Positions 1 through 64,000 of a DNA stretch of 64,000 bases are shown piece after piece (positions within the stretch are counted from its first letter, which is position 1; each line of letters starts with the position of its first letter). Source of the stretch: Paraburkholderia saeva (GTDB taxonomy: Bacteria > Pseudomonadota > Gammaproteobacteria > Burkholderiales > Burkholderiaceae). A program made the translations under genes and the position numbers. The DNA is taken from the NCBI RefSeq assembly GCF_907164555.1, contig NZ_CAJQZC010000001.1, forward strand, positions 310,001-374,000, in the 5' to 3' direction. A model generated the notes under the pieces. That model saw only the letters and a list, made by a program, of their open reading frames with translations, ran no database searches and was not told the origin of the DNA.

Positions 1-2
1 AA

Positions 3-797
3 GCACGCGATTTTGCCCGCAAGGATTCTCGTACGGCCTCGTATATTAGACCGTTTATTGGAACAGAAGACACGATCCACGGCGATTTTAGATATTGCCT
101 ATGGATCAAAGACCGTGAGTCCGCCGATGCGATGTCCATACCGTTGATCAAGAGTCGCACTGATGAGGTTATCAAGATGCGATCAGAAAGCTCGAAGGAA
201 CTAACGAAAGATGGCGCCGCGACTCCGTATGCTTTCCAGCAAGTTCGACAGCGAGATAATGAAACCGTGATCCTGGTCCCGCGTCACTCATCTGAGCGAC
301 GCGAATATTTACCTATCTCATATTTTCAAGCTGGTGCCATTGTCGCTGATGGAGCCTTCGGCGTATTCGGTGCAGAGATATGGACTATGGCGTTGCTGGT
401 CTCGAAGCTCCATCTCCTTTGGATTGCAACCGTCTGTGGCAAGCTCGAAACCCGGTATCGCTACTCGAACACGTTAGGTTGGAACACCTTTCCGGTCCCC
501 ACACTCACGGAGCAAAACAAAACTGATCTGACCGAATGTGCGGAGAACATCCTGCTTGCTCGAGAAGCGCACTTTCCGGCGACGATCGCCGACCTTTACG
601 ACCCGGACAACATGCCGGAGGATTTGCGCCGCGCCCATGAACGAAACGACGAAGTGCTTGAACGCGTCTACATCGGGCGCCGGTTCCGCAACGACACTGA
701 GCGACTGGAAAAACTGTTTGACCAGTACACGAAGATGACTGCGGCGGGAGCGAAGCCGGCCAAGAAAACCATTCGAGCAGGGAAGACCGCGCAATGA
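3..797 (+). CDS. MmeI-like DNA methyltransferase, C-terminal part
   Basis: The reading frame is open to the left window edge, so only the last ~264 residues are present. The segment carries the target-recognition and C-terminal parts of MmeI-type class I SAM-dependent DNA methyltransferases: an RPFIGTEDTIHG stretch, a YSNTLGWNTFPVP stretch, then LYDPDNMPEDLR and ERVYIGRRFRNDTERLEKLF near the end. The catalytic SAM and NPPY parts would lie outside the window. The family modifies adenine at a specific site. The stop overlaps the next start (ATGA), so it is translationally coupled to the helicase and GIY-YIG genes, suggesting a restriction-modification-like operon. The family call is from remembered consensus; whether the missing N-terminus holds a nuclease domain cannot be seen. 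Confidence 0.82.
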   Translation, partial: ARDFARKDSRTASYIRPFIGTEDTIHGDFRYCLWIKDRESADAMSIPLIKSRTDEVIKMRSESSKELTKDGAATPYAFQQVRQRDNETVILVPRHSSERREYLPISYFQAGAIVADGAFGVFGAEIWTMALLVSKLHLLWIATVCGKLETRYRYSNTLGWNTFPVPTLTEQNKTDLTECAENILLAREAHFPATIADLYDPDNMPEDLRRAHERNDEVLERVYIGRRFRNDTERLEKLFDQYTKMTAAGAKPAKKTIRAGKTAQ

Positions 798-2908
798 GCA
801 ACGAAGAGACCAAACGCTATTCGATTCCGACTGTTACCATCAAAACGGATCGGACAGGGGCGTCCAGCAAGTCGAACGCATTGGGTATGCGTCCCATGCA
901 GGAACGCGCCTACGCCAAACGGGGCGAGCAACACCTGCTGATCAAGTCGCCGCCGGCCTCCGGCAAGTCGCGTGCGTTGATGTTCATCGCGCTCGACAAA
1001 CTGGCGAACCAGGGCATCAAGCAGGCGTTGATCGTGGTGCCCGAGCGCTCGATCGGGGGCAGTTTTGCCGACGAACCGCTGTCCAAGTACGGCTTCTTCG
1101 CCGATTGGATCGTGAGGCCGCAGTGGAACTTGTGTAACGCGCCCGGGGCTGACGACGTCAGGGTGGCTCCGTCCAAGGTCAAGGCCGTCGGCGAGTTCCT
1201 TACCAGCGACGACAAGGTGCTGGTTTGCACGCACGCCACGTTCCGGTTTGCCTACCAGGAACTTGGGCCGGCCGCGTTCGACGATCGGTTGATCGCGGTG
1301 GACGAGTTCCACCACGTCAGCAGCGACCAGGACAACATCCTGGGCCGGCAGTTGACCGAGTTGATTCAGCGGAATAAGGTACACATGGTCGCCATGACCG
1401 GATCGTACTTCCGCGGCGACGCTGAAGCCGTGCTCGCACCGGACGACGAAGCTCGCTTCGAGACGGTGACGTACACCTATTACGAGCAGTTGAACGGCTA
1501 CGAGTACCTGAAATCGCTCGACATCGGCTACTACTTTTACACCGGCCCGTACCTGGACTCGATCACGGGTGTGCTCGATCCGTCGTTGAAAACGATTGTG
1601 CACATTCCGAACGTCAACTCGCGCGAGAGCCTCAAAAGGAAGCACCGAGAGGTCGAGGAGATAATGGACAGCCTCGGCACCTGGAGAGGCACCGATTCCC
1701 AAACTGGCTTTCATCTGGTCGAGTTGCCCGGGGGCCGTGTGATCAAGGTCGCCGATCTGGTGGACGACGGCGACGGCCGTTCCGCTGTGCTGTCTGCGTT
1801 GAAAGACCCGAAGCAGAAAAACAACCGCGATCACGTGGACATCATCATCGCGCTCGGCATGGCGAAGGAAGGCTTCGACTGGATTTGGTGCGAGCATGCG
1901 CTGACCATCGGCTACCGCAACAGCCTGACCGAAATCGTTCAGATCATCGGTCGTGCCACCCGCGACGCACCGGGCAAGGAAACCGCACGCTTCACGAACC
2001 TGATTGCCGAACCGGATGCATCCGAGGACATGGTGGCCGACGCGATCAACGATACCTTGAAGGCGATCGCCGCAAGCCTGCTCATGGAGCAGGTCTTGGC
2101 CCCACGCTTCGAGTTCACGCCCAAGAATGCCGGCGAACAACCAGGTTTCGACTACGGCCCCGACGGCTACAAGGACGGCCAACTCAACATCGGCGTGAAC
2201 CACGACGACGGGCGTGTGCACGTCGAGGTCAAGGGTCTGGTCGAACCGAAGTCCGAGGAAGCTGCGCGCATCTGCCGCGAGGACATCAACGAAGTGCTCG
2301 CCTCGTTCGTGCAGAACAGCAAGACGCTCGAACGCGGTTTGTTCGACCACGACAACACGATTCCCGAGGAACTAACGATCCTTCAAATGGGAAAGATCGT
2401 GCGCGAGAAGTACCCACACCTGGAAGAGGACGATCAGGAGGCCGTGCGTCAGTACGCGGTCGCTGCACTGGCCTTTACACAGAAGGCCAAGCAGGTCGAA
2501 ATGCTTGCCGCCGATGAAGCAACCTGCGACACCGACGACGGCACGCCGAAAGCGAACCTTGCCCTCATTGAGGGGGTGAAGCAGTTTGCAATGAGCGTCA
2601 AGGAACTGGATATCGACCTGATCGACCGGATCAACCCGTTCGACACCGCTTACGCAATCCTCGCGAAGGCGATGGACGAGAAGACCCTGAAGCAAGTGCA
2701 AGCCGTAATCGCGGCACGCAAGATCAACATTCCGATCGAGGAGGCGCGCGACCTGGCGAAGCGGGCGCTGGCGTTCAAGCATGATCGTGGTCGCCTGCCG
2801 GACATCAACGCCGCCGATCCGTGGGAGAAGCGCATGGCCGAAGGCATCGCTGTTCTTGCTCGCTTCAAGGCTGCCGAGAAGAGGAAGGAAGGCAATGGCA
2901 ACGCGTAA
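794..2908 (+). CDS. DEAD/DEAH-type SF2 helicase of a modification operon
   Basis: 704-residue superfamily 2 ATPase. A Walker A loop (SPPASGKS) is at residues ~52-59, a DEFHH Walker B/DEAD-box variant at ~170-174, an AMTGS motif III at ~200-204 and a QIIGRATRD motif VI at ~381-389, giving both RecA-like lobes in the first ~430 residues. The remaining ~270 residues, helical and charged, have no domain I recognise. The start overlaps the methyltransferase stop by 4 bp and the 3' end overlaps the GIY-YIG gene by 14 bp, so the three are almost certainly made together. By analogy with restriction systems it may translocate on DNA and gate a nuclease; this is inference. No nuclease motif is visible in this protein itself. 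Confidence 0.85.
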   Translation: MSNEETKRYSIPTVTIKTDRTGASSKSNALGMRPMQERAYAKRGEQHLLIKSPPASGKSRALMFIALDKLANQGIKQALIVVPERSIGGSFADEPLSKYGFFADWIVRPQWNLCNAPGADDVRVAPSKVKAVGEFLTSDDKVLVCTHATFRFAYQELGPAAFDDRLIAVDEFHHVSSDQDNILGRQLTELIQRNKVHMVAMTGSYFRGDAEAVLAPDDEARFETVTYTYYEQLNGYEYLKSLDIGYYFYTGPYLDSITGVLDPSLKTIVHIPNVNSRESLKRKHREVEEIMDSLGTWRGTDSQTGFHLVELPGGRVIKVADLVDDGDGRSAVLSALKDPKQKNNRDHVDIIIALGMAKEGFDWIWCEHALTIGYRNSLTEIVQIIGRATRDAPGKETARFTNLIAEPDASEDMVADAINDTLKAIAASLLMEQVLAPRFEFTPKNAGEQPGFDYGPDGYKDGQLNIGVNHDDGRVHVEVKGLVEPKSEEAARICREDINEVLASFVQNSKTLERGLFDHDNTIPEELTILQMGKIVREKYPHLEEDDQEAVRQYAVAALAFTQKAKQVEMLAADEATCDTDDGTPKANLALIEGVKQFAMSVKELDIDLIDRINPFDTAYAILAKAMDEKTLKQVQAVIAARKINIPIEEARDLAKRALAFKHDRGRLPDINAADPWEKRMAEGIAVLARFKAAEKRKEGNGNA

Positions 2909-4121
2909 AAAGAGCCAAGTACCGAACGACGTGTCCGACGACGATCTGCTTGAACAGTTGGGCATCTCGGTTGAGGTCGAGGTAACGGGTGGTCGTACGG
3001 CCCAAGAGGAACGCATCATCGCCGGTTTCGAGGAGATCCAGCGCTTCGTCGAGCAGCACGGACACGCGCCTCGTCACGGTGAAGATTTGGACATTTTCGA
3101 GCGCCTTTACGCCGTTCGTCTGGATCAACTACGCCGCAACACGACGGCGCTTGCTCTGCTTGCAACGTTCGACACCCAAGGTCTCCTCGCAGAGCCGGCT
3201 GGCGAGGCCGTCGTCGACCCGGACCAACTGGGGGACGATGATCTGCTCGCGGAACTTGGGGTCGAGCCGAACGGTGACGACGACATCACAGTACTTCGGC
3301 ATGTTCGTTCCTCCGCGGAAAAGACGGCGGCCGAGCAAATCGCGGACCGTACGCCCTGCATTGACTTTGACAATTTCAAGCCCCTATTCGACGATGCCAA
3401 GGCCGGACTGATGGACGGCACTTGGGAGTCTCAACCGTTTGCCCGAGACTCTGAAATCAAAACAGCCAATATCCAGCAGGGTGATTTTTTCATTCTTCAA
3501 GGTCAAATTGCCTATATCGCCCATCGCGGTGAAGCGATTCGAACGTCTGTTGGTGATAATCCAGATGCACGGCTTCGCGTTATTTACGACAACGCAACGG
3601 AAAGCGATCTATTGCTCCGCTCATTCCAGAAAGCGATCTACCGTGACGAGACACCGCGCCGCTTGCGAAAAATCGAAGTCGGTCCGCTATTCAGCGGCGA
3701 GTGGGAGGATGGTGATGTGCAGAGCGGTACGATCTACGTATTGCGTAGTCTGTCCGACGAGCCACTCATTGCGCAATATCGTCAGTTCATCCACAAGATC
3801 GGTGTTACTGGCGGCAAGGTCGGAACCCGCATAGCCGGTGCTGAAAACGATCCGACTTACCTATGTGCGCCAGTTGAAGTCGTCGCGACTTACAAACTGG
3901 CGGGAGTCAGTCGCACGAAGGTAGAGGGATTGTTCCATAAGGTGTTTGCCGGTGCACAGTTCGATATGACTCTGCCTCCGCGTTTCGGTAAGCCGGTACG
4001 TCCACGGGAGTGGTTCTTGGTGCCATTGTCTGCTATCGACGAGGCCGTTCGGAGCATTTTAGATGGGACGATTTTGAATAAGGTCTATGACCGAGATAAA
4101 GGGAAACTCGTGAACAGGTGA
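2895..4121 (+). CDS. GIY-YIG nuclease family protein (T5orf172-like)
   Basis: 408 residues from ATG 2895, chosen because GAGGAAGG lies just upstream and the frame before it overlaps the helicase. The C-terminal third holds a GIY-YIG signature of the T5orf172/MUG113 kind: GTIYVLRSL at ~276-284 and HKIGVTGG at ~299-306, followed by basic and aromatic residues expected of the fold. The N-terminal ~130 residues are acidic and carry a repeated DDDLLxxLG motif at ~15-23 and ~114-122. GIY-YIG proteins cleave DNA with one metal ion. Position directly after a methyltransferase and SF2 helicase suggests it is the nuclease of the operon. The exact cleavage role is inference. Confidence 0.75.
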   Translation: MATRKKSQVPNDVSDDDLLEQLGISVEVEVTGGRTAQEERIIAGFEEIQRFVEQHGHAPRHGEDLDIFERLYAVRLDQLRRNTTALALLATFDTQGLLAEPAGEAVVDPDQLGDDDLLAELGVEPNGDDDITVLRHVRSSAEKTAAEQIADRTPCIDFDNFKPLFDDAKAGLMDGTWESQPFARDSEIKTANIQQGDFFILQGQIAYIAHRGEAIRTSVGDNPDARLRVIYDNATESDLLLRSFQKAIYRDETPRRLRKIEVGPLFSGEWEDGDVQSGTIYVLRSLSDEPLIAQYRQFIHKIGVTGGKVGTRIAGAENDPTYLCAPVEVVATYKLAGVSRTKVEGLFHKVFAGAQFDMTLPPRFGKPVRPREWFLVPLSAIDEAVRSILDGTILNKVYDRDKGKLVNR

Positions 4122-4162
4122 GCAGCTTGGCTGCTACCGATTTCACGACTATCAAAGGAGTA

Positions 4163-4246
4163 ATGTCCAATATCTGCAACGGATGTGAATGCAGCGCCAA
4201 GAGATGCATTTTTCATATCAAATGTGACGCCTGTGGACACCGCTAA
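4163..4246 (+). CDS. Cys-rich 27-residue microprotein (putative zinc-binding)
   Basis: ATG 4163 sits 5 nt or less behind a perfect Shine-Dalgarno AAAGGAG and opens a 27-codon frame ending TAA. The product has six Cys (positions 5, 8, 10, 15, 21, 24) and two His (18, 26), spaced CxxCxC-x4-C and CxxCxH, which resembles a minimal zinc-knuckle or zinc ribbon. It begins 41 nt after the GIY-YIG stop and lies before a terminator-like hairpin, so it could be the fourth cistron of the modification operon. It is too short for routine gene calling. Real coding status is unproven; the ribosome-binding site and Cys pattern are what support it. Confidence 0.5.
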   Translation: MSNICNGCECSAKRCIFHIKCDACGHR

Positions 4247-4272
4247 CGCCGTTGCACGGATAAACTGATGCC

Positions 4273-4305
4273 CCCATCCGAGAAGCGATGGGTTTAAAGT
4301 TTTTA
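4273..4305 (+). terminator. Putative rho-independent terminator
   Basis: CCCATC and GATGGG form a six-bp stem with an 8-nt loop, followed by TTTAAAGTTTTTATT. It would end the methyltransferase/helicase/GIY-YIG/microprotein operon. Confidence 0.5.
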
Positions 4306-4315
4306 TTAAAATAAA

Positions 4316-4323
4316 TTATAAAT
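4316..4323 (+). promoter_or_regulatory. AT-rich -10-like box just before the 4331 gene
   Basis: TTATAAAT lies 8-15 nt before ATG 4331, in a run of A/T from about 4290. A start site set by this box would fall at or next to the ATG, so the mRNA could be leaderless; no Shine-Dalgarno is seen before ATG 4331. No clear -35 box is assigned. Confidence 0.35.
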
Positions 4324-4330
4324 CGAAATC

Positions 4331-5215
4331 ATGCGACGAGGCCGTTATTATCTTGGTCGGGTAATCAAGATGGGGACGTTAGACCAAGAACGTCTGATGG
4401 ATGCCATCTCGAATGCTGCGACGATCGCGGTGGGTAAGGCACGCTGGACTATTACCAACGTTCTAGACAAACGAGGCGAGAACTCTCCATTTATTTTTGG
4501 GCGACTCTCGAAATTCTCCGATGAAGGGCATGTAAAGCTAGTTGATACCAAGAATCGACACGAAATTGATGCCATCGCACAGAATCTTCTTATTGCAAGC
4601 GCCAATTTTGTATATCTTCCGAAATATTCGGGTTTGGCATACATGCACGTCTGGAATCACGTTGAGGCGGATGTTTTTGCGCGTAGATTCAAGGAAATTA
4701 TCGAGGCAACGTACGAAAATTTCTTTGTCGGGTGTTCCGTTGAGGCGGTATCGGATTACCGTACATTTGGTGTAAAGCTGCAAGGACTTGAGCGTATCCG
4801 CGAGCTATCGGCACGAGTTCATCCTCCCAATCCGCTTTTTGGCCGTTTGTGGGGGTCTCTTAATAACTACGTGGCGCAACGAAATGCATCCGAGGTTATT
4901 TTAAAAGAGACTCAGGATTCTGGAGCAGGGCTGGTGACAAAAATTGCGGAGCTGGTAACTCGCATTTTGGAAAATTCCAATTACCAACCCGACTTCGATG
5001 TCGCAATTGGTGATGCGGCTGTACTGATGGCGGCAGATGGGTATGGCTCAGGTCGAGTTGTTGGGGAGCAAGATGGTGAGGAAGTCACTATCCGTACATC
5101 GGATGCCCAGAAAACCTTCCTATTCTCGAAAGAGCCCGTGCCTAATGACTTGGCTGAAGAGGCTGAAAAGCATTTTCGTCGAACAAGCTCAGAACGGGAT
5201 ATGAGGCATCCATGA
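4331..5215 (+). CDS. Unknown protein paired with a membrane protein
   Basis: 294 residues, not confidently recognised. It begins with a basic segment (MRRGRYYLGRVI), has a beta-rich first half with FIFGRLSKF, and a middle signature LERIRELSARVHPPNP followed by LWGSLNNYV. The layout recalls DUF4747-like proteins, but I would not assign it. There are no membrane segments. The DNA is visibly AT-richer than the flanks, and the gene overlaps the next by 4 bp (ATGA), so the two are made together. A cytoplasmic protein coupled to a small multi-pass membrane protein inside a defence island is a common sensor/effector arrangement, but this is inference. An alternative start is ATG 4370 (residue 14). 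Confidence 0.7.
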   Translation: MRRGRYYLGRVIKMGTLDQERLMDAISNAATIAVGKARWTITNVLDKRGENSPFIFGRLSKFSDEGHVKLVDTKNRHEIDAIAQNLLIASANFVYLPKYSGLAYMHVWNHVEADVFARRFKEIIEATYENFFVGCSVEAVSDYRTFGVKLQGLERIRELSARVHPPNPLFGRLWGSLNNYVAQRNASEVILKETQDSGAGLVTKIAELVTRILENSNYQPDFDVAIGDAAVLMAADGYGSGRVVGEQDGEEVTIRTSDAQKTFLFSKEPVPNDLAEEAEKHFRRTSSERDMRHP

Positions 5216-5688
5216 GGATAATATTGGAGATCGCGCGGACATTTTTTATTTCTCTAGAATTCCCATTAGTGATTGCCGGAGTTGCGATTCAGTGTGCCCT
5301 AGGAAAGAGGATCGATCATCTCTTGTCAGGGGTTAACATCTCTGATGATCTATTCAAGTGGGCGATCGCTATACCTAGTGCTCTTTTGTGCTGGTCGTTA
5401 GTGTCAGGCCGGAAACTGCTGTTCCCAGAGAAAGATAAAAGCAGTATCTTGCAAAAATGGCAGGATTACTGGAGATTGAAGGTGTGCTTCCATGCCGCAC
5501 TGGCATGGAACTTGATTTTTATGCTTATTTCCATATATGCATGGATGGGCGACTGGAAGCATCCATCATCGTTCCATGTTGTTTCTCTTGTAATATCAAT
5601 TGCCGGGTCTGCGATTTGTACCTTTAGTATCTATAATGCACAGACCCGCGTGGAGGAGGAAGTTTCGCAGTATGCGGGAAAATCGTGA
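5212..5688 (+). CDS. Small four-helix membrane protein
   Basis: 158 residues with four hydrophobic stretches at about 8-27, 45-62, 87-110 and 118-140, joined by short charged loops including FPEKDKSSILQKW. No enzyme motif is visible. Start ATG 5212 overlaps the stop of the unknown 294-residue protein. It may be the membrane effector of a two-gene abortive-infection or toxin-like module. The family is not recognised. Confidence 0.7.
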   Translation: MRIILEIARTFFISLEFPLVIAGVAIQCALGKRIDHLLSGVNISDDLFKWAIAIPSALLCWSLVSGRKLLFPEKDKSSILQKWQDYWRLKVCFHAALAWNLIFMLISIYAWMGDWKHPSSFHVVSLVISIAGSAICTFSIYNAQTRVEEEVSQYAGKS

Positions 5689-5799
5689 TTCGCAATAAGA
5701 CCTATCATTTCTAGTGCGAGGTAGTCAGAGAGCGATCGTTTTTTCTCGGTGTGTGGCTGGCGCTACCGGACCGACATGATAGGAAAATAAGAGGATCGG

Positions 5800-7002
5800 A
5801 TGAGACTCATTAGCACGAGTGCGGAACTAAGTAAGCAACTGAAACGGCTTGTAGGGAAGTATCCCTGCATCGCTATTGCAACGGCTTGGGCGTCGGGAGA
5901 AACTGAGGTCTTCAAGTCACTGGTGCGAAACGAAGAGCGGATTGTCCAAGCCGTCATTGGCACGCACTTCTACCAAACGCATCCTGACGTTCTCGATCAA
6001 TTCGTGGGGTCGCAGAAGGTGAGATTCATGCTGCAACCTGACGGAGTGTTTCACCCCAAGGTTTATCTCTTCTGGAGCGATGATGCTTGGGAGGTTGTCA
6101 TTGGTAGTCCGAATCTTACTGTAGGAGCCTTGACGAAGAATACAGAGCTATCGGTTCTCGTCAGTAGCAGTGACGGCCAACCCACACTGAAGCAGGAAAT
6201 AGCTGAGGTCATTTCCCAGTATTGGTGTGAGGCCCAGACGGTTCATCAGAGTGAGGCTGACAGCTATCGTAAGTTGTGGAGGCTCAAAGCGCGTGACTTG
6301 AAAAAGGTCGCGGACATCTTCGGCGACAGGGCGACATCGAAACCAGCAGTGCAGTCCAAAGTGATGTCAATGGAGTGGGAGGATTATTTGGCTGAAGTCA
6401 AGAAGGACAAATATCACGGATTCAAGGATCGGCTTGCCTTGCTTAAGGAGATTCGGGAATATTTCCAGACTTACAGCCACTTCAACGATATGGACCTTGG
6501 AGTACGAAAAGGGATTGCTGGGCTTCCCAGTAAAGTGAAGGCCATCGAGAATTGGGCATGGTTTGGCAGCATGAAAGGGGCAGGCACTTTCGCAGGTCAA
6601 ATTAATGCTGGGAACGAAGCTTACTCGCGAGCCCTGGATGAGATTCCGCTGGAGGGGGAAATCAGCAAGGGGCATTACGATGCCTATATCGGGCACTATT
6701 TGGCGGCATATACGGGCGGTGGTCATGGTCTTGCAACGGCTACCAGACTGCTTGCAATGAAACGGCCTGACATCTTTCTGTGCGTTGACGCCCAGAACAA
6801 GCGAAAGCTTGCGGAGGACGTTGGCCTTGAGAAGTCCGATCAGCTTGACTACGAACGGTACTGGGAAGAAGTGGTTCTTCGCATCATGGAGTCGCCGTGG
6901 TGGCAGTCCCCTGAGCCTTCTGACCGTCTAGGACGGGAAGCTTGGCATGCTCGCGCGGCTATGTTGGATGCCATCTTCTACGAAGGGAAGCAGACGGTAT
7001 AA
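5800..7002 (+). CDS. Phospholipase D-like (HKD) family protein
   Basis: 400 residues. The first ~130 hold one PLD/HKD half-site: FHPKVYLF with H85 and K87, then IGSPNLTVGAL with S103 and N105, and an acidic residue at E115. Single-HKD proteins act as dimers, often as nucleases in restriction and defence settings. The C-terminal ~250 residues are helical with no motif I can name. Start ATG 5800 has AAGAGGAT upstream. It stands alone, 111 bp after the membrane protein and before the tRNA-Lys scar, as the last gene of the first island. Nuclease activity is inferred from the family. Confidence 0.72.
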   Translation: MRLISTSAELSKQLKRLVGKYPCIAIATAWASGETEVFKSLVRNEERIVQAVIGTHFYQTHPDVLDQFVGSQKVRFMLQPDGVFHPKVYLFWSDDAWEVVIGSPNLTVGALTKNTELSVLVSSSDGQPTLKQEIAEVISQYWCEAQTVHQSEADSYRKLWRLKARDLKKVADIFGDRATSKPAVQSKVMSMEWEDYLAEVKKDKYHGFKDRLALLKEIREYFQTYSHFNDMDLGVRKGIAGLPSKVKAIENWAWFGSMKGAGTFAGQINAGNEAYSRALDEIPLEGEISKGHYDAYIGHYLAAYTGGGHGLATATRLLAMKRPDIFLCVDAQNKRKLAEDVGLEKSDQLDYERYWEEVVLRIMESPWWQSPEPSDRLGREAWHARAAMLDAIFYEGKQTV

Positions 7003-7300
7003 GCAACAAGGATAGTCTTCGACTAGACCCAGCTTTGACCAGAGTAAAGGTTTTTGAATCAGGCGCAGCTTTCGAGCTTGGCCGTGTAAGCGCGCAGCAG
7101 ACAACCGATTTGCACAGCACGCAAGTCCAATCGGGGTTCAGCCCGGGTCCGCACGGGAGAAGTGGGCATCAGCGTGCGGCTTATTTTCCTCGAAGAGGGG
7201 AAAATTGGGGAGGTGCCGTATGCAGCTCAATGGATCGAGATTGATTCGTGCCGACCTGAAATGCCTACACGGTGCCTACATTTGATCGTAAACGAGAAAA
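7003..7300. other. Gene-poor stretch before the tRNA scar
   Basis: No convincing gene. A 21-codon frame at about 7220 has a purine-rich upstream stretch but no recognisable product. The DNA looks like degraded element end sequence. Confidence 0.4.
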
Positions 7301-7327
7301 GGGTTACATGCACATGGCATGTAACCC
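7301..7327. terminator. Perfect 11-bp hairpin beside tRNA-Lys fragment
   Basis: GGGTTACATGC and GCATGTAACCC pair perfectly around a 5-nt loop. A-rich sequence lies on the left and TTTGATTTCTTT on the right, so it could terminate transcription from either side. Confidence 0.6.
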
Positions 7328-7338
7328 TTTGATTTCTT

Positions 7339-7386
7339 TGGTAGGCCGTACGGGATTCGAACCTGTGACCAACGGATTAAAAGTGC
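7339..7386 (-). other. 3' fragment of tRNA-Lys (probable attachment-site scar)
   Basis: Read on the minus strand this gives an anticodon loop ACTTTTAAT (TTT, lysine), a T-arm with GGTTCGAATCC, an acceptor 3' strand and CCA. The 5' half (D-arm and acceptor 5' strand) is absent: homology stops at about 7386, just past the anticodon stem. Integrases of genomic islands often use tRNA 3' ends as attB and leave such a copy. No integrase gene is seen next to it, so this is the end of a decayed or distant element. Confidence 0.72.
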
Positions 7387-8089
7387 GAATCAGGGTACAT
7401 CGTTGCGTACCTATTCTACCAAAAATCAATGACTTGGCGCAACTGGACCGCAGTCGCCCGCAGTCGGAAGCAGTCGTTCGTAGCCCTGTCTGCCTCCCAA
7501 TCTGCCTCCGGATTCCGCCGACTCTCGCCCGTCGAGCGGGCAGCCGGACGGCAATCCAAGGCGCGTCGGAATGAGCGCGCGCTCACGCTGTATCGCGCGA
7601 GATGGCCGAGTAGTCAAAACCGGCACGCGCCGATTGCTCTTCGACCTTTTGTAACAGTTGACCAGACCCAGCATTGACTTCGGCTTCGTCAGTGGGGAAC
7701 GCAAACCGTCGCATTGGTCGCCCAGCGAACGGCCGCTCGACAGCGAGACCGAGGACCGTAGTCGGACCCATTGCGGCTCTTCGCGATGAACTGGCCGGAT
7801 GGCTGTTGGCCAGCTACAACGGGCGTTCGATCGTCTGGTCTTCCTGGGGGCGACGGCCAAATCATTGCTGGCGGCCGCGACGAAAGACCGGTTCTGGCAG
7901 CGTGAAAGCGTGCGAGTGGCAACGCTTGAGATCACGCGATCGAAAAGTTGATTTCAACTCTCGCCACGACGTCTCTCAAAACGGCCGCACGATTGTAAGC
8001 ACTGCACTTCGATGGCACCAGGTCCAAGTTTTTTGACCGCTACAAGTGTTAGGACTATGATGATTCGATAAATCAATCCGTCATTGCCA
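7387..8089. other. Gene-poor degenerate intergenic DNA
   Basis: About 700 bp without a credible gene; the open frames here lack start signals and protein-like composition. The stretch resembles other long degenerate intergenic regions in the window (about 9.0-9.8 and 15.9-17.6 kb). Confidence 0.5.
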
Positions 8090-8437
8090 ATGAATCTGCT
8101 CATGTCAGACGATCCGCGAGTCTTGACGGCTGCACGAAGCAAAAAAAATAGCGTTCGCCGGTTCGCCACTGATGTGGTCATTATTTCCCTGGAGTATGGG
8201 ATCGTTGCATTAGCAGCGATTGCCTTGGAGTTTTTTTCGCGGGGACTTGTTGCGATACATTGGCTTGAACCAGTTACTCTGAAGCAATTACTTAATGCAC
8301 ATGGGTGGCGCGAACTCGCTTTACTGGTAGGGGACGCGTTCCCGTTTTGCTGTCTGAAGGCGGTAGAAGGCGCAATATTGCTAGCGGATCTCGCTGTGAT
8401 CATAAAAAAGCTCGCTCGGCACCTAAGCGAAACTTGA
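8090..8437 (+). CDS. Small predicted membrane protein
   Basis: 115 residues from ATG 8090; a TTG six bases earlier is less likely. A basic N-terminus (RSKKNSVRRF) precedes a hydrophobic helix at about 28-53 and a second near 88-105. The family is not recognised. It sits 50 bp before another small membrane protein on the same strand, in otherwise gene-poor DNA, which suggests a two-gene unit. No strong ribosome-binding site is visible. Confidence 0.5.
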   Translation: MNLLMSDDPRVLTAARSKKNSVRRFATDVVIISLEYGIVALAAIALEFFSRGLVAIHWLEPVTLKQLLNAHGWRELALLVGDAFPFCCLKAVEGAILLADLAVIIKKLARHLSET

Positions 8438-8487
8438 GCTTCTGTAATGCTGAGATTGTGAAGGCAGTCACAAGTAACGGAGGGGCG

Positions 8488-8940
8488 ATGCAGTTATCTC
8501 AACTTATTGACATTACCCGCGTCATCGGGAGCGTGCCGCGCGAGGCGGCTACGTCGTATGATGGTCATCAAAAATTGGTCCTGCCCGCCGACTACTTCAA
8601 GGTTCGGGCGGCTGCGTCGTCCGCATGGTATCTGGGATCATTGGCAACATCCCTGATTATTTTCATGTTCCTGTTCATCGCTTCAGTTGCCATGCTGCAT
8701 ACCGCTAACTGGCTCATAGAGGTGAAAGCAGGGAGCGCGGCGTCGCTGCGACTCTTTGGGGGCTTCGCGTATGCAATGCTTGCGATAGACATCACGTTCT
8801 TCATCATTTTCACGATATCTTCAACAAAACGACGCATTCTGGCGGATCAATTGTCAGACCAACGACTTGCCGATTTGACAGAGAGCGATAGAGAAGCAAG
8901 AGCAAAGCACCACTCTTCGTCAAAAGCTGCGCGCACCTGA
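8488..8940 (+). CDS. Small predicted two-helix membrane protein
   Basis: 150 residues from ATG 8488, chosen because ACGGAGGGG lies 6 nt upstream; longer frames to the left lack this and overlap the preceding gene. A soluble N-terminal ~40 residues precede two strong transmembrane helices (about 45-68 and 85-108) and a charged C-terminal tail rich in D, R and S. The domain pattern (two TM plus cytoplasmic tail) is seen in SLATT-like and other membrane effectors, but I cannot assign it. The neighbour at 8090 is also a small membrane protein. Confidence 0.6.
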   Translation: MQLSQLIDITRVIGSVPREAATSYDGHQKLVLPADYFKVRAAASSAWYLGSLATSLIIFMFLFIASVAMLHTANWLIEVKAGSAASLRLFGGFAYAMLAIDITFFIIFTISSTKRRILADQLSDQRLADLTESDREARAKHHSSSKAART

Positions 8941-9843
8941 CGCTTGAAACAGGGAAATCAGACTTTTTCATCGCCACCACTTAGTGATTCCGAGGGCGCT
9001 CCGTCTCCATGATCATCCTCGACTTCTCGGGCGCGACGAGTTGACCTCTCGCTCGTCTCGTGCCTTCCGCGCCGTACAACAACCACACCGTACGTCTTGA
9101 TCTCGACGAAGACACGTCGCATCCGCTCCAGAAGGCGTGACGGCGGATGGGCGCGCGAGAAGGAACTCGCGAGGCAGCCGGCTGACGCTCAAAGTGGGGA
9201 GTTTTTGTGCGCTACAGATTTGCTACAGCGATAATAGCAATCCTTATCTGACAGGCCTTGCGCTTGTCATTCGACCCCCTGAACTATCGCCGCCTGGGGA
9301 GAGCCGTCAAAGTGACTTTGAACGGCATAGTTCGACCCACAACTGCCTCTCGACCCAACGTGAGGCCTATGGCCGGTTGAAAACTGAAAGGGCCATTGCG
9401 CGGCATATCGGCCGGCAAGTCGTCAGCCTTTGCTGACATTGACGGTGCTCGCGTCCAAGGTCGGCAGCTTGGCGTATAGCGAATCTTGTCAGCGTTTGTG
9501 GTGTCGGATCCCGCTGATTGAATCAGCAAATTCGCCGTTACGACCACCTCGGCCATCCGGTTTCCGACGGTGCGGAGCCCTTGATAAGCTGTAGCGGCTC
9601 TACGGCGGCATGTTCGACCTTTGCCCCCTGTACGATGCATGAATCTTCAGCGCACTGATCCAGCGTGGCGGCTGAAGTACGTTATGGTCGCTTTCATGGA
9701 CCCCCAATGCGTCGATGGCCTCTCTTGTCGCCGGTGTCAGAGATTACTTTGTCGCCAGATAGGTCGGGTAGACCAAGATATAATCGTAAGGCACACGCGA
9801 TCTTCTGACACGGTCGCCGAAGATAACGTTACCTGAGCTATTG
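8941..9843. other. Gene-poor intergenic DNA before the ABC-3C operon
   Basis: About 900 bp with no supportable gene. A short direct repeat, GCTACAGATTTGCTACAG, occurs near 9212-9230. The right end must contain the promoter of the following operon, but I cannot place its boxes. Confidence 0.4.
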
Positions 9844-10911
9844 ATGACTCTAAAAGTAAGCTTCCTGAGAGCGGCACACGGCGATGCGATTGTCATTGAG
9901 ACATGCGTCGGCACCGAAACGTTCCGGATCTTGATTGACGGCGGCCCGTCAGAGTGTTACGAGCGTCGCCAAGGTGGGAAGAGAACAGCGGGCCCGTTGC
10001 AAGAGGTGTTGGAGGATCTGCGACAGAGAGGCGAGCGATTCGACCTCACGATTGTGACCCATGTCGATGACGATCATATCGGCGGCCTATTGAAGGCTTG
10101 CCGGCACGATAAGTACCGTTCAGTCATGGCGAATGACGTCTGGTTCAACTCGGGAAAATTAATTGCCCGAGCCTTCAACACGCAGGTACCTGACGGATCG
10201 GACATCTGGATAGACGATCCTGAAGACCGACTTACGAGCATTGCTCAGGGCGTAGAGTTCGACACCCTCTTGGATGGACACTGTACCTCGCGTCGGCAAG
10301 TAAGGTTCGTAGATGGCCGCGAGATCTCGTTCAAGCACGGCAAGATATTTATCCTTTCCCCGACGGAGCAGCAGCTAACCAGGTTGCTTTCCAAGTGGGA
10401 GACGGAGGAAACTGATTCGCTCACTTCTGGCGTGGCAAGAGACTACCACCTATCGCTTTCCGAATTGCTGGTCAACGACAAGTTCGTCGAAGACACTTCT
10501 GTACATAATGCAAGCTCGATAGCGGTACTCATCGAAACGCAGGGACATCGAGTCTTACTTCTCGGAGACGCGCTCCCATCGACAGTCTGCGAGACGCTTC
10601 GAGACCATTTAGGCGTATCGTCAGAGAACCCACTAGAAGTCTCTGTGTGCAAGCTATCGCACCATGGCAGCAAAGCGAACACAAGCGAGGAACTGCTTTC
10701 GTTAATTCGATGCGAGAAATTCGTTGTTTCGACCAATGGCATGCGTCATGCCTTGCCGAGCAAAACCACCCTCGCCAGAATCAATGAATTGCAACCGAAT
10801 AGCGAGATACTGTTCAATTACGGGGCAGTCAGAGACGACGTCTTTCCAAATTTGGAGGAGCGTGTTGCCTGCGGGAACATAAAAGCGCTCACAGGAGACT
10901 TGACACTGTGA
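9844..10911 (+). CDS. MBL-fold hydrolase, ComEC-like (ABC-3C effector)
   Basis: 355 residues from ATG 9844, just after an in-frame TTG. It is a metallo-beta-lactamase fold of the ComEC/Rec2 type: RAAHGDAIVIE at the start, LIDGG at ~30-34, metal-binding HVDDDHIGG at ~73-81, LLLGDAL near 237 and SHHGSK near 265. ComEC-like MBL domains are usually nucleases or phosphodiesterases. It is the first gene of a four-gene overlapping operon with a protease, a middle component and an SMC-like ATPase, which matches the published ABC-three-component conflict systems. As a predicted effector it would be held in check or activated by the ATPase; the target is unknown. Confidence 0.8.
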   Translation: MTLKVSFLRAAHGDAIVIETCVGTETFRILIDGGPSECYERRQGGKRTAGPLQEVLEDLRQRGERFDLTIVTHVDDDHIGGLLKACRHDKYRSVMANDVWFNSGKLIARAFNTQVPDGSDIWIDDPEDRLTSIAQGVEFDTLLDGHCTSRRQVRFVDGREISFKHGKIFILSPTEQQLTRLLSKWETEETDSLTSGVARDYHLSLSELLVNDKFVEDTSVHNASSIAVLIETQGHRVLLLGDALPSTVCETLRDHLGVSSENPLEVSVCKLSHHGSKANTSEELLSLIRCEKFVVSTNGMRHALPSKTTLARINELQPNSEILFNYGAVRDDVFPNLEERVACGNIKALTGDLTL

Positions 10912-12215
10912 GCGCGCTTGGACCAGAAGAGATATATCAGCGGGCGGTGATGGTCAACGATGGGTCTGGCGTGCTGGTGACAGCGCTCAGCGCCGACCAC
11001 TCGTACGTTCTGACAGCGCGCCATAATCTGCTTAAAGAGCGGACTAATGTCGCGTCGCTCATGGAGCCGAACGAGACTGTCGTGAAATTGCGGGATGGCA
11101 CCGAGATTGAAGTCAGGCAGCTTATCGTTTCCCCAATGCTCGATATTGCAGTGATCGTGGTGGTCAGTCAGACGCTGGAACCTACGGCGACATCGACGTC
11201 GGTCGAGATGGAGCAATCGATGTGGTTGGTCGGATTTCCGGAAATTCGACGCAATTTGAACGACCCGCTCCGGCTCTTCACAGGGCAGATAGAGAGCTTC
11301 GGCGCGATGTCGATCGATGTCTCGACAAAGAGCTTTGCGCCAGTTGATGAAGTTCGAGGGGTCTCAGGCGGTGGCGTGTATATCAAGGCCGCAAAGCGCT
11401 GGATTCTCGTCGCGGTCGAGTGCGAGATGGAAGGTCGGCTTCAAGAGGGACACAACTGGTTGCGTTGCATCGGAATACCTGCGTTCGACGACTTGATCAG
11501 AGAGCATGGATTCCCTCCGATCTTGCCGCCCTTCTTGCTGTCGTTTTCTCGGCTTGCGGATGCAGCATTTCCGCTACCAGGCTTCGAATGCCCGGCAACG
11601 CTGCAACGTCTGCGAACGGTCCTTCTTAGCGTTATTCGAACGAACCTCGCTACTGACTCTCCGACCCCCAATGGAATCCTGAGCGCCTTTGGGAAGAGGC
11701 TGTTAGTTCAAGAGGATCCCGAATGCAGCCTGCTTGACAGGAAGCTTTGGATTTCGTGGCTAGAGTACCTGACCCTGTCTGTATTGCTCGACAGGCCACA
11801 AGTTGTCGATGCGGACTATATCGAGACACTACGTTCACGACGTCGATTTCTATACAGTGGCTCCGACGGCGAGTGGACAGCGTTCGTCGAACGGATCATC
11901 CAATCTGACCTTGGTGATCTTGCTGATGACGGCTTGGTGCTCGTTAGCAATCGGATCGAAGGGTCGCCTGCCAAAACCAGGTCAATCAGAGACCTATCCA
12001 GAGTGGTGCCGGATATCGGTCTTCCCCTGAGTGGGGCGTTAGACATCGGCATTCCACGTAAACCAATCGGCAAGGTGAAACTTTTCCATCTTGATGGCCT
12101 TCACATGGATTGTATTGTTCGGCAAGAAGAACTTTACGACAATAAACTCGGACTTGATGAACATATCGTCTTGCAGTTGCTAGCGGAGGCCTATCGTGCA
12201 TCTATTGCTCAATGA
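10908..12215 (+). CDS. Trypsin-like serine protease with C-terminal extension (ABC-3C effector)
   Basis: 435 residues, GTG start at 10908 overlapping the MBL stop, with AGGAG upstream. The N-terminal ~190 residues are a chymotrypsin-fold protease with all three catalytic positions visible: H39 in LTARHNL, D79 in SPMLDIAVI and S153 in RGVSGGGVYI. No signal peptide is present, so it acts in the cytoplasm. The remaining ~240 residues are helical and probably contact the ATPase complex. In ABC-three-component systems such proteases are proposed effectors that cleave a partner or host protein on activation. It overlaps the next gene by 20 bp. Confidence 0.8.
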   Translation: MSALGPEEIYQRAVMVNDGSGVLVTALSADHSYVLTARHNLLKERTNVASLMEPNETVVKLRDGTEIEVRQLIVSPMLDIAVIVVVSQTLEPTATSTSVEMEQSMWLVGFPEIRRNLNDPLRLFTGQIESFGAMSIDVSTKSFAPVDEVRGVSGGGVYIKAAKRWILVAVECEMEGRLQEGHNWLRCIGIPAFDDLIREHGFPPILPPFLLSFSRLADAAFPLPGFECPATLQRLRTVLLSVIRTNLATDSPTPNGILSAFGKRLLVQEDPECSLLDRKLWISWLEYLTLSVLLDRPQVVDADYIETLRSRRRFLYSGSDGEWTAFVERIIQSDLGDLADDGLVLVSNRIEGSPAKTRSIRDLSRVVPDIGLPLSGALDIGIPRKPIGKVKLFHLDGLHMDCIVRQEELYDNKLGLDEHIVLQLLAEAYRASIAQ

Positions 12216-12759
12216 TCTAAATCTCGGTTTTCTGAAAAACATCGCGTCGGATGTCGATTTTGCATTCTTCCATTCAGATGACGCGAGGCATTTCATCAGT
12301 TGCTTTGTCGCTCGCTTTTCGGACAATGAAACCTGCGCAAAACATTGGCGATTGATCAACAACGAAATCGCCGTTGAATTTCAATCATCGTTGCAAGACG
12401 AATTTTCGTCTTGGAACATCTACCTCGCCTTGGTGACACCGTCAGCGATGGACAAGCACCTGAAGTACCGCATTGAGAACGATCGGTTCGCGCTCAGAAA
12501 GCTGGTACTAGCAGGGCCGACGTTCGCCTCGGAGTCTGACGCTGTCGTGCGAGAGGCGCTGGAGAATTCGATACTAGGACAAGATCTTAAGCTTTCGGAT
12601 GTGGGGGACGGACTGTATGACCAGCTTGAGAACTCGAATCGATTTCGTGACTTTCTCTCGACCTCCTCGCAACTTCCTCTCGATGGAAAAGAGCGTTCGT
12701 CCGAAGTTCGGCGCCGTCGCATCAACGAACTTCTCGAGCGTCTAGGATCTCTCTCATGA
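12196..12759 (+). CDS. ABC-three-component system middle component
   Basis: 187 residues, GTG start at 12196 with GCGGAGG seven bases upstream. It is a small alpha/beta protein with WNIYLALV at ~75-82 and a KYRIENDRFALRKLV segment at ~90-104, the pattern I associate with middle component 1 proteins that link the effector to the ABC ATPase. No catalytic motif is seen. The basic tail SSEVRRRRINELLERL may pack on the coiled coil. It overlaps both neighbours, giving strict coupling with protease and ATPase. Confidence 0.75.
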   Translation: MHLLLNDLNLGFLKNIASDVDFAFFHSDDARHFISCFVARFSDNETCAKHWRLINNEIAVEFQSSLQDEFSSWNIYLALVTPSAMDKHLKYRIENDRFALRKLVLAGPTFASESDAVVREALENSILGQDLKLSDVGDGLYDQLENSNRFRDFLSTSSQLPLDGKERSSEVRRRRINELLERLGSLS

Positions 12760-15700
12760 AGATCAAAAAAGTCATCATTGAAGGTTTCCGCGCATATGAA
12801 ACGAAGAGTGATGGGACCTTTGACTTCACAACTCCGTTGGGCGACCCTGCACGATTTGTTTCCATCTATGCCCCGAACGGCTTCGGTAAAACATCTTTTT
12901 ACGATGCCGTAGAGTGGGCGCTTACGAACAACATCGAACGGTTCGTTCGCGATTACACTCGCGTTGAAAACGATAATATCTCTCGAGCTCAGAATCAGGA
13001 GAGTCGTCGTCAACACATCTTGCGAAATCGTGCGATCCCAGAGTCTGCGCCTTCACGAGTGACCGTCACAGGAATCGGATTCGGCGATGTCATTAAAGAT
13101 GTGCCGAAGGCGCGCGCTGGTAGCCGAGACTATCTCTTCAAACGCGAAGCACCGGTGCGCGGAATGGAGGAAGTCGCTGGCATCTTCCTGTCCCAAGAGG
13201 CCATCGACGGATTCCTTCGAGAGGAGAAACCTGACGCGCGCTATGACCGGTTTATGCAAAACTTCGGAGATAGTGATGATACCTATCGCGCCAATCTCGT
13301 TGCCCTTAGGCGCGAATTGACAATCCTGCTCAAGGGTATGTCCGAGGAGCAGCGAAGATACGAAGAAGTTCTCGCAAAACAGACCGACACCGGGATCTTC
13401 GAGAGTGTTAATCGGACTATTCAGAGTCTGGTCGATCGTGGTGAGCGCATTGAATCGGTATCAGAGAGCTTTGATGCGGACAGCGAGCGCAATCTTCGCA
13501 ATCTGATTACGCAACGGCTGCACGAACTGAACAATAGTAGCGCGGACCTGGAGCGGTTTCTGGTCGCCTTGCAGGCAGCGCTCGTCGAGTTGCCTGTTGT
13601 AGCGGGTTCCATGGCTACGAGAGGGGCAGCAATCAAGGCATTGTCCGAACTCGAGAAACGGCGTCATGCTGTGATTCGCTACGCCAAGCTCAAAGAGAAA
13701 GTCGCGCATTGGACTGAGTCCGTTGAACGAGCACACGCGGACACGACAAGGCATCAGACCTTGTCGAGCAAAGTGCCCTCTTTCGAAGAGCTGCTTAGTC
13801 AAATTGCTCAAATCACTACACGAGAGCAAGAGTCGGAGGCGCAGCTTCAAGTCAAGAAAGCGGAGCTTGAAAGCTGGGAACTCCGCATCGCAACATGCAA
13901 GACGTCGTTGCAGGATTTGGACCTCAATGCGAATGCGCTAGTGGCTCTGCGAGAGCGGGCCCCCGAAATATATCGTGATCTCGACGAAGGGCGCGCTGTT
14001 ATCAACGAAAGACAGGCTCAAAGGGACAACCGCCAACAACGTCTTGATGTGCTAACCGCGAAGCGTGATTTGGAGAAGAGCAATCTCGAAAGCCTGATTG
14101 GCCTAGAGATCACCGAAGAATCAATCAACGCAGTTGACTTGACCATCATTTCGGAAGAGGGCGTTTCTGTACTTCCTCTCCGGCAAGCTGTTCTTGAGAA
14201 AGCCCGACGAGCTGAGCTTCTTGTGGCGGCGGGAAAGGCCCTCGCAGCCTTCGATGCTCAAAAAGACCAATTTGCGACCTTGGTGTCACTCGGCTGCGAG
14301 ATCCTAGCGAAGACGCCCTCGAATCAATGTCCGCTGTGTACGAAAGAACACGCGAGCCCCGACGACCTGTTGCACAACATTCTGGGCAATCATTTACTCA
14401 ATCAACTGGAAGCAGCCGCGCTCCAGAAGCAGAATGACGCGCAGGCAGCCTTCGACGAGTCATGTCAGCAAGTCATCGTCTTAATCGAGGAATGGAACCG
14501 GAGAAAAGATAAGGCAGTACTTGACTTCCGGGCTCGCGTCTTACAGACCGAACGGGAGTTGCACGCGCTCACATTAGAAATAAAGTCGCTCGACCGCGAC
14601 ATTCAAGCTGCGGCCCCTCGCGTACAGACTTCAGCTCAGCTCGTGCTGAATCTCAGCGCAGAGCAACTTGGCCAAAAGTTAGCAGAAGATCTTCGTCAGG
14701 TTTCCGAGCGTCGTGCGAAGGAACAGTCGGACCTCTCTCGTTCGGAGGATGAGGCCCAACTCCGCAGAGACGCGGTGAAACTGCTGAATCAAGCGATTGA
14801 TGAGGCGAGGGCAAAGGCCGACCAAGCTAAGGGTAGCGAGGTATATAAGGAATCGATGGCCGTTTGTTCGTCAAGTGCCCTCGATCCCGCACAACTAAGA
14901 CAGCACGTGGCTCAGATGCTGGAAGAGAGCCAGGCTAAAGCAGCAGCTGCTTTGCAGCAGTTGAAGGACGCGCGAGATCAGTTAGAGAAGGTGGAGGTCA
15001 CGGTGCCTAACCCGCGCACGGAAGACTTGGCCTCCTTAGAGCGCGAGGAACAATCGAACCAACGCTCACGGCTTGAAGCGGATGCGGAAATTTCTACGTT
15101 CGTATCGAAGATCGGCTCGCATCTGCCAAGGTACGATTCGTCGTGGCTGCCTGAAAGAATCGTGGAAGGCATTAATTCCGCAAACGCGATGTATGCGCAA
15201 CAGAAAGAGACAACAACAGGGTTGGCTAGGCAATATGTGCTGCTAGGCGAACAATTGGAGCTCGTGCTCCCCTATGTCGAATCGATTGGAGCGCGGAAGC
15301 AACTCGACAAGCTTCTAACTGAGAAGGCTGAGCATGAGGCTCTCAGCGCTAAAGTTGATGCCGAATACGCGCACATCATCCAAAGGTTGGATTCGAGAAT
15401 CAGTAGCTTCTTTTTTACTGATTTAATCAATTCGATATACAGGAAGATCGATCCACACCCGGACTTCAAAGAGGTTCGCTTCACATGCGAGTTCCCAGAA
15501 GGGGAAAAACCGCGTCTCCACGTCCTAGTTTCGGACGAGGCCGGCGACTGCATCGCACCTAACCTTTACTTCAGTGCAGCTCAGGTAAACATCCTTAGCC
15601 TAAGCATTTTTCTGGCACGCGCTCTTCATGTGAAGGCGCATGGAGAGCCAGTTGGATGCATCTTCATTGATGATCCAATTCATTCTATGGATTCAATTAA

Positions 15701-15896
15701 CGTATTGGCTACGATAGACCTGTTGCGTACTATCTCCAAAAAATTTGACCGTCAGATCATCTTATCGACGCACGATAGGAGCTTCTTCGAACTGCTCAAG
15801 CGAAAGATTCCCGAATATCACTATGAGTCAAAGTTCCTTGAATTGGAGACGTTTGGGCGGATAAAGGCGCGAACGGGTGAAACGGATCCTTCATAG
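12756..15896 (+). CDS. SMC/Rad50-like ABC ATPase (ABC-3C sensor/motor)
   Basis: 1046 residues. The N-terminal ATPase lobe has Walker A YAPNGFGKTS at ~38-47. A long coiled coil runs from ~210 to ~870 and is broken near its middle by a CPLC zinc hook at 525-528. The C-terminal lobe has a signature region NLYFSAAQVNILSLS, a Walker B CIFIDDP near 968 and an H-loop STHDRS near 1005. This is the full architecture of an SMC-like DNA-tethering ATPase. In ABC-three-component systems it is thought to sense aberrant nucleic acid and trigger the effectors, here the MBL hydrolase and protease. ATG 12756 overlaps the preceding stop by 4 bp. It is the last gene of the operon. Confidence 0.88.
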   Translation: MKIKKVIIEGFRAYETKSDGTFDFTTPLGDPARFVSIYAPNGFGKTSFYDAVEWALTNNIERFVRDYTRVENDNISRAQNQESRRQHILRNRAIPESAPSRVTVTGIGFGDVIKDVPKARAGSRDYLFKREAPVRGMEEVAGIFLSQEAIDGFLREEKPDARYDRFMQNFGDSDDTYRANLVALRRELTILLKGMSEEQRRYEEVLAKQTDTGIFESVNRTIQSLVDRGERIESVSESFDADSERNLRNLITQRLHELNNSSADLERFLVALQAALVELPVVAGSMATRGAAIKALSELEKRRHAVIRYAKLKEKVAHWTESVERAHADTTRHQTLSSKVPSFEELLSQIAQITTREQESEAQLQVKKAELESWELRIATCKTSLQDLDLNANALVALRERAPEIYRDLDEGRAVINERQAQRDNRQQRLDVLTAKRDLEKSNLESLIGLEITEESINAVDLTIISEEGVSVLPLRQAVLEKARRAELLVAAGKALAAFDAQKDQFATLVSLGCEILAKTPSNQCPLCTKEHASPDDLLHNILGNHLLNQLEAAALQKQNDAQAAFDESCQQVIVLIEEWNRRKDKAVLDFRARVLQTERELHALTLEIKSLDRDIQAAAPRVQTSAQLVLNLSAEQLGQKLAEDLRQVSERRAKEQSDLSRSEDEAQLRRDAVKLLNQAIDEARAKADQAKGSEVYKESMAVCSSSALDPAQLRQHVAQMLEESQAKAAAALQQLKDARDQLEKVEVTVPNPRTEDLASLEREEQSNQRSRLEADAEISTFVSKIGSHLPRYDSSWLPERIVEGINSANAMYAQQKETTTGLARQYVLLGEQLELVLPYVESIGARKQLDKLLTEKAEHEALSAKVDAEYAHIIQRLDSRISSFFFTDLINSIYRKIDPHPDFKEVRFTCEFPEGEKPRLHVLVSDEAGDCIAPNLYFSAAQVNILSLSIFLARALHVKAHGEPVGCIFIDDPIHSMDSINVLATIDLLRTISKKFDRQIILSTHDRSFFELLKRKIPEYHYESKFLELETFGRIKARTGETDPS

Positions 15897-15984
15897 CAGC
15901 TCGACAGCATGAAGACGAAATGCGAAATCTCCTGGAGGGCAATGCATACCGAACAATTCCGCGTGACATGCAACGAAGGCAAGC

Positions 15985-16055
15985 TGCCGTCCGGCTGCTC
16001 AGTGCCGCCAACGTCAGCAGCCAGCCATATTGCTGCCGTCGCACCCAGCCCGCCC
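15985..16055 (+). repeat. Diverged intergenic repeat, copy A
   Basis: The stretch from 15993 reads GGCTGCTCAGTGCCGCCAAC and continues through GCCATATTGCTGCCG. It aligns without gaps over about 60 bp to 16891-16950, with roughly three quarters of positions identical. It lies just after the ABC-3C operon, outside any gene. Confidence 0.6.
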
Positions 16056-16400
16056 GTTGTCGGCTTTGGCCGACAACTACGCACTGAGCATCGGGCGGGT
16101 TCGGAATAGACCGGTCGTTCAAACGACCACCGCATGACTCGGGCGAACGGCAGAAAGTGGCCGAACAGCGACGATTGTCCAGAAGCCTGGCCGCGTGGTC
16201 GATCAAACCCGCAGCGTTTGCGTCGATCCACGACTCGCTATTTTCGCGCTCCGAACGCCCGAAAAGCCGTCTCGACTGCGGGCCGGGCCCAAGCCCGCGT
16301 CAAAACACAGCCGAGATTTTGATCGAATATCAAGCCGAAACGCTCATGCACGCCGAAACTCGGTATAGTTCGAAAGCTCGGGCATTTCGGTTGCCCTATT

Positions 16401-16709
16401 TTGACGGATGTCGATATGATTCCAATCGCAATCGGTGCAGCATCCACTCTACTCAGCGGCGTGAGCAGCGCCATTGGTTCCGGGCTGTCGAAGCTGACAG
16501 GCCAAAGCTCAACGAGCGAATCGAGCCAGTCGAGTTTTGCGGCACATCTGAAGACGGCAACGTCACAGAGCAGCCTCGGCAAGAGCGAGCATCACCATCA
16601 CGCGCACGGCGCGTTGAGCGCATTGGCGAATTCTTCGCCATCGCAGTCACAAACTACTACCGGTTCCAGTACGACAGCGGTCGGCTCAATCATCAATATC
16701 GGCGCCTAA
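16401..16709 (+). CDS. Small Ser/His-rich hypothetical protein
   Basis: 102 residues, or 97 if started at ATG 16416. Composition is low-complexity: Ser, Thr, Ala and Gly rich with a HHHHAHGALSALA segment near 64-76. A short hydrophobic N-terminus (IPIAIGAASTLLSGV) could be a membrane or surface anchor. It resembles small His-rich hypotheticals I associate with Burkholderiaceae, but no function is known. It stands alone in gene-poor DNA; no clear ribosome-binding site is present. Confidence 0.5.
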   Translation: MTDVDMIPIAIGAASTLLSGVSSAIGSGLSKLTGQSSTSESSQSSFAAHLKTATSQSSLGKSEHHHHAHGALSALANSSPSQSQTTTGSSTTAVGSIINIGA

Positions 16710-16882
16710 AAGGCCAGCCGCATCAATACGGAATCATCGAGCCATCCCGTGCCGAACAGATGGCGCTTCGATGCAAGCCACTGCTTCCATTGTGCCGAGC
16801 CTTCGGGAAGGTAGGCCGATACGTTGACGTTGGCGTTCGCCTCTGAGCGACCCGGGAGTGTGAATTCACAGATGCGGGATGC

Positions 16883-16955
16883 TGCGGTCGGGTTGCTCAA
16901 TCCCGCCATAGTCAGCAATCCGCCATATTGCTGACGTAGAACCAAGCCGGCCTCA
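16883..16955 (+). repeat. Diverged intergenic repeat, copy B
   Basis: Second copy of the repeat at 15985-16055; its core from 16891 reads GGTTGCTCAATCCCGCCATA and continues GTCAGCAATCCGCCATATTG. Both copies have the same orientation and about 840 bp separates them. Confidence 0.6.
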
Positions 16956-17626
16956 ACGTCAATGGCGGCGGATGAACTGCATCGACTGTGGCAGCTATCG
17001 TTGATAGCTTCAGCGTCCTGCCGACGCTCGGCTGTCCAACCGCGACATCACGTGAACGTCTCTTGGTGGCCGATCGGCGACGAAAAGATGTGAAGCGTTT
17101 TTCAGAACCCGGGGTTCGATCCAGGGCATCTCCGGATCGAAGCAGGCAAGATCTGCGTTGCCACTCACTGCTCCGAACCGAGTACAGAGCCTTGCCGTCC
17201 GGCCACTGCGCAAACCTGTAGAAACGACATCTGCGCGGTCGATCTCCGCACTCGAGCGCCATGCGGAACAGCAACGGGGAAACGGGTCAACCGAAGACCG
17301 AATGGGCCCCATCCGCATGCTCTTGCAGCCGCATTTGAGCCCGACATCTGGCAATTCAACGAACCGAGGCCACCATGGAAAGCCGATTTGCCGAGCGCTC
17401 CCTTCAGGTCCTATCCCGGTAACTCGTAATACTAAGGTGCTTTTTTTGTGCAAGCACTCATGTGTTGCCTGAGTGAGGCTGGCATCGAGACTGTCGCCGT
17501 TGTACCGTGAATGTCAAATCTCATACACTCATACTTGTTCAAAGTCGTCTAAATCTGCCGGTAGCACCGGATCGAGGACGGATAGAATCGGAACCTATCC
17601 GTCTCATACCGCGTGCAAGGTGATCC
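16956..17626. other. Gene-poor intergenic DNA
   Basis: About 670 bp with no convincing gene; several open frames on both strands overlap each other and none has a start signal. A T-run with GTGC flanks at about 17432-17451 could form a weak hairpin. Confidence 0.4.
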
Positions 17627-17818
17627 GTGGAATACCGCGTCAGTTACGAACATAGGCTCAAATCTGCACCTGACGAGTACATTGTCCACGTTCCATCGCA
17701 GATGGTGGTTGACGCTCCTGCGTCGATTCCGCGCGCTCTGCTGCCAGAGTACATCGCGAACTTAATCCGGGACCGGTCGCCGGACGTCGGGCGTATCCGG
17801 CACCTGCGTATCCTCTAA
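17627..17818 (+). CDS. Possible small hypothetical protein
   Basis: 63-residue frame with a GTG start at 17627 preceded by AAGGTGATCC. The product (EYRVSYEHRLKSAPDEYIVH start) has protein-like composition but no recognisable family. It converges with the methyltransferase gene, ending 28 bp from its stop. Weak call. Confidence 0.3.
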   Translation: MEYRVSYEHRLKSAPDEYIVHVPSQMVVDAPASIPRALLPEYIANLIRDRSPDVGRIRHLRIL

Positions 17819-17846
17819 CAACGGTCGACGGCCGGAATCTGGTCCG

Positions 17847-19241
17847 TTAGCAGTATTCGCCAACGTGCGCATGGTGGTCGTGGAATTCCATGCGATCCAG
17901 CGACGGCCTCAACCTCATCTCCGATTGATGAGCATCGTGAAGTGCTGTACCGATGCGTGCGACCAGGCCGGTAACCAAGGCGTTGCCCATCAGAAACGCT
18001 CGCTTTGAGTCCGTGACCTTGGGATGCTCGGTGAACCCCCGTGGAAATCCGTTTAGCTCTTCGAGCTCTTCGGGAACCAGTCGACGCAATCGCCCATTCG
18101 TCGCGCGAATAGCATGTCGAGTCCGGGATGCAGACATTCCGCCTTCCGAGGTAATGATAGTACGCGCTGGTTTGCTGAGCGGGTCGGGAAAGGCCATCGC
18201 TCCTTCTGTGTAGTTGTATCTGAACCCGTCTTTCAGTCTGGGAAGGCACTTCGCGCCCTTGGCCAATTGCCAGGCTTGTTCGGCCTCGCCGCTGATATAG
18301 AACCTGTCGTGTACATCTGTCGTCCGGTTGACGATATCTCCCAGCGTCAGGGCTCGGGCTGTACCGGTAAAGGGCGTGTAGTCGCCGCATATGCTGGCGT
18401 CGACCGCCGCGCTGAAGACGTGGCCGTTGAACATGAAGCCCGCATTTGCGAAGGGCGATTTGCCATTCGGTAGCGGTCGAAACGTTGACTGCGCCATGAA
18501 CGGGTCTATCGGTACATTGAAGCACTCTCTTTCCGCTTCGGCACGGTCGCGAGGGGTTGCCGGAAAAGCTTTTCCCAAGATGCCTCCTGAGACCCAGCGG
18601 CCAGGATCCACATACTCAGTAGCTACATTGCCGTTATAAAGCCCCGTCGTTTCGTGATACGCGACGATGAACACGCGCTTACGTTTCTGAGGAAGCCCAT
18701 AGTCGGCGGCGTTGATCACGCGCCACTCAACCGCGTAACCCAGCCGATTCAAAGTAGACAGGACGATAGCGAAGTCTCTGCCTTTAGCCGAGGCTGGAGA
18801 CGATAGGAGGCGGTCTACGTTTTCGAGGACAACGTATTTAACCGGCGCGCTGTCCGCAATGCGCTGATGCAAGAGCTTCACTATCGACCACCACAAGACC
18901 CCCTTGTTGCCTTCGATGCCTTTTGATTGCGAGATTGGCTTAGCGACCGAGTAGTCCTGGCAAGGAAAGCCGCCTACAACAACATCAGGCGCAGCGTCGC
19001 GTATCGCCTGTTGGCCGGCACGTGTGGCCAACACCTCGTTGATGTCTTGGTTTAGGTGGACCGAGTCCGGCCAATGTTGGTTGTAAATGAGACTGGCGTG
19101 CTGAATCTTCTGTGAAGGCTCAAACTGATTGCTGAGGGTGACGCGAAAAGGCTGCCCGGGCACGGATTCGAGGCCGAGCCGGAATCCGCCCACGCCGGCA
19201 AAAAGTTCGATGACATTGAGAGTGGCATTTTGTTGCTCCAT
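17847..19241 (-). CDS. DNA (cytosine-5-)-methyltransferase, intact
   Basis: 464 residues. Start chosen at 19241 because AAAGGAAAC lies just upstream; the frame extends 10 codons further without a signal. All catalytic C5-MTase motifs are present: motif I FAGVGGFRLGL, motif IV GGFPCQDYSVA with the nucleophilic Cys, motif VI VLENVD, motif VIII LPQKRKRVFIV, motif IX LNGFP and motif X FLMGNALV. It methylates cytosine in a DNA site set by the region between VIII and IX (~220-400). No cognate restriction enzyme is recognised nearby, so it may be an orphan or self-protecting element MTase. Its upstream CCGGATAAAAC motif is shared with the second MTase at 22312. Confidence 0.93.
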   Translation of the reverse strand: MEQQNATLNVIELFAGVGGFRLGLESVPGQPFRVTLSNQFEPSQKIQHASLIYNQHWPDSVHLNQDINEVLATRAGQQAIRDAAPDVVVGGFPCQDYSVAKPISQSKGIEGNKGVLWWSIVKLLHQRIADSAPVKYVVLENVDRLLSSPASAKGRDFAIVLSTLNRLGYAVEWRVINAADYGLPQKRKRVFIVAYHETTGLYNGNVATEYVDPGRWVSGGILGKAFPATPRDRAEAERECFNVPIDPFMAQSTFRPLPNGKSPFANAGFMFNGHVFSAAVDASICGDYTPFTGTARALTLGDIVNRTTDVHDRFYISGEAEQAWQLAKGAKCLPRLKDGFRYNYTEGAMAFPDPLSKPARTIITSEGGMSASRTRHAIRATNGRLRRLVPEELEELNGFPRGFTEHPKVTDSKRAFLMGNALVTGLVARIGTALHDAHQSEMRLRPSLDRMEFHDHHAHVGEYC

Positions 19242-19283
19242 TTTGTTTCCTTTGGTGGTTGCAGGAAACAAGTGGAGAAACGT

Positions 19284-19310
19284 GTTTTATCCGGTTTTGC
19301 AGATTTTTTG
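19284..19310 (-). promoter_or_regulatory. Shared MTase promoter motif, copy 1
   Basis: On the minus strand CCGGATAAAAC lies 43-53 nt before the methyltransferase ATG and follows an A-tract (CAAAAAATCTG) by about 8 nt. The same arrangement occurs at the same distance before the second methyltransferase. GATAAA could serve as the -10 box. Confidence 0.5.
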
Positions 19311-19354
19311 AAATTTAATTATTTATATTAAAAAAGTTTACGCGCTCTCAAATA

Positions 19355-19460
19355 ATGGAGGCGCAATGCGGACGTGAGGCTTAGGGCGGTGGCCCGCGAG
19401 ATATTATGGTTGCGGGTGGGCCCCTGGCGGTCTGCCGGTGCTTGGTTGCCTGGGGTAATG
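19355..19460. ncRNA. GC-rich structured island in AT-rich DNA (possible RNA)
   Basis: A ~105-bp GC-rich block is bounded by strongly AT-rich DNA. It contains potential stems CCCGC (19393-19397)/GCGGG (19412-19416), CTGGC (19424-19428)/GCCGG (19434-19438), and CCC (19421-19423)/GGG (19453-19455) enclosing the latter. It lies between divergent genes. It may be a small RNA or 5' leader; strand is unknown. Weak call based on composition and hand-folding. Confidence 0.25.
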
Positions 19461-19601
19461 CTATTTATAAAACTGGATAAATATTTAAATGTATAAAAAT
19501 AGAAGTGAGGCTATTGAATTTATACGTTGATTTATGCGACATTATTAATTAATCTTCTTTTTGTTCCCGGAATCGGGCTAATAAAAAGGAGATTTTTTCA
19601 A

Positions 19602-20285
19602 ATGAAAAGCGACTCAAGTATTTATCAACCGGCGCAGGACTCTTCTATCCGATTGGGTCTCATCGCTTCCGCGAGCGAATACAGCGGGACCAGTCCACGC
19701 TTGAAGGGGCCTGTCCTTGAACAGATGGTCGAATTCGACCCAGGCAAGTATGCGAAGGCCCGTCGCGCCGTGTTCGATGCGTTCGTCATTGGCGGTCCAC
19801 AGATGCCGATGATTTTGTTTGCGCTCTGCATTGAGGACGTGTTGCTGAACTGGCTGGCGGACCCAACGGAGCCGGAGGTGTGGCGCGCGATTGACACTTG
19901 GAATCGTCAGGGCGCCGTGCCGGTGGCGCTGAGTCGTGGAGACACGCACACGTTCGTCATTCCGCTGTTGGAAAAGCTTGGTGACCCCGTCAATCAGCTC
20001 CGGCGTCTCAACAACAAACCGGCGACGGACGCGTTCGTCACGCAGGCGATTGAGGTTTGCAAGCTGGGAATGCTCGACGGTTACGAACATCCATATGCAC
20101 CCGCACCGGCTCACAGGAATTCATGTGTGCTCCATACGCGCCGGGTCGACCGAGCGCTCAAGCGGCTGGGGTACGAGATTGCATATCCTTCGAGCGGCTC
20201 GGGGGCGACTGTTTTCCATGCACGCAGAACGGAACTGTCTGCGGTGCCGGCTGATGCCAGGCGTGCGATCCGCACCGTGCACTAA
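19602..20285 (+). CDS. Unknown protein, family member 1 of the element
   Basis: 227 residues from ATG 19602, which has AAAAAGGAG 12 nt upstream. I do not recognise the family. The central part (about 64-115) reads as strands and helices with TEPEVWRAIDTWNRQG followed by VPVALSRGDTH; the same pattern (EPxVxxxL, then a V-x-L/M strand) appears in the proteins at 20415 and 24316 at nearly the same distance from the start. The C-terminal ~60 residues are basic and Cys/His containing. It is transcribed away from the intact methyltransferase and probably with the 20415 gene, 130 bp downstream. Confidence 0.65.
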   Translation: MKSDSSIYQPAQDSSIRLGLIASASEYSGTSPRLKGPVLEQMVEFDPGKYAKARRAVFDAFVIGGPQMPMILFALCIEDVLLNWLADPTEPEVWRAIDTWNRQGAVPVALSRGDTHTFVIPLLEKLGDPVNQLRRLNNKPATDAFVTQAIEVCKLGMLDGYEHPYAPAPAHRNSCVLHTRRVDRALKRLGYEIAYPSSGSGATVFHARRTELSAVPADARRAIRTVH

Positions 20286-20414
20286 CTTCTGTTAAACGCT
20301 TGCGCGCGCCGGTCGTCCATTTTTTGGGTAGCCGCGCGCGGGCGAATGGTGTGCTGTCATTTCGGTGCCTATACGTATTGCGCCATCCCGGCGCGTCTAT
20401 ATAGGACACGAACA

Positions 20415-21041
20415 ATGCTAGAGAAACCGACAAGATATTGCGATGCGCTGCTAACACCCGCGCGCGTGATGCGTCCGGAGGACGTTATGGAGGCTATTGG
20501 CGGGCAGCAGCGGAAAGGAGCGGGGCTCGCAGGATGGTTTTTGTGCGGAGATGTTTCTGCACCTATGTTTGCCGCCATCGCCAAAGAGCCAGCAGCGCGC
20601 GACCTTAACGTGGCAGCCTTTAGCGGCGACCGGGCGGGCAACTACGTGGTGTTCACCCAGCAGCTTGGCATGTTCCAGCACCGGTTTTTGCTTCCGCTGT
20701 TTGAGCCACCGGTTCCTGAGTTCCTTGCCTCTTTGCGGATGGCCCCTATGCAGGTAGCGATGGGCGATGCGGGGGAGGAAACGGCGGCCGTTTCTGCGGC
20801 GCATCTCCCGTGGGAGATGATTGCACCGGTCGAAAAACTGGTTCAGTCTGCCTTCGACGTAGACGGAGAGGAAGTCATCCTGGGTGTGCCGAGCATCATT
20901 AGCAAGGTGTGCACTATCACGACGTTTCCGGCGTTGCTCGGGCAACCGCCCGTGAGGGACCTGAGCGTGTCGGTGATGCTGCCGACACGTATGCTTGAAT
21001 GCGTCGAGACGAGTTTGCGTGACGAAGGCACACTCCAATAG
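20415..21041 (+). CDS. Unknown protein, family member 2 of the element
   Basis: 208 residues from ATG 20415 (AGGA about 9 nt upstream). No known domain is recognised. It shares with the 24316 product a segment QQLGMFQHRFLLPLFEPPV (81-100) against LQIGTCQTRVVLNLSEPHV (78-96), and more weakly with the 19602 product. It ends about 65 bp before a strong terminator and converges with the degenerate methyltransferase gene. The position between two C5-methyltransferase genes suggests a linked role, which is inference only. Confidence 0.65.
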   Translation: MLEKPTRYCDALLTPARVMRPEDVMEAIGGQQRKGAGLAGWFLCGDVSAPMFAAIAKEPAARDLNVAAFSGDRAGNYVVFTQQLGMFQHRFLLPLFEPPVPEFLASLRMAPMQVAMGDAGEETAAVSAAHLPWEMIAPVEKLVQSAFDVDGEEVILGVPSIISKVCTITTFPALLGQPPVRDLSVSVMLPTRMLECVETSLRDEGTLQ

Positions 21042-21106
21042 TTCTGAGACGTTTTCACTTTTTTCCAAGTAAAAAAGCGTTCTGTGCGCTCAATAACGTT
21101 GATTAA

Positions 21107-21138
21107 GATGGTCCGCTTGCGCGGACCATCGTTTTTTT
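21107..21138 (+). terminator. Strong rho-independent terminator
   Basis: GATGGTCCGC and GCGGACCATC form a perfect 10-bp stem with loop TTGC, followed by G and seven T. It ends the 19602-20415 unit and touches the stop of the convergent methyltransferase gene. Confidence 0.9.
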
Positions 21139-22312
21139 ACACCGGGAGATTGAGGCAGTCGTTGAGCCAGAGTCCGGTAACCGTCGCGACGGGCACTGGC
21201 AATGCGTTACCGAGTTGGCGCATGCCCTGCGACCACGAGCCTTCTACGACGAAATTGTCGGGTAAGCCTTGTAGTCGCGCAGCGTCGCGCACTGTGAATT
21301 GCCAGCAAGCGCCTTTGTCATCAATGAACATGTTCTCGCCACCGGGAACACCGTGGACGCCCGCTTTGAGGGCCTTAGATGGCAAATCGAGTTGGCTGCC
21401 CGTATGACCAGGATACTGACGCGCAGCGCGGCGAACGGTGCAATCCTCAAAGCGAGCGGCCGGCGCCGCCGTACCATTGTTAGCCAAGGCGTCGCGGCAG
21501 GTGCGCCACGCCGCTCCGGCGGGGCGAGTGTTGCCTTTAAGCAGCCGTTTGTAAATAGATACCTCCTCCTTCGGAACAAACGAGGCGTCGGGTCGCACTA
21601 ATCCATGTCGCTCCCAGTACTCGCCGGAAACCCACTTGTCCCATACGAGTCGCTCATGGTTGTGTGTCGGGGCTGGAAATTTCAGCAGGTTGCCGCAGTC
21701 TTCTCGTATGCCAGCGATGAGTACGCGCCGCAGGTTCTGAGCCACTCCGTAGTCGGCCGCGTTCAGCGGTACGACAGTGACCTTGTAATGCATATCTTCT
21801 TGAATACTGCAGGGTTGCTCTAGTCGTGCGACCAACCTGTCGAGGTACTGACTGAACGAGGGACGCAGCAGGCCCGGAGTGCTCTCGAAAACAAACGCTC
21901 TTGGCAACGCCTCCGAAACGGCGCGAATGGCCTCAGGCCACAAGTCCCGGTGGTCATGCTGACCGGCGCCCAAACCACCACCAGAAAACGGTTGTGACGG
22001 TGGACCGCCTGCAATTAGGTCGATACCTGCGTACGCTTGCCAGTCGACATGGCGGACATCGGTCTGCGTAATTGATAAACGGTCCGATTTGCCGAACGCG
22101 GTCCGGTTTGCAGATAGTGTCCGGCATGCGTATGCGTCGACGTCGACCATCACCGGGTGAATGAAGCCCGCCTGCTGCAGGCCCAAGGCCATTGCACCGC
22201 ATCCAGCGAAGAGTTCAACGCATTCTAGTGGACGAGTGGATGTTTCGGCATTGCTGTTGATGCCGGACAGCGACGACTGAAGAGCGTTGACAGTATGTTG
22301 CGAGGTGGTCAT
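21137..22312 (-). CDS. C5-cytosine methyltransferase homologue lacking the catalytic Cys
   Basis: 391 residues from ATG 22312 (GGAG 9 nt upstream; an ATG at 22327 is the alternative). The fold is clear: motif I FAGCGAMALGL, motif IX DAARLQGLPDNF and motif X QLGNALPVPVA. Catalytic motifs are altered: motif IV reads GGPPSQPFS, so the nucleophilic Cys is Ser (codon TCA at about 22004); motif VI is FESTP in place of ENV; and motif VIII is QNLRRV, missing the first Arg of QxRxR. The frame is otherwise open and long, so it is a maintained pseudoenzyme rather than obvious debris. It may bind DNA as a regulator or support the intact MTase at 17847; both roles are inference. Confidence 0.85.
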   Translation of the reverse strand: MTTSQHTVNALQSSLSGINSNAETSTRPLECVELFAGCGAMALGLQQAGFIHPVMVDVDAYACRTLSANRTAFGKSDRLSITQTDVRHVDWQAYAGIDLIAGGPPSQPFSGGGLGAGQHDHRDLWPEAIRAVSEALPRAFVFESTPGLLRPSFSQYLDRLVARLEQPCSIQEDMHYKVTVVPLNAADYGVAQNLRRVLIAGIREDCGNLLKFPAPTHNHERLVWDKWVSGEYWERHGLVRPDASFVPKEEVSIYKRLLKGNTRPAGAAWRTCRDALANNGTAAPAARFEDCTVRRAARQYPGHTGSQLDLPSKALKAGVHGVPGGENMFIDDKGACWQFTVRDAARLQGLPDNFVVEGSWSQGMRQLGNALPVPVATVTGLWLNDCLNLPV

Positions 22313-22833
22313 ATTCACGGACTCCATAAGTGGGTGAGTCTCGTGTAGGCGCCGGTTTTATCCGGCCAGCGAATTTTTTTCGCTTACCGATTGGATGTTG
22401 AAAAATTGCCGGGTCAGATTCCTGACCGATTAGCAATCTACTGCGGGTTATATCCGTGCCGTTAGAGCGCCTCCTGTCTCAAGCCACCTGCTCTGCCGGT
22501 GGCATCAAATGGGCAAACGCCGGATATGCCGCTGGTCGTTGACGTCGGATTTATGAACGCGCTTTTCGATTGCAGCAACGGCAGGATCGCTCCACGTAGC
22601 GAAACGTCCAGCGTCTTTTCGGAGCACGGCCCCTCGATGCCATAGAACGAGGCCGGTTAGGCCCGATAAACTGCGTAGCTGTATCTGTTATTCCAACCCA
22701 AGGAGCAACAGATGCAAATAGCTAACCCGCTTGTCGGTGTGCCACTTTTCTCCGCGAGATGCGGACATGTACCGCGTATACCGCGTCGGTCTATCCATGC
22801 GAACAACTCCAGTATGTCGAGTGGAGGTGGTCG
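22313..22833. other. Intergenic region between degenerate MTase and replication genes
   Basis: About 520 bp without a convincing gene. It holds the methyltransferase promoter motif at 22355-22380, where AGCGAA and TTCGCT form a short hairpin around a T-run. An antisense frame at 22657-23187 is a shadow of the replication genes. Confidence 0.4.
22355..22380 (-). promoter_or_regulatory. Shared MTase promoter motif, copy 2
   Basis: CCGGATAAAAC on the minus strand, 43-53 nt before ATG 22312, with an A-tract (GAAAAAAATTCG) a few bases upstream. Same motif and same spacing as before the intact MTase at 19241, which also supports the choice of start codon here. Confidence 0.5.
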
Positions 22834-23082
22834 ATGAGGGGCTACCGCAACGCGGGACTGGTCAAGATTTACGCAATCGTCGAGGCCGATGCGACCCACC
22901 CAATGCGTTATCTGTTGGAGAAACCCGGGCCCGATGGTTCGCCTTGGACGCTGGACCCGTCGAAGGCCAGAAGATTTGGGGGGTTCGAGGGATTCGACTT
23001 TCTCGGTCGGGCACTCGAACGCGGCCTTGAACTGGCGATGCTGCCTCTCGACGGTGATGTCGATGGCGGAGAAGGGCAATGA
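22834..23082 (+). CDS. Small unknown protein upstream of replication initiator
   Basis: 82 residues from ATG 22834, with GTGGAGGTGG just upstream; a longer version from 22759 is possible. It begins MRGYRNAGLVKIYAIVEAD and has a hydrophobic alternating strand pattern but no family I recognise. The stop overlaps the start of the TrfA-like gene (ATGA), so it is coupled to replication and may control copy number; that is inference. Confidence 0.5.
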   Translation: MRGYRNAGLVKIYAIVEADATHPMRYLLEKPGPDGSPWTLDPSKARRFGGFEGFDFLGRALERGLELAMLPLDGDVDGGEGQ

Positions 23083-23951
23083 GCGACCTTCTCCTTGATG
23101 CGCTAGTCGCGGAGCGTGACCGCGACGGTGGAGAGTCGGCTGCACCAGGTCCGCAGATCTGGCAGCTACCCTATCCGCTTGTGCCATACCATCCGGAAAG
23201 TGCGCCCATCATTCCGAACGAACTGGTGCGCTGTGCGCTGTTTCGTGTCGCCGACCCGGCGTCGCCACGACGGTCGTTTTCTCGACACCGGTTACCGATC
23301 CAAGCTGCGAGGAACGGCTATATGGAGTACTCGGGTGAAGAGTTGCGTCAGGACGACCGGCGGGTGTTCATGCATGCCCTTTCTCTCGAAGGCGATATGC
23401 CCGGTACCGCGACCTTCAGGCCACGGCGATTCTGTAGGGACATCGGCTGGGGCACATCTAACGCGGCCTATGAAAAACTCATTGATACGCTCACACGGCT
23501 CAAGGCGACATGTCTTCTCATGTTCGTTCCGCGCATTGCACGCCAAGGAGCGGCCGTGTCCCTGATTGCCCGTCTGGAATTCGTGCCGGACTCGAAGGAA
23601 ATCCGAGTGTATTTCGACCGGGAGATCGCGGAGCTGTTTAGCGACCAGCACTACACGCGAATACTGCGCGTCTATGAGGACCAACTGACCCGACGTTCGT
23701 ATCTCGCGTCCTGGCTGCTGGGGTTTTATGCGTCACACCGCGAGCCCATAGCATTCCCTCTCGACAGATTGCAGAGTCTCTGCGGGGACGTGACGCCGCG
23801 CAAGGAGTTCAGGCGCAAAGCAACTCTTGCGCTACAACAACTCGTCGAGGTGAAGTTCCTGGAGTCGTTCTCGCTTACCGATGGGACGGTCAGTTGCCGC
23901 CGCGCAATTACGCCACCCGAATCGCGCAGTTGCCCCACCGGAATCGCGTAA
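23079..23951 (+). CDS. TrfA-like plasmid replication initiator
   Basis: 290 residues. The sequence follows the TrfA pattern: IIPNELVRCALFRV at ~43-56, YSGEELRQDDRRVFMHAL at ~83-100, then winged-helix segments with FCRDIGW, LTRLKA and RSYLASWLLGFYASH. TrfA binds iterons at oriV and opens the origin together with host DnaA. The gene's last codons are built from 22-bp tandem repeats that continue past the stop, as in self-regulated initiators. It implies that this part of the island is, or derives from, a plasmid or plasmid-like mobile element now in or near chromosomal-type genes. Confidence 0.78.
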   Translation: MSDLLLDALVAERDRDGGESAAPGPQIWQLPYPLVPYHPESAPIIPNELVRCALFRVADPASPRRSFSRHRLPIQAARNGYMEYSGEELRQDDRRVFMHALSLEGDMPGTATFRPRRFCRDIGWGTSNAAYEKLIDTLTRLKATCLLMFVPRIARQGAAVSLIARLEFVPDSKEIRVYFDREIAELFSDQHYTRILRVYEDQLTRRSYLASWLLGFYASHREPIAFPLDRLQSLCGDVTPRKEFRRKATLALQQLVEVKFLESFSLTDGTVSCRRAITPPESRSCPTGIA

Positions 23952-23989
23952 ATGTCCCACCCGAATCGCGCGATCAGCCCACCGATAGG
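23902..23989 (+). repeat. 22-bp iteron array, putative oriV
   Basis: Four head-to-tail 22-bp units start at 23902, 23924, 23946 and 23968. The best pair reads GCGCAATTACGCCACCCGAA and GCGCAGTTGCCCCACCGGAA (first 20 bases each); CCACC recurs exactly every 22 bp at 23913, 23935, 23957 and 23979. The array overlaps the last 50 bp of the TrfA-like gene. Two-turn spacing is typical of initiator-binding iterons. Confidence 0.75.
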
Positions 23990-24038
23990 ACTAACGGAAG
24001 CCCGCCTGGCGGGTCTTCGGAAGAGAAAATTCACACGT

Positions 24039-24066
24039 AACCTATAACCTCTTAACCATTAACCAG
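24039..24066 (+). repeat. TAACC repeats in AT-rich tract
   Basis: TAACC occurs four times at 7-8 bp spacing (24040, 24047, 24055, 24062) in a locally AT-rich stretch 50 bp after the iterons. It could be the unwinding element of the origin. Confidence 0.4.
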
Positions 24067-24167
24067 GCGGAGACTTCCCTCAATGGACGAGTTTTTCCGA
24101 TGTGCCGCCCTTTCGTTGGCCAAGGCTGCGCCTTAAGTGGCTATCAGGGAAGACGGCTAACCGTTTG

Positions 24168-24189
24168 CCTCCGGGTGGGGCAATTGCGC
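24168..24189 (-). repeat. Single inverted iteron
   Basis: On the minus strand it reads GCGCAATTGCCCCACCCGGA (first 20 bases), matching iteron unit 2 in 15 of the first 16 positions. It lies 180 bp past the array in opposite orientation, flanking the AT-rich tract, and may be a regulatory or pairing site. Confidence 0.6.
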
Positions 24190-24287
24190 AAAGCCCTATG
24201 TGCGCGGTGCTTGATCTTTCGCGACTGACTGGAGGTGCAGCCGCCAACTTCGTCCTAGATTGATCATCCGTGGACTCTGTAATAGAA

Positions 24288-24312
24288 AAGGCGCGAGCAT
24301 CGCTCGCGCCTT
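24288..24312 (-). terminator. Terminator of the 24915-24316 operon
   Basis: GGCGCGAGC and GCTCGCGCC form a perfect 9-bp stem with a 3-nt loop (extended by AA/TT). On the minus strand it is followed by TTTTCTATT, three bases past the stop of the 24316 gene. Confidence 0.8.
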
Positions 24313-24315
24313 GAA

Positions 24316-24918
24316 TCAAAGAATGGCCTCGAAATCGCCAGGCTTCAAAAACAGCGAAGTGTCCTTAACAAAGACCACGCTTATGCAGCTCGCAGGCTTC
24401 TCGTCGAACACGATAAACGTCGTGTTCTGTAACAACGTGCAGCAGGCCGACACCTTCTCGTTCCAGGCATCCTCGGTGGAGAACGCTACAGCTCCGGCAC
24501 ACGTTTCCAGTAGCCGACCGCATGCGTCGGGCTCGATAGCGAGCAGGGTCGAGTGTACCCAGCTCTCATCGCGCGTATGTAGTCCAACCAGCAATTCGCC
24601 ACTCGCAGTCGCTTCCTGAAGGTATTGCCTTACGTGCGGTTCCGACAGGTTCAGCACCACTCTGGTCTGGCAGGTTCCAATCTGCAGTGTGATAGCGAAG
24701 AGAAACATTCCACCGCCCGAGCGCAGCGTACTCAGTCTCGATTGTCCTAATGCGTGGGTGGCCTCGAATGCGCGCCGCATTTCCTCAGGAACCTCGACGA
24801 GCAGCGCGCTTCTTTCGGACGATTCTGTTCCGCATATACGCTCGATTGAGGACCAGTGAGCCGAAGGAACGATGTAGCCCGGACGCAGTCCACGCTGCCT
24901 GAGCAAGGTCGAATTCAT
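24316..24918 (-). CDS. Unknown protein, family member 3 of the element
   Basis: 200 residues, start overlapping the preceding HTH gene by 4 bp. No known domain is recognised. It shares a core with the 20415 product (Q-x-G-x-x-Q-x-R-x-x-L-x-L-x-EP-x-V) and, less strongly, with the 19602 product. The C-terminal part has WNEKVSACCTLLQNTTFIVFD and several Cys without a clear metal pattern. Being co-transcribed with a DNA-binding regulator suggests an element maintenance role, not established. Confidence 0.65.
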   Translation of the reverse strand: MNSTLLRQRGLRPGYIVPSAHWSSIERICGTESSERSALLVEVPEEMRRAFEATHALGQSRLSTLRSGGGMFLFAITLQIGTCQTRVVLNLSEPHVRQYLQEATASGELLVGLHTRDESWVHSTLLAIEPDACGRLLETCAGAVAFSTEDAWNEKVSACCTLLQNTTFIVFDEKPASCISVVFVKDTSLFLKPGDFEAIL

Positions 24919-25541
24919 TGGACCTCCAGTACCGTTGGAACGATGCCCGTTGCCGATTGCCGCTGGGCAACTCGTTGGCGCGGCTTGACTTCGTTGTCGA
25001 AAACCAGCGCGGCTTCCATCGTGTCGCGCAGCCGACGGGTGAGCGAAATGCCCGGTGTTAGGTCAAGACCCGTTGCCTCGCGATAGCACTCGATAACGAA
25101 GACCTTCATCTCACGACTGGCCGAGAGGATATTGCCCGGCACCGAGGCGCCGAAAGCCCCATCGTCCCGGATGAACTGCATTACCTGGTCTAGACGGCCG
25201 TCGATAGAACTGGATGGCATGACAAAATCGTCTGCCCGAACCTGCTCTGCCAGGATTTTGACGATGATGGGCAGTACTCCGAGGTATCGCGCTACTGCGT
25301 CGACAAACTTCTGCGAAACGTTGCTCGCGCATCGTGTGTCGTTTCTCAGTTGCGAGAGGTAACCCGGTGTACATCCAAGCTCATTAGCAAGTGCAGCAAG
25401 CGAATGGTCGCGATAGTTTGCTTGTTGGAACAACGCCGCAAGCAGTCTTGAACCTGGCTTCTGCAACTGCTCGGTGTCGAGCGTGAGCTTTTGCCGGCGC
25501 GCACTGCGACCGGCATGTCCTTCTTCGTGCTTCATGTTCAT
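24915..25541 (-). CDS. XRE-like HTH regulator of the element
   Basis: 208 residues from ATG 25541, where CGAGGACAA gives the ribosome-binding site; the frame extends upstream without one. A helix-turn-helix is seen at ~46-72 (SLAALANELGCTPGYLSQLRN), preceded by a basic region rich in R and K. The ~110-residue C-terminal part is not recognised. It is divergent from the serine recombinase, with a 13-bp inverted repeat between them that is a good candidate operator, and it overlaps the 24316 gene downstream. Confidence 0.7.
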   Translation of the reverse strand: MNMKHEEGHAGRSARRQKLTLDTEQLQKPGSRLLAALFQQANYRDHSLAALANELGCTPGYLSQLRNDTRCASNVSQKFVDAVARYLGVLPIIVKILAEQVRADDFVMPSSSIDGRLDQVMQFIRDDGAFGASVPGNILSASREMKVFVIECYREATGLDLTPGISLTRRLRDTMEAALVFDNEVKPRQRVAQRQSATGIVPTVLEVQ

Positions 25542-25589
25542 TTGTTGTCCTCGAACGTTTCGGCCAGATCCGGCCGTGAGCGGGTCGCT

Positions 25590-25646
25590 CAAAACGTATA
25601 GCAATCGCTCACACCAGTCCCGCTCAAGCATTCGCTATACGTTTTG
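25590..25646. promoter_or_regulatory. 13-bp perfect inverted repeat between regulator and recombinase
   Basis: CAAAACGTATAGC (25590-25602) and GCTATACGTTTTG (25634-25646) are perfect complements separated by 31 bp. They lie in the divergent promoter region of the HTH regulator (minus) and serine recombinase (plus). Likely use: two operator half-sites for autoregulation; a recombinase attachment or accessory site is the alternative. Confidence 0.6.
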
Positions 25647-25670
25647 CTGAGGCATAACGAGGACACCTAG

Positions 25671-25856
25671 ATGGCAATACCAAGACCGATTTCGGAACTA
25701 ATCGACCTGTTGGTCGAGCTCGCCGCAGCAACCTACCAGTCAAAGGGAGAGATATGCGGCCAGCAGGAATCTACGCACGATATTCAGACGATGAAAGCCG
25801 GTCGACATCAATCGACGACCAGGTTAGAAGGGCGCGGCAAACAGCGGCGCAGTTAG
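25671..25856 (+). CDS. Possible small ORF overlapping recombinase start
   Basis: 61-codon frame from ATG 25671 (GAGGACA upstream). The first ~22 residues (MAIPRPISELIDLLVELAAA) look like an amphipathic helix and protein-like; the rest overlaps the recombinase gene out of frame and looks random. It could be a leader peptide tuning recombinase translation. Weak call. Confidence 0.3.
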   Translation: MAIPRPISELIDLLVELAAATYQSKGEICGQQESTHDIQTMKAGRHQSTTRLEGRGKQRRS

Positions 25857-27424
25857 GTTTTACGGTCAGCGACGAGCACGTTTTTGTCGACGCAGCGGTG
25901 ACCGGGCAACAAAAGGGCTTGGCGAAGCGTGTCGCGTATGCGCGATTCATCAGCGCCTGGGAGGCGGGAGAGTTTGAGGCCATTGTGGTCGATGAAATAT
26001 CCCGGCTCGCGCGCTCGACGCTTGAGTTCGCTCATCTCGAGCAACGCATCGAACGGACCCGCGTGCGCGTCGTCAGTTGCGACGGCACCGATAGCTCGAT
26101 ACCTGGATGGCAGTTGCAGTTTGGCATCTCGGGTCTCATCGCCGCCCACTTTGTGCGCGAAACCAGCCACCGGGTTAAGCGGGGTATGCAGGGGCAACTG
26201 ATACGCGGATTTATGATTGCCAAGGCGGCGTACGGATATAGGGCGGTCAGGCAGGGTGAGCGCGAAAACGAAGGAGGAACAGTCTGGGAAATTGACGAGC
26301 CGACGGCAGACCGGGTGAGAGAGATGTTTGCGATGCGATACAAAGGTAGCTCGCTCAATGCCATCGCAGAACACCTGAACCGTGAAAGCGTTGCCTGTCC
26401 TCGCCCATCGAAACATGATGGCGCGGGGTACTGGCGGCCGGCGACGGTAAGGCAGGTTCTTACCAATACCATTTATCGCGGCGTTTTCGTATATGGAGGC
26501 AGTAGCTTTACGAAGGCAAAGGCTAAAAAGGAGAAGCAGAACGTTACGGAGATTGAGTATGCCCGTCCGGAGTTGCGGCTCGTGGATGACCATGTCTGGT
26601 ACGCGTGCAATCTCGGTTCATCGTCACAGGCATTCCGGGGAGGGGGCCGGCGCCCATTCGCCGGGCTGGTGACCTGTGGTTTCTGTCTCGGGAGAATGAG
26701 TGTCGCAGGGGGAGGCTCTGCGCCTCAACTCTACTGCGCAGCGTGTGCGCAGAGACGTCGAGTTGCCGTTGAAAATGCGCCGGAGCGTGTGGATTATGTT
26801 TCAGTGAAGGCGTTAGAACATGCACTGACACATCTGCTGCGATGCATGTTTGACGATAAACGCGTTAAGGAATTCCGCAGCCGGCTGAAAGCGCGACTGG
26901 ACGGGGGGCACGAGACTCGAATTACTGAACTAAATCTCGAAGTGGCGCGTGCAGACAGGCAACTCGAAAGTTTGGCCCAGCGCATGCGTCGTTTGGAGGC
27001 GGATGGAGAGGATTTCCTTGAACAGGCGTATCGCGAACAACGCGATGAGAAGAAGCGGCTGGCTGATGAACTGGCAAGGCTCAAGGCGTATGCAGCCTCG
27101 CTCGATGTCGGGAATCTGGAGCGCCAGTTGGCAGTCGAGCCTCTCGACATCATTCCAGCACTGTTTGGGCGAGATGCGGCGGTTGAACAGGTGAGGGCGG
27201 TTCTTTCACGGGTATTCCCGAAAATCGTGCTTTCTGACCGTCCTCAAAAGTTTGTGTCGGTTTGGACCGTAACGACGTGCGAAGGTGCGGTTTTGGCGAA
27301 CCTGTCCGGGACGCCGCCGGTAATTAAGGAAGAAGTCGAGTATGTCGTTCGAGTCGAGACGGGTCCGACGCGGCCAACATCCTGGCGTGTGTTGGTGGAG
27401 GGCAGCAGAGGAAAAGATAGTTAG
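25754..27424 (+). CDS. Large serine recombinase (integrase/invertase)
   Basis: 556 residues; ATG 25754 follows AAAGGGAGA. The resolvase catalytic domain begins at once, with the nucleophile Ser11 in YARYSDD, and conserved arginines in DEISRLARS (~78-86). The recombinase DNA-binding domain follows (LNAIAEHLN and TVRQVLTNTIYRG), then a zinc ribbon (CGFC at ~306, CAAC near 326), a long coiled coil (~375-440) and a C-terminal tail. Such enzymes insert mobile elements by attP x attB exchange; their att sites usually lie beside the gene. It is probably the integrase of the 17.8-27.5 kb element. Confidence 0.92.
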   Translation: MRPAGIYARYSDDESRSTSIDDQVRRARQTAAQLGFTVSDEHVFVDAAVTGQQKGLAKRVAYARFISAWEAGEFEAIVVDEISRLARSTLEFAHLEQRIERTRVRVVSCDGTDSSIPGWQLQFGISGLIAAHFVRETSHRVKRGMQGQLIRGFMIAKAAYGYRAVRQGERENEGGTVWEIDEPTADRVREMFAMRYKGSSLNAIAEHLNRESVACPRPSKHDGAGYWRPATVRQVLTNTIYRGVFVYGGSSFTKAKAKKEKQNVTEIEYARPELRLVDDHVWYACNLGSSSQAFRGGGRRPFAGLVTCGFCLGRMSVAGGGSAPQLYCAACAQRRRVAVENAPERVDYVSVKALEHALTHLLRCMFDDKRVKEFRSRLKARLDGGHETRITELNLEVARADRQLESLAQRMRRLEADGEDFLEQAYREQRDEKKRLADELARLKAYAASLDVGNLERQLAVEPLDIIPALFGRDAAVEQVRAVLSRVFPKIVLSDRPQKFVSVWTVTTCEGAVLANLSGTPPVIKEEVEYVVRVETGPTRPTSWRVLVEGSRGKDS

Positions 27425-27431
27425 TGATTTT

Positions 27432-27458
27432 GCGGGGCTTTCGCGCCCCGCTTCTTTT
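27432..27458 (+). terminator. Rho-independent terminator after recombinase
   Basis: GCGGGGC and GCCCCGC form a 7-bp stem with loop TTTCGC, followed by TTCTTTT, 8 nt past the recombinase stop. Confidence 0.85.
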
Positions 27459-27469
27459 CGACGCGTCTA

Positions 27470-27896
27470 CTTCTGTCGGTGACGTGCTTATATATTGTTC
27501 ACATATCTGTGCGGCTTTTGAATGAGGGTCCAATGTGCGCTCACAGCTAGCTGATGAGGTTCTGGGTATCCAGTACAGGCCATCAGTGATGCGTTCGGCA
27601 CGATCCACCTACGGTGCCTCGACGGGTGCCGGAATTAGCGTGATAGACCGACATGACACCCACGCTGACATCTGGATCTCGCCTGGGTTTGCTGCGAGAA
27701 CGTTGCCGTAGTGGGCGTTCACGGTGTGGGTTTTTCTACGCGAATTCCGATCCCGGGTCGTGATTCGGATCGTAGGGATGCAAACTGTGAAGATCAAAGC
27801 GACCCATTGGTCTTGATGGGGCCCGTTCCTTTTCCGGCTCAACCATCACGCCGTGACCTGCATGAGTACATCGTCGCGGCATGACCTTGCCGTCCG
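27470..27896. other. Gene-poor junction between element and chromosome
   Basis: About 430 bp with no supportable gene. It lies between the serine recombinase and a decayed transporter gene and is where the right end of the element would be expected; no duplicated core site could be identified by eye. Confidence 0.4.
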
Positions 27897-28350
27897 TCAG
27901 CGCAGCGCGACGCGTGTGATCATCAGCAGCAACACGGCGCCGAGAGCAAAGAGTGTCGCAAACACATGGAGGCCTGTCGTCATGGTGCCTGTGGTCGTGA
28001 CCAGCCAGCCGATCGTCGCGGGGCTGATGAAGCCGCCTAGCAACCCGAGGCTACTGATCGTCGCGATGGCGATCGCCGCGCCATCTGATCCGGACAGATA
28101 CGCTGTTGGTATCGTCCAGAACAGCGGCAAGGTCGAGAAAATTCCCGCCGCTGCGACGCAGAGCAGTGTGAACGACAGCCCCATGCTGGCCGAAGCATGA
28201 GGCAGCGCTGTCAACGCCGCTGCACCAATCAGCGCCGCGATGGCGGTGTGCCAGCGGCGCTCGCCGGTTCGGTCGGCATGGATTGCCACCACGATCATCG
28301 TGGCCATAAACAGCATTCGGAATGGCGGCATAGAGGCCGATGCTGGCCAC
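27897..28350 (-). pseudogene. Truncated, frameshifted MFS transporter remnant
   Basis: About 150 residues matching the C-terminal third of an anion/organic-acid MFS permease: HADRTGERRWHTAIAALIGAA, then helices, PTAYLSGSDGAAIAIATIS and GLLGGFISPATIGWLV, ending LFALGAVLLLMITR. A normal member has about 430 residues, so some two thirds are missing. At about 28310 the frame changes: the preceding in-frame part IGLYAAIPN lies in another frame. The remnant stops at a C7/G8 hairpin at 28353. Confidence 0.75.
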
Positions 28351-28352
28351 AT

Positions 28353-28374
28353 CCCCCCCAACGTGAGGGGGGGG
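28353..28374. terminator. C7/G8 hairpin at the end of the pseudogene
   Basis: CCCCCCC, a 7-nt AACGTGA loop, then GGGGGGGG. There is no T-run. It marks the left limit of the transporter remnant. Confidence 0.4.
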
Positions 28375-28509
28375 CGGCGCGGATGAACTCTTCTACCCTA
28401 GTTACCGGCGGAGCATATCGCGACAGGCGTGCAGTTGGCGGCCTTGTGCGCGCTTTGTCCGGGCGGTCGCAACATGTAATTTCGTATTCTGGCGGTTCTG
28501 GGGAAGTAA

Positions 28510-28761
28510 ATGGGCACCGTAGACAGGTCGTTACGCTTTCAGGTCGAGAAGTGGTTAGGTTCAGCGTCATCCTCGCAAACTCGCGTAACGCGGTTCAGTC
28601 GATCCAGGCAAAACCCATGGCGTTGCGTGCGTGTGGAAGCGCTGCGCACGTCCGGCACGCTCTCAATTGTCTTCTTTCGCCATGACGACGGCTCGTGGCG
28701 CGTCTTCCCTCCGCAGGGCCACCGACCGACGATGAACGTCGCGCAAGGCATGGCTTCGTAG
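28510..28761 (+). CDS. Conserved small hypothetical protein
   Basis: 83 residues from ATG 28510 with GGGGAAG upstream. It begins MGTVDRSLRFQVEKWLG and has a C-terminal segment TLSIVFFRHDDGSWRVFPP. This is a small basic protein of a type I associate with Burkholderiaceae genomes. It has one predicted alpha helix followed by a beta hairpin; function unknown. It stands alone between the transporter remnant and ETF-QO. Confidence 0.65.
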   Translation: MGTVDRSLRFQVEKWLGSASSSQTRVTRFSRSRQNPWRCVRVEALRTSGTLSIVFFRHDDGSWRVFPPQGHRPTMNVAQGMAS

Positions 28762-28949
28762 GCGGGCGCTGAACCCGGCGTGCAGCAGGCGTCCGTTGCG
28801 GCGCCCGCTTTGCATGCCGCTGCGCCTGAACTGCACCCTTAATCACCCGCAATGCGCTATCGGTTTTCTGCCGTCGAGCGTTCGCTTGTGTGCGGCACGA
28901 GGTGCGTAAAAACGCGAAGTATTCGCTATAAAAATGGAGACGTAGTTCT

Positions 28950-30629
28950 GTGTGTATCCCGACAATCTTGACGGATGATTTCGCGCCCACGCGCGAATCA
29001 ATGGAGTACGACGTGGTGATCGTTGGCGGCGGCCCGGCTGGCTTGTCCGCAGCGATCCGCCTGAAGCAGCTCGCGGCGGAGAAAGGCGTCGAGCTGGGCG
29101 TGTGCGTGCTGGAAAAAGGCTCGGAGATCGGGGCGCATATCCTGTCGGGCGCGGTGATGGATCCGCGTGCGATCACCGAACTCATTCCCGACTGGAAAGA
29201 AAAAGGCGCGCCGCTCACGGTGGACGTGACCGAAGACAAATTCCTGTTCCTGACCGAAACCGGCGCGAGGAATGTGCCCACCTGGGCGTTGCCGGATAAC
29301 TTCAAGAATCACGGTAATTACGTCGTGAGTCTCGCCAACGTGACGCGCTGGCTGGGTCAGCAGGCCGAGGCGCTTGGCGTGGAAATCTTCCCGGGCTTTC
29401 CGGCTGCGGAGATTCTCTACAACGACGACGGTTCCGTTAAAGGCGTCGCCACCGGCAATCTGGGCATCGGCAAGGACGACCAGCCAACCGAGAACTTCCA
29501 GCTCGGCATGGAATTGCACGCGAAGTACACGCTCTTCTGCGAAGGCGCGCGTGGGCATCTGGGCCGCCAGTTGAGCGACAGGTTCAGGCTGCGCGACGGC
29601 GTCGATCCGCAGGTCTACGGTATTGGCATAAAGGAACTGTGGGAAATCGACCCTTCGAAGCACAAGCAGGGTCTGGTGATGCACACCGCCGGCTGGCCGC
29701 TCGAGAGCGATACCTACGGCGGCTCATTCCTCTATCACATGGACAACAACCAGGTGATGGTGGGGTTCGTCGTGGGTCTCGGCTATTCGAATCCGTACCT
29801 GTCGCCGTTCGAGGAATTCCAGCGCTATAAAACGCATCCGGCGATCCGCTCGGTGCTCGAAGGCGGCAAGCGCGTGTCGTACGGCGCGCGGGCGATTACC
29901 GCAGGCGGCCTGATGTCACTGCCGAAGCTCGTATTCCCGGGTGGTGCATTGGTCGGCGACGACGCGGGCTTCCTGAACGCATCGCGTATCAAGGGCTCGC
30001 ACGCGGCGATCAAGACCGGCATGCTGGCTGCCGACGCCGCGTTTGAAGCCGTGCAGGCAGGCCGCACGAGCGACGTGCTCACGGCATACCCGGAAGCGTT
30101 CAAGACCTCGTGGCTGCACACGGAACTGCATCGTGCACGCAACTTCAAGCAGTGGATGAGCAAGGGCCTGTACCTCGGCACGCTGATGGTCGGCATCGAA
30201 CAGAAGCTGCTGGGCGGCAATGTGCCGTGGACGCTGCATCATCAGCATTCGGATCACGAGATGCTGAAACCGGCTTCGCAATGCAAGCCGATCGTGTATC
30301 CGAAGCCTGATGGCAAGCTGACATTTGATCGGTTGTCTTCGGTGTTCATCTCGAACACGAATCACGAAGAGAACCAGCCAGCTCATTTGACGCTCAAGGA
30401 CGCAAGCATTCCCATCAAGGTCAATCTGCGCACGTACGCAGGACCGGAAGCGAGGTTCTGTCCAGCGGGCGTCTACGAGTTCGTCAAAGACGAGCATGAC
30501 GGCGATCGCCTGCAGATCAACGCGCAGAACTGCGTGCACTGCAAGACGTGCGATATCAAGGACCCGACGCAGAACATCGTGTGGGTGACGCCGGAAGGTG
30601 GCGGCGGTCCGAATTATCCGAACATGTAA
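28950..30629 (+). CDS. Electron transfer flavoprotein-ubiquinone oxidoreductase
   Basis: 559 residues. FAD-binding VVIVGGGPAGLSAAIRL lies at ~22-38 and a C-terminal [4Fe-4S] ferredoxin-like domain shows CPAGVYEF and CVHCKTC. It passes electrons from electron-transfer flavoprotein to ubiquinone at the membrane, taking those released by acyl-CoA dehydrogenases. The first 17 codons start at GTG 28950; an internal ATG at 29001 (MEYDVVIVGGG) is possible, but family members usually carry the short N-terminal extension. Two acyl-CoA dehydrogenases encoded within 15 kb would feed this chain. It is a single gene, with no ETF subunits in the window. Confidence 0.93.
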   Translation: MCIPTILTDDFAPTRESMEYDVVIVGGGPAGLSAAIRLKQLAAEKGVELGVCVLEKGSEIGAHILSGAVMDPRAITELIPDWKEKGAPLTVDVTEDKFLFLTETGARNVPTWALPDNFKNHGNYVVSLANVTRWLGQQAEALGVEIFPGFPAAEILYNDDGSVKGVATGNLGIGKDDQPTENFQLGMELHAKYTLFCEGARGHLGRQLSDRFRLRDGVDPQVYGIGIKELWEIDPSKHKQGLVMHTAGWPLESDTYGGSFLYHMDNNQVMVGFVVGLGYSNPYLSPFEEFQRYKTHPAIRSVLEGGKRVSYGARAITAGGLMSLPKLVFPGGALVGDDAGFLNASRIKGSHAAIKTGMLAADAAFEAVQAGRTSDVLTAYPEAFKTSWLHTELHRARNFKQWMSKGLYLGTLMVGIEQKLLGGNVPWTLHHQHSDHEMLKPASQCKPIVYPKPDGKLTFDRLSSVFISNTNHEENQPAHLTLKDASIPIKVNLRTYAGPEARFCPAGVYEFVKDEHDGDRLQINAQNCVHCKTCDIKDPTQNIVWVTPEGGGGPNYPNM

Positions 30630-30771
30630 TGAAAGCTGCATGGCGATTTGCCCGGTCGAAATTCCGGGCGAGTTGCAAGCTAAGTGAATTGTTTTGGTCC
30701 GTTCAGTCCAGTCAAAAACCTGGCACGACGCATGTCCGCTTAATGGTTGAAAACTCCGCACCGTGCGTGCG

Positions 30772-30800
30772 GCTAGCGGGTTCTGAACGAACCCGCTAGC
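30772..30800. terminator. Perfect 12-bp hairpin in the 30.6-31.1 kb gap
   Basis: GCTAGCGGGTTC and GAACCCGCTAGC pair perfectly around a TGAAC loop. It lies between the ETF-QO gene and the convergent hydrolase gene and could terminate transcription from both, though neither side has a T-run. The rest of 30630-31089 shows no gene. Confidence 0.5.
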
Positions 30801-31089
30801 TGTTCAACGAAATCCGCCGTCAGTTGATCGCCATCTCGTCCGGGAGTTATGCCCTCTAATTCCGGCTGATATTGCTGATTTCACACCTGCCTTTGACAAA
30901 GGAGCGTCAGCACGTTGATGGCTCGTCTCTTCGATATGTTGAAAACAGAACGGGGCGCGCACTCTGACTTTCCGACCTGCCATCAGGAGTGCACGCGCCG
31001 GGAACACAGAAGACCTCTACAAGCGTGAGGCCCGATCCGGCAATCCACTGCAGAACCCCGCCGCCCTTTGAATGCTGGACCATTGCAGG

Positions 31090-32031
31090 TCAAAGGTCCC
31101 CACCGCCTATCGTCGAAGAACCGAGTCCGAGCTTCGGTCGAACCCACGCAGCCATTGAATTGATCGCTGCGTCAGCTTCCGGCGCGGTGCCGGCAAGGAA
31201 CTGGAAGACGTGCTGCATGTCGGGGACCTGATCGATCTTCACTTCCACGCCGGCGGCTTTTGCCCGACTGGCAATACGACGGCTGTCGTCGAGCAGTACC
31301 TCTGCGTCGCCAACCGTCATGTAGAGCGGCGGAAAACCGTGATAGTCGATGTAGAGCGGGTTGGCATGCGGATGCTTCGGATCGCCATCGGGGCCAACAA
31401 ACAGCGAGCCGAGCGCATTCGTCGTATCACGGGATACTAGCGCGTCGCGGGCGGCATTCGTGTCGTAGCTCTCACCTGACGTGTCCAGGCCAGCCCATAG
31501 CGACATTGGCATCGCAGCAGCAGGAAGCGGCAGCCCTTTCTCGCGCGCTGCGGCGATTGTCGTGAGCGCAAGTGCGCCGCCCGCGGAGTCGCCGGTCAAC
31601 GCGACGCGTGCCGGATTAAGGCGTTCTGTTTTGAGCAGCCACTCGTAGGCCATGAGCATGTCGGTCAGCGGGCCGGGGTGCGGGTTTTCCGGCGCGCGTC
31701 GGTAATCGACGATCAAGGCCCGGCAGCCGACCGCTTTGGCGATATGCGCGAACATCTTGCGATGGGAGAACATCGACCCCATGACATACCCACCGCCATG
31801 CGAGCAGAGAAGCGCGCAGTCCTGTGCCGCCCCTTTGGGAATCGCCCACATTGCCGGCACGCCGCCTGCGTCGACTTCGATGTAATCGACTCCGCCCGGC
31901 TCAGCGGTCACATCACCCCAGTGCGAGAAGATGCGGCGAATGTCTTCGAGCGGCATGTCGGGATTCTCGCGCATCCTGGTGCCCCAGCTTGCGTAAAGTT
32001 GAGTGAGTTCAGCCGACTGGATGCTGGCCAT
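31090..32031 (-). CDS. HSL-type alpha/beta hydrolase
   Basis: 313 residues from ATG 32031 (GGAG upstream; the frame runs 16 codons further). It shows the oxyanion-hole motif SHGGGYVMGS, nucleophile elbow GDSAGGAL, an acid in TVGDAEVLLDD and the catalytic His in DMQHVFQF, so it belongs to the hormone-sensitive-lipase/GDSAG esterase family. It hydrolyses short-chain esters; the natural substrate is not known. It is transcribed away from the CoA-transferase, with ~490 bp of regulatory DNA between. Confidence 0.88.
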   Translation of the reverse strand: MASIQSAELTQLYASWGTRMRENPDMPLEDIRRIFSHWGDVTAEPGGVDYIEVDAGGVPAMWAIPKGAAQDCALLCSHGGGYVMGSMFSHRKMFAHIAKAVGCRALIVDYRRAPENPHPGPLTDMLMAYEWLLKTERLNPARVALTGDSAGGALALTTIAAAREKGLPLPAAAMPMSLWAGLDTSGESYDTNAARDALVSRDTTNALGSLFVGPDGDPKHPHANPLYIDYHGFPPLYMTVGDAEVLLDDSRRIASRAKAAGVEVKIDQVPDMQHVFQFLAGTAPEADAAINSMAAWVRPKLGLGSSTIGGGDL

Positions 32032-32436
32032 AAGGTAAGTCTCCGATATATTTAATTGGGCAGGGATTGCATGCTGCATCCGCGCGATCCATGCGCGCCC
32101 ATGAAGCGTATTGACGAGCGGAACGACTCCTGGATTTCGATATCAACAACGAGGGCCCGGAAGACGGAAAGCGCGGGCTCGCAGTCGTAAGCAACACACC
32201 GGTGCCGATGACGTTAAGCGTCCCGGCCGAGCTTTTGGCGAGGCTAAGGCTTGCGTTGTATTTAGTGAAACTAATCATAAAGTCCACCACTTTCGCCCTA
32301 CAGTCACCACCACGATCAAGCTCTCCGAGAAACTGGCACGCTTGCGCAACGGTCGCCGTGGCAGCATGAATAGCAGCTGACAGAATCGTTCGCGATTCCG
32401 GCGTCACATCCCGGCAAGTCGCTTTCCGATATGAAT

Positions 32437-32474
32437 GTATCAACTTACTTGTCCATTGACAAGTAAGTTGATAC
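32437..32474. promoter_or_regulatory. 17-bp perfect inverted repeat, probable operator
   Basis: GTATCAACTTACTTGTC and GACAAGTAAGTTGATAC are exact complements separated by CATT. It lies 53 bp before the CoA-transferase start and 406 bp from the divergent hydrolase. Size and symmetry fit a TetR-family operator; the TetR gene at 33860 is the obvious candidate. The remainder of 32032-32526 shows no gene. Confidence 0.8.
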
Positions 32475-32526
32475 GATGCGTTGACTCGCGCGACGCCGAG
32501 AGCCTGGCTTTTCTCAAGGAGTGCAT

Positions 32527-33747
32527 GTGAATTCTTCTTCTGGTACCGCGGCCGGCCCGCTGCGTGGCATCCGAATCCTCGATCTCACGTCGGTCGTGCT
32601 TGGGCCGTTCGCGACAAGGATTCTCGGCGACTATGGCGCCGACATCATTAAAGTAGAAGGCATCGACGGCGACGTGATGCGCGCGAATGGCACGTCGCGT
32701 CACGCCGGCATGAGCTCCATCTTTCTAGGCATCAATCGCAACAAACGGTCGCTGGCGATCGACCTCAAGACACCGGAAGGCAGGGAGATCTGTTTGCGGC
32801 TTTCTTCCCAGGTTGACGTGGTGGTCCACAACATGCGCGTCTCGGCCATCGAACGACTGGGTCTGGGCTACGAAGCCGTGCGTGCCGTCAATCCTTCAGT
32901 GGTGTATTGCGCGGCGACGGGTTTTGAACAGGCTGGGCCGCACCGGTCCAAGCCTGCCTTCGACGACATCATTCAGGCCACGTGCGGCCTGGCGAGCCTG
33001 ATGGGGGAGGTCGGAGCGGAGCCTGCCTTCGTCCCTGCGCTGGTGGCCGACAAGACAGCCGGCATGGCGCTGGTCAACGCGGTCCTGGCTGCATTGCTGC
33101 ATCGCGAGCGCGAAGGCGGCGGGCAGTACGTTGAAGTTCCTATGCTGGAAACGATGGTCGACTTCACAATGGCCGAGCATATGGGCGGCCTCGCGTTTGA
33201 ACCGACCCTAGGCGATGTCGGTTACGCACGAATTTTGAAGCGAGGGCGCAGGCCCGTGCGTACCCGCGACGGTCACATTTCCATGCTGCCCTATAGCCCT
33301 TCACAGTGGATGAGTCTCTTCCAGCGGGTCGATCATCATGATCTTATATCCGGCTATGATCTGTCGGATCGGCACAAGCTCAATGCATGTCTGAGCGACC
33401 TGTATCGGCAACTCGAGGCAATCGCGCCTGATCGGTCCACGCGGGAATGGGTGGAGATTTGCGACGAACTCGATATTCCGGCGGCCGCCATCCATGATCT
33501 GAAAGAGTTGCCGAATCATCCTCAACTCAGTGCGGTCAATCTGTTTCAGTCGATTGAGCATCCGACCGAGGGCAGCTTGCGCATGATTCGGCCGACCACG
33601 TTGTTTAGTCAGACTCCTGCAAGCGTCCGTCGGCACGCACCGTTGCTCGGCGAGCACTCGATAGAAATCCTGCAGACGCTAGGTATGGACAGAACGGAGA
33701 TAGACGCCCTCGTGCAGCGCGGTGTTGTCGCCATGGCCGCAACATAG
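32527..33747 (+). CDS. CaiB/BaiF family CoA-transferase
   Basis: 406 residues from GTG 32527, chosen because AAGGAG precedes it at good distance; another GTG two codons upstream is too close. It has the family III fold: GIRILDLTSVVLGPF at the start, GADIIKVEG, NRNKRSLAIDLK and FDDIIQATCGLASLMG, where the Asp in DDII is the expected acyl-CoA acceptor. It moves CoA between carboxylic acids without ATP, and so would activate a substrate for beta-oxidation. The palindromic operator upstream implies control by a small-ligand repressor. Confidence 0.9.
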   Translation: MNSSSGTAAGPLRGIRILDLTSVVLGPFATRILGDYGADIIKVEGIDGDVMRANGTSRHAGMSSIFLGINRNKRSLAIDLKTPEGREICLRLSSQVDVVVHNMRVSAIERLGLGYEAVRAVNPSVVYCAATGFEQAGPHRSKPAFDDIIQATCGLASLMGEVGAEPAFVPALVADKTAGMALVNAVLAALLHREREGGGQYVEVPMLETMVDFTMAEHMGGLAFEPTLGDVGYARILKRGRRPVRTRDGHISMLPYSPSQWMSLFQRVDHHDLISGYDLSDRHKLNACLSDLYRQLEAIAPDRSTREWVEICDELDIPAAAIHDLKELPNHPQLSAVNLFQSIEHPTEGSLRMIRPTTLFSQTPASVRRHAPLLGEHSIEILQTLGMDRTEIDALVQRGVVAMAAT

Positions 33748-33781
33748 CGCGAGATTCTGCGAAAGAAGTCGAGTCCGGGTC

Positions 33782-33815
33782 TGAATTATGTTCGTCAAAC
33801 AACAAACATAATTCA
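33782..33815. terminator. Hairpin between convergent CoA-transferase and TetR genes
   Basis: TGAATTATGTT (33782-33792) and AACATAATTCA (33805-33815) form an 11-bp stem with a 12-nt loop. It could serve as a two-way terminator, though no strong T-run follows. Confidence 0.5.
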
Positions 33816-33859
33816 GCACGGTGGTTTCCCCGCATCCGGTTCAAGCCGGATTCTTGCGT

Positions 33860-34564
33860 TCAAGCGCGTGCACGTCCGGCGTAGAGCGCCAGCCACGTCT
33901 GGGGCCGCCGTGAATATGCCCGGATGGTCATGGTCATGACTTCCGCTGCTACCTTGGTCAGGTCTATGTTTGAATTCTTGAGAAGGCTCTGCAGCATGAC
34001 ACCGCGGACGGTACCCAGTAAAGCGACGGCGGCCGCCTCCGGGACGACGTCTTCGCGAACTTCCTTCTTCGCGATCGCTTGCTCGAAGTAGCCTTGCAGG
34101 ATGCCGATGACAGTCTCGTTGTAGATGGCCAGATTGGCGCCGGCTTCCGTCCCGTCAGTCATTCCTTCCGCCATCAGTATCAGCAGCGCGCGCGTGCTGA
34201 TCCAGCCGTCGTCGGTGCGTCCAAAATAGATGCGAATAAATTCCAGCACCGCATGGAAACCATCGCCACGGCTCGGTGCTTCAGTGACCATGGTTTTGAA
34301 GTTCTCACCGATCTGAGCGGCGAGCGAGCGCAGCAACTCCGGCTTGCTGCCGAAATAATGAGTAGCAAGACCGCGGCTATAGCCGGCGGCAATACCTACG
34401 TCGCCGAGCGTCATCCCGACCCACCCCTTGTGCGCGACGATCTCCTGCGCAGCTTCCAGCAGTCGGGCCTCGGCGTCGCTGCGCCGCTGTTCCTGGGTTC
34501 GTCTGGGCTGTTGGGCGTCGTCAGCGGGCGGAGCGACGTCCTGATAATTTTTTTTCGACGACAT
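33860..34564 (-). CDS. TetR/AcrR-family transcriptional regulator
   Basis: 234 residues. An N-terminal TetR domain: ARLLEAAQEIVAHKGWVGMTL, then the helix-turn-helix GDVGIAAGYSRGLATHYFGSK at ~54-75. The C-terminal ligand-binding half is helical, ending in basic residues. It is convergent with the CoA-transferase, and divergent from the porin with about 250 bp between. Likely it represses the CoA-transferase promoter (17-bp inverted repeat) and perhaps itself and the porin; this is inference. Confidence 0.88.
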   Translation of the reverse strand: MSSKKNYQDVAPPADDAQQPRRTQEQRRSDAEARLLEAAQEIVAHKGWVGMTLGDVGIAAGYSRGLATHYFGSKPELLRSLAAQIGENFKTMVTEAPSRGDGFHAVLEFIRIYFGRTDDGWISTRALLILMAEGMTDGTEAGANLAIYNETVIGILQGYFEQAIAKKEVREDVVPEAAAVALLGTVRGVMLQSLLKNSNIDLTKVAAEVMTMTIRAYSRRPQTWLALYAGRARA

Positions 34565-34666
34565 GAATCTGGCGACCTTTCAACAAACTGATTGGAAGCA
34601 AGAATATCACGCGGGACTTCCGCTCCCGATTCGTGGGCGTCAGCGTTTACACCGGCATGCTTTTGC

Positions 34667-34680
34667 TTGTTGGTCAACAA
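34667..34680. promoter_or_regulatory. Small inverted repeat in the tetR-porin region
   Basis: TTGTTG and CAACAA with 2 bp between, in the divergent promoter region of the TetR and porin genes. It is shorter than the 32437 palindrome and unlike it in sequence, so it may bind a different factor. Confidence 0.3.
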
Positions 34681-34811
34681 ATAAGCTAATAACATTAGAC
34701 TGTGGTTGAGCGGGAGGCAGGGACGAAGTGGCCACTTGCGCATACGAAAGTAAGTAATAAGTAATGCAAATCAAATCTGCCTTGTGGCGGAGACAGAAAG
34801 AGGAGACATGC

Positions 34812-35933
34812 ATGCGGTTTAGCGACATCGGTAAAGGTATTTTCGGCGCTTCCCTGATTGCCGCGGCGGGCACCGCGATGGCCGACACAAATGTGACGCT
34901 CTACGGCGTTGTCGATGTGTTCGGACAATATCTGGGCAACGGCGGTACGCATACTTTCTCGGAGGGCAGCGGCGGCTCGACGGGATCGCTGTTCGGGCTC
35001 AAGGGCAGTGAAGATCTGGGTGGCGGCCTGAAGGCAGATTTCGACGTCGAGAATGGCTTCAACATCAATAACGGAACGCCCTATGCCGATACGACGACGC
35101 TGTTCTATCGTCAGGCCTGGGTCGGACTATCGGATGGCAATTACGGTTCGGTGAGTTTCGGTCGTCAATATCAGCCGAGCTTCCGCGTGGTCTATCCAAC
35201 CGACCCGTTCCGGGCCAACGAGAACCTGTCGCCGCTATCCGCCGCGGTGCTGGCGATCGATCGCAACACGCTCGCCACGCAGTTCATCGTCGGCCGCACC
35301 AGCAACTCGGTGCTTTATCAGTCGCCCAATCTGCGCGGCGTGCAGTTCTCCGCGATGTACGGGTTCGCGGCGACGGTGACGCAACCGATACCTGAGACGC
35401 TTGGCAATATGGTCGACCTAGGGCTTTCTTATACGGGTTACGGGCTCTACGCGGGGATCGGCTATCAGAATCAGCATGCGGCCATCGAGACGTTCCCCGG
35501 CCTCCCAGAGGTTCTGAACATGCTCGGCACCGAGCATTTCATTGGTGCGCTCGCGTATCGGCTCGGTATTGTCAACTTCCAGTTCAACTATTCGTATGCC
35601 CGCCCGAAGGATGCGCCGGCCGGTTCTCTCGCCGCGCTCCTCGACGCGGGGCATTCGGTGAGCACCATGGAGCTCGGGGTGACGATCCAGGCGACGCCGG
35701 CGGATACGATTGAAGTGGCGGGTATCGAGCGCGATGTGCGTGGCGCACACGACAATACGCCGGGTGTGCAGATTGGCATTGATCACAGCATTTCGAAACG
35801 GACGAGCGTCTATATGCGCGCCGGCTACCTGAAGAACAACGGAACGGCGACGACGAGCTGGCCGGGCGTAGCCGTCACCGAAGCCGCGGCAACACAAACA
35901 CTCGCCGTGGTGGGTATGACGCATCGCTTCTAG
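34812..35933 (+). CDS. Gram-negative porin (OmpC/Omp32 type)
   Basis: 373 residues from ATG 34812 with AGAGGAG upstream. A signal peptide ends GTAMA|DTNVTLYG (cleavage near residue 24), and the mature part starts with the VTLYGVVDVF strand typical of Burkholderiales general porins, followed by FGLKGSEDLGGGLKA, AWVGLSDGNYGSVSFGRQ and a C-terminal Phe (MTHRF). It forms a trimeric outer-membrane channel for small hydrophilic solutes. Being next to catabolic genes suggests uptake of the cluster's substrate, which is inference. Confidence 0.92.
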   Translation: MRFSDIGKGIFGASLIAAAGTAMADTNVTLYGVVDVFGQYLGNGGTHTFSEGSGGSTGSLFGLKGSEDLGGGLKADFDVENGFNINNGTPYADTTTLFYRQAWVGLSDGNYGSVSFGRQYQPSFRVVYPTDPFRANENLSPLSAAVLAIDRNTLATQFIVGRTSNSVLYQSPNLRGVQFSAMYGFAATVTQPIPETLGNMVDLGLSYTGYGLYAGIGYQNQHAAIETFPGLPEVLNMLGTEHFIGALAYRLGIVNFQFNYSYARPKDAPAGSLAALLDAGHSVSTMELGVTIQATPADTIEVAGIERDVRGAHDNTPGVQIGIDHSISKRTSVYMRAGYLKNNGTATTSWPGVAVTEAAATQTLAVVGMTHRF

Positions 35934-36076
35934 GGAGCGCCGCTCGGGACGGTGTCCGGCCGCTGCTGCTTGATACCGACCTGACCGGGGACATTCCCCG
36001 GTTCGAAGAGGAGTGTCCTGAGTTATTGAGACCAATGGGACGGACGCACGTCCGTCCCGGTTCGCCGTCGCCCGGG

Positions 36077-37654
36077 TCAGGCTTTGGTGTCGGTGGATGT
36101 CCAGTAACGCTTGCGCAGCTCTGTTTTATAGAGCTTGCCGGTGGGCAGGCGCGGCAACTGATCGACGAAGTCAACAGACTTCGGCACCATATAGCGCGCC
36201 ACCTTGCCGCGCAGATACGCTATCAGTTCCTCAGCCAGCTCCGGACCCAACCCCGGCCCGACTTCAGGCTCCACTTGCACGACCGCCTTCACGGCCTCGC
36301 CCATTTCGTCGTCCGGCACGCCGATTACCGCCGCATCGCTCACCTTCGGATGCGAGATCAACGCGTCCTCGATGGCCTGCGGGTAGATATTCACACCACC
36401 CGAAATAATCATGAACGTCGTGCGGTCCGTCAGATAGAGATAACCGTACGCATCCACGTAGCCGACGTCGCCCACCGCCATCCATGTCGGATGGCGTGGA
36501 TGCTGGGTCGAACGCGTCTTGTCGGGGGCATTGTGATATTGGAAGGCCACGTTGTCGCGCCCGAAGTAGATCAGCCCGGTCTCGCCCACTGGCAGTTCGT
36601 TGCCATCGTCGTCGCAGATATGCACGGTACCGAGTACAGAGCGGCCCACTGAGCCGCGGTGTGCCAGGTACTCCTCGCTGGTGATCGTGGTCAGCCCGAC
36701 CCCTTCGCTCGAACCGTAGTACTCGAAGATCACCGGGCCCCACCAATCGATCATCTTCAGCTTGATGTCGACCGGGCACGGTGCTGCGGAATGGATTGCG
36801 AAGCGTAGGCTGGAGAGATCGTAGGCGAGGCGCTCAGCGTCCGGCAGCTTCAGCATGCGCACGAACATGGTCGGCACCCACTGGCTGTGCGTGATGCGGT
36901 AGCGCTGAATCAGTGCGAGAGCGTGGGCCGGATCGAACTTCTCCATGAATACGACGGTGCCTCCAACGGCGTGAATGCTGATTGCCCAGCCGAGCGGCGC
37001 GGCGTGATACAGCGGCGCCGGCGACAGGTAGACCATGTCGTCAAAGAAGGCGTAATGCTCGGCGTTGAGCTTGCGGCGAAAGGGATCCAGCATGCCGCGC
37101 ACATCCGTGGTATGCGGTGTGCGCACGATGCCTTTGGGCCGCCCCGTGGTGCCCGAGCTATACAGCATCATGACCCCGAGTTGCTCGTCGGCGATGGGCT
37201 CGGCCGGATATGCCGCGACGGTAGCCTCGAACGACGGCCAGCCGTCGGCGGTGCCGTCCACCATCAGGCGGTGCGGGCAAGCGGGCATGCGCTCCGATAG
37301 AGCTTCGGCCAGCGCACGCACTCCATGCGAGCAGACAATCGCCTTCGCGTTGCTGTCCGCGACGATGTAGGCCGCCTCGTCGGGCGTCAGGAAACGGTTG
37401 ATGGCGGTAATCACGAGCCCCGAGCGCATGGCGGCCCAGACGATCTCGAAGTAGCGGATGTGGTTGTCCATCAGCACGGCCACGTGATCGCCCGCACGCA
37501 GGCCCTGTTCCCGGAGGTAGTGGGCGTAGCGGTTCGAGCGCGCCTCCAGTTCGGCGTAAGTCAGCGAGGTGCCAGTGGTGCCGTTGATGATGGCAACTTT
37601 ATCGGGGGTGCGGCGGGCGTGGTCGCCGGGATAGGTCCAGCCTGATGTATCCAT
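36077..37654 (-). CDS. AMP-binding acyl-CoA synthetase
   Basis: 525 residues from ATG 37654 (AGGAGGAGA upstream). The AMP-binding P-loop YSSGTTGRPKGIVRT and the A5 motif YGSSEGVG are present, and the C-terminal domain carries GGVNIYP and the catalytic-Lys region LPTGKLYK. It adenylates a carboxylic acid and joins it to CoA. It starts a minus-strand cluster with an acyl-CoA dehydrogenase and enoyl-CoA hydratase downstream of IclR, though these are transcribed in the order hydratase, dehydrogenase, ligase. It supplies the acyl-CoA for the pathway; the acid is unknown. Confidence 0.9.
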   Translation of the reverse strand: MDTSGWTYPGDHARRTPDKVAIINGTTGTSLTYAELEARSNRYAHYLREQGLRAGDHVAVLMDNHIRYFEIVWAAMRSGLVITAINRFLTPDEAAYIVADSNAKAIVCSHGVRALAEALSERMPACPHRLMVDGTADGWPSFEATVAAYPAEPIADEQLGVMMLYSSGTTGRPKGIVRTPHTTDVRGMLDPFRRKLNAEHYAFFDDMVYLSPAPLYHAAPLGWAISIHAVGGTVVFMEKFDPAHALALIQRYRITHSQWVPTMFVRMLKLPDAERLAYDLSSLRFAIHSAAPCPVDIKLKMIDWWGPVIFEYYGSSEGVGLTTITSEEYLAHRGSVGRSVLGTVHICDDDGNELPVGETGLIYFGRDNVAFQYHNAPDKTRSTQHPRHPTWMAVGDVGYVDAYGYLYLTDRTTFMIISGGVNIYPQAIEDALISHPKVSDAAVIGVPDDEMGEAVKAVVQVEPEVGPGLGPELAEELIAYLRGKVARYMVPKSVDFVDQLPRLPTGKLYKTELRKRYWTSTDTKA

Positions 37655-37854
37655 GGGTAACGTCTCCTCCTGAGGCCGACGGGGACCGTACGCGAGCATC
37701 CTCGCCGGCGTTTCTGTGTGTGTGCGGTTTTTGCGTGCCGTTCGCGCGCAGTCAATGCATCTGACCGGAATGGGATCGCAGCGATGCCTGAGAGTCGTTC
37801 CACCGTCGCATCCTGTTCTTATGGAATGGACTCATCTCCGCGTCCCTTCGCGCG

Positions 37855-39021
37855 TTAGCGGCGCAGACCGAGCAGATCGCGTGCAACCACCCAGCGGTGC
37901 ACCTCGCTCGGCCCTTCATAGATGCGCATCAGACGCGTGTCGTTGGCCATCTGCTGCAGAGGGAGTTCCTTGGTCATACCCATTGCACCGAAGGTCTGCA
38001 TCGCGTAATCGATTACGTCCCACGCCATCTCCGTCGCGTAGACCTTGATCATCGACACCTGGGTGCGAGCTTCCTCGCCAGCATCGATGCGGCTGGCGGC
38101 TTCGTAGGTCATGAGGCGGCAGGCGTGGATGCGCGTGGCGGCATCCGCCACCCACCACTGGATTGCCTGGCGCTGCGCCAGCGGCGCGCCGAAAGTCTGG
38201 CGCTGCTGCGCATACTCGCACAGCATGTCGAGAGCCCGCTGGGCGCGGCCGATGCACCACGCGGCCATCTGCACGCGGCGAGTCGATAGCCGTGCCTGCA
38301 TGGGAGCGAAGCCTTGGCCCTCAACCCCGAGTAGTTGCGATGCCGGCACACGGCAGTCTTCCAGCACAACCTCATAGGTGGACACGCCGCCGATCATCGG
38401 AATGCGGCGCCCCACTTGGAACCCCGGCGTGCCGCGATCGACGATAAAGGCCGAGATGCCGCCGCGTGCGGCGAGAGCCTTGTCTGTCACGGCCATGACG
38501 ATGGTCCAGTCCGCCTGCGCGGCGCGGCTGATCCAGATCTTGCGGCCGTTGATGACCCAGTCGTCGCCGTCGCGGACGGCTCGCGTGGTCATCATGGCGG
38601 GATCGCCGCCTGCGCCTGGCTCGGAGATGGCCATTGCCGAGGCGGTCTCGCCGCGGGCGTACGGAGCGAGGTACTTCTCGCGCTGCATCGCACTGGCGCT
38701 CAGCATCAGCATGCGCAGATTCGGCGAGTCGGGCGGCAGTTCGTATGGCGTGATCGTTTTGCCGAGTTCTTCGTTGACGCCGACCACGGCCACGACGGGC
38801 AGGTCCGAGCCGCCCATTTCTTCGGGAGCGTCCAGACCCCACAGGCCGAGTTCACGCGACATCGCGTTCAGGCGCTCATGTTCGGCCGGCAGCAATGCAA
38901 GCTGCCCGGTTTCGGCCTCGCGCGCCATGACGGCGGTCTCCAGCGGGATCAGTTGCTCGCGCACAAAGCGTGCAACGAGATCCTTGAGCATGCGGTGTTC
39001 ACTCTCGAGTTCGAACTTCAT
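37855..39021 (-). CDS. Acyl-CoA dehydrogenase
   Basis: 388 residues with the ACAD pattern: AISEPGAGGDPAMM at ~128-141 (FAD/substrate loop), VINGRKIWIS, RRVQMAAWCIGRAQRALD, and near the C-terminus IYEGPSEVHRWVVARDLLGL. The last motif holds the usual catalytic-Glu region. It oxidises an acyl-CoA, passing electrons to ETF and then ETF-QO (28950). It lies between the CoA ligase (200 bp downstream) and the hydratase gene (320 bp upstream) on the minus strand. Confidence 0.9.
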   Translation of the reverse strand: MKFELESEHRMLKDLVARFVREQLIPLETAVMAREAETGQLALLPAEHERLNAMSRELGLWGLDAPEEMGGSDLPVVAVVGVNEELGKTITPYELPPDSPNLRMLMLSASAMQREKYLAPYARGETASAMAISEPGAGGDPAMMTTRAVRDGDDWVINGRKIWISRAAQADWTIVMAVTDKALAARGGISAFIVDRGTPGFQVGRRIPMIGGVSTYEVVLEDCRVPASQLLGVEGQGFAPMQARLSTRRVQMAAWCIGRAQRALDMLCEYAQQRQTFGAPLAQRQAIQWWVADAATRIHACRLMTYEAASRIDAGEEARTQVSMIKVYATEMAWDVIDYAMQTFGAMGMTKELPLQQMANDTRLMRIYEGPSEVHRWVVARDLLGLRR

Positions 39022-39341
39022 AATGGATTCCAGTGAGAACAGGATTGCCGGCTTGCGTCGAGTTCGCGCAGGAGGTCGGCGGTGTTGTGCTCACCCGCGT
39101 CGATGCTTAGCGACACTGGGCAAGCAATTTAGCGATGAAGCGGGAAGGCACGGCTCGTATAGCGGTCATAAGGCGAGCGTTCTGTGCCCAGGAACCGGAA
39201 GGCCACGCATGTATGAATGGTCGATCAACGGGAGCAGTCTGATGAACGAGGCATGGAGGCCGAGCCATGTCACGCAGAGGAACGTCGACATGGGCGGTCG
39301 GCGGCAGGCTTGCGAGCCGTTTCGCACGTCGTCGCCTTCGG
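39022..39341. other. Intergenic DNA between hydratase and dehydrogenase genes
   Basis: 320 bp with no convincing gene and no strong hairpin; it may contain a separate promoter for the dehydrogenase-ligase part. Confidence 0.4.
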
Positions 39342-40112
39342 TCAGCGCCGCTGGAACACCGGTGCGCGGCGAGCCGACATGGCGGCCACGCCTTCGCGGA
39401 AGTCTTCGCTGCGGAACTGGCTGTGCTGGACTTCCAGTTCGCGCTGGTTGACCTCCGCGATGCGCTCCGCCAGACCCCGGCGCAGCGTCGCGCGGGTGGT
39501 CTCCACCGCCAATGGCGCGGAAAGGGCAATTTCGCGCGCCAGCTCCCGCGCTTGGGCGCTAACGTCAGCCTGGGGCACGAGATGATCGATGAGGCCTATT
39601 TCCAGCGCCTCCTTGCCGGTGATTCGCCGGCCGGTGAAGAAGAGTTCCGCTGCGCGCTGCTCGCCCACCACACGCGGCAACGTCACGCTCATGCCGAATC
39701 CCGGGTGAATGCCGAGACGATTGAAGTTGGCGCTAAAGCGCGCCTCAGCGCAGCTCACGCGAAAATCCGCTACTAGCGCGAGGCCCAGTCCCGCGCCGAC
39801 CGCGGCACCCGCCACGGCGGCGATGATGGGCTTGCGGGTGCGAAACAGTTTCATCGCGTGGCCATAGAACACGGCGGGGTCGCCTGGCGCGCCGCCGCCA
39901 GGAGCCGCGCTGAAATCCGCGCCGGCACAGAACACGTCGACTCCGGATTGCAGGACTACCGCGCGGCACGTGTCGTCTTCATCCAGGGCCGCCAGCATGT
40001 TCACGAGTTGCTCGATCGTCGCGGTGTCGACGAAGTTCTGCGGCGGCCGCGTCAGCGTGATGCGAGCCACGTGGCCGTCGTGTGAGAGTTGGAGGTCGGT
40101 GGCGGATGTCAT
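39342..40112 (-). CDS. Enoyl-CoA hydratase/isomerase family protein
   Basis: 256 residues with AGGAG before the start. The crotonase fold is clear: ITLTRPPQNF, the oxyanion-hole CAGADFS at ~61-67, AAVAGAAVGAGLGLAL and a Gly-rich FNRLGIHPGFGMS. The Glu/Glu pair expected of a hydratase is only partly conserved (RVVGEQRAAELF), so isomerase or hydrolase activity is possible. It is divergent from the IclR gene with a near-palindromic site between. Confidence 0.85.
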   Translation of the reverse strand: MTSATDLQLSHDGHVARITLTRPPQNFVDTATIEQLVNMLAALDEDDTCRAVVLQSGVDVFCAGADFSAAPGGGAPGDPAVFYGHAMKLFRTRKPIIAAVAGAAVGAGLGLALVADFRVSCAEARFSANFNRLGIHPGFGMSVTLPRVVGEQRAAELFFTGRRITGKEALEIGLIDHLVPQADVSAQARELAREIALSAPLAVETTRATLRRGLAERIAEVNQRELEVQHSQFRSEDFREGVAAMSARRAPVFQRR

Positions 40113-40139
40113 GCTTGGGCGCTCCTGTGGAGGGTTGTA

Positions 40140-40158
40140 TTCCTGCGGTACGCGGGAA
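40140..40158. promoter_or_regulatory. Near-palindrome upstream of IclR gene
   Basis: TTCCTGCG-GTA-CGCGGGAA, arms matching at 7 of 8 positions, lies between the divergent hydratase and IclR genes. A TATACT -10 candidate for the IclR gene is at 40190. The site is a plausible IclR operator. Confidence 0.5.
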
Positions 40159-40226
40159 GTGCAGTATTCCGCTGCGAAGAGAGCCTAGCTATACTGAATT
40201 TTCATCTGGCGAAAATATGCAACTCC

Positions 40227-41048
40227 ATGGATAGCAGCGAACGAAAGACCTCCACCCGGCGTGTGACGTACGAGACGGGGCGCTTCACCCGCGAAACCGC
40301 CGGCAGCGATTCGCTGCACCGGGGCTTGTCACTTCTGAAAGCGTTCCGGGCGGGAGCCGGTGCATTGACCAACGGAGAACTGGCGGCACGCACCGGTCTG
40401 CCGCGCCCTACGGTCAGCCGGTTGACGCGGGTGCTCGTCGATACAGGCTTCCTGCGCTATGACGTCGGTGAACGCGCTTACCGGCTTGGCGCAGCCGTCC
40501 TCAGTCTCGCGGACGCCTTCCAGCAGGCGAGCCGCGTGCCCGAAGCCGCTCTGCCGTTGATGCGAGCCGTCGCGCTGGCTGGCAGGGTCAACGTCGGGCT
40601 GGCTGTGGGCGACGGTCCCGACATGGTGTATCTCGCGTCCGTCAGGCACAGCGGCGACAGCGTGACGCGCACGCGGCGCGTCGTGCCGGGAACGCGTGCG
40701 CCGGTCGAACTGACGGCCATCGGTCTCGCGTATCTCGCGGCATTGCCGGAGGACGTGCGAGTGGCTCTTCTGGAAGAAATCGCGGGACGCTACGGCGACG
40801 CGTGGGCGCCGCTCGGCGCAAATGCGGAGCGCGCCATGGTTGAGGCGCGCCAGCGGGGCTATTGCACGGCGGCCTATCAGCCAGGGCACATGCGTGCGGT
40901 CGCCACCACCTTCGTCGGCGCGGACCGGGAGCTTTACGCGGTCAACATCAGCTTCCCTGACAAGGTGAGCAACGACGCCGACATCTCTCGTCATGTGACT
41001 AGCCTGCGGACCCTGGTGACCGACATCCAGGCAGCCTGGCAAGCGTGA
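40227..41048 (+). CDS. IclR-family transcriptional regulator
   Basis: 273 residues from ATG 40227. An N-terminal winged HTH (LTNGELAARTGLPRPTVSRL at ~50-69) and the C-terminal IclR effector-binding domain with PGTRAPVELTAIGLAYLAALP and RQRGYCTAAYQPGHMRAVATT are visible. Such regulators bind aromatic or acyl-type ligands. It sits between the minus-strand hydratase/dehydrogenase/ligase genes and the plus-strand SDR/dehydrogenase/MaoC/thiolase genes, the classical position to control both. Confidence 0.92.
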   Translation: MDSSERKTSTRRVTYETGRFTRETAGSDSLHRGLSLLKAFRAGAGALTNGELAARTGLPRPTVSRLTRVLVDTGFLRYDVGERAYRLGAAVLSLADAFQQASRVPEAALPLMRAVALAGRVNVGLAVGDGPDMVYLASVRHSGDSVTRTRRVVPGTRAPVELTAIGLAYLAALPEDVRVALLEEIAGRYGDAWAPLGANAERAMVEARQRGYCTAAYQPGHMRAVATTFVGADRELYAVNISFPDKVSNDADISRHVTSLRTLVTDIQAAWQA

Positions 41049-41055
41049 GCGCGCC

Positions 41056-41075
41056 GGCGCGCGTTATCGCGCGCG
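41056..41075 (+). terminator. GC hairpin after IclR gene
   Basis: GGCGCGCG, TTAT loop, CGCGCGCC: perfect 8-bp stem 7 nt past the IclR stop. No T-run. A second G/C stem (CCCC/GGGG around GTAGC) follows at 41118-41130. Confidence 0.5.
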
Positions 41076-41130
41076 CCATCACCTTCTACGCCGCTGATTT
41101 TTGCGGCAGCGACCCCACCCCGTAGCGGGG

Positions 41131-41450
41131 GGGCGCAGATGACTACCCATCCCCCCCGCAGCGCATGGTGCCTGTGCGACGGCGCTGCCACTATCCTCGA
41201 CGTCATTCCCGGATCAGGGTTCGGACTCACGAAGCTCCAGGGCGACGTGATGGACACGGGCCAGCAACTCGTCGGCGTATATCGCTATACAAAGCGACAG
41301 GCGGAGCACTACTGGCCGGCATGACGTCGAATGCCTTCGGCAACGTGAACATCGCTTGCTCGATGGGCCATCGGTGTTGTACCTCGCCTCGCCCCGCGTC
41401 AGCGGCCCGACCCCGATCGAATCAATCCGCAATCACTCAGGAGTACGGAA
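41131..41450. other. Intergenic DNA before the SDR operon
   Basis: No supportable gene; a 61-codon frame at 41139 lacks a start signal. The promoter of the plus-strand acyl-CoA operon should be here, but I cannot place it. Confidence 0.4.
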
Positions 41451-42281
41451 ATGAGCAAACTCGCAGGCAAGGTGGCGCTGGTCAGCGGCTCGGGCCGTGG
41501 CATCGGCCGTTCGCTGGCGCTGAAGCTGGCGTCCGACGGTGCGCGCGTGGTCGTCAACGATCTCGACGCCGATCCGGCCAATGAAGTCGTCGAACTGATC
41601 AGGCAGCAGGGTGGCGAAGCGGTGGCGTGCGCCGGCAGCGTCACCGCGCCGGACTTCGCCGACCGCTTCATCAGGACGGCCGTCGATCACTACAAAGGCA
41701 TCGACATCATCGTCAACAACGCGGGCTTCACCTGGGACAACGTCATCCAGAAGATGACCGACGAGCAGTGGTACGCCATCATCGACTGCCACATGACGGC
41801 GCCGTTCCGCATCCTGCGCGCCGCCCAGCCCGTCATCTCCGCCGCTGCCAAAGCGGAGGCTGCCGAGGGCCGCGAAGTATGGCGCAAGGTGGTGAATATT
41901 TCGTCGACCGCTGCAGGCGGCAACGCCGGGCAGGCCAACTACTCGTCGGCGAAGTCGGGCATCCTGGGCATGACCAAGAGTCTCGCGAAAGAGTGGGGAC
42001 GCCTCAAGGTGAACGTCAATGCGGTGGCTTTCGGTTTGATCGAAACGCGCCTGACCCAGGCGCTCTCCGGCGATGAGAGCAAGACGGTGAACATCGAGGG
42101 GCGCGAGATCAAGGTCGGCGTGCAGAAGGCGATGATCGACAACGCTGGCCGGACCATCCCCGCTGGTCGAGCGGGCACGCCCGACGAAGCCGCGAACGCG
42201 GTGTATCTGTTCTGTCAGCCGGAGTCCAACTACGTGTCCGGCCAGGTGCTGGTCTGCGGCGGCGGCTACGGCGCCATCTGA
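41451..42281 (+). CDS. Short-chain dehydrogenase/reductase (FabG-like)
   Basis: 276 residues. Cofactor motif SGSGRGIG at 12-19, NNAG near 90, and the catalytic pair Y164xxxK168 in ANYSSAKSG with a Ser in ISSTAAGG upstream. A C-terminal VLVCGGGYGAI ends the family pattern. Acidic residues after strand 2 (VVVNDLDAD) favour NAD(H). It likely oxidises a 3-hydroxyacyl-CoA in the pathway. It is the first gene of the plus-strand run SDR, dehydrogenase, MaoC, thiolase, aldehyde dehydrogenase. Confidence 0.9.
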   Translation: MSKLAGKVALVSGSGRGIGRSLALKLASDGARVVVNDLDADPANEVVELIRQQGGEAVACAGSVTAPDFADRFIRTAVDHYKGIDIIVNNAGFTWDNVIQKMTDEQWYAIIDCHMTAPFRILRAAQPVISAAAKAEAAEGREVWRKVVNISSTAAGGNAGQANYSSAKSGILGMTKSLAKEWGRLKVNVNAVAFGLIETRLTQALSGDESKTVNIEGREIKVGVQKAMIDNAGRTIPAGRAGTPDEAANAVYLFCQPESNYVSGQVLVCGGGYGAI

Positions 42282-42419
42282 CGACTCGTCCCGGACGCCC
42301 GTCTGTGTGCGAGGGGAGTCGGTCCTCCTGAAGGACGCGGTCGCCTCGCCGCACGGCGCAATCATGTGCAGAAAGTCTGCCACCCCACAGCCACAGAACC
42401 GAACAGGGAGCAACACACA

Positions 42420-43559
42420 GTGAATGTCAGTCGCGATGTCTTTCGAGAGGATCACGAGCAATATCGCACGTCGGTGCGGCGTTTCTTCGAGCGTGAATGC
42501 GTGCCGCGTCAGGAGGCCTGGAACGCAGCCGGAATGGTTGATCGTGAGACCTGGCTGAAGGCCGGCCGGGACGGGCTGCTGTGCGTCACGACCCCGGTTG
42601 AGTATGGCGGCGGTGGCGGCGACTTCGGCCATGTGGCCGTCATCGCCGAAGAGGCGGCGCGCGCGGGCGTCAGCGGCTTCGGCTATGGCGTGCATTCTTC
42701 CGTGGTCGCACCGTACATCACGCGCCTCGGCAACGAGGAACAGAAGCAACGCTGGCTGCCGAAAGCGTGCTCCGGCGAAGCCATCCTCGCCATTGCGATC
42801 ACCGAGCCGGGCAGCGGGTCCGACATGAAGGCATGCCGCACCACCGCCGTCCTTGACGGCGACGAGTGGGTGATCAACGGCAGCAAGACCTTCATCAGCA
42901 ACGGCATGACGGCCGACCTGATCATGGTGGTCTGCAAGACCGATCCGGACGCCGGCGCGAAGGGCGTCAGCATCATCTTCGTCGAGACTGACCGCCCGGG
43001 GTTCCGCCGCGGCCGCAAGTTGCAGAAGGTCGGTCAGCCCGCGGCGGATACCGCCGAGCTGTTCTTCGACAACGTGCGCGTGCCGGCCGGCAATCTGCTG
43101 GGCGAGGTCAACAAGGGCTTCGGCTACCTGATGCACGACCTCTCGCAGGAGCGCCTGGGCATTGCGCTCAACGCGGCCTCCCAACTCGAAACAGCGCTCG
43201 AACACACTTTGGCCTATGTGAAGGACCGCCAGGCCTTCGGCCAGACTGTCTGGGATTTTCAGAACACCAAATTCAAGCTGGCCGACGCGAAGGCAGGCGC
43301 GATGGCGGTACGCGCTCTGGTCGACAACTGCCTCGCGAAGCTTTTGCGCGGCGAGTTGACCAGCGAAGAAGCGGCGGTCGCCAAGCTGTTCGCCACCGAG
43401 ACCATGTGGAAGCACGTCGACGACATGGTGCAACTGCATGGCGGCTACGGCTACATGATCGAATATCCGATCGCCCGCATCTTCACCGATCAGCGCATCG
43501 CGCGCATCTTCGGCGGCAGCAACGAGGTGATGCGCGACATCATCTCGCGCAAGCTGTAA
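42420..43559 (+). CDS. Acyl-CoA dehydrogenase
   Basis: 379 residues from GTG 42420; GGGAG lies 9 nt upstream, and a nearby ATG is out of frame. ACAD hallmarks: LAIAITEPGSGSDMKACRT (~120-138), WVINGSKTFISNG, a Gly/Arg-rich RQAFGQTVWDFQ and a C-terminal IFGGSNEVMRDIISRKL with the catalytic Glu. It resembles long-chain or branched-chain ACADs. It oxidises an acyl-CoA and feeds ETF. Lies 138 bp after the SDR gene and 31 bp before the MaoC gene. Confidence 0.92.
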   Translation: MNVSRDVFREDHEQYRTSVRRFFERECVPRQEAWNAAGMVDRETWLKAGRDGLLCVTTPVEYGGGGGDFGHVAVIAEEAARAGVSGFGYGVHSSVVAPYITRLGNEEQKQRWLPKACSGEAILAIAITEPGSGSDMKACRTTAVLDGDEWVINGSKTFISNGMTADLIMVVCKTDPDAGAKGVSIIFVETDRPGFRRGRKLQKVGQPAADTAELFFDNVRVPAGNLLGEVNKGFGYLMHDLSQERLGIALNAASQLETALEHTLAYVKDRQAFGQTVWDFQNTKFKLADAKAGAMAVRALVDNCLAKLLRGELTSEEAAVAKLFATETMWKHVDDMVQLHGGYGYMIEYPIARIFTDQRIARIFGGSNEVMRDIISRKL

Positions 43560-43590
43560 GCGCGGCACCCCGACACGAGGAGACGACGAG

Positions 43591-44034
43591 ATGGCAGACA
43601 AGAGTCTGATCGGCCGGGTGATGTCCCACGGCACGGTCGAGGTGGAGAACGGGCGCCTGCGCTTCTTCGCCAAGGCTACCGGAGAGACCAGTCCGATCTA
43701 CACCGACGAGGCCGCCGCGCACGCTGCCGGCCATCCGGCGCTGCCGGTGCCTCCGACTTTCCTGATGTGTCTGAATAGCGGCATCGGCGACACGCGGGCC
43801 AGCCTCGCGATTCTGCAACTGGACCTGGGCCGCATCCTGCATGCCGAACAGGCTTTCGACTACCGCCGGATGGCCTACGCCGGTGACACGCTGCGCTTCG
43901 AGACGAAGATCGAAGACATCTACGACAAGAAGGGCGGCGCGCTGCACTTTGTCGTGCAGGCCACGAGAGTGACTAACCAGCACGACGAACACGTGGCCGA
44001 CCTGCGCAGCACGCTAGTCGAGCGGCGCGGCTGA
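43591..44034 (+). CDS. MaoC-like dehydratase N-terminal (FAS1-like) protein
   Basis: 147 residues, GAGGAG before the ATG. It reads as the N-terminal MaoC hot-dog half: FFAKATGETSPIYTDEAAAHAAGHPALPVPPTFL at ~24-57, and YRRMAYAGDTLRFETKIEDIYDKKGG. This half normally lacks the catalytic Asp/His and works with a second MaoC protein (hydratase 2). In this cluster the partner appears to be reduced to a remnant directly downstream, so the protein may be alone or use a partner elsewhere. Confidence 0.82.
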   Translation: MADKSLIGRVMSHGTVEVENGRLRFFAKATGETSPIYTDEAAAHAAGHPALPVPPTFLMCLNSGIGDTRASLAILQLDLGRILHAEQAFDYRRMAYAGDTLRFETKIEDIYDKKGGALHFVVQATRVTNQHDEHVADLRSTLVERRG

Positions 44035-44040
44035 GCGAAG

Positions 44041-44121
44041 GTCATCAAGACGGCGACGCTGCAAGCTCACCGCTTTGACGACGTGAAAGCCGGCGAAGCC
44101 ACGAGCGCGCCGAGTCTCTGA
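44041..44121 (+). pseudogene. Remnant of a second MaoC hydratase gene
   Basis: Directly after the MaoC-N stop and in the same frame, 27 codons read VIKTATLQAHRFDDVKAGEA and end SAPSL-stop. RFDDVKxGE is the typical opening of a catalytic MaoC dehydratase. No usable start codon remains (ATC at the expected position) and the rest of the domain (~120 residues) is missing, so the catalytic partner has been lost by deletion. Confidence 0.6.
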
Positions 44122-44181
44122 CCGCGCAAACATCCAACTGCCCGTCCGCCTGAGGCGGGCTCCAATTCAAGAGAGAACACT

Positions 44182-45369
44182 ATGAGTGAGAAAGTCTTAG
44201 TCGGCGGCGTCGGTATGATCCCCTTCAGCAAGCCGGGCGCGAGCCCGAGCTATACGGAGATGGGCGCGGAAGCCGTGCGTCTCGCACTGCGCGATGCCGG
44301 CATCGGCTATGAATCGATCCAGGAAGCGTACGTTGGCTATGTGTTCGGCGACTCGACCTGCGGCCAGACCGCGCTGTATGAAGTGGGCCTGACCGGCATC
44401 CCGGTCGTCAACGTCAACAACAACTGCTCGACAGGCTCGACGGCCCTGTGGCTTGCTCGCAAGGCCGTGGAGACGGGCGCGGCCGACTGCGTGCTGGCAC
44501 TGGGCTTCGAACAGATGCAGGCGGGCGCACTGAAGGCTCACTGGGACGACCGTCCGCGTCCGCGCGAGCGCTTCCTGCCCATCCTGATGAACCTGACCGC
44601 AGACGCCGAGAACGTTCCGCAGGCACTACGCGGCTTCGGCGGTGCCGGCCGCGAGCATATGCAGAAGTACGGCACCAGCATGCGTGCCTTTGCTGAGATC
44701 CGGGCCAAGGCCAGCCGCCACGCGGCCAACAACCCGCTGGCGCTGTTCCGCAACGTCGTAAGCGCCGACGATGTCATGAACGACAAGGTGGTGTGGCCCG
44801 GCGTGATGACCCGCCTGATGGCTTGCCCGCCGACCTGTGGTGCCGCCGCCGCGCTGATCGTTTCGGAGCGCTTTGCCAGAAAGCACAATCTCCGCACCGA
44901 CGTGCAGATCCTCGCGCAGTCCATGACGAGCGACCCTGTCGAATCATTCGACCCGCCGTCGCTGATCTCTTATGTGGGCAGCCATATGACCCGCGCTGCC
45001 GCGAAGGAAGTCTACGAGAAAGCCGGCGTCGGGCCGGAGGACATCAAGGTATGCGAGCTGCACGACTGCTTCGCCCACAACGAACTGCTCACTTATGAAG
45101 GATTGGGTTTCTGCCCGACCGGCGAAGCCGAAAAGTTCATCATGGACGGCAGCAACACCTATGGCGGCAAGGTCGTGGCCAACCCGTCCGGCGGCCTGCT
45201 CTCCAAGGGGCATCCGCTGGGCGCAACCGGCCTCGCGCAATGCTACGAGTTGACGCATCAGTTGCGCGGTACCGCCGACAAACGTCAGGTGGAAGGCGCG
45301 AACCTCGCGTTACAGCATAACCTCGGACTCGGTGGCGCCTGCGTGGTGACGCTCTACGGCAAGCACTGA
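44182..45369 (+). CDS. Thiolase / lipid-transfer family acyl-CoA acyltransferase
   Basis: 395 residues. SCP2-type thiolase: nucleophile C82 in VNNNCSTGSTAL, a HDCFAHNE segment, and a final GHPLGATGLAQ motif with the catalytic His. There is no CxG near the C-terminus as in classical degradative thiolases (LGLGGACVVTLY provides a Cys). It would cleave a 3-ketoacyl-CoA, ending a beta-oxidation turn. Start has GAGAG upstream. It follows the MaoC remnant by 60 bp. Confidence 0.9.
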   Translation: MSEKVLVGGVGMIPFSKPGASPSYTEMGAEAVRLALRDAGIGYESIQEAYVGYVFGDSTCGQTALYEVGLTGIPVVNVNNNCSTGSTALWLARKAVETGAADCVLALGFEQMQAGALKAHWDDRPRPRERFLPILMNLTADAENVPQALRGFGGAGREHMQKYGTSMRAFAEIRAKASRHAANNPLALFRNVVSADDVMNDKVVWPGVMTRLMACPPTCGAAAALIVSERFARKHNLRTDVQILAQSMTSDPVESFDPPSLISYVGSHMTRAAAKEVYEKAGVGPEDIKVCELHDCFAHNELLTYEGLGFCPTGEAEKFIMDGSNTYGGKVVANPSGGLLSKGHPLGATGLAQCYELTHQLRGTADKRQVEGANLALQHNLGLGGACVVTLYGKH

Positions 45370-45461
45370 GGCCGCCCCCCTGCGACGGGTGGGGGGGCGC
45401 GGGCTCGGCCTGGCGCAAGCTCTCGTGTCGCAAGAAAATACCAACGGAGACACGCCTGACC

Positions 45462-46883
45462 ATGCAGAACCTCAACACCTTCTATATCGACGGCGTCTGG
45501 CAGTTGCCGGCACCGGGCGCCTCCAGCGCGGAGATCGTCAATCCGGCGACCGAGGAAGTCATCGGTACGCTCGCCCTCGGCACCGAAGCCGATGTGAAGC
45601 GTGCGGTCACGGCCGCGCGCGCAGCTTTTCCGGCCTGGTCCGCGACCAGCCGCGACGAGCGTTTGGGTTTGCTGGGGCGGCTGGCCGAACTGTACGCATC
45701 CCGGATGGACGACATCGCGACGGCGATCCACCAGGAAATCGGCGCGCCGCTGTGGTTGTGCCGCTCTCGCCAGGCGCCGCTCGGCCTACGTGTGCTCGAG
45801 TCGGCGATTGCGGCGCTGAAAGAGATGGAGTTCACGCGCAATCTCGGCAACACGGAGGTGGTGAGCGAGCCCATCGGCGTGGCCGCGCTCATCACCCCGT
45901 GGAACTGGCCGGCCGGTACGCTCATGGGCAAAGTCGCCTACGCGCTCGCCGCAGGCTGCACAGTCGTCCTCAAGCCGTCGGAGGTGGCGCCGCTCGACGC
46001 CCGCTTGATCGCAGAGATCGTGCATGAAGCCGGCTTCCCACCTGGCGTGTTCAACATGATGTACGGCCTCGGCCCGGTGGTCGGCGCGGCACTGTCGCGG
46101 CATCCGGACGTCGACGTCATTTCGCTGACCGGATCCACCCGCGCCGGCACCGAAGTCGCCGCCGCCGCGGCTTCGACGGTCAAGCGCGTGCTGCTGGAAC
46201 TGGGCGGCAAATCGCCCAATGTGATTCTGGATGATGCGGACCTGGCCGTAGCGGTTCGGGAAGGCGTCATCGCGTGCATGCTGAATTCAGGCCAGACGTG
46301 TGTGGCGCCGACACGCATGCTAGTTCCGCGCCATCTCCACGAAGAGGCCACCCGCATCGCGGCGCAGGTCGCGGGCGGCCTCAAGGTAGGCGATCCGTCC
46401 CAGGACGAAAACAAGATCGGCGCGCTGGCGAGCCGGGCGCAGTTCGAGAAAGTTCAGTGCATGATCGCTGTCGGTATCGAGGACGGCACCACCGTGGTGG
46501 CAGGCGGTCCTGGCCGGCCCGAAGGCGTGAAGAAAGGCTACTTCGTTCGTCCGACCATCTTTGCCAATGTCAGCAACGACTCGCCCATCGCACGCGAAGA
46601 GATCTTCGGCCCCGTGCTGGCGATCATTCCCTACGACAGCGAGGACGACGCCGTCGCCATTGCCAACGACACCGACTATGGTCTGGCGGCCTACGTCTGG
46701 TCGGGCGATGCCGCGCGCGCGCGTCGGGTGGCAGGCCGGCTACGCGCTGGCTCGGTACGCATCAATGGCGCCAGCCCGGATAACGCGGCGCCGTTCGGCG
46801 GGTACAAGCGTTCGGGAAACGGGCGCGAGCTGGGCATCTACGGGCTCGCCGAATATCTCGAACACAAGTCGATCGCTGGCTGA
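45462..46883 (+). CDS. NAD(P)-dependent aldehyde dehydrogenase
   Basis: 473 residues, CGGAGA before the ATG. ALDH signatures are present: TPWNWPAGTLMGKVA, the general base in LELGGKSPNVIL and the nucleophilic Cys in NSGQTCVAPTRML, plus FGPVLAIIPYDSEDDA. It oxidises an aldehyde intermediate to a carboxylic acid. It is the last gene of the plus-strand acyl-CoA run and converges with the MalT-type regulator; a C/G-rich hairpin lies between it and the thiolase at about 45375-45398. Confidence 0.92.
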   Translation: MQNLNTFYIDGVWQLPAPGASSAEIVNPATEEVIGTLALGTEADVKRAVTAARAAFPAWSATSRDERLGLLGRLAELYASRMDDIATAIHQEIGAPLWLCRSRQAPLGLRVLESAIAALKEMEFTRNLGNTEVVSEPIGVAALITPWNWPAGTLMGKVAYALAAGCTVVLKPSEVAPLDARLIAEIVHEAGFPPGVFNMMYGLGPVVGAALSRHPDVDVISLTGSTRAGTEVAAAAASTVKRVLLELGGKSPNVILDDADLAVAVREGVIACMLNSGQTCVAPTRMLVPRHLHEEATRIAAQVAGGLKVGDPSQDENKIGALASRAQFEKVQCMIAVGIEDGTTVVAGGPGRPEGVKKGYFVRPTIFANVSNDSPIAREEIFGPVLAIIPYDSEDDAVAIANDTDYGLAAYVWSGDAARARRVAGRLRAGSVRINGASPDNAAPFGGYKRSGNGRELGIYGLAEYLEHKSIAG

Positions 46884-46974
46884 TCGCCCAAGGTCGGTGC
46901 GGCCGTGGCTATGCCTGGGCGGCACCGACTGTCGGCTTACGCGTTTTGCCCCCCGCGCGCAGGCGGCGTGGGTC

Positions 46975-49755
46975 TCAGCGCGGGCTTTCCGCCTCGACGT
47001 CCAGCTTGAGATGGCGCAGGCGTTCCGCGGCTTCGTCCCGGCCGCTTACCCCAAGCTTCGAGAAGATATTCTTGAGGTGCCATTTCACCGTCTCGGGTGT
47101 GATGTTCAGGGCCCGGGCGATCTTCTTGTTCGGCATGGCCTGTGCCACCAGTTCGAGAATGTCGCGCTCCCTTACCGATAGGGCAGGCAGCGGCATCACG
47201 CCGCGTGTCGGCCCGGCATTCTGCGACGCCGCGGCCTGTTCGCGGTCCGAAGCGTCATGTGCTCCCGCTGCGCTCAGCAGCCGTCGTACATACAAGGCGA
47301 TGACCGGATCCAGTCGGTCTGATGCCAGGAGTTCTTTTAGCATCGGCGGTATGCGAGGAGACACATCGAGCAGCGTGCGTATCAGCCCAAGGCGGTGGCC
47401 GTCCTGGAGCGCTGCCAGCAAGTTCACTCGCGCGGACTCGGGACGGACGCAGCCTTGCTCCGCAAGGGCGAGTTGCAGGCGCAGGCCGACGGCTTGACGT
47501 GGTCGCCCGTGTTTCTCGCACAGGTTCACGGCTGCTCCAAGATGCTCGCGTGCGGCGTCGAAGGCGTTCCGGTGCAGATCACGCTCGATGCGGGCACGCA
47601 GCCAGCACAGGCGGATGTCGAGCGCCATACCCCCATCGGTCGCGTCGCAACGGCGGCGGACCATGGCATCGAGCCGGTTCAGCGAAGCATCGGCAAGGTC
47701 CATCTCGCCCGAGCGCAGATAGAGCCGCACGCGAGCGCATAGCAAGTGCGCGCGCAGCCGGTCGAGGTCGTTCGTGACGGCATAGTCTTCCAGGCGATCC
47801 AGGCAGGCAAAGGCATCCAGATGCCGATGCTCTGCCAGGTATGCGCCGGTCTGTATCAACAAGGCGCGCATCACGATGTCCGGCAGCCAGATGCGTTCGA
47901 TGATGTCGATGCGGCCCTCGAGCAGCCGCCGCGCGGCTTCCGTCTGATTCAGCTCGTACATCGCATGCGCCAGCAGTCCCGCGGCGACGCAGTGCACTTC
48001 AATGAAAGCGGGCCCGCGCTTTTCGGCTTCCTGCATGACAGGCCGCAACAGCGATTCCACGAGTCCCAGCCGGCCTTCCACGGCATGGGTGGTAGCGAGG
48101 ACGCAACGGCTGAGCAACTGTTCACGCGGGGCGCCCTCGGTGTGTTCGTGCACGGCGACGATCGCACGTGCGCGCGCATAGTCGCCGCTCGACAGATACA
48201 TCCACGCGAGCAGGTTGTCACGTAGTACACACTCATGGACGTCGATGTCTCGCGGCGCATCCAGCAGTGCCGATTCCAGGCGGGCGATGCTCGCGGCGTC
48301 ATCGTTACGCAGCGCCAGCGCGCCACGCAGAACATTGACGGAGAAGCGTTGACGCGCGTTCAGTTCGCCGGCCACGATCTGTGCGTCGAAGCGTTCGACT
48401 GCAGCGGCGATCGCGTCCTGCCCCCGCGCTGGCAGTAGCAGGTAAGCCTCGGCGAGCCGCAGCCGGAAACGTGAGTCGACATGGTCGTGCGGCAGCACAC
48501 GCAGCAGGCCTGCCAGTCTGCTCATTTCCCCGCGCGCCATCAGGTCCACGGTCGCCGCGTCGACGAGTTCGGCCGCAGCTTCGATGGCGCCGGCCTGCAC
48601 GGCGTGGTGCACCGCCTCGTCGAGCATGCCGCGTCTGTCGAACCAGTGCCACGCGAGACCGTGCAGCGCCCTCTGCACGGTCTCGGGCAACTTCTGCACG
48701 CGTACCTGCAGGGCTTCCCGCAGCAGTGGGTGAAGCTTGTACCAGGTCTCGCTGTCGCGGCCGTGCATCTGCGTGATGAAGAGGTCGTTGGCATCGAGCC
48801 GGTTCAGTCGCGTCATGGTAGCGGCCACGGCGTTTGGGTGTCCCACCAGCTCGGCGCATAGCGAGGCGCTGACCGGGTTGCACACCGACATACGCGTGAG
48901 CAGGTCCAGGTCTTCCGGTGTCATGTGGACCAGCAGTTCGCTCTCGAAGTAGCTCGAGAACGCCGCCGGGTCGTGCAACGGCACGTGCTGCGTGGGAGCG
49001 TCGCGCTGTGCCTTGAGCTTCAGCGCGAACAGTTGCAGACCGGCCACCCACCCCTCGGTCATACGGTGCAGGATCCGGGCTTCGCGCTTGTCGATGCGGT
49101 CAAGCTGCACATGCAGGAACGCTTCTGATTCGGCTTCCGTGAAGGCGAGATCTTGCAGTCCCAGTTCCGCCACTTCGTCCTGTGCCAGCAGATGCGCGGG
49201 CAGTAACGGCAGTGCAGTCCGGGTGCCGAAAGCGAAATGCAGGTGTGCCGGCGCGTACTGCATCAGGCAGCGCATTGCCCACACCACATGCGGATGGGTC
49301 AAGTGCTGAAGGTCATCGAACATCATCATGACCGGGCGTATGTGCGCGGCCAGACCGTCCAGCAGGACGATGATCCAGCGTTCGATGGCCAGTTCGTCGT
49401 CACAGCCGCGTTGCAGCATGTCAGCTTCGCGTGTGATGGCAGGATCGATCTCGGTCAGCGTGGCGAGCAGACACTTGCTGAACCGCTGCCATTCGTTGTC
49501 GTCCGGATGGACCGACAGCCACGACACGTCGAACCCCATGCCGATCAGGGTTTGCCGCCACGCCAGCAGCGTACTGGTCTTGCCGCTTCCAGCCCGCGCA
49601 CGTAGCACGAGGCACCGCTTGCGCCTGAGCTCCATCAGGCGGGCCATTAGCGCTTCGCGCGCCATCACGCGACGAGCGCCTCGGGGCGGCACGATCTTCG
49701 TGCCGATGGCGGCAAGCATAGGGGAGTCAGGCTGTGTCTGCGGGGAGTAGGGCAC
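46975..49755 (-). CDS. MalT-type ATP-dependent LuxR-family regulator
   Basis: 926 residues. Walker A RARAGSGKT at ~53-60 and Walker B MMMFDDLQHL (~148-157) mark the STAND NTPase; a long helical TPR-like region follows; the C-terminus is a LuxR helix-turn-helix (LSVRERDILELVAQAMPNKK, then NITPETVKWHLKNIFSKLGV). MalT-type proteins multimerise on binding an inducer and ATP and then activate transcription. Start GTG 49755 or ATG 49719, neither with a clear ribosome-binding site. It lies between acyl-CoA genes and the GMC oxidoreductase and may activate either. Confidence 0.92.
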   Translation of the reverse strand: MPYSPQTQPDSPMLAAIGTKIVPPRGARRVMAREALMARLMELRRKRCLVLRARAGSGKTSTLLAWRQTLIGMGFDVSWLSVHPDDNEWQRFSKCLLATLTEIDPAITREADMLQRGCDDELAIERWIIVLLDGLAAHIRPVMMMFDDLQHLTHPHVVWAMRCLMQYAPAHLHFAFGTRTALPLLPAHLLAQDEVAELGLQDLAFTEAESEAFLHVQLDRIDKREARILHRMTEGWVAGLQLFALKLKAQRDAPTQHVPLHDPAAFSSYFESELLVHMTPEDLDLLTRMSVCNPVSASLCAELVGHPNAVAATMTRLNRLDANDLFITQMHGRDSETWYKLHPLLREALQVRVQKLPETVQRALHGLAWHWFDRRGMLDEAVHHAVQAGAIEAAAELVDAATVDLMARGEMSRLAGLLRVLPHDHVDSRFRLRLAEAYLLLPARGQDAIAAAVERFDAQIVAGELNARQRFSVNVLRGALALRNDDAASIARLESALLDAPRDIDVHECVLRDNLLAWMYLSSGDYARARAIVAVHEHTEGAPREQLLSRCVLATTHAVEGRLGLVESLLRPVMQEAEKRGPAFIEVHCVAAGLLAHAMYELNQTEAARRLLEGRIDIIERIWLPDIVMRALLIQTGAYLAEHRHLDAFACLDRLEDYAVTNDLDRLRAHLLCARVRLYLRSGEMDLADASLNRLDAMVRRRCDATDGGMALDIRLCWLRARIERDLHRNAFDAAREHLGAAVNLCEKHGRPRQAVGLRLQLALAEQGCVRPESARVNLLAALQDGHRLGLIRTLLDVSPRIPPMLKELLASDRLDPVIALYVRRLLSAAGAHDASDREQAAASQNAGPTRGVMPLPALSVRERDILELVAQAMPNKKIARALNITPETVKWHLKNIFSKLGVSGRDEAAERLRHLKLDVEAESPR

Positions 49756-50135
49756 TGGCTTGTCTGCGGGAAGAGCGAAGGCGGTCGAGCCGAATTATAG
49801 GGCGTTCCCGAACGATCCGGCAGGTAGAGGTTGTTGCGGTCAGAAGGCCTCTGCCTTGGTCCGCAATGTGCAGCATGGACCTTCCGATCAGCCTCCACAG
49901 GCCGTCCGGCGCGATCCGGAATGAGTCCGATAAGACGAACGCGTTAACGATGAAAGCGACCCGCGGCCCGGCAGATTTTCACAGGATGAAAATAGCGGCT
50001 AGCGACGTCGCGCACGATAAAGGAATACTGGGCTATCCGCACCAAGGCCTCGCATCGCGCGACGCTCGGCACGGCACGTCCCTAAGGCCGCCAGGCCGAT
50101 CGGACACCTTTGAACTGGCCGGATACGACTTCAAC
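49756..50135. other. Divergent promoter region, MalT-type regulator and GMC gene
   Basis: About 380 bp. The GMC frame is open through most of it, but the protein is not GMC-like before residue MNNSG at 50136, so it is treated as non-coding and holding both promoters. No boxes are assigned. Confidence 0.45.
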
Positions 50136-51764
50136 ATGAACAATTCAGGGGCCACGCAGCCGGTGGCAGACTACATCATCGTCGGCGCGGGTTCTGCCGG
50201 CTGCGTGCTCGCCAACCGGCTCAGTGCGTCCGGGCGCCATAGCGTGCTGCTGATCGAAGCGGGCGGGAAGGACAACAATTTCTGGGTGGACGTTCCCGCA
50301 GGCATCGCGTTTCTGCTGTCCAACCCGGCATACATCTGGCCGAATCTCACAAGGCCGACACCGGCGTTCGGGGACCGGTCCCTCGCGCTGGTCCAAGGCA
50401 AGCTATTGGGTGGCAGCAGTTCGGTCAATGGCATGTTTTACGTTCGCGGCCACCGTGACGACTACGACAACTGGGCGCGAATGGGTTGCGCCGGCTGGTC
50501 ATGGGACGAAGTGCTGCCGTACTTCAAGCGCGGCGAATGCTTCGCGGAGGGGAACGGGCAGACGTACGGTCACACGGGCGAACTGAAGCTTAGCTGGATC
50601 GCGGATCGGCATCATTCCGCGGATGCGTTTCTGAATGCCGCGCTTCAGGAAGGCATCCCGTTCAACAGCGATATGAACGGAGGCGACCATCACGGCATCG
50701 GTGTGCCGGTGGGCACGATCTATCGCGGCAAGCGGCAATCCACGGCCAAGGCGTTTCTCAGGCCAGCAATGGGACGGCCCAACCTTCGGGTCGTCACCCA
50801 TGCTCTGGTGCGTCGCGTGGTGGTGGAAGGAGGACGTGCCATCGGCGTGGAGTATGAGATCGATGGCGCTGCGCCGGTTACTGTTCGCTGTACGAAGGAA
50901 GTCATTCTCAGCGCTGGCGCCCTCAGCACGCCCCATATTCTTCAGCATTCCGGCATCGGGGACGCGCAATACCTGCAGTCCCTCGGGATCACGCCGGTGG
51001 CGGATGTGCCCGCTGTTGGAAAAAACCTGCAGGATCATCTGTTCGCGCACATCAAGCTACGAATGCGTAAGAAAACCGACAGCAAGAACAGCCTCATGCG
51101 GAGCAAGCCGCGAATGTCGGTGGAAGCTCTCAAGTGGCTGCTGACACGGCGCGGCGAGCTCAACACAACATCGGCACAAGTGGTGGGCTATGTGAAATCC
51201 CGCCCGCAGGTCGCCGCGCCCGACCTGCAAATCGTCATGCGTCCGTACACCTTCCACGCGCTTCCGGGCGGTGCCATCGAAATCGACGAGACACCTGGAA
51301 TTACGGCGTCAGCGGCGCTGCTGCATCCGCATAGTCGTGGCTGCGTGCGTATCGGCTCATCGGATCCTCGGGTACGGGGTCTGGTCGATGCGAACTACCT
51401 GTCGGACGAACGCGATCTGCACATGCTGGCCACCGGTATCGATAAAGTTCGCGCGATCCTCAAGCAGAATGCCATTGCCGGTTTGATCCAGAACGAGTCC
51501 GAGCCGGGGCCGCATACCGGCGATCCCCAGGCGCTCGCCGACTATCTGCGCCGTTCCGCCGCGACGATTTATCATCCGGTGGGCACATGCCGCATGGGTA
51601 GCGACACCGATGCAGTGGTCGACCCGAAGCTGCGTCTGCGTGGGGTGGACGGCCTGCGCGTCATTGACGCGTCGGTCATGCCGGCCATTATTTCCGGCAA
51701 TACCAACGCACCAACGATCATGATTGGGGAGAAGGGGGCTGATATGGTTCTCGCGGACGCGTAG
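50136..51764 (+). CDS. GMC-family FAD oxidoreductase (choline dehydrogenase-like)
   Basis: 542 residues from ATG 50136; the frame is longer but the conserved part starts here. Dinucleotide-binding GAGSAG lies at 17-22, GMC signature 1 [15 protein letters not shown] at ~93-107, signature 2 [15 protein letters not shown], and the C-terminal active site [11 protein letters not shown] with an Asn pair in SGNTNAPT. These enzymes oxidise primary alcohols to aldehydes. It precedes a secreted propeller-like protein on the same strand. Substrate unknown; an alcohol precursor of the aldehyde dehydrogenase pathway is possible. Confidence 0.92.
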
Positions 51765-51970
51765 TACCTTAAGACTGCATTTCAGAAAGATGACGGGCAA
51801 CCGGGTTCGGTCCTTGAGCGTGCAATACCGGCCGCTCTTTCGGCTATGAATTGAGGTGCAATGAAAAGCCACCTCTCATGTCCGAAAGTTGATTAGTATC
51901 TCGTATGCAATCCGGTAGAAGCTCGAACTACTTTCTCAAACAGGGTGTTTCCCAGCTTAGGGTCCGTCTC

Positions 51971-53557
51971 ATGAAACTTTCTACTGCATTTGCTGCCACA
52001 TTGCTCACTGCGTCATCGGCTTTCAGTGCACCGCCCGCGCAGCCACCACACAATCCTTATCTGGCCGATTCCAATTACAGCATCGGTCACGCCAATTCCG
52101 CACAGACCGACTCGACCGTGGATGCAGGGCCGGTCGGGCCGACACGTCAGCTTGGCGACGATGAGATGCGATATCAGGATCTGGGGATGTTCAACCTCGC
52201 CTACCTGATTTCGGGTCCGGACAAGAATGGCAAGCGGGTGGTCTGGACGAGCGGTAGCCAGTTCCTGGCCAAGCTCGACTACGACACGTTCGATCTCGTC
52301 GCTACACTCCGCTTACCAGGGAATGATCATGCCGATGCGCTCACGCACGAACAGTTTATAAAAGCGCTCGACTCGAAGTCGAGTTTCGATCAGAAGTGGG
52401 CAATTGCGCGGAAGTCGGGATACCCGTCGCTCTCCAGCGTTTATACCCTCCTCGATAAAGACAACGAGTATGTCGCCGCGGGCAAGGGATTTGTCAGGAT
52501 CTACGGAGATGCGACGCCTGGTGACCATCTCTCAGGCATAGTCGTGAAGGCGCAGTGGAACCAGCCCGCCAACGTCACAGGCGAATCCATCGGAATGAAC
52601 ATGACATTTGATGGGCATATCGTGCTGGCGACGGCAGACGGCTATGTCGTGGTGCTTTCGCGTGATTTCAGCGACGTTCAGATCATTCGCCTGCCGGGTG
52701 CCGAGGAAGAGATACCCAAGCAGCCCAAAGGCGTGGCATGGATCCGCAACAGCTTCGCGGTCGATGAGAAAGGCGGCATTTACATCGCCTCCCAGCAGCA
52801 TCTCCACAAAGTAGTGTGGACCGGTTCCCGTCTCTCAACGAGTGAACAGGACGGCGCGTGGAACGAGCCGTTCCGTAACTCGCTGGGACGAGGCACCGGC
52901 TCGACCCCCACACTGGTTGGCTTTGGGAGCGATCCCGACAAGCTGGTAGTCATCACCGACGGTGACAAGCTGATGAACGTGACGGCTTACTGGCGCGATG
53001 AAATTCCGGCTGACTGGAAGCAGTTGCCCGACGCGCCGTCGCGCCGGATCGCTGGTCTGCGTCCCGCCAACTTCGGTAATCCTAAGCTTGCTGCGGCTCA
53101 ATCGGAACAGTCGGTCGTGAGTACCGGATACGGCATGCTGGTAGTGAATAACGAGCCCCGCAACGTGCCTGCTCCCATCCAGGCCGACCGGTTATCGAAG
53201 AACATGTTCATCGGGTATCTCGCGTATCTGAAAGAATATCTGCCGCACGGAGTACAAAAGTTCGAATGGGATCCGAAGACGCGAACGCTCAACCCGGCCT
53301 GGGTCAACAACGACGTCAGTGACATCAACGGCGTGCCGTTTGTCTCGACCGGTTCGGGCCTGGTGTACATGTCGGGTGCGCGAAACGACCAATGGACCCT
53401 GGAGGGCATCGACTGGGCCACTGGACAGTCAAAGTTTCATTACGTGCTCGGAGGCGCTCGCTTTAACAGCTTCTACTCGCAACCGGTGATCGATGGCAAC
53501 GGACGCGTTATGCTTAGCGGACTTTACGGTCCACTGCGGATTCAGCCGAAGCAGTAG
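51971..53557 (+). CDS. Secreted beta-propeller-like protein of unknown function
   Basis: 528 residues from ATG 51971. Signal peptide MKLSTAFAATLLTASSAFSA with cleavage after about residue 20. The mature protein has recurring short strands with W/Y and GxxxAxD patterns (WTSGSQFLAKLDYDTFDLVA, IVLATADGYVVVLSRDFSD, AVDEKGGIYIASQQHLHKVV) as in six- or eight-bladed propellers; no PQQ or metal motif is clear. It is probably periplasmic. It follows the GMC oxidoreductase by 200 bp and may be a partner, but I do not recognise the family. Confidence 0.7.
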   Translation: MKLSTAFAATLLTASSAFSAPPAQPPHNPYLADSNYSIGHANSAQTDSTVDAGPVGPTRQLGDDEMRYQDLGMFNLAYLISGPDKNGKRVVWTSGSQFLAKLDYDTFDLVATLRLPGNDHADALTHEQFIKALDSKSSFDQKWAIARKSGYPSLSSVYTLLDKDNEYVAAGKGFVRIYGDATPGDHLSGIVVKAQWNQPANVTGESIGMNMTFDGHIVLATADGYVVVLSRDFSDVQIIRLPGAEEEIPKQPKGVAWIRNSFAVDEKGGIYIASQQHLHKVVWTGSRLSTSEQDGAWNEPFRNSLGRGTGSTPTLVGFGSDPDKLVVITDGDKLMNVTAYWRDEIPADWKQLPDAPSRRIAGLRPANFGNPKLAAAQSEQSVVSTGYGMLVVNNEPRNVPAPIQADRLSKNMFIGYLAYLKEYLPHGVQKFEWDPKTRTLNPAWVNNDVSDINGVPFVSTGSGLVYMSGARNDQWTLEGIDWATGQSKFHYVLGGARFNSFYSQPVIDGNGRVMLSGLYGPLRIQPKQ

Positions 53558-53589
53558 GACGCGCGCAACGTCCGAATGGGCGCATCCAT

Positions 53590-53625
53590 GGTCGCGTGGA
53601 AATTCTATTGAGTTCTCACGCGACC
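53590..53625. terminator. Hairpin between propeller gene and LysR gene
   Basis: GGTCGCGTG (53590-53598) and CACGCGACC (53617-53625) pair over 9 bp with an 18-nt loop that itself can pair GAA/TTC. It lies between convergent genes. Confidence 0.55.
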
Positions 53626-53744
53626 AAGTCAATCAGACACAAGTCTTAGTTGCGAGCCGAATCCAAGCGTCGCCGCAGTTCCCGACCGCTGGCGGCCAAC
53701 TGCTTCGGCCTTCCATCGAAGGTGCATACTTGACGAACGCATTG

Positions 53745-54731
53745 TTAAACCGGCACACCCACGCTTGCGTCGTCGCTGAAGTTCTCACCCAGCGCTGCCA
53801 ACATCCCGTCACGCGTCTCATGGAAAACGCGCCGCACCAGTTGATGTGACGTGGTCGCATGACGCTCCTTGCGCCACACAAGCCCAACATGCATGCGCAC
53901 ATTGGGCAGTACCAGCGGCAACTCCACCAGCAGCCCCAGCGCCGCGAAATGCCGCGCGATACCGCGTGACAGGAAGCCGATCGAGTCGGTGAGTTGCAAT
54001 ACGCCCACATTGGTTAACGTCGAAATCGACTCGATGTGCCGTCGTGGCACCGAGACCTTGTGATGCGCGAGGAAGTCGTCGATCGGGCCGCGCGTGAAGG
54101 CGCCGGTCGGCGGCAACACCATCGGGTAGCCGTTGAGCATGTCCCAACGCAGCCGCTGCACGCTCGCGAGCGGATGATTGCGGCGCACCACCACGACAAT
54201 GGGATCCTGATAGAGCAACTCGCTTGAAAACTCGGCGCCCAACGGGCGAGGCGGCAGATTGCCGACGATGATGTCGATATCGCCCGCGCGCAGCGGCGGC
54301 AGCAGCGCATCCATGGTGCCTTCGAGCAGCGACACCGTGGTTTCGACCGATTCCGCTTCGAGTCGCGCGATGAACTGCGGCATTAGCACCGTGGCGGCCG
54401 CGGGTTGCACGCCCATCGACACGCGCGAGATTCGGCCCTCGCTGATATCGCGCATGTCGTCACGCACATTCGACAACTGATCGAGGATGCCGCGCGCGTG
54501 ACGGATCAGGCACTCGCCGTGTTCTGTCGGCTCCATGCCGCGCGTGGTGCGGTCGAACAGTGTGACCTCGAGCCCCTCTTCAATCGTGGCGAGCGTCTTG
54601 GAGACAGCCGGTTGGCTGACATTCAGATAGCCGGCCACACGCCCGACACTGCGAAAATCGTCCAGCGCGACCAGTAACTGCAGATGGCGCAGTTTGAGGT
54701 TGGTGCGGATATACCAGTCAAGTTTCGCCAC
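53745..54731 (-). CDS. LysR-family transcriptional regulator
   Basis: 328 residues from GTG 54731; the upstream TTG frame is less likely. N-terminal HTH: LKLRHLQLLVALDDFRSVGR, then LNVSQPAVSKTLATIEEGL, and the C-terminal periplasmic-binding-like effector domain. The RTNLKLRHLQLLVALDDF start is of the GbpR/CbhR-like subgroup known to respond to sugars or aromatic compounds. It is divergent from the ABC-remnant/XdhC/HpaB operon and likely controls it. Confidence 0.9.
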   Translation of the reverse strand: MAKLDWYIRTNLKLRHLQLLVALDDFRSVGRVAGYLNVSQPAVSKTLATIEEGLEVTLFDRTTRGMEPTEHGECLIRHARGILDQLSNVRDDMRDISEGRISRVSMGVQPAAATVLMPQFIARLEAESVETTVSLLEGTMDALLPPLRAGDIDIIVGNLPPRPLGAEFSSELLYQDPIVVVVRRNHPLASVQRLRWDMLNGYPMVLPPTGAFTRGPIDDFLAHHKVSVPRRHIESISTLTNVGVLQLTDSIGFLSRGIARHFAALGLLVELPLVLPNVRMHVGLVWRKERHATTSHQLVRRVFHETRDGMLAALGENFSDDASVGVPV

Positions 54732-54753
54732 ATCGATCACCCATAACTTAACG

Positions 54754-54777
54754 GAATAAATAAAGGGCAGATTATTC
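54754..54777. promoter_or_regulatory. 6-12-6 inverted repeat in LysR intergenic region
   Basis: GAATAA and TTATTC separated by 12 bp, 23 bp outside the LysR start and 100 bp before the ATPase-like gene. Its size and position fit a LysR binding site. Confidence 0.4.
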
Positions 54778-54876
54778 AATGGATCTCATGTTGTCAATCC
54801 GTCAAACTTTGTCGTGCCGACGTGCGGCCAGCTATTTGAGCGCCCGCTTGCGGTCAAGAAAAATGGAGGAAGACAC

Positions 54877-55416
54877 ATGAGCTACCACGCTGACGGCACG
54901 TTCGCCGTGCATGCCTGCCGCGCGCTGCGACAAGCACCGGTGCGCCTTGCGCTTAATGCGCTCACGACTTGCGATGGCGCGCTGGTGAACGTCAGTCTGC
55001 GAGTGAAGGCCGGTGAAATCGTTGGGATTGCAGGTGCGCCGGGCAGTGGCCAGCGGGCGCTGGCGGACGCCTGCCTGGGCCTGCGCGCGGTGGAAGGCGG
55101 GTCGATCCGTTCGGAGCGCCCCGTGCGCGCAATTCAGGATGCGGCTGCGGCCGGTATTACTGGCGAGCCTTCCGGCATCTATATCGTCGACGAATCGACG
55201 GTGTGCGGCGAAGGTGTATCCGCACGGGCCGCCCGCCATCGGCGACTGCGTAAGCTGGCTGAACAGGGCGCCGCGATCCTGCTGATTTCTCCGGATTTGG
55301 ACGCGCTGATGGCTCTTTCACATCGCCTTCCGGTGATGCGCGAAGGTCGCCTCGTCGCGGAATTCGAACGTCCCGATTTTCACGAGCCGTCCATCCTTGA
55401 ATACTTCTCTCATTGA
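54877..55416 (+). CDS. Truncated ABC ATPase (sugar/Bmp-type) lacking signature motif
   Basis: 179 residues, GGAGGAAG before ATG 54877. The start matches the second ATPase of RbsA/YufO-type importers: VNVSLRVKAGEIVGIAGAPG at ~38-57, then a P-loop with Gln in place of Lys (GAPGSGQR). Walker B is IYIVDE at ~101-106 and the end has ILLISPDLDALMALSHR. The region with the Q-loop and LSGG(NQQ)K signature is absent, a deletion of some 100 residues, so it cannot be a normal transporter ATPase. The frame is open and well started, so it may be a relic or a new regulatory protein. Confidence 0.7.
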   Translation: MSYHADGTFAVHACRALRQAPVRLALNALTTCDGALVNVSLRVKAGEIVGIAGAPGSGQRALADACLGLRAVEGGSIRSERPVRAIQDAAAAGITGEPSGIYIVDESTVCGEGVSARAARHRRLRKLAEQGAAILLISPDLDALMALSHRLPVMREGRLVAEFERPDFHEPSILEYFSH

Positions 55417-55479
55417 GTCTGCGTCGGGGCACTGCAAAGGCGTCTGCGACGCCCCGCGTCGGCCGAAGGCGTCCCCATC

Positions 55480-56460
55480 ATGAGTCCACAACTGGCAGTT
55501 TTCGAAGATCTGCGTAGCTGGCTAAGCACAGGCCACCGCGCGGTCCTGCTGACGCTGATCCACGCCTGGCCATCGTCGTCGCGCCCATGCGGCGCGTTAT
55601 GCGCGATCCGCGAGGATGGGCGGCTTTCCGGTTCGGTGTCAGGCGGTCTGATCGAAGACGAATTGATCGATCTGGTCCGCGCCGGGACTTATTGGAACCG
55701 GCCGCCGCGCCTGTTGCGCTATACCAGTGATTCAGACGACCCGTCGGTCAGCCGGTTGCCTGCAGGTGCGCACCTGACGCTCGCACTGGAGCCGGCGCCG
55801 CAACTGGACGACGCGGTCGCGGTGACCGATGCCTTGCGCGCGCGCCGCGTGGTCGCGCGGGAACTCGATCTGCAAACTGGACTCGTGCGTCATCGTCTGT
55901 TGCACGCGACGGCGAGCGGCGCGATCAACGCTGGCCCTGATACTGTGCGCACCGTTCTGCAGCCATCCTGGCGGGTGTGGCCCGTGGGTAAGACGCCGGG
56001 CGCGCAGATCGTGCGGCGACTCGCGCGCTTCGTGAACTTCGAGGTCGTGGACGCCGACGCGGACCTGCTGGCCGTGGCGGCCGGCTCCGCCTCCCAGGCC
56101 GATAATGGTTGGAATGGCACGATGGTGGACGCAGAACAGATCGAACTCGCCGATCTCGACCCCCTGACTATCGCATTGGTCTTCGACGATGTGCCGCAGC
56201 GTCTGAAGGCCGTCCTGAGCGATGCGGTTACCGCCGCACAGGCGCGCTCATGCGTGCAGGTCCAACCCGAATCGATGTCGGGCGCCACTCTGTCCACGGA
56301 AGGCGCTTCCAGAGTGTTTGTGTCGCCCGGACGGACGCCTGAGGAGATTGCCGTAATGGCGGTCGCCGCGCTGATCGAGCTGCGTGCGGCACCACGTGCG
56401 CAAAGCGATGGCCGGCGCGTGCCGGATGCGGCGTGGCTGGAAGCTGAGCCAGTGGTATAG
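55480..56460 (+). CDS. XdhC-family protein with altered Cys motif
   Basis: 326 residues. XdhC/CoxI pattern: CGALCAIREDGRLSGSVSGG at ~38-57, RLPAGAHLTLALEPAP, and a second domain with PGRTPEEIAVMAVAALIELR at the end. XdhC proteins carry and insert the molybdenum cofactor for xanthine-dehydrogenase-type enzymes. The usual Cys after SGG (GGCVE) is Leu here (GGLIEDE), and no molybdo-enzyme is seen nearby, so its client is unclear. It lies 63 bp after the ATPase-like gene and 170 bp before the HpaB-like gene. Confidence 0.8.
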   Translation: MSPQLAVFEDLRSWLSTGHRAVLLTLIHAWPSSSRPCGALCAIREDGRLSGSVSGGLIEDELIDLVRAGTYWNRPPRLLRYTSDSDDPSVSRLPAGAHLTLALEPAPQLDDAVAVTDALRARRVVARELDLQTGLVRHRLLHATASGAINAGPDTVRTVLQPSWRVWPVGKTPGAQIVRRLARFVNFEVVDADADLLAVAAGSASQADNGWNGTMVDAEQIELADLDPLTIALVFDDVPQRLKAVLSDAVTAAQARSCVQVQPESMSGATLSTEGASRVFVSPGRTPEEIAVMAVAALIELRAAPRAQSDGRRVPDAAWLEAEPVV

Positions 56461-56630
56461 GGTTACTGCCGACATTACTCTAAGGTTATTCAAGCGGCGT
56501 GTTTTTTCATTCGACAGTAATGTTTTGATTGGCGAAGATCTACCCATCGATGAAGCCCGCACGGCTGACCTGTTTTCAAATGATTGCCAGTCTGCCAAGC
56601 AGCAGACGATGTACCGACGGAGACGGATAG

Positions 56631-58181
56631 ATGTCCGAAAATTTGCACAACGCCGATAACAAAGCCTTTATTCCTTTCACCGGCGCGGAATTCCTGAAGA
56701 GCCTCGACGACGGCCGTGAGGTCTGGATTTACGGTGAGCGTGTGAAAAATGTCGCGGAACATCCGGCGTTTCGCAATTCGGCACGCATGATCGCGCGGAT
56801 GTATGACGCGCTGCATGATCCGAAGCGCAAGGAAATCCTGACCACGCCGACCGAGTGGGGCGGCTTCACACAGCGTTTCTTTCGCGCGCCGCACACAGTG
56901 GCCGAGCAGGTCGCGCAACGTGACGCCATTGCTGAATGGCAGCGCTGCGCATGGGGTTGGATGGGCCGCTCGCCGGACTACAAAGGCTCGTTCCTCGGCA
57001 CGCTCGGCGCGAACGCGCAGTTCTACAAGGGCTTCGAAGAGAACGCCACGCGTTGGTACCGCAAGGCGCAGGAGCGCACCTGGTACGTGAATCACGCGAT
57101 CATGAATCCGCCGGTCGATCGCGATCTGCCGCCGTCGGAGTCCTCGGACGTGTTCGTGCGGGTGGTGAAGGAAACCGATGCCGGCATTTATGTGAGCGGC
57201 GCGAAGGTGGTGGCGACGGGATCGGCGCTCACGCACTACACCTTCATTGCGCACATTGCACAGGTGCCGGTACAGGACCCCAAGTTTTGCCCGGTCTTCA
57301 TCATGCCGACCAATGCGCCAGGCGTGAAGCTGCTGTGTCGCGTGTCGAACGAATATCGCGCTGCGGTGCTCGGCAGCCCCTTCGACTATCCGCTCTCGAG
57401 CCGCCTAGACGAAAACGACGCGATCCTTGTGATGGACAACGTGTTCATCCCGTGGGAAGACGTGTTCATGCACGGCGATGTCGAGCAAGCGAACAAGTTC
57501 AACACGGGTTCGGGCTTCCTCGAGCGGGCGTCGATGCATGGTTGCACGCGCTTCGCCGTGAAGATGGATTTCATCGTCGGGTTGCTGACGCGTGCTCTGG
57601 AAATCACGGGTGCGAAGAGTTTCTTCGGCGTGCAGGCGCAGTTGGGCGAAGTGATCGCATGGCGCAACACGTTCTGGGCATTGTCCGACGCCATGGCCAA
57701 GAGCGAGGTGCCCTGGAACGACATGATTCGCCCCGACCCGCATTTCGCTGGCGCGTATCGCGTGTTGAATCAGGAAGCAATGCCGCGCGTGAAGAACATC
57801 ATCGAGCAGGTGGTGGCGAGCGGTTTGATCTATCTGAACTCGCATGCCAACGACTTCAAGGTGCCGGAGATTCGCGGCTATCTGGACCGCTATGTGCGCG
57901 GCTCGGGCGGCGCTGACGCCGAAGAACGCGTGAAGGTGATGAAGATGCTGTGGGATGCGATCGGCACCGAGTTCGGCGCACGCCACGAGCTTTATGAAAT
58001 CAACTACATCGGCAGTAACGATGTGACGCGTCTCACCAATCTGTATGCGGCGCAGGGCAGCGGCAATCTCGATCGCTTCAAGGCGTTCGCGCAATCGGCC
58101 ATGGACGAGTACGACCTCAATGGCTGGACCGTCCCCGACCTGGTGAATCCGGATGACGTCAGCATCCTGACGCGCCGGTAA
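56631..58181 (+). CDS. 4-hydroxyphenylacetate 3-monooxygenase-type oxygenase (HpaB family)
   Basis: 516 residues with GGAG before the ATG. The HpaB fold is clear: EWGGFTQRFFRAPHTVAEQ, GRSPDYKGSFLGT at ~110-122, NHAIMNPPVDRD at ~155-166, GSALTHYTFI, then VFIPWEDVF and a C-terminal IGTEFGARHELYEINYIGS. Such enzymes hydroxylate phenols ortho using reduced FAD supplied by a separate flavin reductase, which is the next gene. The exact phenol cannot be told from sequence alone. It starts the core catabolic run. Confidence 0.9.
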   Translation: MSENLHNADNKAFIPFTGAEFLKSLDDGREVWIYGERVKNVAEHPAFRNSARMIARMYDALHDPKRKEILTTPTEWGGFTQRFFRAPHTVAEQVAQRDAIAEWQRCAWGWMGRSPDYKGSFLGTLGANAQFYKGFEENATRWYRKAQERTWYVNHAIMNPPVDRDLPPSESSDVFVRVVKETDAGIYVSGAKVVATGSALTHYTFIAHIAQVPVQDPKFCPVFIMPTNAPGVKLLCRVSNEYRAAVLGSPFDYPLSSRLDENDAILVMDNVFIPWEDVFMHGDVEQANKFNTGSGFLERASMHGCTRFAVKMDFIVGLLTRALEITGAKSFFGVQAQLGEVIAWRNTFWALSDAMAKSEVPWNDMIRPDPHFAGAYRVLNQEAMPRVKNIIEQVVASGLIYLNSHANDFKVPEIRGYLDRYVRGSGGADAEERVKVMKMLWDAIGTEFGARHELYEINYIGSNDVTRLTNLYAAQGSGNLDRFKAFAQSAMDEYDLNGWTVPDLVNPDDVSILTRR

Positions 58182-58218
58182 AGCGCGCGCGATAACGGAT
58201 GAGTGGAGAAGACGAACT

Positions 58219-58776
58219 ATGTTGCAAAGCATGACATCGCGCCCACCCGCAAGCGACGCCTTGCGCCAGGGTGCAAGCACGGACGAACAGACCACACCGG
58301 CTTTCACCGCGCGTGAGTTCCGCAACGCGATGGGCCAGTTCGCGACGGGCGTCGTGGTGATTTCGACCGAAATCGGCGGCGAGCCGCATGCGATGACCGC
58401 CAATGCGTTCATGTCCGGTTCGCTGGAACCGCCGCTCGTGCTGGTATCGGTTGCCTGCACGGCGCGCATGCACGAGAAGATCCGGAATGCGGGCATGTTC
58501 GGAATCAGCGTGTTGGCGCATGGTCAGGACGACATCAGCCAGCATTTCGCGGGCAAGCCTTCGGAGCGCTACGCGCCGGTGTTCGAGCGCGTGGGTGGTG
58601 TGCCGGTGATCGAAGGCGCGGCGGTGCGTCTTGCCGCGCAGTTGCGGCATGCGTATCCGTGCGGCGATCACACGTTGTTCGTCGGCGAGGTGCACGAGAT
58701 GTTCACGCACACCGACGCGCCGCAACCACTTCTGTTTCATGCGGGCCGGTATGGCCGGCTCGCCGAGTCGAACTGA
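58219..58776 (+). CDS. Flavin reductase (HpaC-like)
   Basis: 185 residues. The flavin reductase domain begins FRNAMGQFATGVVVISTEIGG and contains AMTANAFMSGSLEPPLVLVS and a C-terminal CGDHTLFVGEVHEMFTH. It supplies reduced flavin to the oxygenase encoded just upstream (37 bp gap), making a two-component monooxygenase. The first ~25 residues are a poorly conserved extension. Confidence 0.92.
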   Translation: MLQSMTSRPPASDALRQGASTDEQTTPAFTAREFRNAMGQFATGVVVISTEIGGEPHAMTANAFMSGSLEPPLVLVSVACTARMHEKIRNAGMFGISVLAHGQDDISQHFAGKPSERYAPVFERVGGVPVIEGAAVRLAAQLRHAYPCGDHTLFVGEVHEMFTHTDAPQPLLFHAGRYGRLAESN

Positions 58777-58823
58777 ACGCGCATCGCCGCATCATCTGAT
58801 TACGCACATTTAAAGTGACTGCC

Positions 58824-59756
58824 ATGCCAACAGCAATCGACATCGCGCAGGTGACCTACGAGGCACCGGATCTCGCCCTGATGGAGCGCTTCATGACCGA
58901 TTTTGGTTTGACGCGCGCCGACGGCGATGCTCACACGTTGTACATGCGCGGCGCGGGACGTCAGCATCATCTGCACGTCACGCGTCGTGCCGAGCGCGCG
59001 CGTTTTGCCGGTGCGAGCCTCGAAGTCGCGAGCCGCGCGGAACTCGACGAACTGGCCGCGCTCCCGGGATCTTCGCCCGTGACGGCGAGCGACGAGCCGG
59101 GCGGCGGCTGGCTCGTGCGCATGACAATGCCCGACGGATTTGCGATCGATGCGATGTGGGGCCGCGCCTCGTCTCCCGCGGTCGAGCTGCGCGAACCCAA
59201 CGCGCTCAACGACGCCGTTCGCAAGCCGCGTGTGAATGCGTCGGTGCGAGTGAAGCGTGCGCCGTGCGAGGCCTTGCGTCTCGGTCACTTCGTCCTGCAC
59301 GTGAGCAATCACGACGAGTCGGTGAAGTGGCTCACCGAGCGCTTCAATCTTCTGCCATCCGATCATTTTGGATTGCCTGGAGAAGAGGCGCGGATTTTCG
59401 GCACGTTCCTGCGCTTCAATCGTGGCGCTGAACTCGTCGATCATCACAGCATCCTCGTGCTGCAGTCGGAGAAGGTCGGTTTGCACCATTGCTCGTTTGA
59501 GGTCACCGATCTCGATGCGGTGATGGGCGCGCACGACTATCTCCTCTCGCAAGGCTGGACACTCGATGTCGGCGTTGGACGTCATCTGATGGGCAGCCAG
59601 ATTTTCGACTACTGGAAAGACCCGTTCGGGTTCCGCGTCGAACACTACACCGACGGCGACGTCGTCGATGCGACGCACCAGCCGGGTGTCTTTACCGGCA
59701 CTGCCGCCGAAACTACGCAATGGGGCATGGAGCCGCCGCTGGAATTCTTCCAGTAA
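58824..59756 (+). CDS. VOC-family extradiol-type ring-cleavage dioxygenase
   Basis: 310 residues from ATG 58824 (a GTG at 58815 is possible). It has two vicinal-oxygen-chelate modules. The metal triad is visible in the second: H155 in RLGHFVLHV, H221 or H222 in LHHCSFEV and E273 in FRVEHYTDGD, as in type I extradiol dioxygenases. It would open the catechol made by the monooxygenase next to a hydroxyl (meta cleavage). Length and domain order match the family. Confidence 0.85.
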   Translation: MPTAIDIAQVTYEAPDLALMERFMTDFGLTRADGDAHTLYMRGAGRQHHLHVTRRAERARFAGASLEVASRAELDELAALPGSSPVTASDEPGGGWLVRMTMPDGFAIDAMWGRASSPAVELREPNALNDAVRKPRVNASVRVKRAPCEALRLGHFVLHVSNHDESVKWLTERFNLLPSDHFGLPGEEARIFGTFLRFNRGAELVDHHSILVLQSEKVGLHHCSFEVTDLDAVMGAHDYLLSQGWTLDVGVGRHLMGSQIFDYWKDPFGFRVEHYTDGDVVDATHQPGVFTGTAAETTQWGMEPPLEFFQ

Positions 59757-59851
59757 AGCCCTAACACCGCAAACCCGCGTCACTGCGCGTTCTGAACGGC
59801 CGTTTCATCCCGGCCGGGGGCGCGCTCACGCCTGAATCGAGCGAATACCTG

Positions 59852-60619
59852 ATGATCACAACGCAATTGGACCCCAGTCCGGCGGCCGTGCCGCTCCCGG
59901 AAGAGACCCGCGCACGTTTGATGAAAGTAGGTTCCGCCAATGTCGCGAACGTGCTGCTCAAGCACGGTTTTCGCAATGTCTATCTGCTCGGTGTCGCGCC
60001 GCTCGCGCCTGAGCAGGGGCAACTGGTGGGCCGCGCCTACACGCTGCGCTTCATGCCGGCCCGCGAGGACGTCGACTCGATGGCGAACTATGGCCGCGAC
60101 GACAACAAGCATCGCCGGGCGATCGAAGAGTGTCCGCCGGGCGCGGTGCTCGTGATCGACGCGATGGGCAGCACACGCTCCGCCGCGATGGGCGACATGA
60201 TGGCCGCGCGCCTGAAGCAACGAGGCGTGGCTGGCGTCGTCACTGACGGCGGCTATCGCGACGCTCCGGCGATCCGCGAAACCGGCTTGCCCTGCTACCA
60301 GAAGCAGGCGGCGCCGCCCGCCACGCCGATCGCGATGCATCCGGTCGAACTCGACGGACCGGTTGGCTGCGCGGGCGTTGCGATCTATCCGGGCGACGTG
60401 ATTGTCGGCGACGCGGAAGGCGTCGTCGCGATTCCTGCCGCGCTGGTCGACGAAGTCGCGGCGCAGGCGCTCGACGCCGTCGAATACGAAGCGTTTGCGG
60501 CGCTGCATATCGCGCGCGGCCGCTCGATCTTTGGCCTCTTTCCCGCGACGCCGGAAAGCCGGTCTGAATATGACCAATGGGTGGCCGCCGGCCGTCCATC
60601 ACTGGAGGATGCGCAATGA
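59852..60619 (+). CDS. RraA-family aldolase-like protein
   Basis: 255 residues. RraA/HMG-aldolase hallmarks: VANVLLKHGFRNVYL at the start, GDMMAARLKQRGVAGVVTDG with RD four residues later (the metal and substrate site G-D-x20-R-D) at ~112-135, and GDVIVGDAEGVVAIP. In catabolic operons this family acts as 4-hydroxy-4-methyl- or 4-carboxy-4-hydroxy-2-oxoadipate aldolase, or oxaloacetate decarboxylase. It suits a final cleavage of the ring-opened product. A true RNase E regulator would be shorter (~160 residues). Confidence 0.82.
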   Translation: MITTQLDPSPAAVPLPEETRARLMKVGSANVANVLLKHGFRNVYLLGVAPLAPEQGQLVGRAYTLRFMPAREDVDSMANYGRDDNKHRRAIEECPPGAVLVIDAMGSTRSAAMGDMMAARLKQRGVAGVVTDGGYRDAPAIRETGLPCYQKQAAPPATPIAMHPVELDGPVGCAGVAIYPGDVIVGDAEGVVAIPAALVDEVAAQALDAVEYEAFAALHIARGRSIFGLFPATPESRSEYDQWVAAGRPSLEDAQ

Positions 60620-61059
60620 CGCCCGACGTCAACACGATGAAGCCGCTCGAAGTGCTGATCCGCACGCAGGAGCTCGATCCGGCGCAATGGATCGACTTTC
60701 CTGAATACGGGTTTCGTCAGTACTTCCTGTGGAAAAACACCGAAACGGGCGCGAGCATCGCGTTGCTCGAATACGAGAAGGGCGGCCGCATTCCGGTGAA
60801 GCATAAGCATGCATCCAATCAGTTCATGTACTGCCTCGAAGGCGATTACGAGTACACGGACGTGAGCCTGCGTTTGCGCCCCGGCTCGTTTTACATGAAC
60901 CCGAAGGGCAATCCGCACGGACCGACCATCGCACACGAGCGTAGCGTGCTGATCGAAATCTATGACGGCCCGCACTACGACGAGAAGCCCGTGTTTCATA
61001 CGGACGAAACCATTGGCGGATTCCTGTCGAAAAACGCCCCACTGGATGAGGATGCGTAA
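60616..61059 (+). CDS. Cupin-domain protein
   Basis: 147 residues, ATG overlapping the previous stop by 4 bp. Cupin motif 1: KHKHASNQFMYCLEGDYEYTD at ~71-91 and motif 2: PGSFYMNPKGNPHGP at ~99-113, with His and Glu that can hold a metal. It could be an isomerase, a small dioxygenase or a stabilising protein of the pathway; sequence alone does not decide. Confidence 0.82.
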   Translation: MTPDVNTMKPLEVLIRTQELDPAQWIDFPEYGFRQYFLWKNTETGASIALLEYEKGGRIPVKHKHASNQFMYCLEGDYEYTDVSLRLRPGSFYMNPKGNPHGPTIAHERSVLIEIYDGPHYDEKPVFHTDETIGGFLSKNAPLDEDA

Positions 61060-61108
61060 GCGCCTCGATGCGCTGCGTACCTGTTAATCCTTTCACGAGA
61101 GAACCACG

Positions 61109-62638
61109 ATGTTTGATGCAAAAACTATCCTCGAGGCGGCTGGCGTTGCACGCGTGCAGTCAGGCGCCTACGTTCCCCACGCGGGTTGGACCGCAACGCA
61201 AGGCCGCGCGACCTTCGACGTCACCTGTCCCGCGGACGGCGAAACTTATGCGCGTATTGCCGGCGCTACCGAAGCCGAATACGAATCCATCGCGCAGGCG
61301 GCCGTCGCCGCACAGCGTAAGTGGCGCATGGTACCGGCGCCACGTCGAGGCGAGCTGGTGCATCGCATTGGCGAACTGATCGCGCAGAACATGGAGACGC
61401 TCGCCGCGGTCGTCGCGCTCGATACCGGCAAGTCGCTCATGGAAGCACGCGGCGAGCTGAAAGAGTGCGTGGACATGGCGACGCTCGCCGCCGGTCAGTC
61501 CCGGATGCTCTTCGGTTTCACGCAGCAATCACAGCGCGCGAAACACCGCATGTATGACCAGTGGCTGCCGCTCGGCGTCGCCGCTGTGATTTCCGCCTAC
61601 AACTTCCCCGCGGCAGTGTGGGCGCAAAACGGTTTTCTGGCTGCAATCGGCGGGAATACGGTGATCTGGAAGCCGAGCCCCAAGGTGCCGTTGACTGCGA
61701 TTGCGATCCAGAACATTGCGAATCAGGCGATGAAGGAAATGGACTGCGAAGGCGTCTTTTCACTCTTCATTCCCGAGAGCAACGAGGTGGCCGAGCTGAT
61801 CGTCACCGACCCGCGCATTGCACTCGTGTCGTTCACGGGTTCGTCGCAGGTGGGCCGCAAGGTGGCCAACATCGTTGGCGGCACGCTGGGACGGCGCTAC
61901 ATGCTCGAGTGTTCGGGTAACAACGGTTGCATCGTCGACGAAACCGCGGATCTGAAGCTCGCGGCGCGCAGCATCACGTTCGGCGTAGTCGGTACGACCG
62001 GCCAGCGTTGCACCAGCACGCGCCGCGTGATCGCGCATCGCAGCGTGGTCCGTGAGCTGACTGAGTTGCTGAAACAATCGTTCGCGCAGATCAAGGTAGG
62101 CGATCCGCGTGAGCAGGACGCCGTGGTCGGTCCGTTGATCGATCGTGCCGCCGTCGGCGACTTCGCCAACGCAATCACGATGGCGCGCGAACTGGGCGGC
62201 AACGTGGTGTATGGCGGCAAGCGGATCGACCGTCCTGGCTACTACGTCGAGCCGACCATCGTCACCGGTGTTCAGCCGCAATGGCAATGCGTGCAGCACG
62301 AGACCTTCGCGCCAATTCTCTACGTGATGGTCTACGACGATCTCGAAGAAGCACTACGCATTCACAACGACGTACCGCAAGGGCTTGCGTCGGGCATTCA
62401 CAGTATGCATCTGGGCAACATCGAACTGTTTCTTTCGGCAGCGGGCAGCGACTGCGGCATCGCCAAGGTCAACATGGGCACGACCGGTGCGGATGTCGGC
62501 GCGGCGTTCGGCGGCGAGAAAGAAACAGGTGGTGGCCGTACGGCGGGATCGGACGCGTGGAAAGGCTACATGCGACGCCAGAGCGTCTGCGTGAACTGGG
62601 GCGGTCAATCGCCCTGGGATGCACGCATCAAGCTCTGA
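61109..62638 (+). CDS. Aldehyde dehydrogenase, ALDH7-like
   Basis: 509 residues. The ALDH fold shows AYNFPAAVWAQNGFLA, base region MLECSGNNGCIVDE (E in place of the usual ELGG) and catalytic Cys in GTTGQRCTSTRR. CSGNN and QRCTSTRR are of the ALDH7/aminoadipic-semialdehyde type. It would oxidise the semialdehyde released by meta cleavage. GAGAGAACC lies before the ATG; 49 bp after the cupin gene. Confidence 0.9.
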   Translation: MFDAKTILEAAGVARVQSGAYVPHAGWTATQGRATFDVTCPADGETYARIAGATEAEYESIAQAAVAAQRKWRMVPAPRRGELVHRIGELIAQNMETLAAVVALDTGKSLMEARGELKECVDMATLAAGQSRMLFGFTQQSQRAKHRMYDQWLPLGVAAVISAYNFPAAVWAQNGFLAAIGGNTVIWKPSPKVPLTAIAIQNIANQAMKEMDCEGVFSLFIPESNEVAELIVTDPRIALVSFTGSSQVGRKVANIVGGTLGRRYMLECSGNNGCIVDETADLKLAARSITFGVVGTTGQRCTSTRRVIAHRSVVRELTELLKQSFAQIKVGDPREQDAVVGPLIDRAAVGDFANAITMARELGGNVVYGGKRIDRPGYYVEPTIVTGVQPQWQCVQHETFAPILYVMVYDDLEEALRIHNDVPQGLASGIHSMHLGNIELFLSAAGSDCGIAKVNMGTTGADVGAAFGGEKETGGGRTAGSDAWKGYMRRQSVCVNWGGQSPWDARIKL

Positions 62639-62674
62639 ACCAACCGATTACCGAACTATCAGGAGAGTGCCGCA

Positions 62675-63088
62675 ATGGCAGCCAAGAAGGAACGCATCAT
62701 TTCTGCGGCCGTGAACGAACCGCCCGCGCAACTCTGGTCGAACTGTCTGCGCGTGGGCGATGTTGCTTACGTGTCGGGCATGACCTCGCGCGGGCCGGAT
62801 CGCGAGAGCGTGCTCGGCGATAACGAATACGAGCAGGCCAAAGTCGTGTTCCAGAAGATCAAGGACATGGTGGAAGCTGCGGGCGGTGTGATGGACGACG
62901 TCGTGAAGATGACGATTTTCGTTACGCGTATCGGTCACAACACGGAAGTGTGGCGCGCTCGCAAGGAGTTCTTCACAGGTGATTTTCCCGCCTGCACGCT
63001 GGTTGAAGTGCGCTCGCTCGCGAAGCCGGAGATCCTGCTGGAGATCGAGGCTATCGCGCATATCGGATGCTCGGCGAACAAGGACTGA
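62675..63088 (+). CDS. RidA-family enamine/imine deaminase
   Basis: 137 residues, AGGAGAG before the ATG. RidA pattern: VGDVAYVSGMTSRG, DVVKMTIFVTRIG, and PACTLVEVRSLAKPEILLEIEAIA with the conserved acidic end. Members hydrolyse reactive enamines; in nitrogen-aromatic routes a relative is 2-aminomuconate deaminase. Its presence hints that the ring-cleavage product carries or forms an amine, but general detoxification is as likely. Confidence 0.85.
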   Translation: MAAKKERIISAAVNEPPAQLWSNCLRVGDVAYVSGMTSRGPDRESVLGDNEYEQAKVVFQKIKDMVEAAGGVMDDVVKMTIFVTRIGHNTEVWRARKEFFTGDFPACTLVEVRSLAKPEILLEIEAIAHIGCSANKD

Positions 63089-63091
63089 TCG

Positions 63092-63952
63092 ATGAAGCTG
63101 ATGTCTTATGTCACCTCGCAAGGCGCGAGCTATGGCCTCGTCGAAGGTGAACGGGTATACGACCTCGCGCTGCGTCTTGGGCCGTCGTGTCCGGATCTGA
63201 AGAGTGCGTTGGCGAATGATGCGCTTGCACGGATCGCTGGGCGTTTGATTGCGGGCGACGCGGATTTCCGCGTCAGCGACATCGTCTTCCTGCCGCTGAT
63301 TCCGAACCCGGGGCGGATCTTTTGCGTGGGTCTGAACTATAAGGCGCATCGCGAGGAAACGAACCGCGCGGATACGCCGGACCCGGTGCTGTTCATGCGC
63401 GGCGCGCAATCGCAGACTGGCCACGAACGGCCGCTGCTGTGCCCGATCGAATCGGACGCATTCGACTTCGAAGGCGAAATCGCGGCGGTGATCGGCACGG
63501 GCGGCCGACGTATCGACGAAGCGCGCGCGCTCACCCATGTGGCGGGACTGTCCTGCTACAACGATGGCTCGGTGCGTGACTGGCAGGCCCGCTCGACGCA
63601 GTGGACCGCCGGCAAAAACTTTCCGGCGACGGGTGCGTTCGGCCCGTGGCTGGTCACACCGGACGAATTGCCGCTGGATCGTGACATCTCGCTGGTGACG
63701 CGTCTGAACGGCAAGGAAGTGCAGCGCACGACGACCGACCTGATGACGTTCCCGCTCGCCAGGCTGGTTGCGTTCATTTCGACATTCACCACACTCGAAG
63801 CGGGCGACGTGATCGTGACGGGCACGCCGGGCGGTGTCGGCTTCAAGCGCACGCCACCCCTTTTCATGAAAGACGGCGATGTGGTCGAAGTCGAAGTGGA
63901 CGGTATTGGAACGTTGCGCAATCCGGTGATCAAAGAGCGGCGCGCGGCGTGA
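63092..63952 (+). CDS. Fumarylacetoacetate hydrolase-family protein
   Basis: 286 residues; AAGGA 8 nt before ATG 63092, 3 bp after the RidA stop. FAH-fold: RIFCVGLNYKAHREET, metal ligands in FDFEGEIAAVIG at ~128-139, NDGSVRDWQ and GTPGGVGFKR. In aromatic pathways this family decarboxylates, isomerises or hydrates the muconate or 2-oxo-enoate intermediate. It is the last gene of the operon in the window; the final 48 bp show nothing further. Confidence 0.9.
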   Translation: MKLMSYVTSQGASYGLVEGERVYDLALRLGPSCPDLKSALANDALARIAGRLIAGDADFRVSDIVFLPLIPNPGRIFCVGLNYKAHREETNRADTPDPVLFMRGAQSQTGHERPLLCPIESDAFDFEGEIAAVIGTGGRRIDEARALTHVAGLSCYNDGSVRDWQARSTQWTAGKNFPATGAFGPWLVTPDELPLDRDISLVTRLNGKEVQRTTTDLMTFPLARLVAFISTFTTLEAGDVIVTGTPGGVGFKRTPPLFMKDGDVVEVEVDGIGTLRNPVIKERRAA

Positions 63953-64000
63953 CGTCCGAGGCGCGGCGTCGCGCCGTCAGCTGACGCACGTCGCGAATCA

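Follow-up and report, generated by a model that had tools for sequence, protein, structure and literature searches.

The three overlapping genes at the start of the window (the whole 64,000-nt stretch analyzed, G000:C1:310001-374000, from the 6.33-Mb draft genome G000) encode an MmeI-like adenine methyltransferase (949 aa), an SF2 helicase (704 aa) and a GIY-YIG nuclease (408 aa), in that order. By gene order and protein types, this operon is one copy of the widespread, already described and poorly understood dnmA(yeeA)-yeeB-yeeC cluster. We consider it probable that the three proteins work as a restriction-modification system of DnmA-YeeB-YeeC type, ATP-dependent and Type I-like, a mechanism favored because recognition domains are swapped between near-identical copies and because cargo families of the operon also occur upstream of hsdR.

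The preliminary description had considered the system possibly unnamed. However, excerpts of PMC9973331 and PMC7261158 already report the dnmA-yeeB-yeeC cluster with conserved synteny, describe an enrichment of defense-associated families around it and suggest a Type I-like system. Beyond these published accounts, we add a motif control against solitary enzymes, the exchange of the recognition part against a constant motor-nuclease pair, a cargo slot common with hsdR operons, and a predicted target for the window operon. We did not find these four points in the literature searched, part of it in excerpt; the search included Type I operon cargo and was not directed at recognition-domain exchange in the cluster.

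The operon in the window and its recurrence elsewhere

The window begins within the methyltransferase gene, and the open frames on the + strand are 3-797, 794-2908 and 2895-4121. The methyltransferase and helicase genes overlap by 4 bp (794-797, ATGA), and the helicase and nuclease genes by 14 bp (2895-2908). Both overlaps and the three protein types had been described beforehand, and frames and Pfam agree with them. The nuclease start at ATG 2895 agrees with homologues; a longer ORF from 2781 (446 aa) was rejected as over-extended. The full methyltransferase gene was recovered upstream, at L002 9948-12797 (G000:C1:307948-310797). Its in-window end matches MmeI_TRD (1.6e-65) and MmeI_C (2.3e-18), and the full product contains all five MmeI domains: MmeI_N, MmeI_hel, MmeI_Mtase (1.1e-106), MmeI_TRD (4.7e-78) and MmeI_C. 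G000 has a single match each to MmeI_TRD, T5orf172 and the window methyltransferase. The features are collected in Table 1.

TABLE 1 Features of the operon within the window
Feature	Position	Strand	Basis or remark
3' part of MmeI-like m6A methyltransferase (DnmA/YeeA-like), residues ~686-949 of 949	1..797	+	Gene start 2052 bases before window (L002 9948); MmeI 5hr4 homologue, E 8.8e-135
In-window part of target recognition domain (domain = residues 650-853)	1..506	+	PF20466; contact residues mapped
MmeI C-terminal helical domain, residues 855-932	510..743	+	PF20467
SF2 helicase/translocase, YeeB-like, 704 aa	794..2908	+	PF00270/PF04851; motifs I, II, III, VI conserved; SF2 fold
Walker A motif PPASGKS, helicase residues 53-59	950..970	+	Motif conservation
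GIY-YIG (T5orf172) nuclease, YeeC-like, 408 aa	2895..4121	+	PF10544/PF13455; catalytic residues invariant 77/77
T5orf172/GIY-YIG domain, residues 278-388	3726..4058	+	Pfam; weak Slx1/HIGLE fold match
First DDDLLxxLG motif of nuclease, residues 15-23, candidate docking peptide	2937..2963	+	Function inferred
Second DDDLLxxLG motif of nuclease, residues 114-122, candidate docking peptide	3234..3260	+	Function inferred

Homologue searches with the helicase and with the nuclease returned at least about 8000 homologues each. A helicase-profile scan of species genomes confirmed at least 552 of 590 candidates, and the best 80 were analyzed. Of these loci, 79 have the methyltransferase upstream and on the strand of the helicase, 78 have the nuclease directly downstream, and 77 have both. 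The three non-conforming loci are at contig ends, with 393 bases left upstream of the helicase in L077, and 70 and 0 bases downstream in L020 and L037. We cross-checked this helicase-anchored scan by searching 200 Pseudomonadota genomes (the window's included) with each protein separately. The helicase matched in 14 genomes, one match being judged unrelated (G167, E 9.5e-4, 31% over 151 residues), and the nuclease also matched in 14, the G188 copy being a fragment that contains a stop. In 13/13 genomes having both, the helicase and nuclease genes are neighbors on the same strand, and the methyltransferase is upstream in 11/11 testable genomes, the contigs of G225 and G251 starting at the helicase. 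The gene order on which the preliminary description rested is therefore more than chance, as it recurs in 77/80 loci and in the separate 200-genome sample. Leaving out the window's own genome, 12/199 (6%) of the sampled Pseudomonadota carry adjacent helicase and nuclease genes.

Among 59 relatives (own genome included), the helicase matched in 6. A relative is present in 264 plasmid records, 151 of which cover at least 80% of the query, and a plasmid record title already calls the helicase "DNA helicase restriction/modification system component YeeB". Viral contigs searched with the nuclease query gave no match, and phage records gave 3 helicase matches, weak or partial. The Bacillota loci L041, L045 and L053 carry the trio at 59-60% (methyltransferase), 68-69% (helicase) and 53-58% (nuclease) identity to the window proteins, and among 14 control genomes B. 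subtilis matches the MmeI_TRD and T5orf172 profiles. Two copies look damaged: in L092 (G207) the methyltransferase lies in two frames, and at G008:C5:128127-130171 the helicase is matched as two pieces.

The window copy sits in a mobile-looking defense island. A Lamassu-type three-gene operon (9841-15896, +) matches the PADLOC profiles LmuA, LmuA and LmuB, through a metallo-beta-lactamase LmuA-like protein (1.4e-108), a trypsin-like LmuA-like protein with ABC-3C CTD4 (9.3e-96) and an SMC-like LmuB (3e-265); two different LmuA-type effectors within one operon may deserve a look. PADLOC also marks two Type II DNA cytosine methyltransferases, at 17847-19271 (−; Pfam DNA_methylase) and 21137-22327 (−), for which no partner nuclease was identified. 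A PLD-family protein at 5800-7002 (+), with weak NgoFVII-like N-terminal similarity, is possibly a further restriction gene. The region 23079-27424 encodes a TrfA-like replication protein (5e-23) and a serine recombinase (Resolvase and Recombinase domains). The GC content of 4-kb blocks is 0.51-0.58 up to 28 kb and then mostly 0.60-0.65, and the TrfA/recombinase region at this low-GC edge is likely the end of an integrated element. Directly before the operon lies a DUF932 protein (L002 8264-9268, −; 1.6e-69), a family often found on plasmids and integrative elements. An Rfam scan of L002 9200-18000 gave no match, and a tRNA search of the window and L002 found none.

Exchange of the recognition part and the cargo slot

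We compared pairwise distances in 70 loci with a complete trio, out of 81 counting that of the window. The strongest correlation is between helicase and nuclease (rho 0.65), followed by methyltransferase core and helicase (0.56). Recognition-domain distances correlate poorly with those of the helicase and nuclease (0.18 and 0.17, with 0.17 and 0.18 as the best of 200 permutations). Helicases are at least 0.95 identical in ten pairs, not all of them independent, and in 10/10 the recognition domains are at most 0.53 identical; between L047, L048 and L056, the helicase is 0.99, the nuclease 0.98 and the recognition domain 0.35-0.38 identical. DNA alignment of six of the ten pairs located the break: in 6/6, homology is gone from methyltransferase residue ~450-600 to ~760-840, a span covering the end of the catalytic domain and most of the recognition domain. 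Homology resumes at the end of the methyltransferase gene (at no more than 68-70% in two pairs) and is interrupted again before the helicase in 5/6, and the same six pairs retain 88-96% DNA identity throughout the helicase and nuclease genes.

Since near-identical helicases pair with divergent recognition domains, specificity most likely comes from the methyltransferase. A motor-nuclease pair reading the sequence itself is hard to square with such swaps. On the simplest reading, both activities would take their target and their sensing of methylation from the methyltransferase, as happens in Type I systems. One counter-case, L060/L069, with recognition domains 0.91 identical yet helicases only 0.85, speaks against sensing supplied by the methyltransferase.

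The gap between methyltransferase and helicase exceeds 250 bp in 42/79 loci; the genes follow directly in 36, the window among them, and 1 locus is intermediate. We grouped the inserts by BLAST and ran one representative per cluster, ten in all, against Pfam. The clusters are YhcG/DUF1016 (8 members), SLFN_AlbA_2 with HATPase_c_4 (7), RhuM (6) and GmrSD_N (2), with Fic and PDDEXK_4 as single inserts. Four of the ten representatives have no Pfam match; such cargo proteins, for example L066 8889-9986, L074 9201-9983, L063 9576-9995 and L040 9153-9986, are possibly new defense accessories. In the 200 genomes, among the hsdR matches listed, a same-strand hsdR follows within 3 kb of 9/46 YhcG and 5/53 RhuM domains; for 5 more RhuM domains, hsdR is on the same strand and no more than 8 kb away, in another arrangement. 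The chance figure is ~0.0005 per gene under a uniform model, the true expectation being higher as defense genes cluster. With YhcG and RhuM also just upstream of hsdR, these accessory families take a corresponding position in Type I operons.

The helicase and nuclease might instead form an effector of their own that senses something other than the site of the methyltransferase, such as replication forks, ends or damage, the methyltransferase being merely linked or an antidote. Their distances indeed correlate best with each other while the recognition domain follows neither, and cargo genes often stand between the methyltransferase and the pair. We nevertheless regard this as unlikely, given the methyltransferase upstream of the pair in every testable genome of the 200-genome sample and the correlation between methyltransferase core and helicase.

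Catalytic state of the three proteins

The helicase matches the Pfam families DEAD (7.4e-07) and ResIII (4e-06), with no nuclease family in the Pfam scan and no match to hsdR (TIGR00348) at E≤0.1; the G000 genome yields a single, weak TIGR00348 match (1.8e-6). All 81 helicases keep GKS of motif I, DEFHH, MTGSYFR and QIIGRATRD unchanged. The nuclease matches T5orf172 (5.2e-10) and MUG113 (4.9e-08), and its GIY-YIG residues Y281, K301, G303, R312, E344 and E372 are invariant in the 77 nucleases. A PDB sequence search gave no match for the helicase (E≤0.1) or the nuclease (E≤1). The nuclease also carries a duplicated DDDLLxxLG peptide, whose leucines are nearly invariant across the 77 nucleases and which is predicted to form short helices within low-confidence linkers; the two peptides are candidate docking motifs. 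Profile comparison of the helicase C-terminus with the nuclease N-terminus (E 0.012, probability 3.7%, 42 columns) makes a common module a lead only.

The invariance of catalytic and motor motifs over 76 other nucleases and 80 other helicases points to selection on activity. It thus bears on the relic view proposed for B. subtilis, namely that the methyltransferase works as an orphan enzyme beside an inactive helicase and an inactive nuclease. In B. subtilis, according to excerpts of the two reports, phage growth and plaquing are unchanged by yeeB and yeeC deletions (PMC9973331), and plasmid transformation is unchanged without dnmA (PMC7261158); the damaged-looking copies of G207 and G008 fit as well. 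For a homologue in Vibrio crassostreae, the available text of PMC9973331 cites dnmA and yeeB deletions that reportedly raise sensitivity to some phages. As the window copy has all three frames open with catalytic motifs present, we hold a relic to be quite unlikely.

The methyltransferase should not cut as MmeI does, because the PD-ExK active site of the N-terminal domain is gone. In MmeI, the cleavage residues are D70...E80-M81-K82, as given in the accessible part of PMC4833311. We compared 72 full-length operon methyltransferases (the window copy and 71 of 79 loci, 8 partial ones being left out) with 8 solitary MmeI-like enzymes (from 7 of 18 genomes that have a methyltransferase match and no trio, plus the second G207 copy). 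PD-ExK (D-x9-E-x-K) was found in 8/8 solitary enzymes and at that place in 0/72 operon enzymes, where the aspartate column is a gap in 72/72 and the lysine column is G in 66. The E column is imperfectly aligned (E in 27/72 operon and 7/8 solitary rows), as is the K column, and the absence is based on the D column, the K column and the pattern search. A loose D-x8-11-E-x-K pattern matched three operon enzymes (L020, L022 and L063) at other positions and was not scored as PD-ExK. Methylation motif I is intact in 72/72 and NPPY in 67/72 operon enzymes. This agrees with excerpts of PMC7261158 and PMC9973331, in which DnmA-like MmeI homologues lack an endonuclease motif and have yeeB- and yeeC-like genes alongside.

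PADLOC labels the first gene REase_MTase_IIG ("Type IIG", E 9.6e-273, residues 5-932), a label that misleads because PD-ExK is absent; an ordinary Type IIG/IIL enzyme with two unrelated neighbors is scarcely credible in view of this motif contrast and the conserved gene order, and we rejected it. The earlier contrast with ordinary Type IIG, drawn from the separate motor and nuclease genes, was right, PD-ExK being absent as well. The cluster already having a name, the expected novelty fails, although PADLOC-DB 2.0.0 has no model for the nuclease and gives only weak, partial helicase matches. The scan of the operon proteins and nine window proteins found no PglZ or BrxC (BREX), and PglX matches were weak and local.

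A contact code relating recognition-domain residues of MmeI to bases is given in the available part of PMC4833311. We transferred it through an alignment of the window methyltransferase with MmeI 5hr4. K672, at the Lys645 position, corresponds to C at base 2; R779/D801 to G at base 3; R838 with G802 to R at base 4; and E834/R836 to C at base 6, with the methylated A at base 5. We thus predicted 5'-NCGR(m6A)C as the target, base 1 being N. Residue 669 is N where MmeI has Tyr642, and residue 780 is H where Thr752 is conserved, so base 2 and the base 5 contact are less sure.

Proposed mechanism and comparison with known systems

Members of the MmeI family recognize a short asymmetric sequence and methylate one adenine. 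By its motifs, the window enzyme would do the same and so protect host DNA, and, with PD-ExK lost, would no longer cut as MmeI does. On an unmethylated site, it may hold or load the SF2 motor, which would then travel along the DNA. The GIY-YIG protein, docked on the complex, might make the cut, perhaps upon collision of motors coming from two sites, by analogy with Type III and Type ISP enzymes; if so, methylation of one strand would suffice to protect DNA just after replication. Motor and nuclease would not read the sequence, and exchange would be confined to the recognition part of the methyltransferase, as the natural swaps support. Gating of the nuclease by the helicase on unmodified DNA, as proposed in the preliminary description, is plausible. 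We also counted for the Type I-like reading the phage sensitivity reported for the Vibrio deletions and the position of the window copy beside Lamassu-type and other defense genes.

A broader conjecture, which we judge about equally likely to be right or wrong, is that YeeB-YeeC is a generic, sequence-blind motor and GIY-YIG module programmable by any nuclease-dead MmeI-type methyltransferase. It would be a further ATP-dependent restriction architecture built from Type IIL, SF2 and GIY-YIG parts, evolving like Type I (recognition part exchanged, motor and nuclease kept, same cargo by the motor gene), carried by ~6% of sampled Pseudomonadota and hidden as "Type IIG". If true, a reprogrammable ATP-dependent restriction scaffold exists. 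The cluster is common, present on many plasmids and mechanistically almost untouched, and its best-studied copy, that of B. subtilis, appears inactive. With an intact-looking copy whose target is predicted, and natural pairs that have motor and nuclease in common but differ in the recognition part, one can test directly whether a methyltransferase programs a generic motor-nuclease. The "Type IIG" call overlooks two of the three parts and credits the methyltransferase with a nuclease it does not have.

Compared with Type IIL MmeI (5hr4), the first gene has the same domain order, methylase motifs and recognition domain. However, MmeI has its own PD-ExK nuclease and no ATP motor, whereas the window enzyme lacks the motif and is followed by two more genes. 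Type I systems (HsdRMS) likewise have a separate motor gene, an exchangeable recognition module and cargo families beside the motor gene. They differ in having a separate S subunit with two recognition domains, whereas in the window operon, whose genes overlap, the recognition domain is part of the methyltransferase, and in their motor HsdR with its nuclease domain; the window motor has no HsdR match (E≤0.1), and its nuclease is a separate GIY-YIG protein. Type III enzymes use an SF2 motor and methylate one strand at asymmetric sites. Type ISP enzymes do so as well, according to excerpts of PMC3874165, but fuse all four parts, an Mrr-like nuclease, a motor, a methyltransferase and a recognition domain, into a single polypeptide, unlike the three genes and GIY-YIG nuclease of the window. 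The dnmA(yeeA)-yeeB-yeeC cluster of B. subtilis and its V. crassostreae homologue agree with the window operon in gene order and strand: an MmeI-like methyltransferase without endonuclease motif, an SF2 helicase and a T5orf172/GIY-YIG protein. The B. subtilis YeeB and YeeC reportedly lack C-terminal stretches and are inactive (excerpts of PMC9973331 and PMC7261158), whereas the window copy looks intact.
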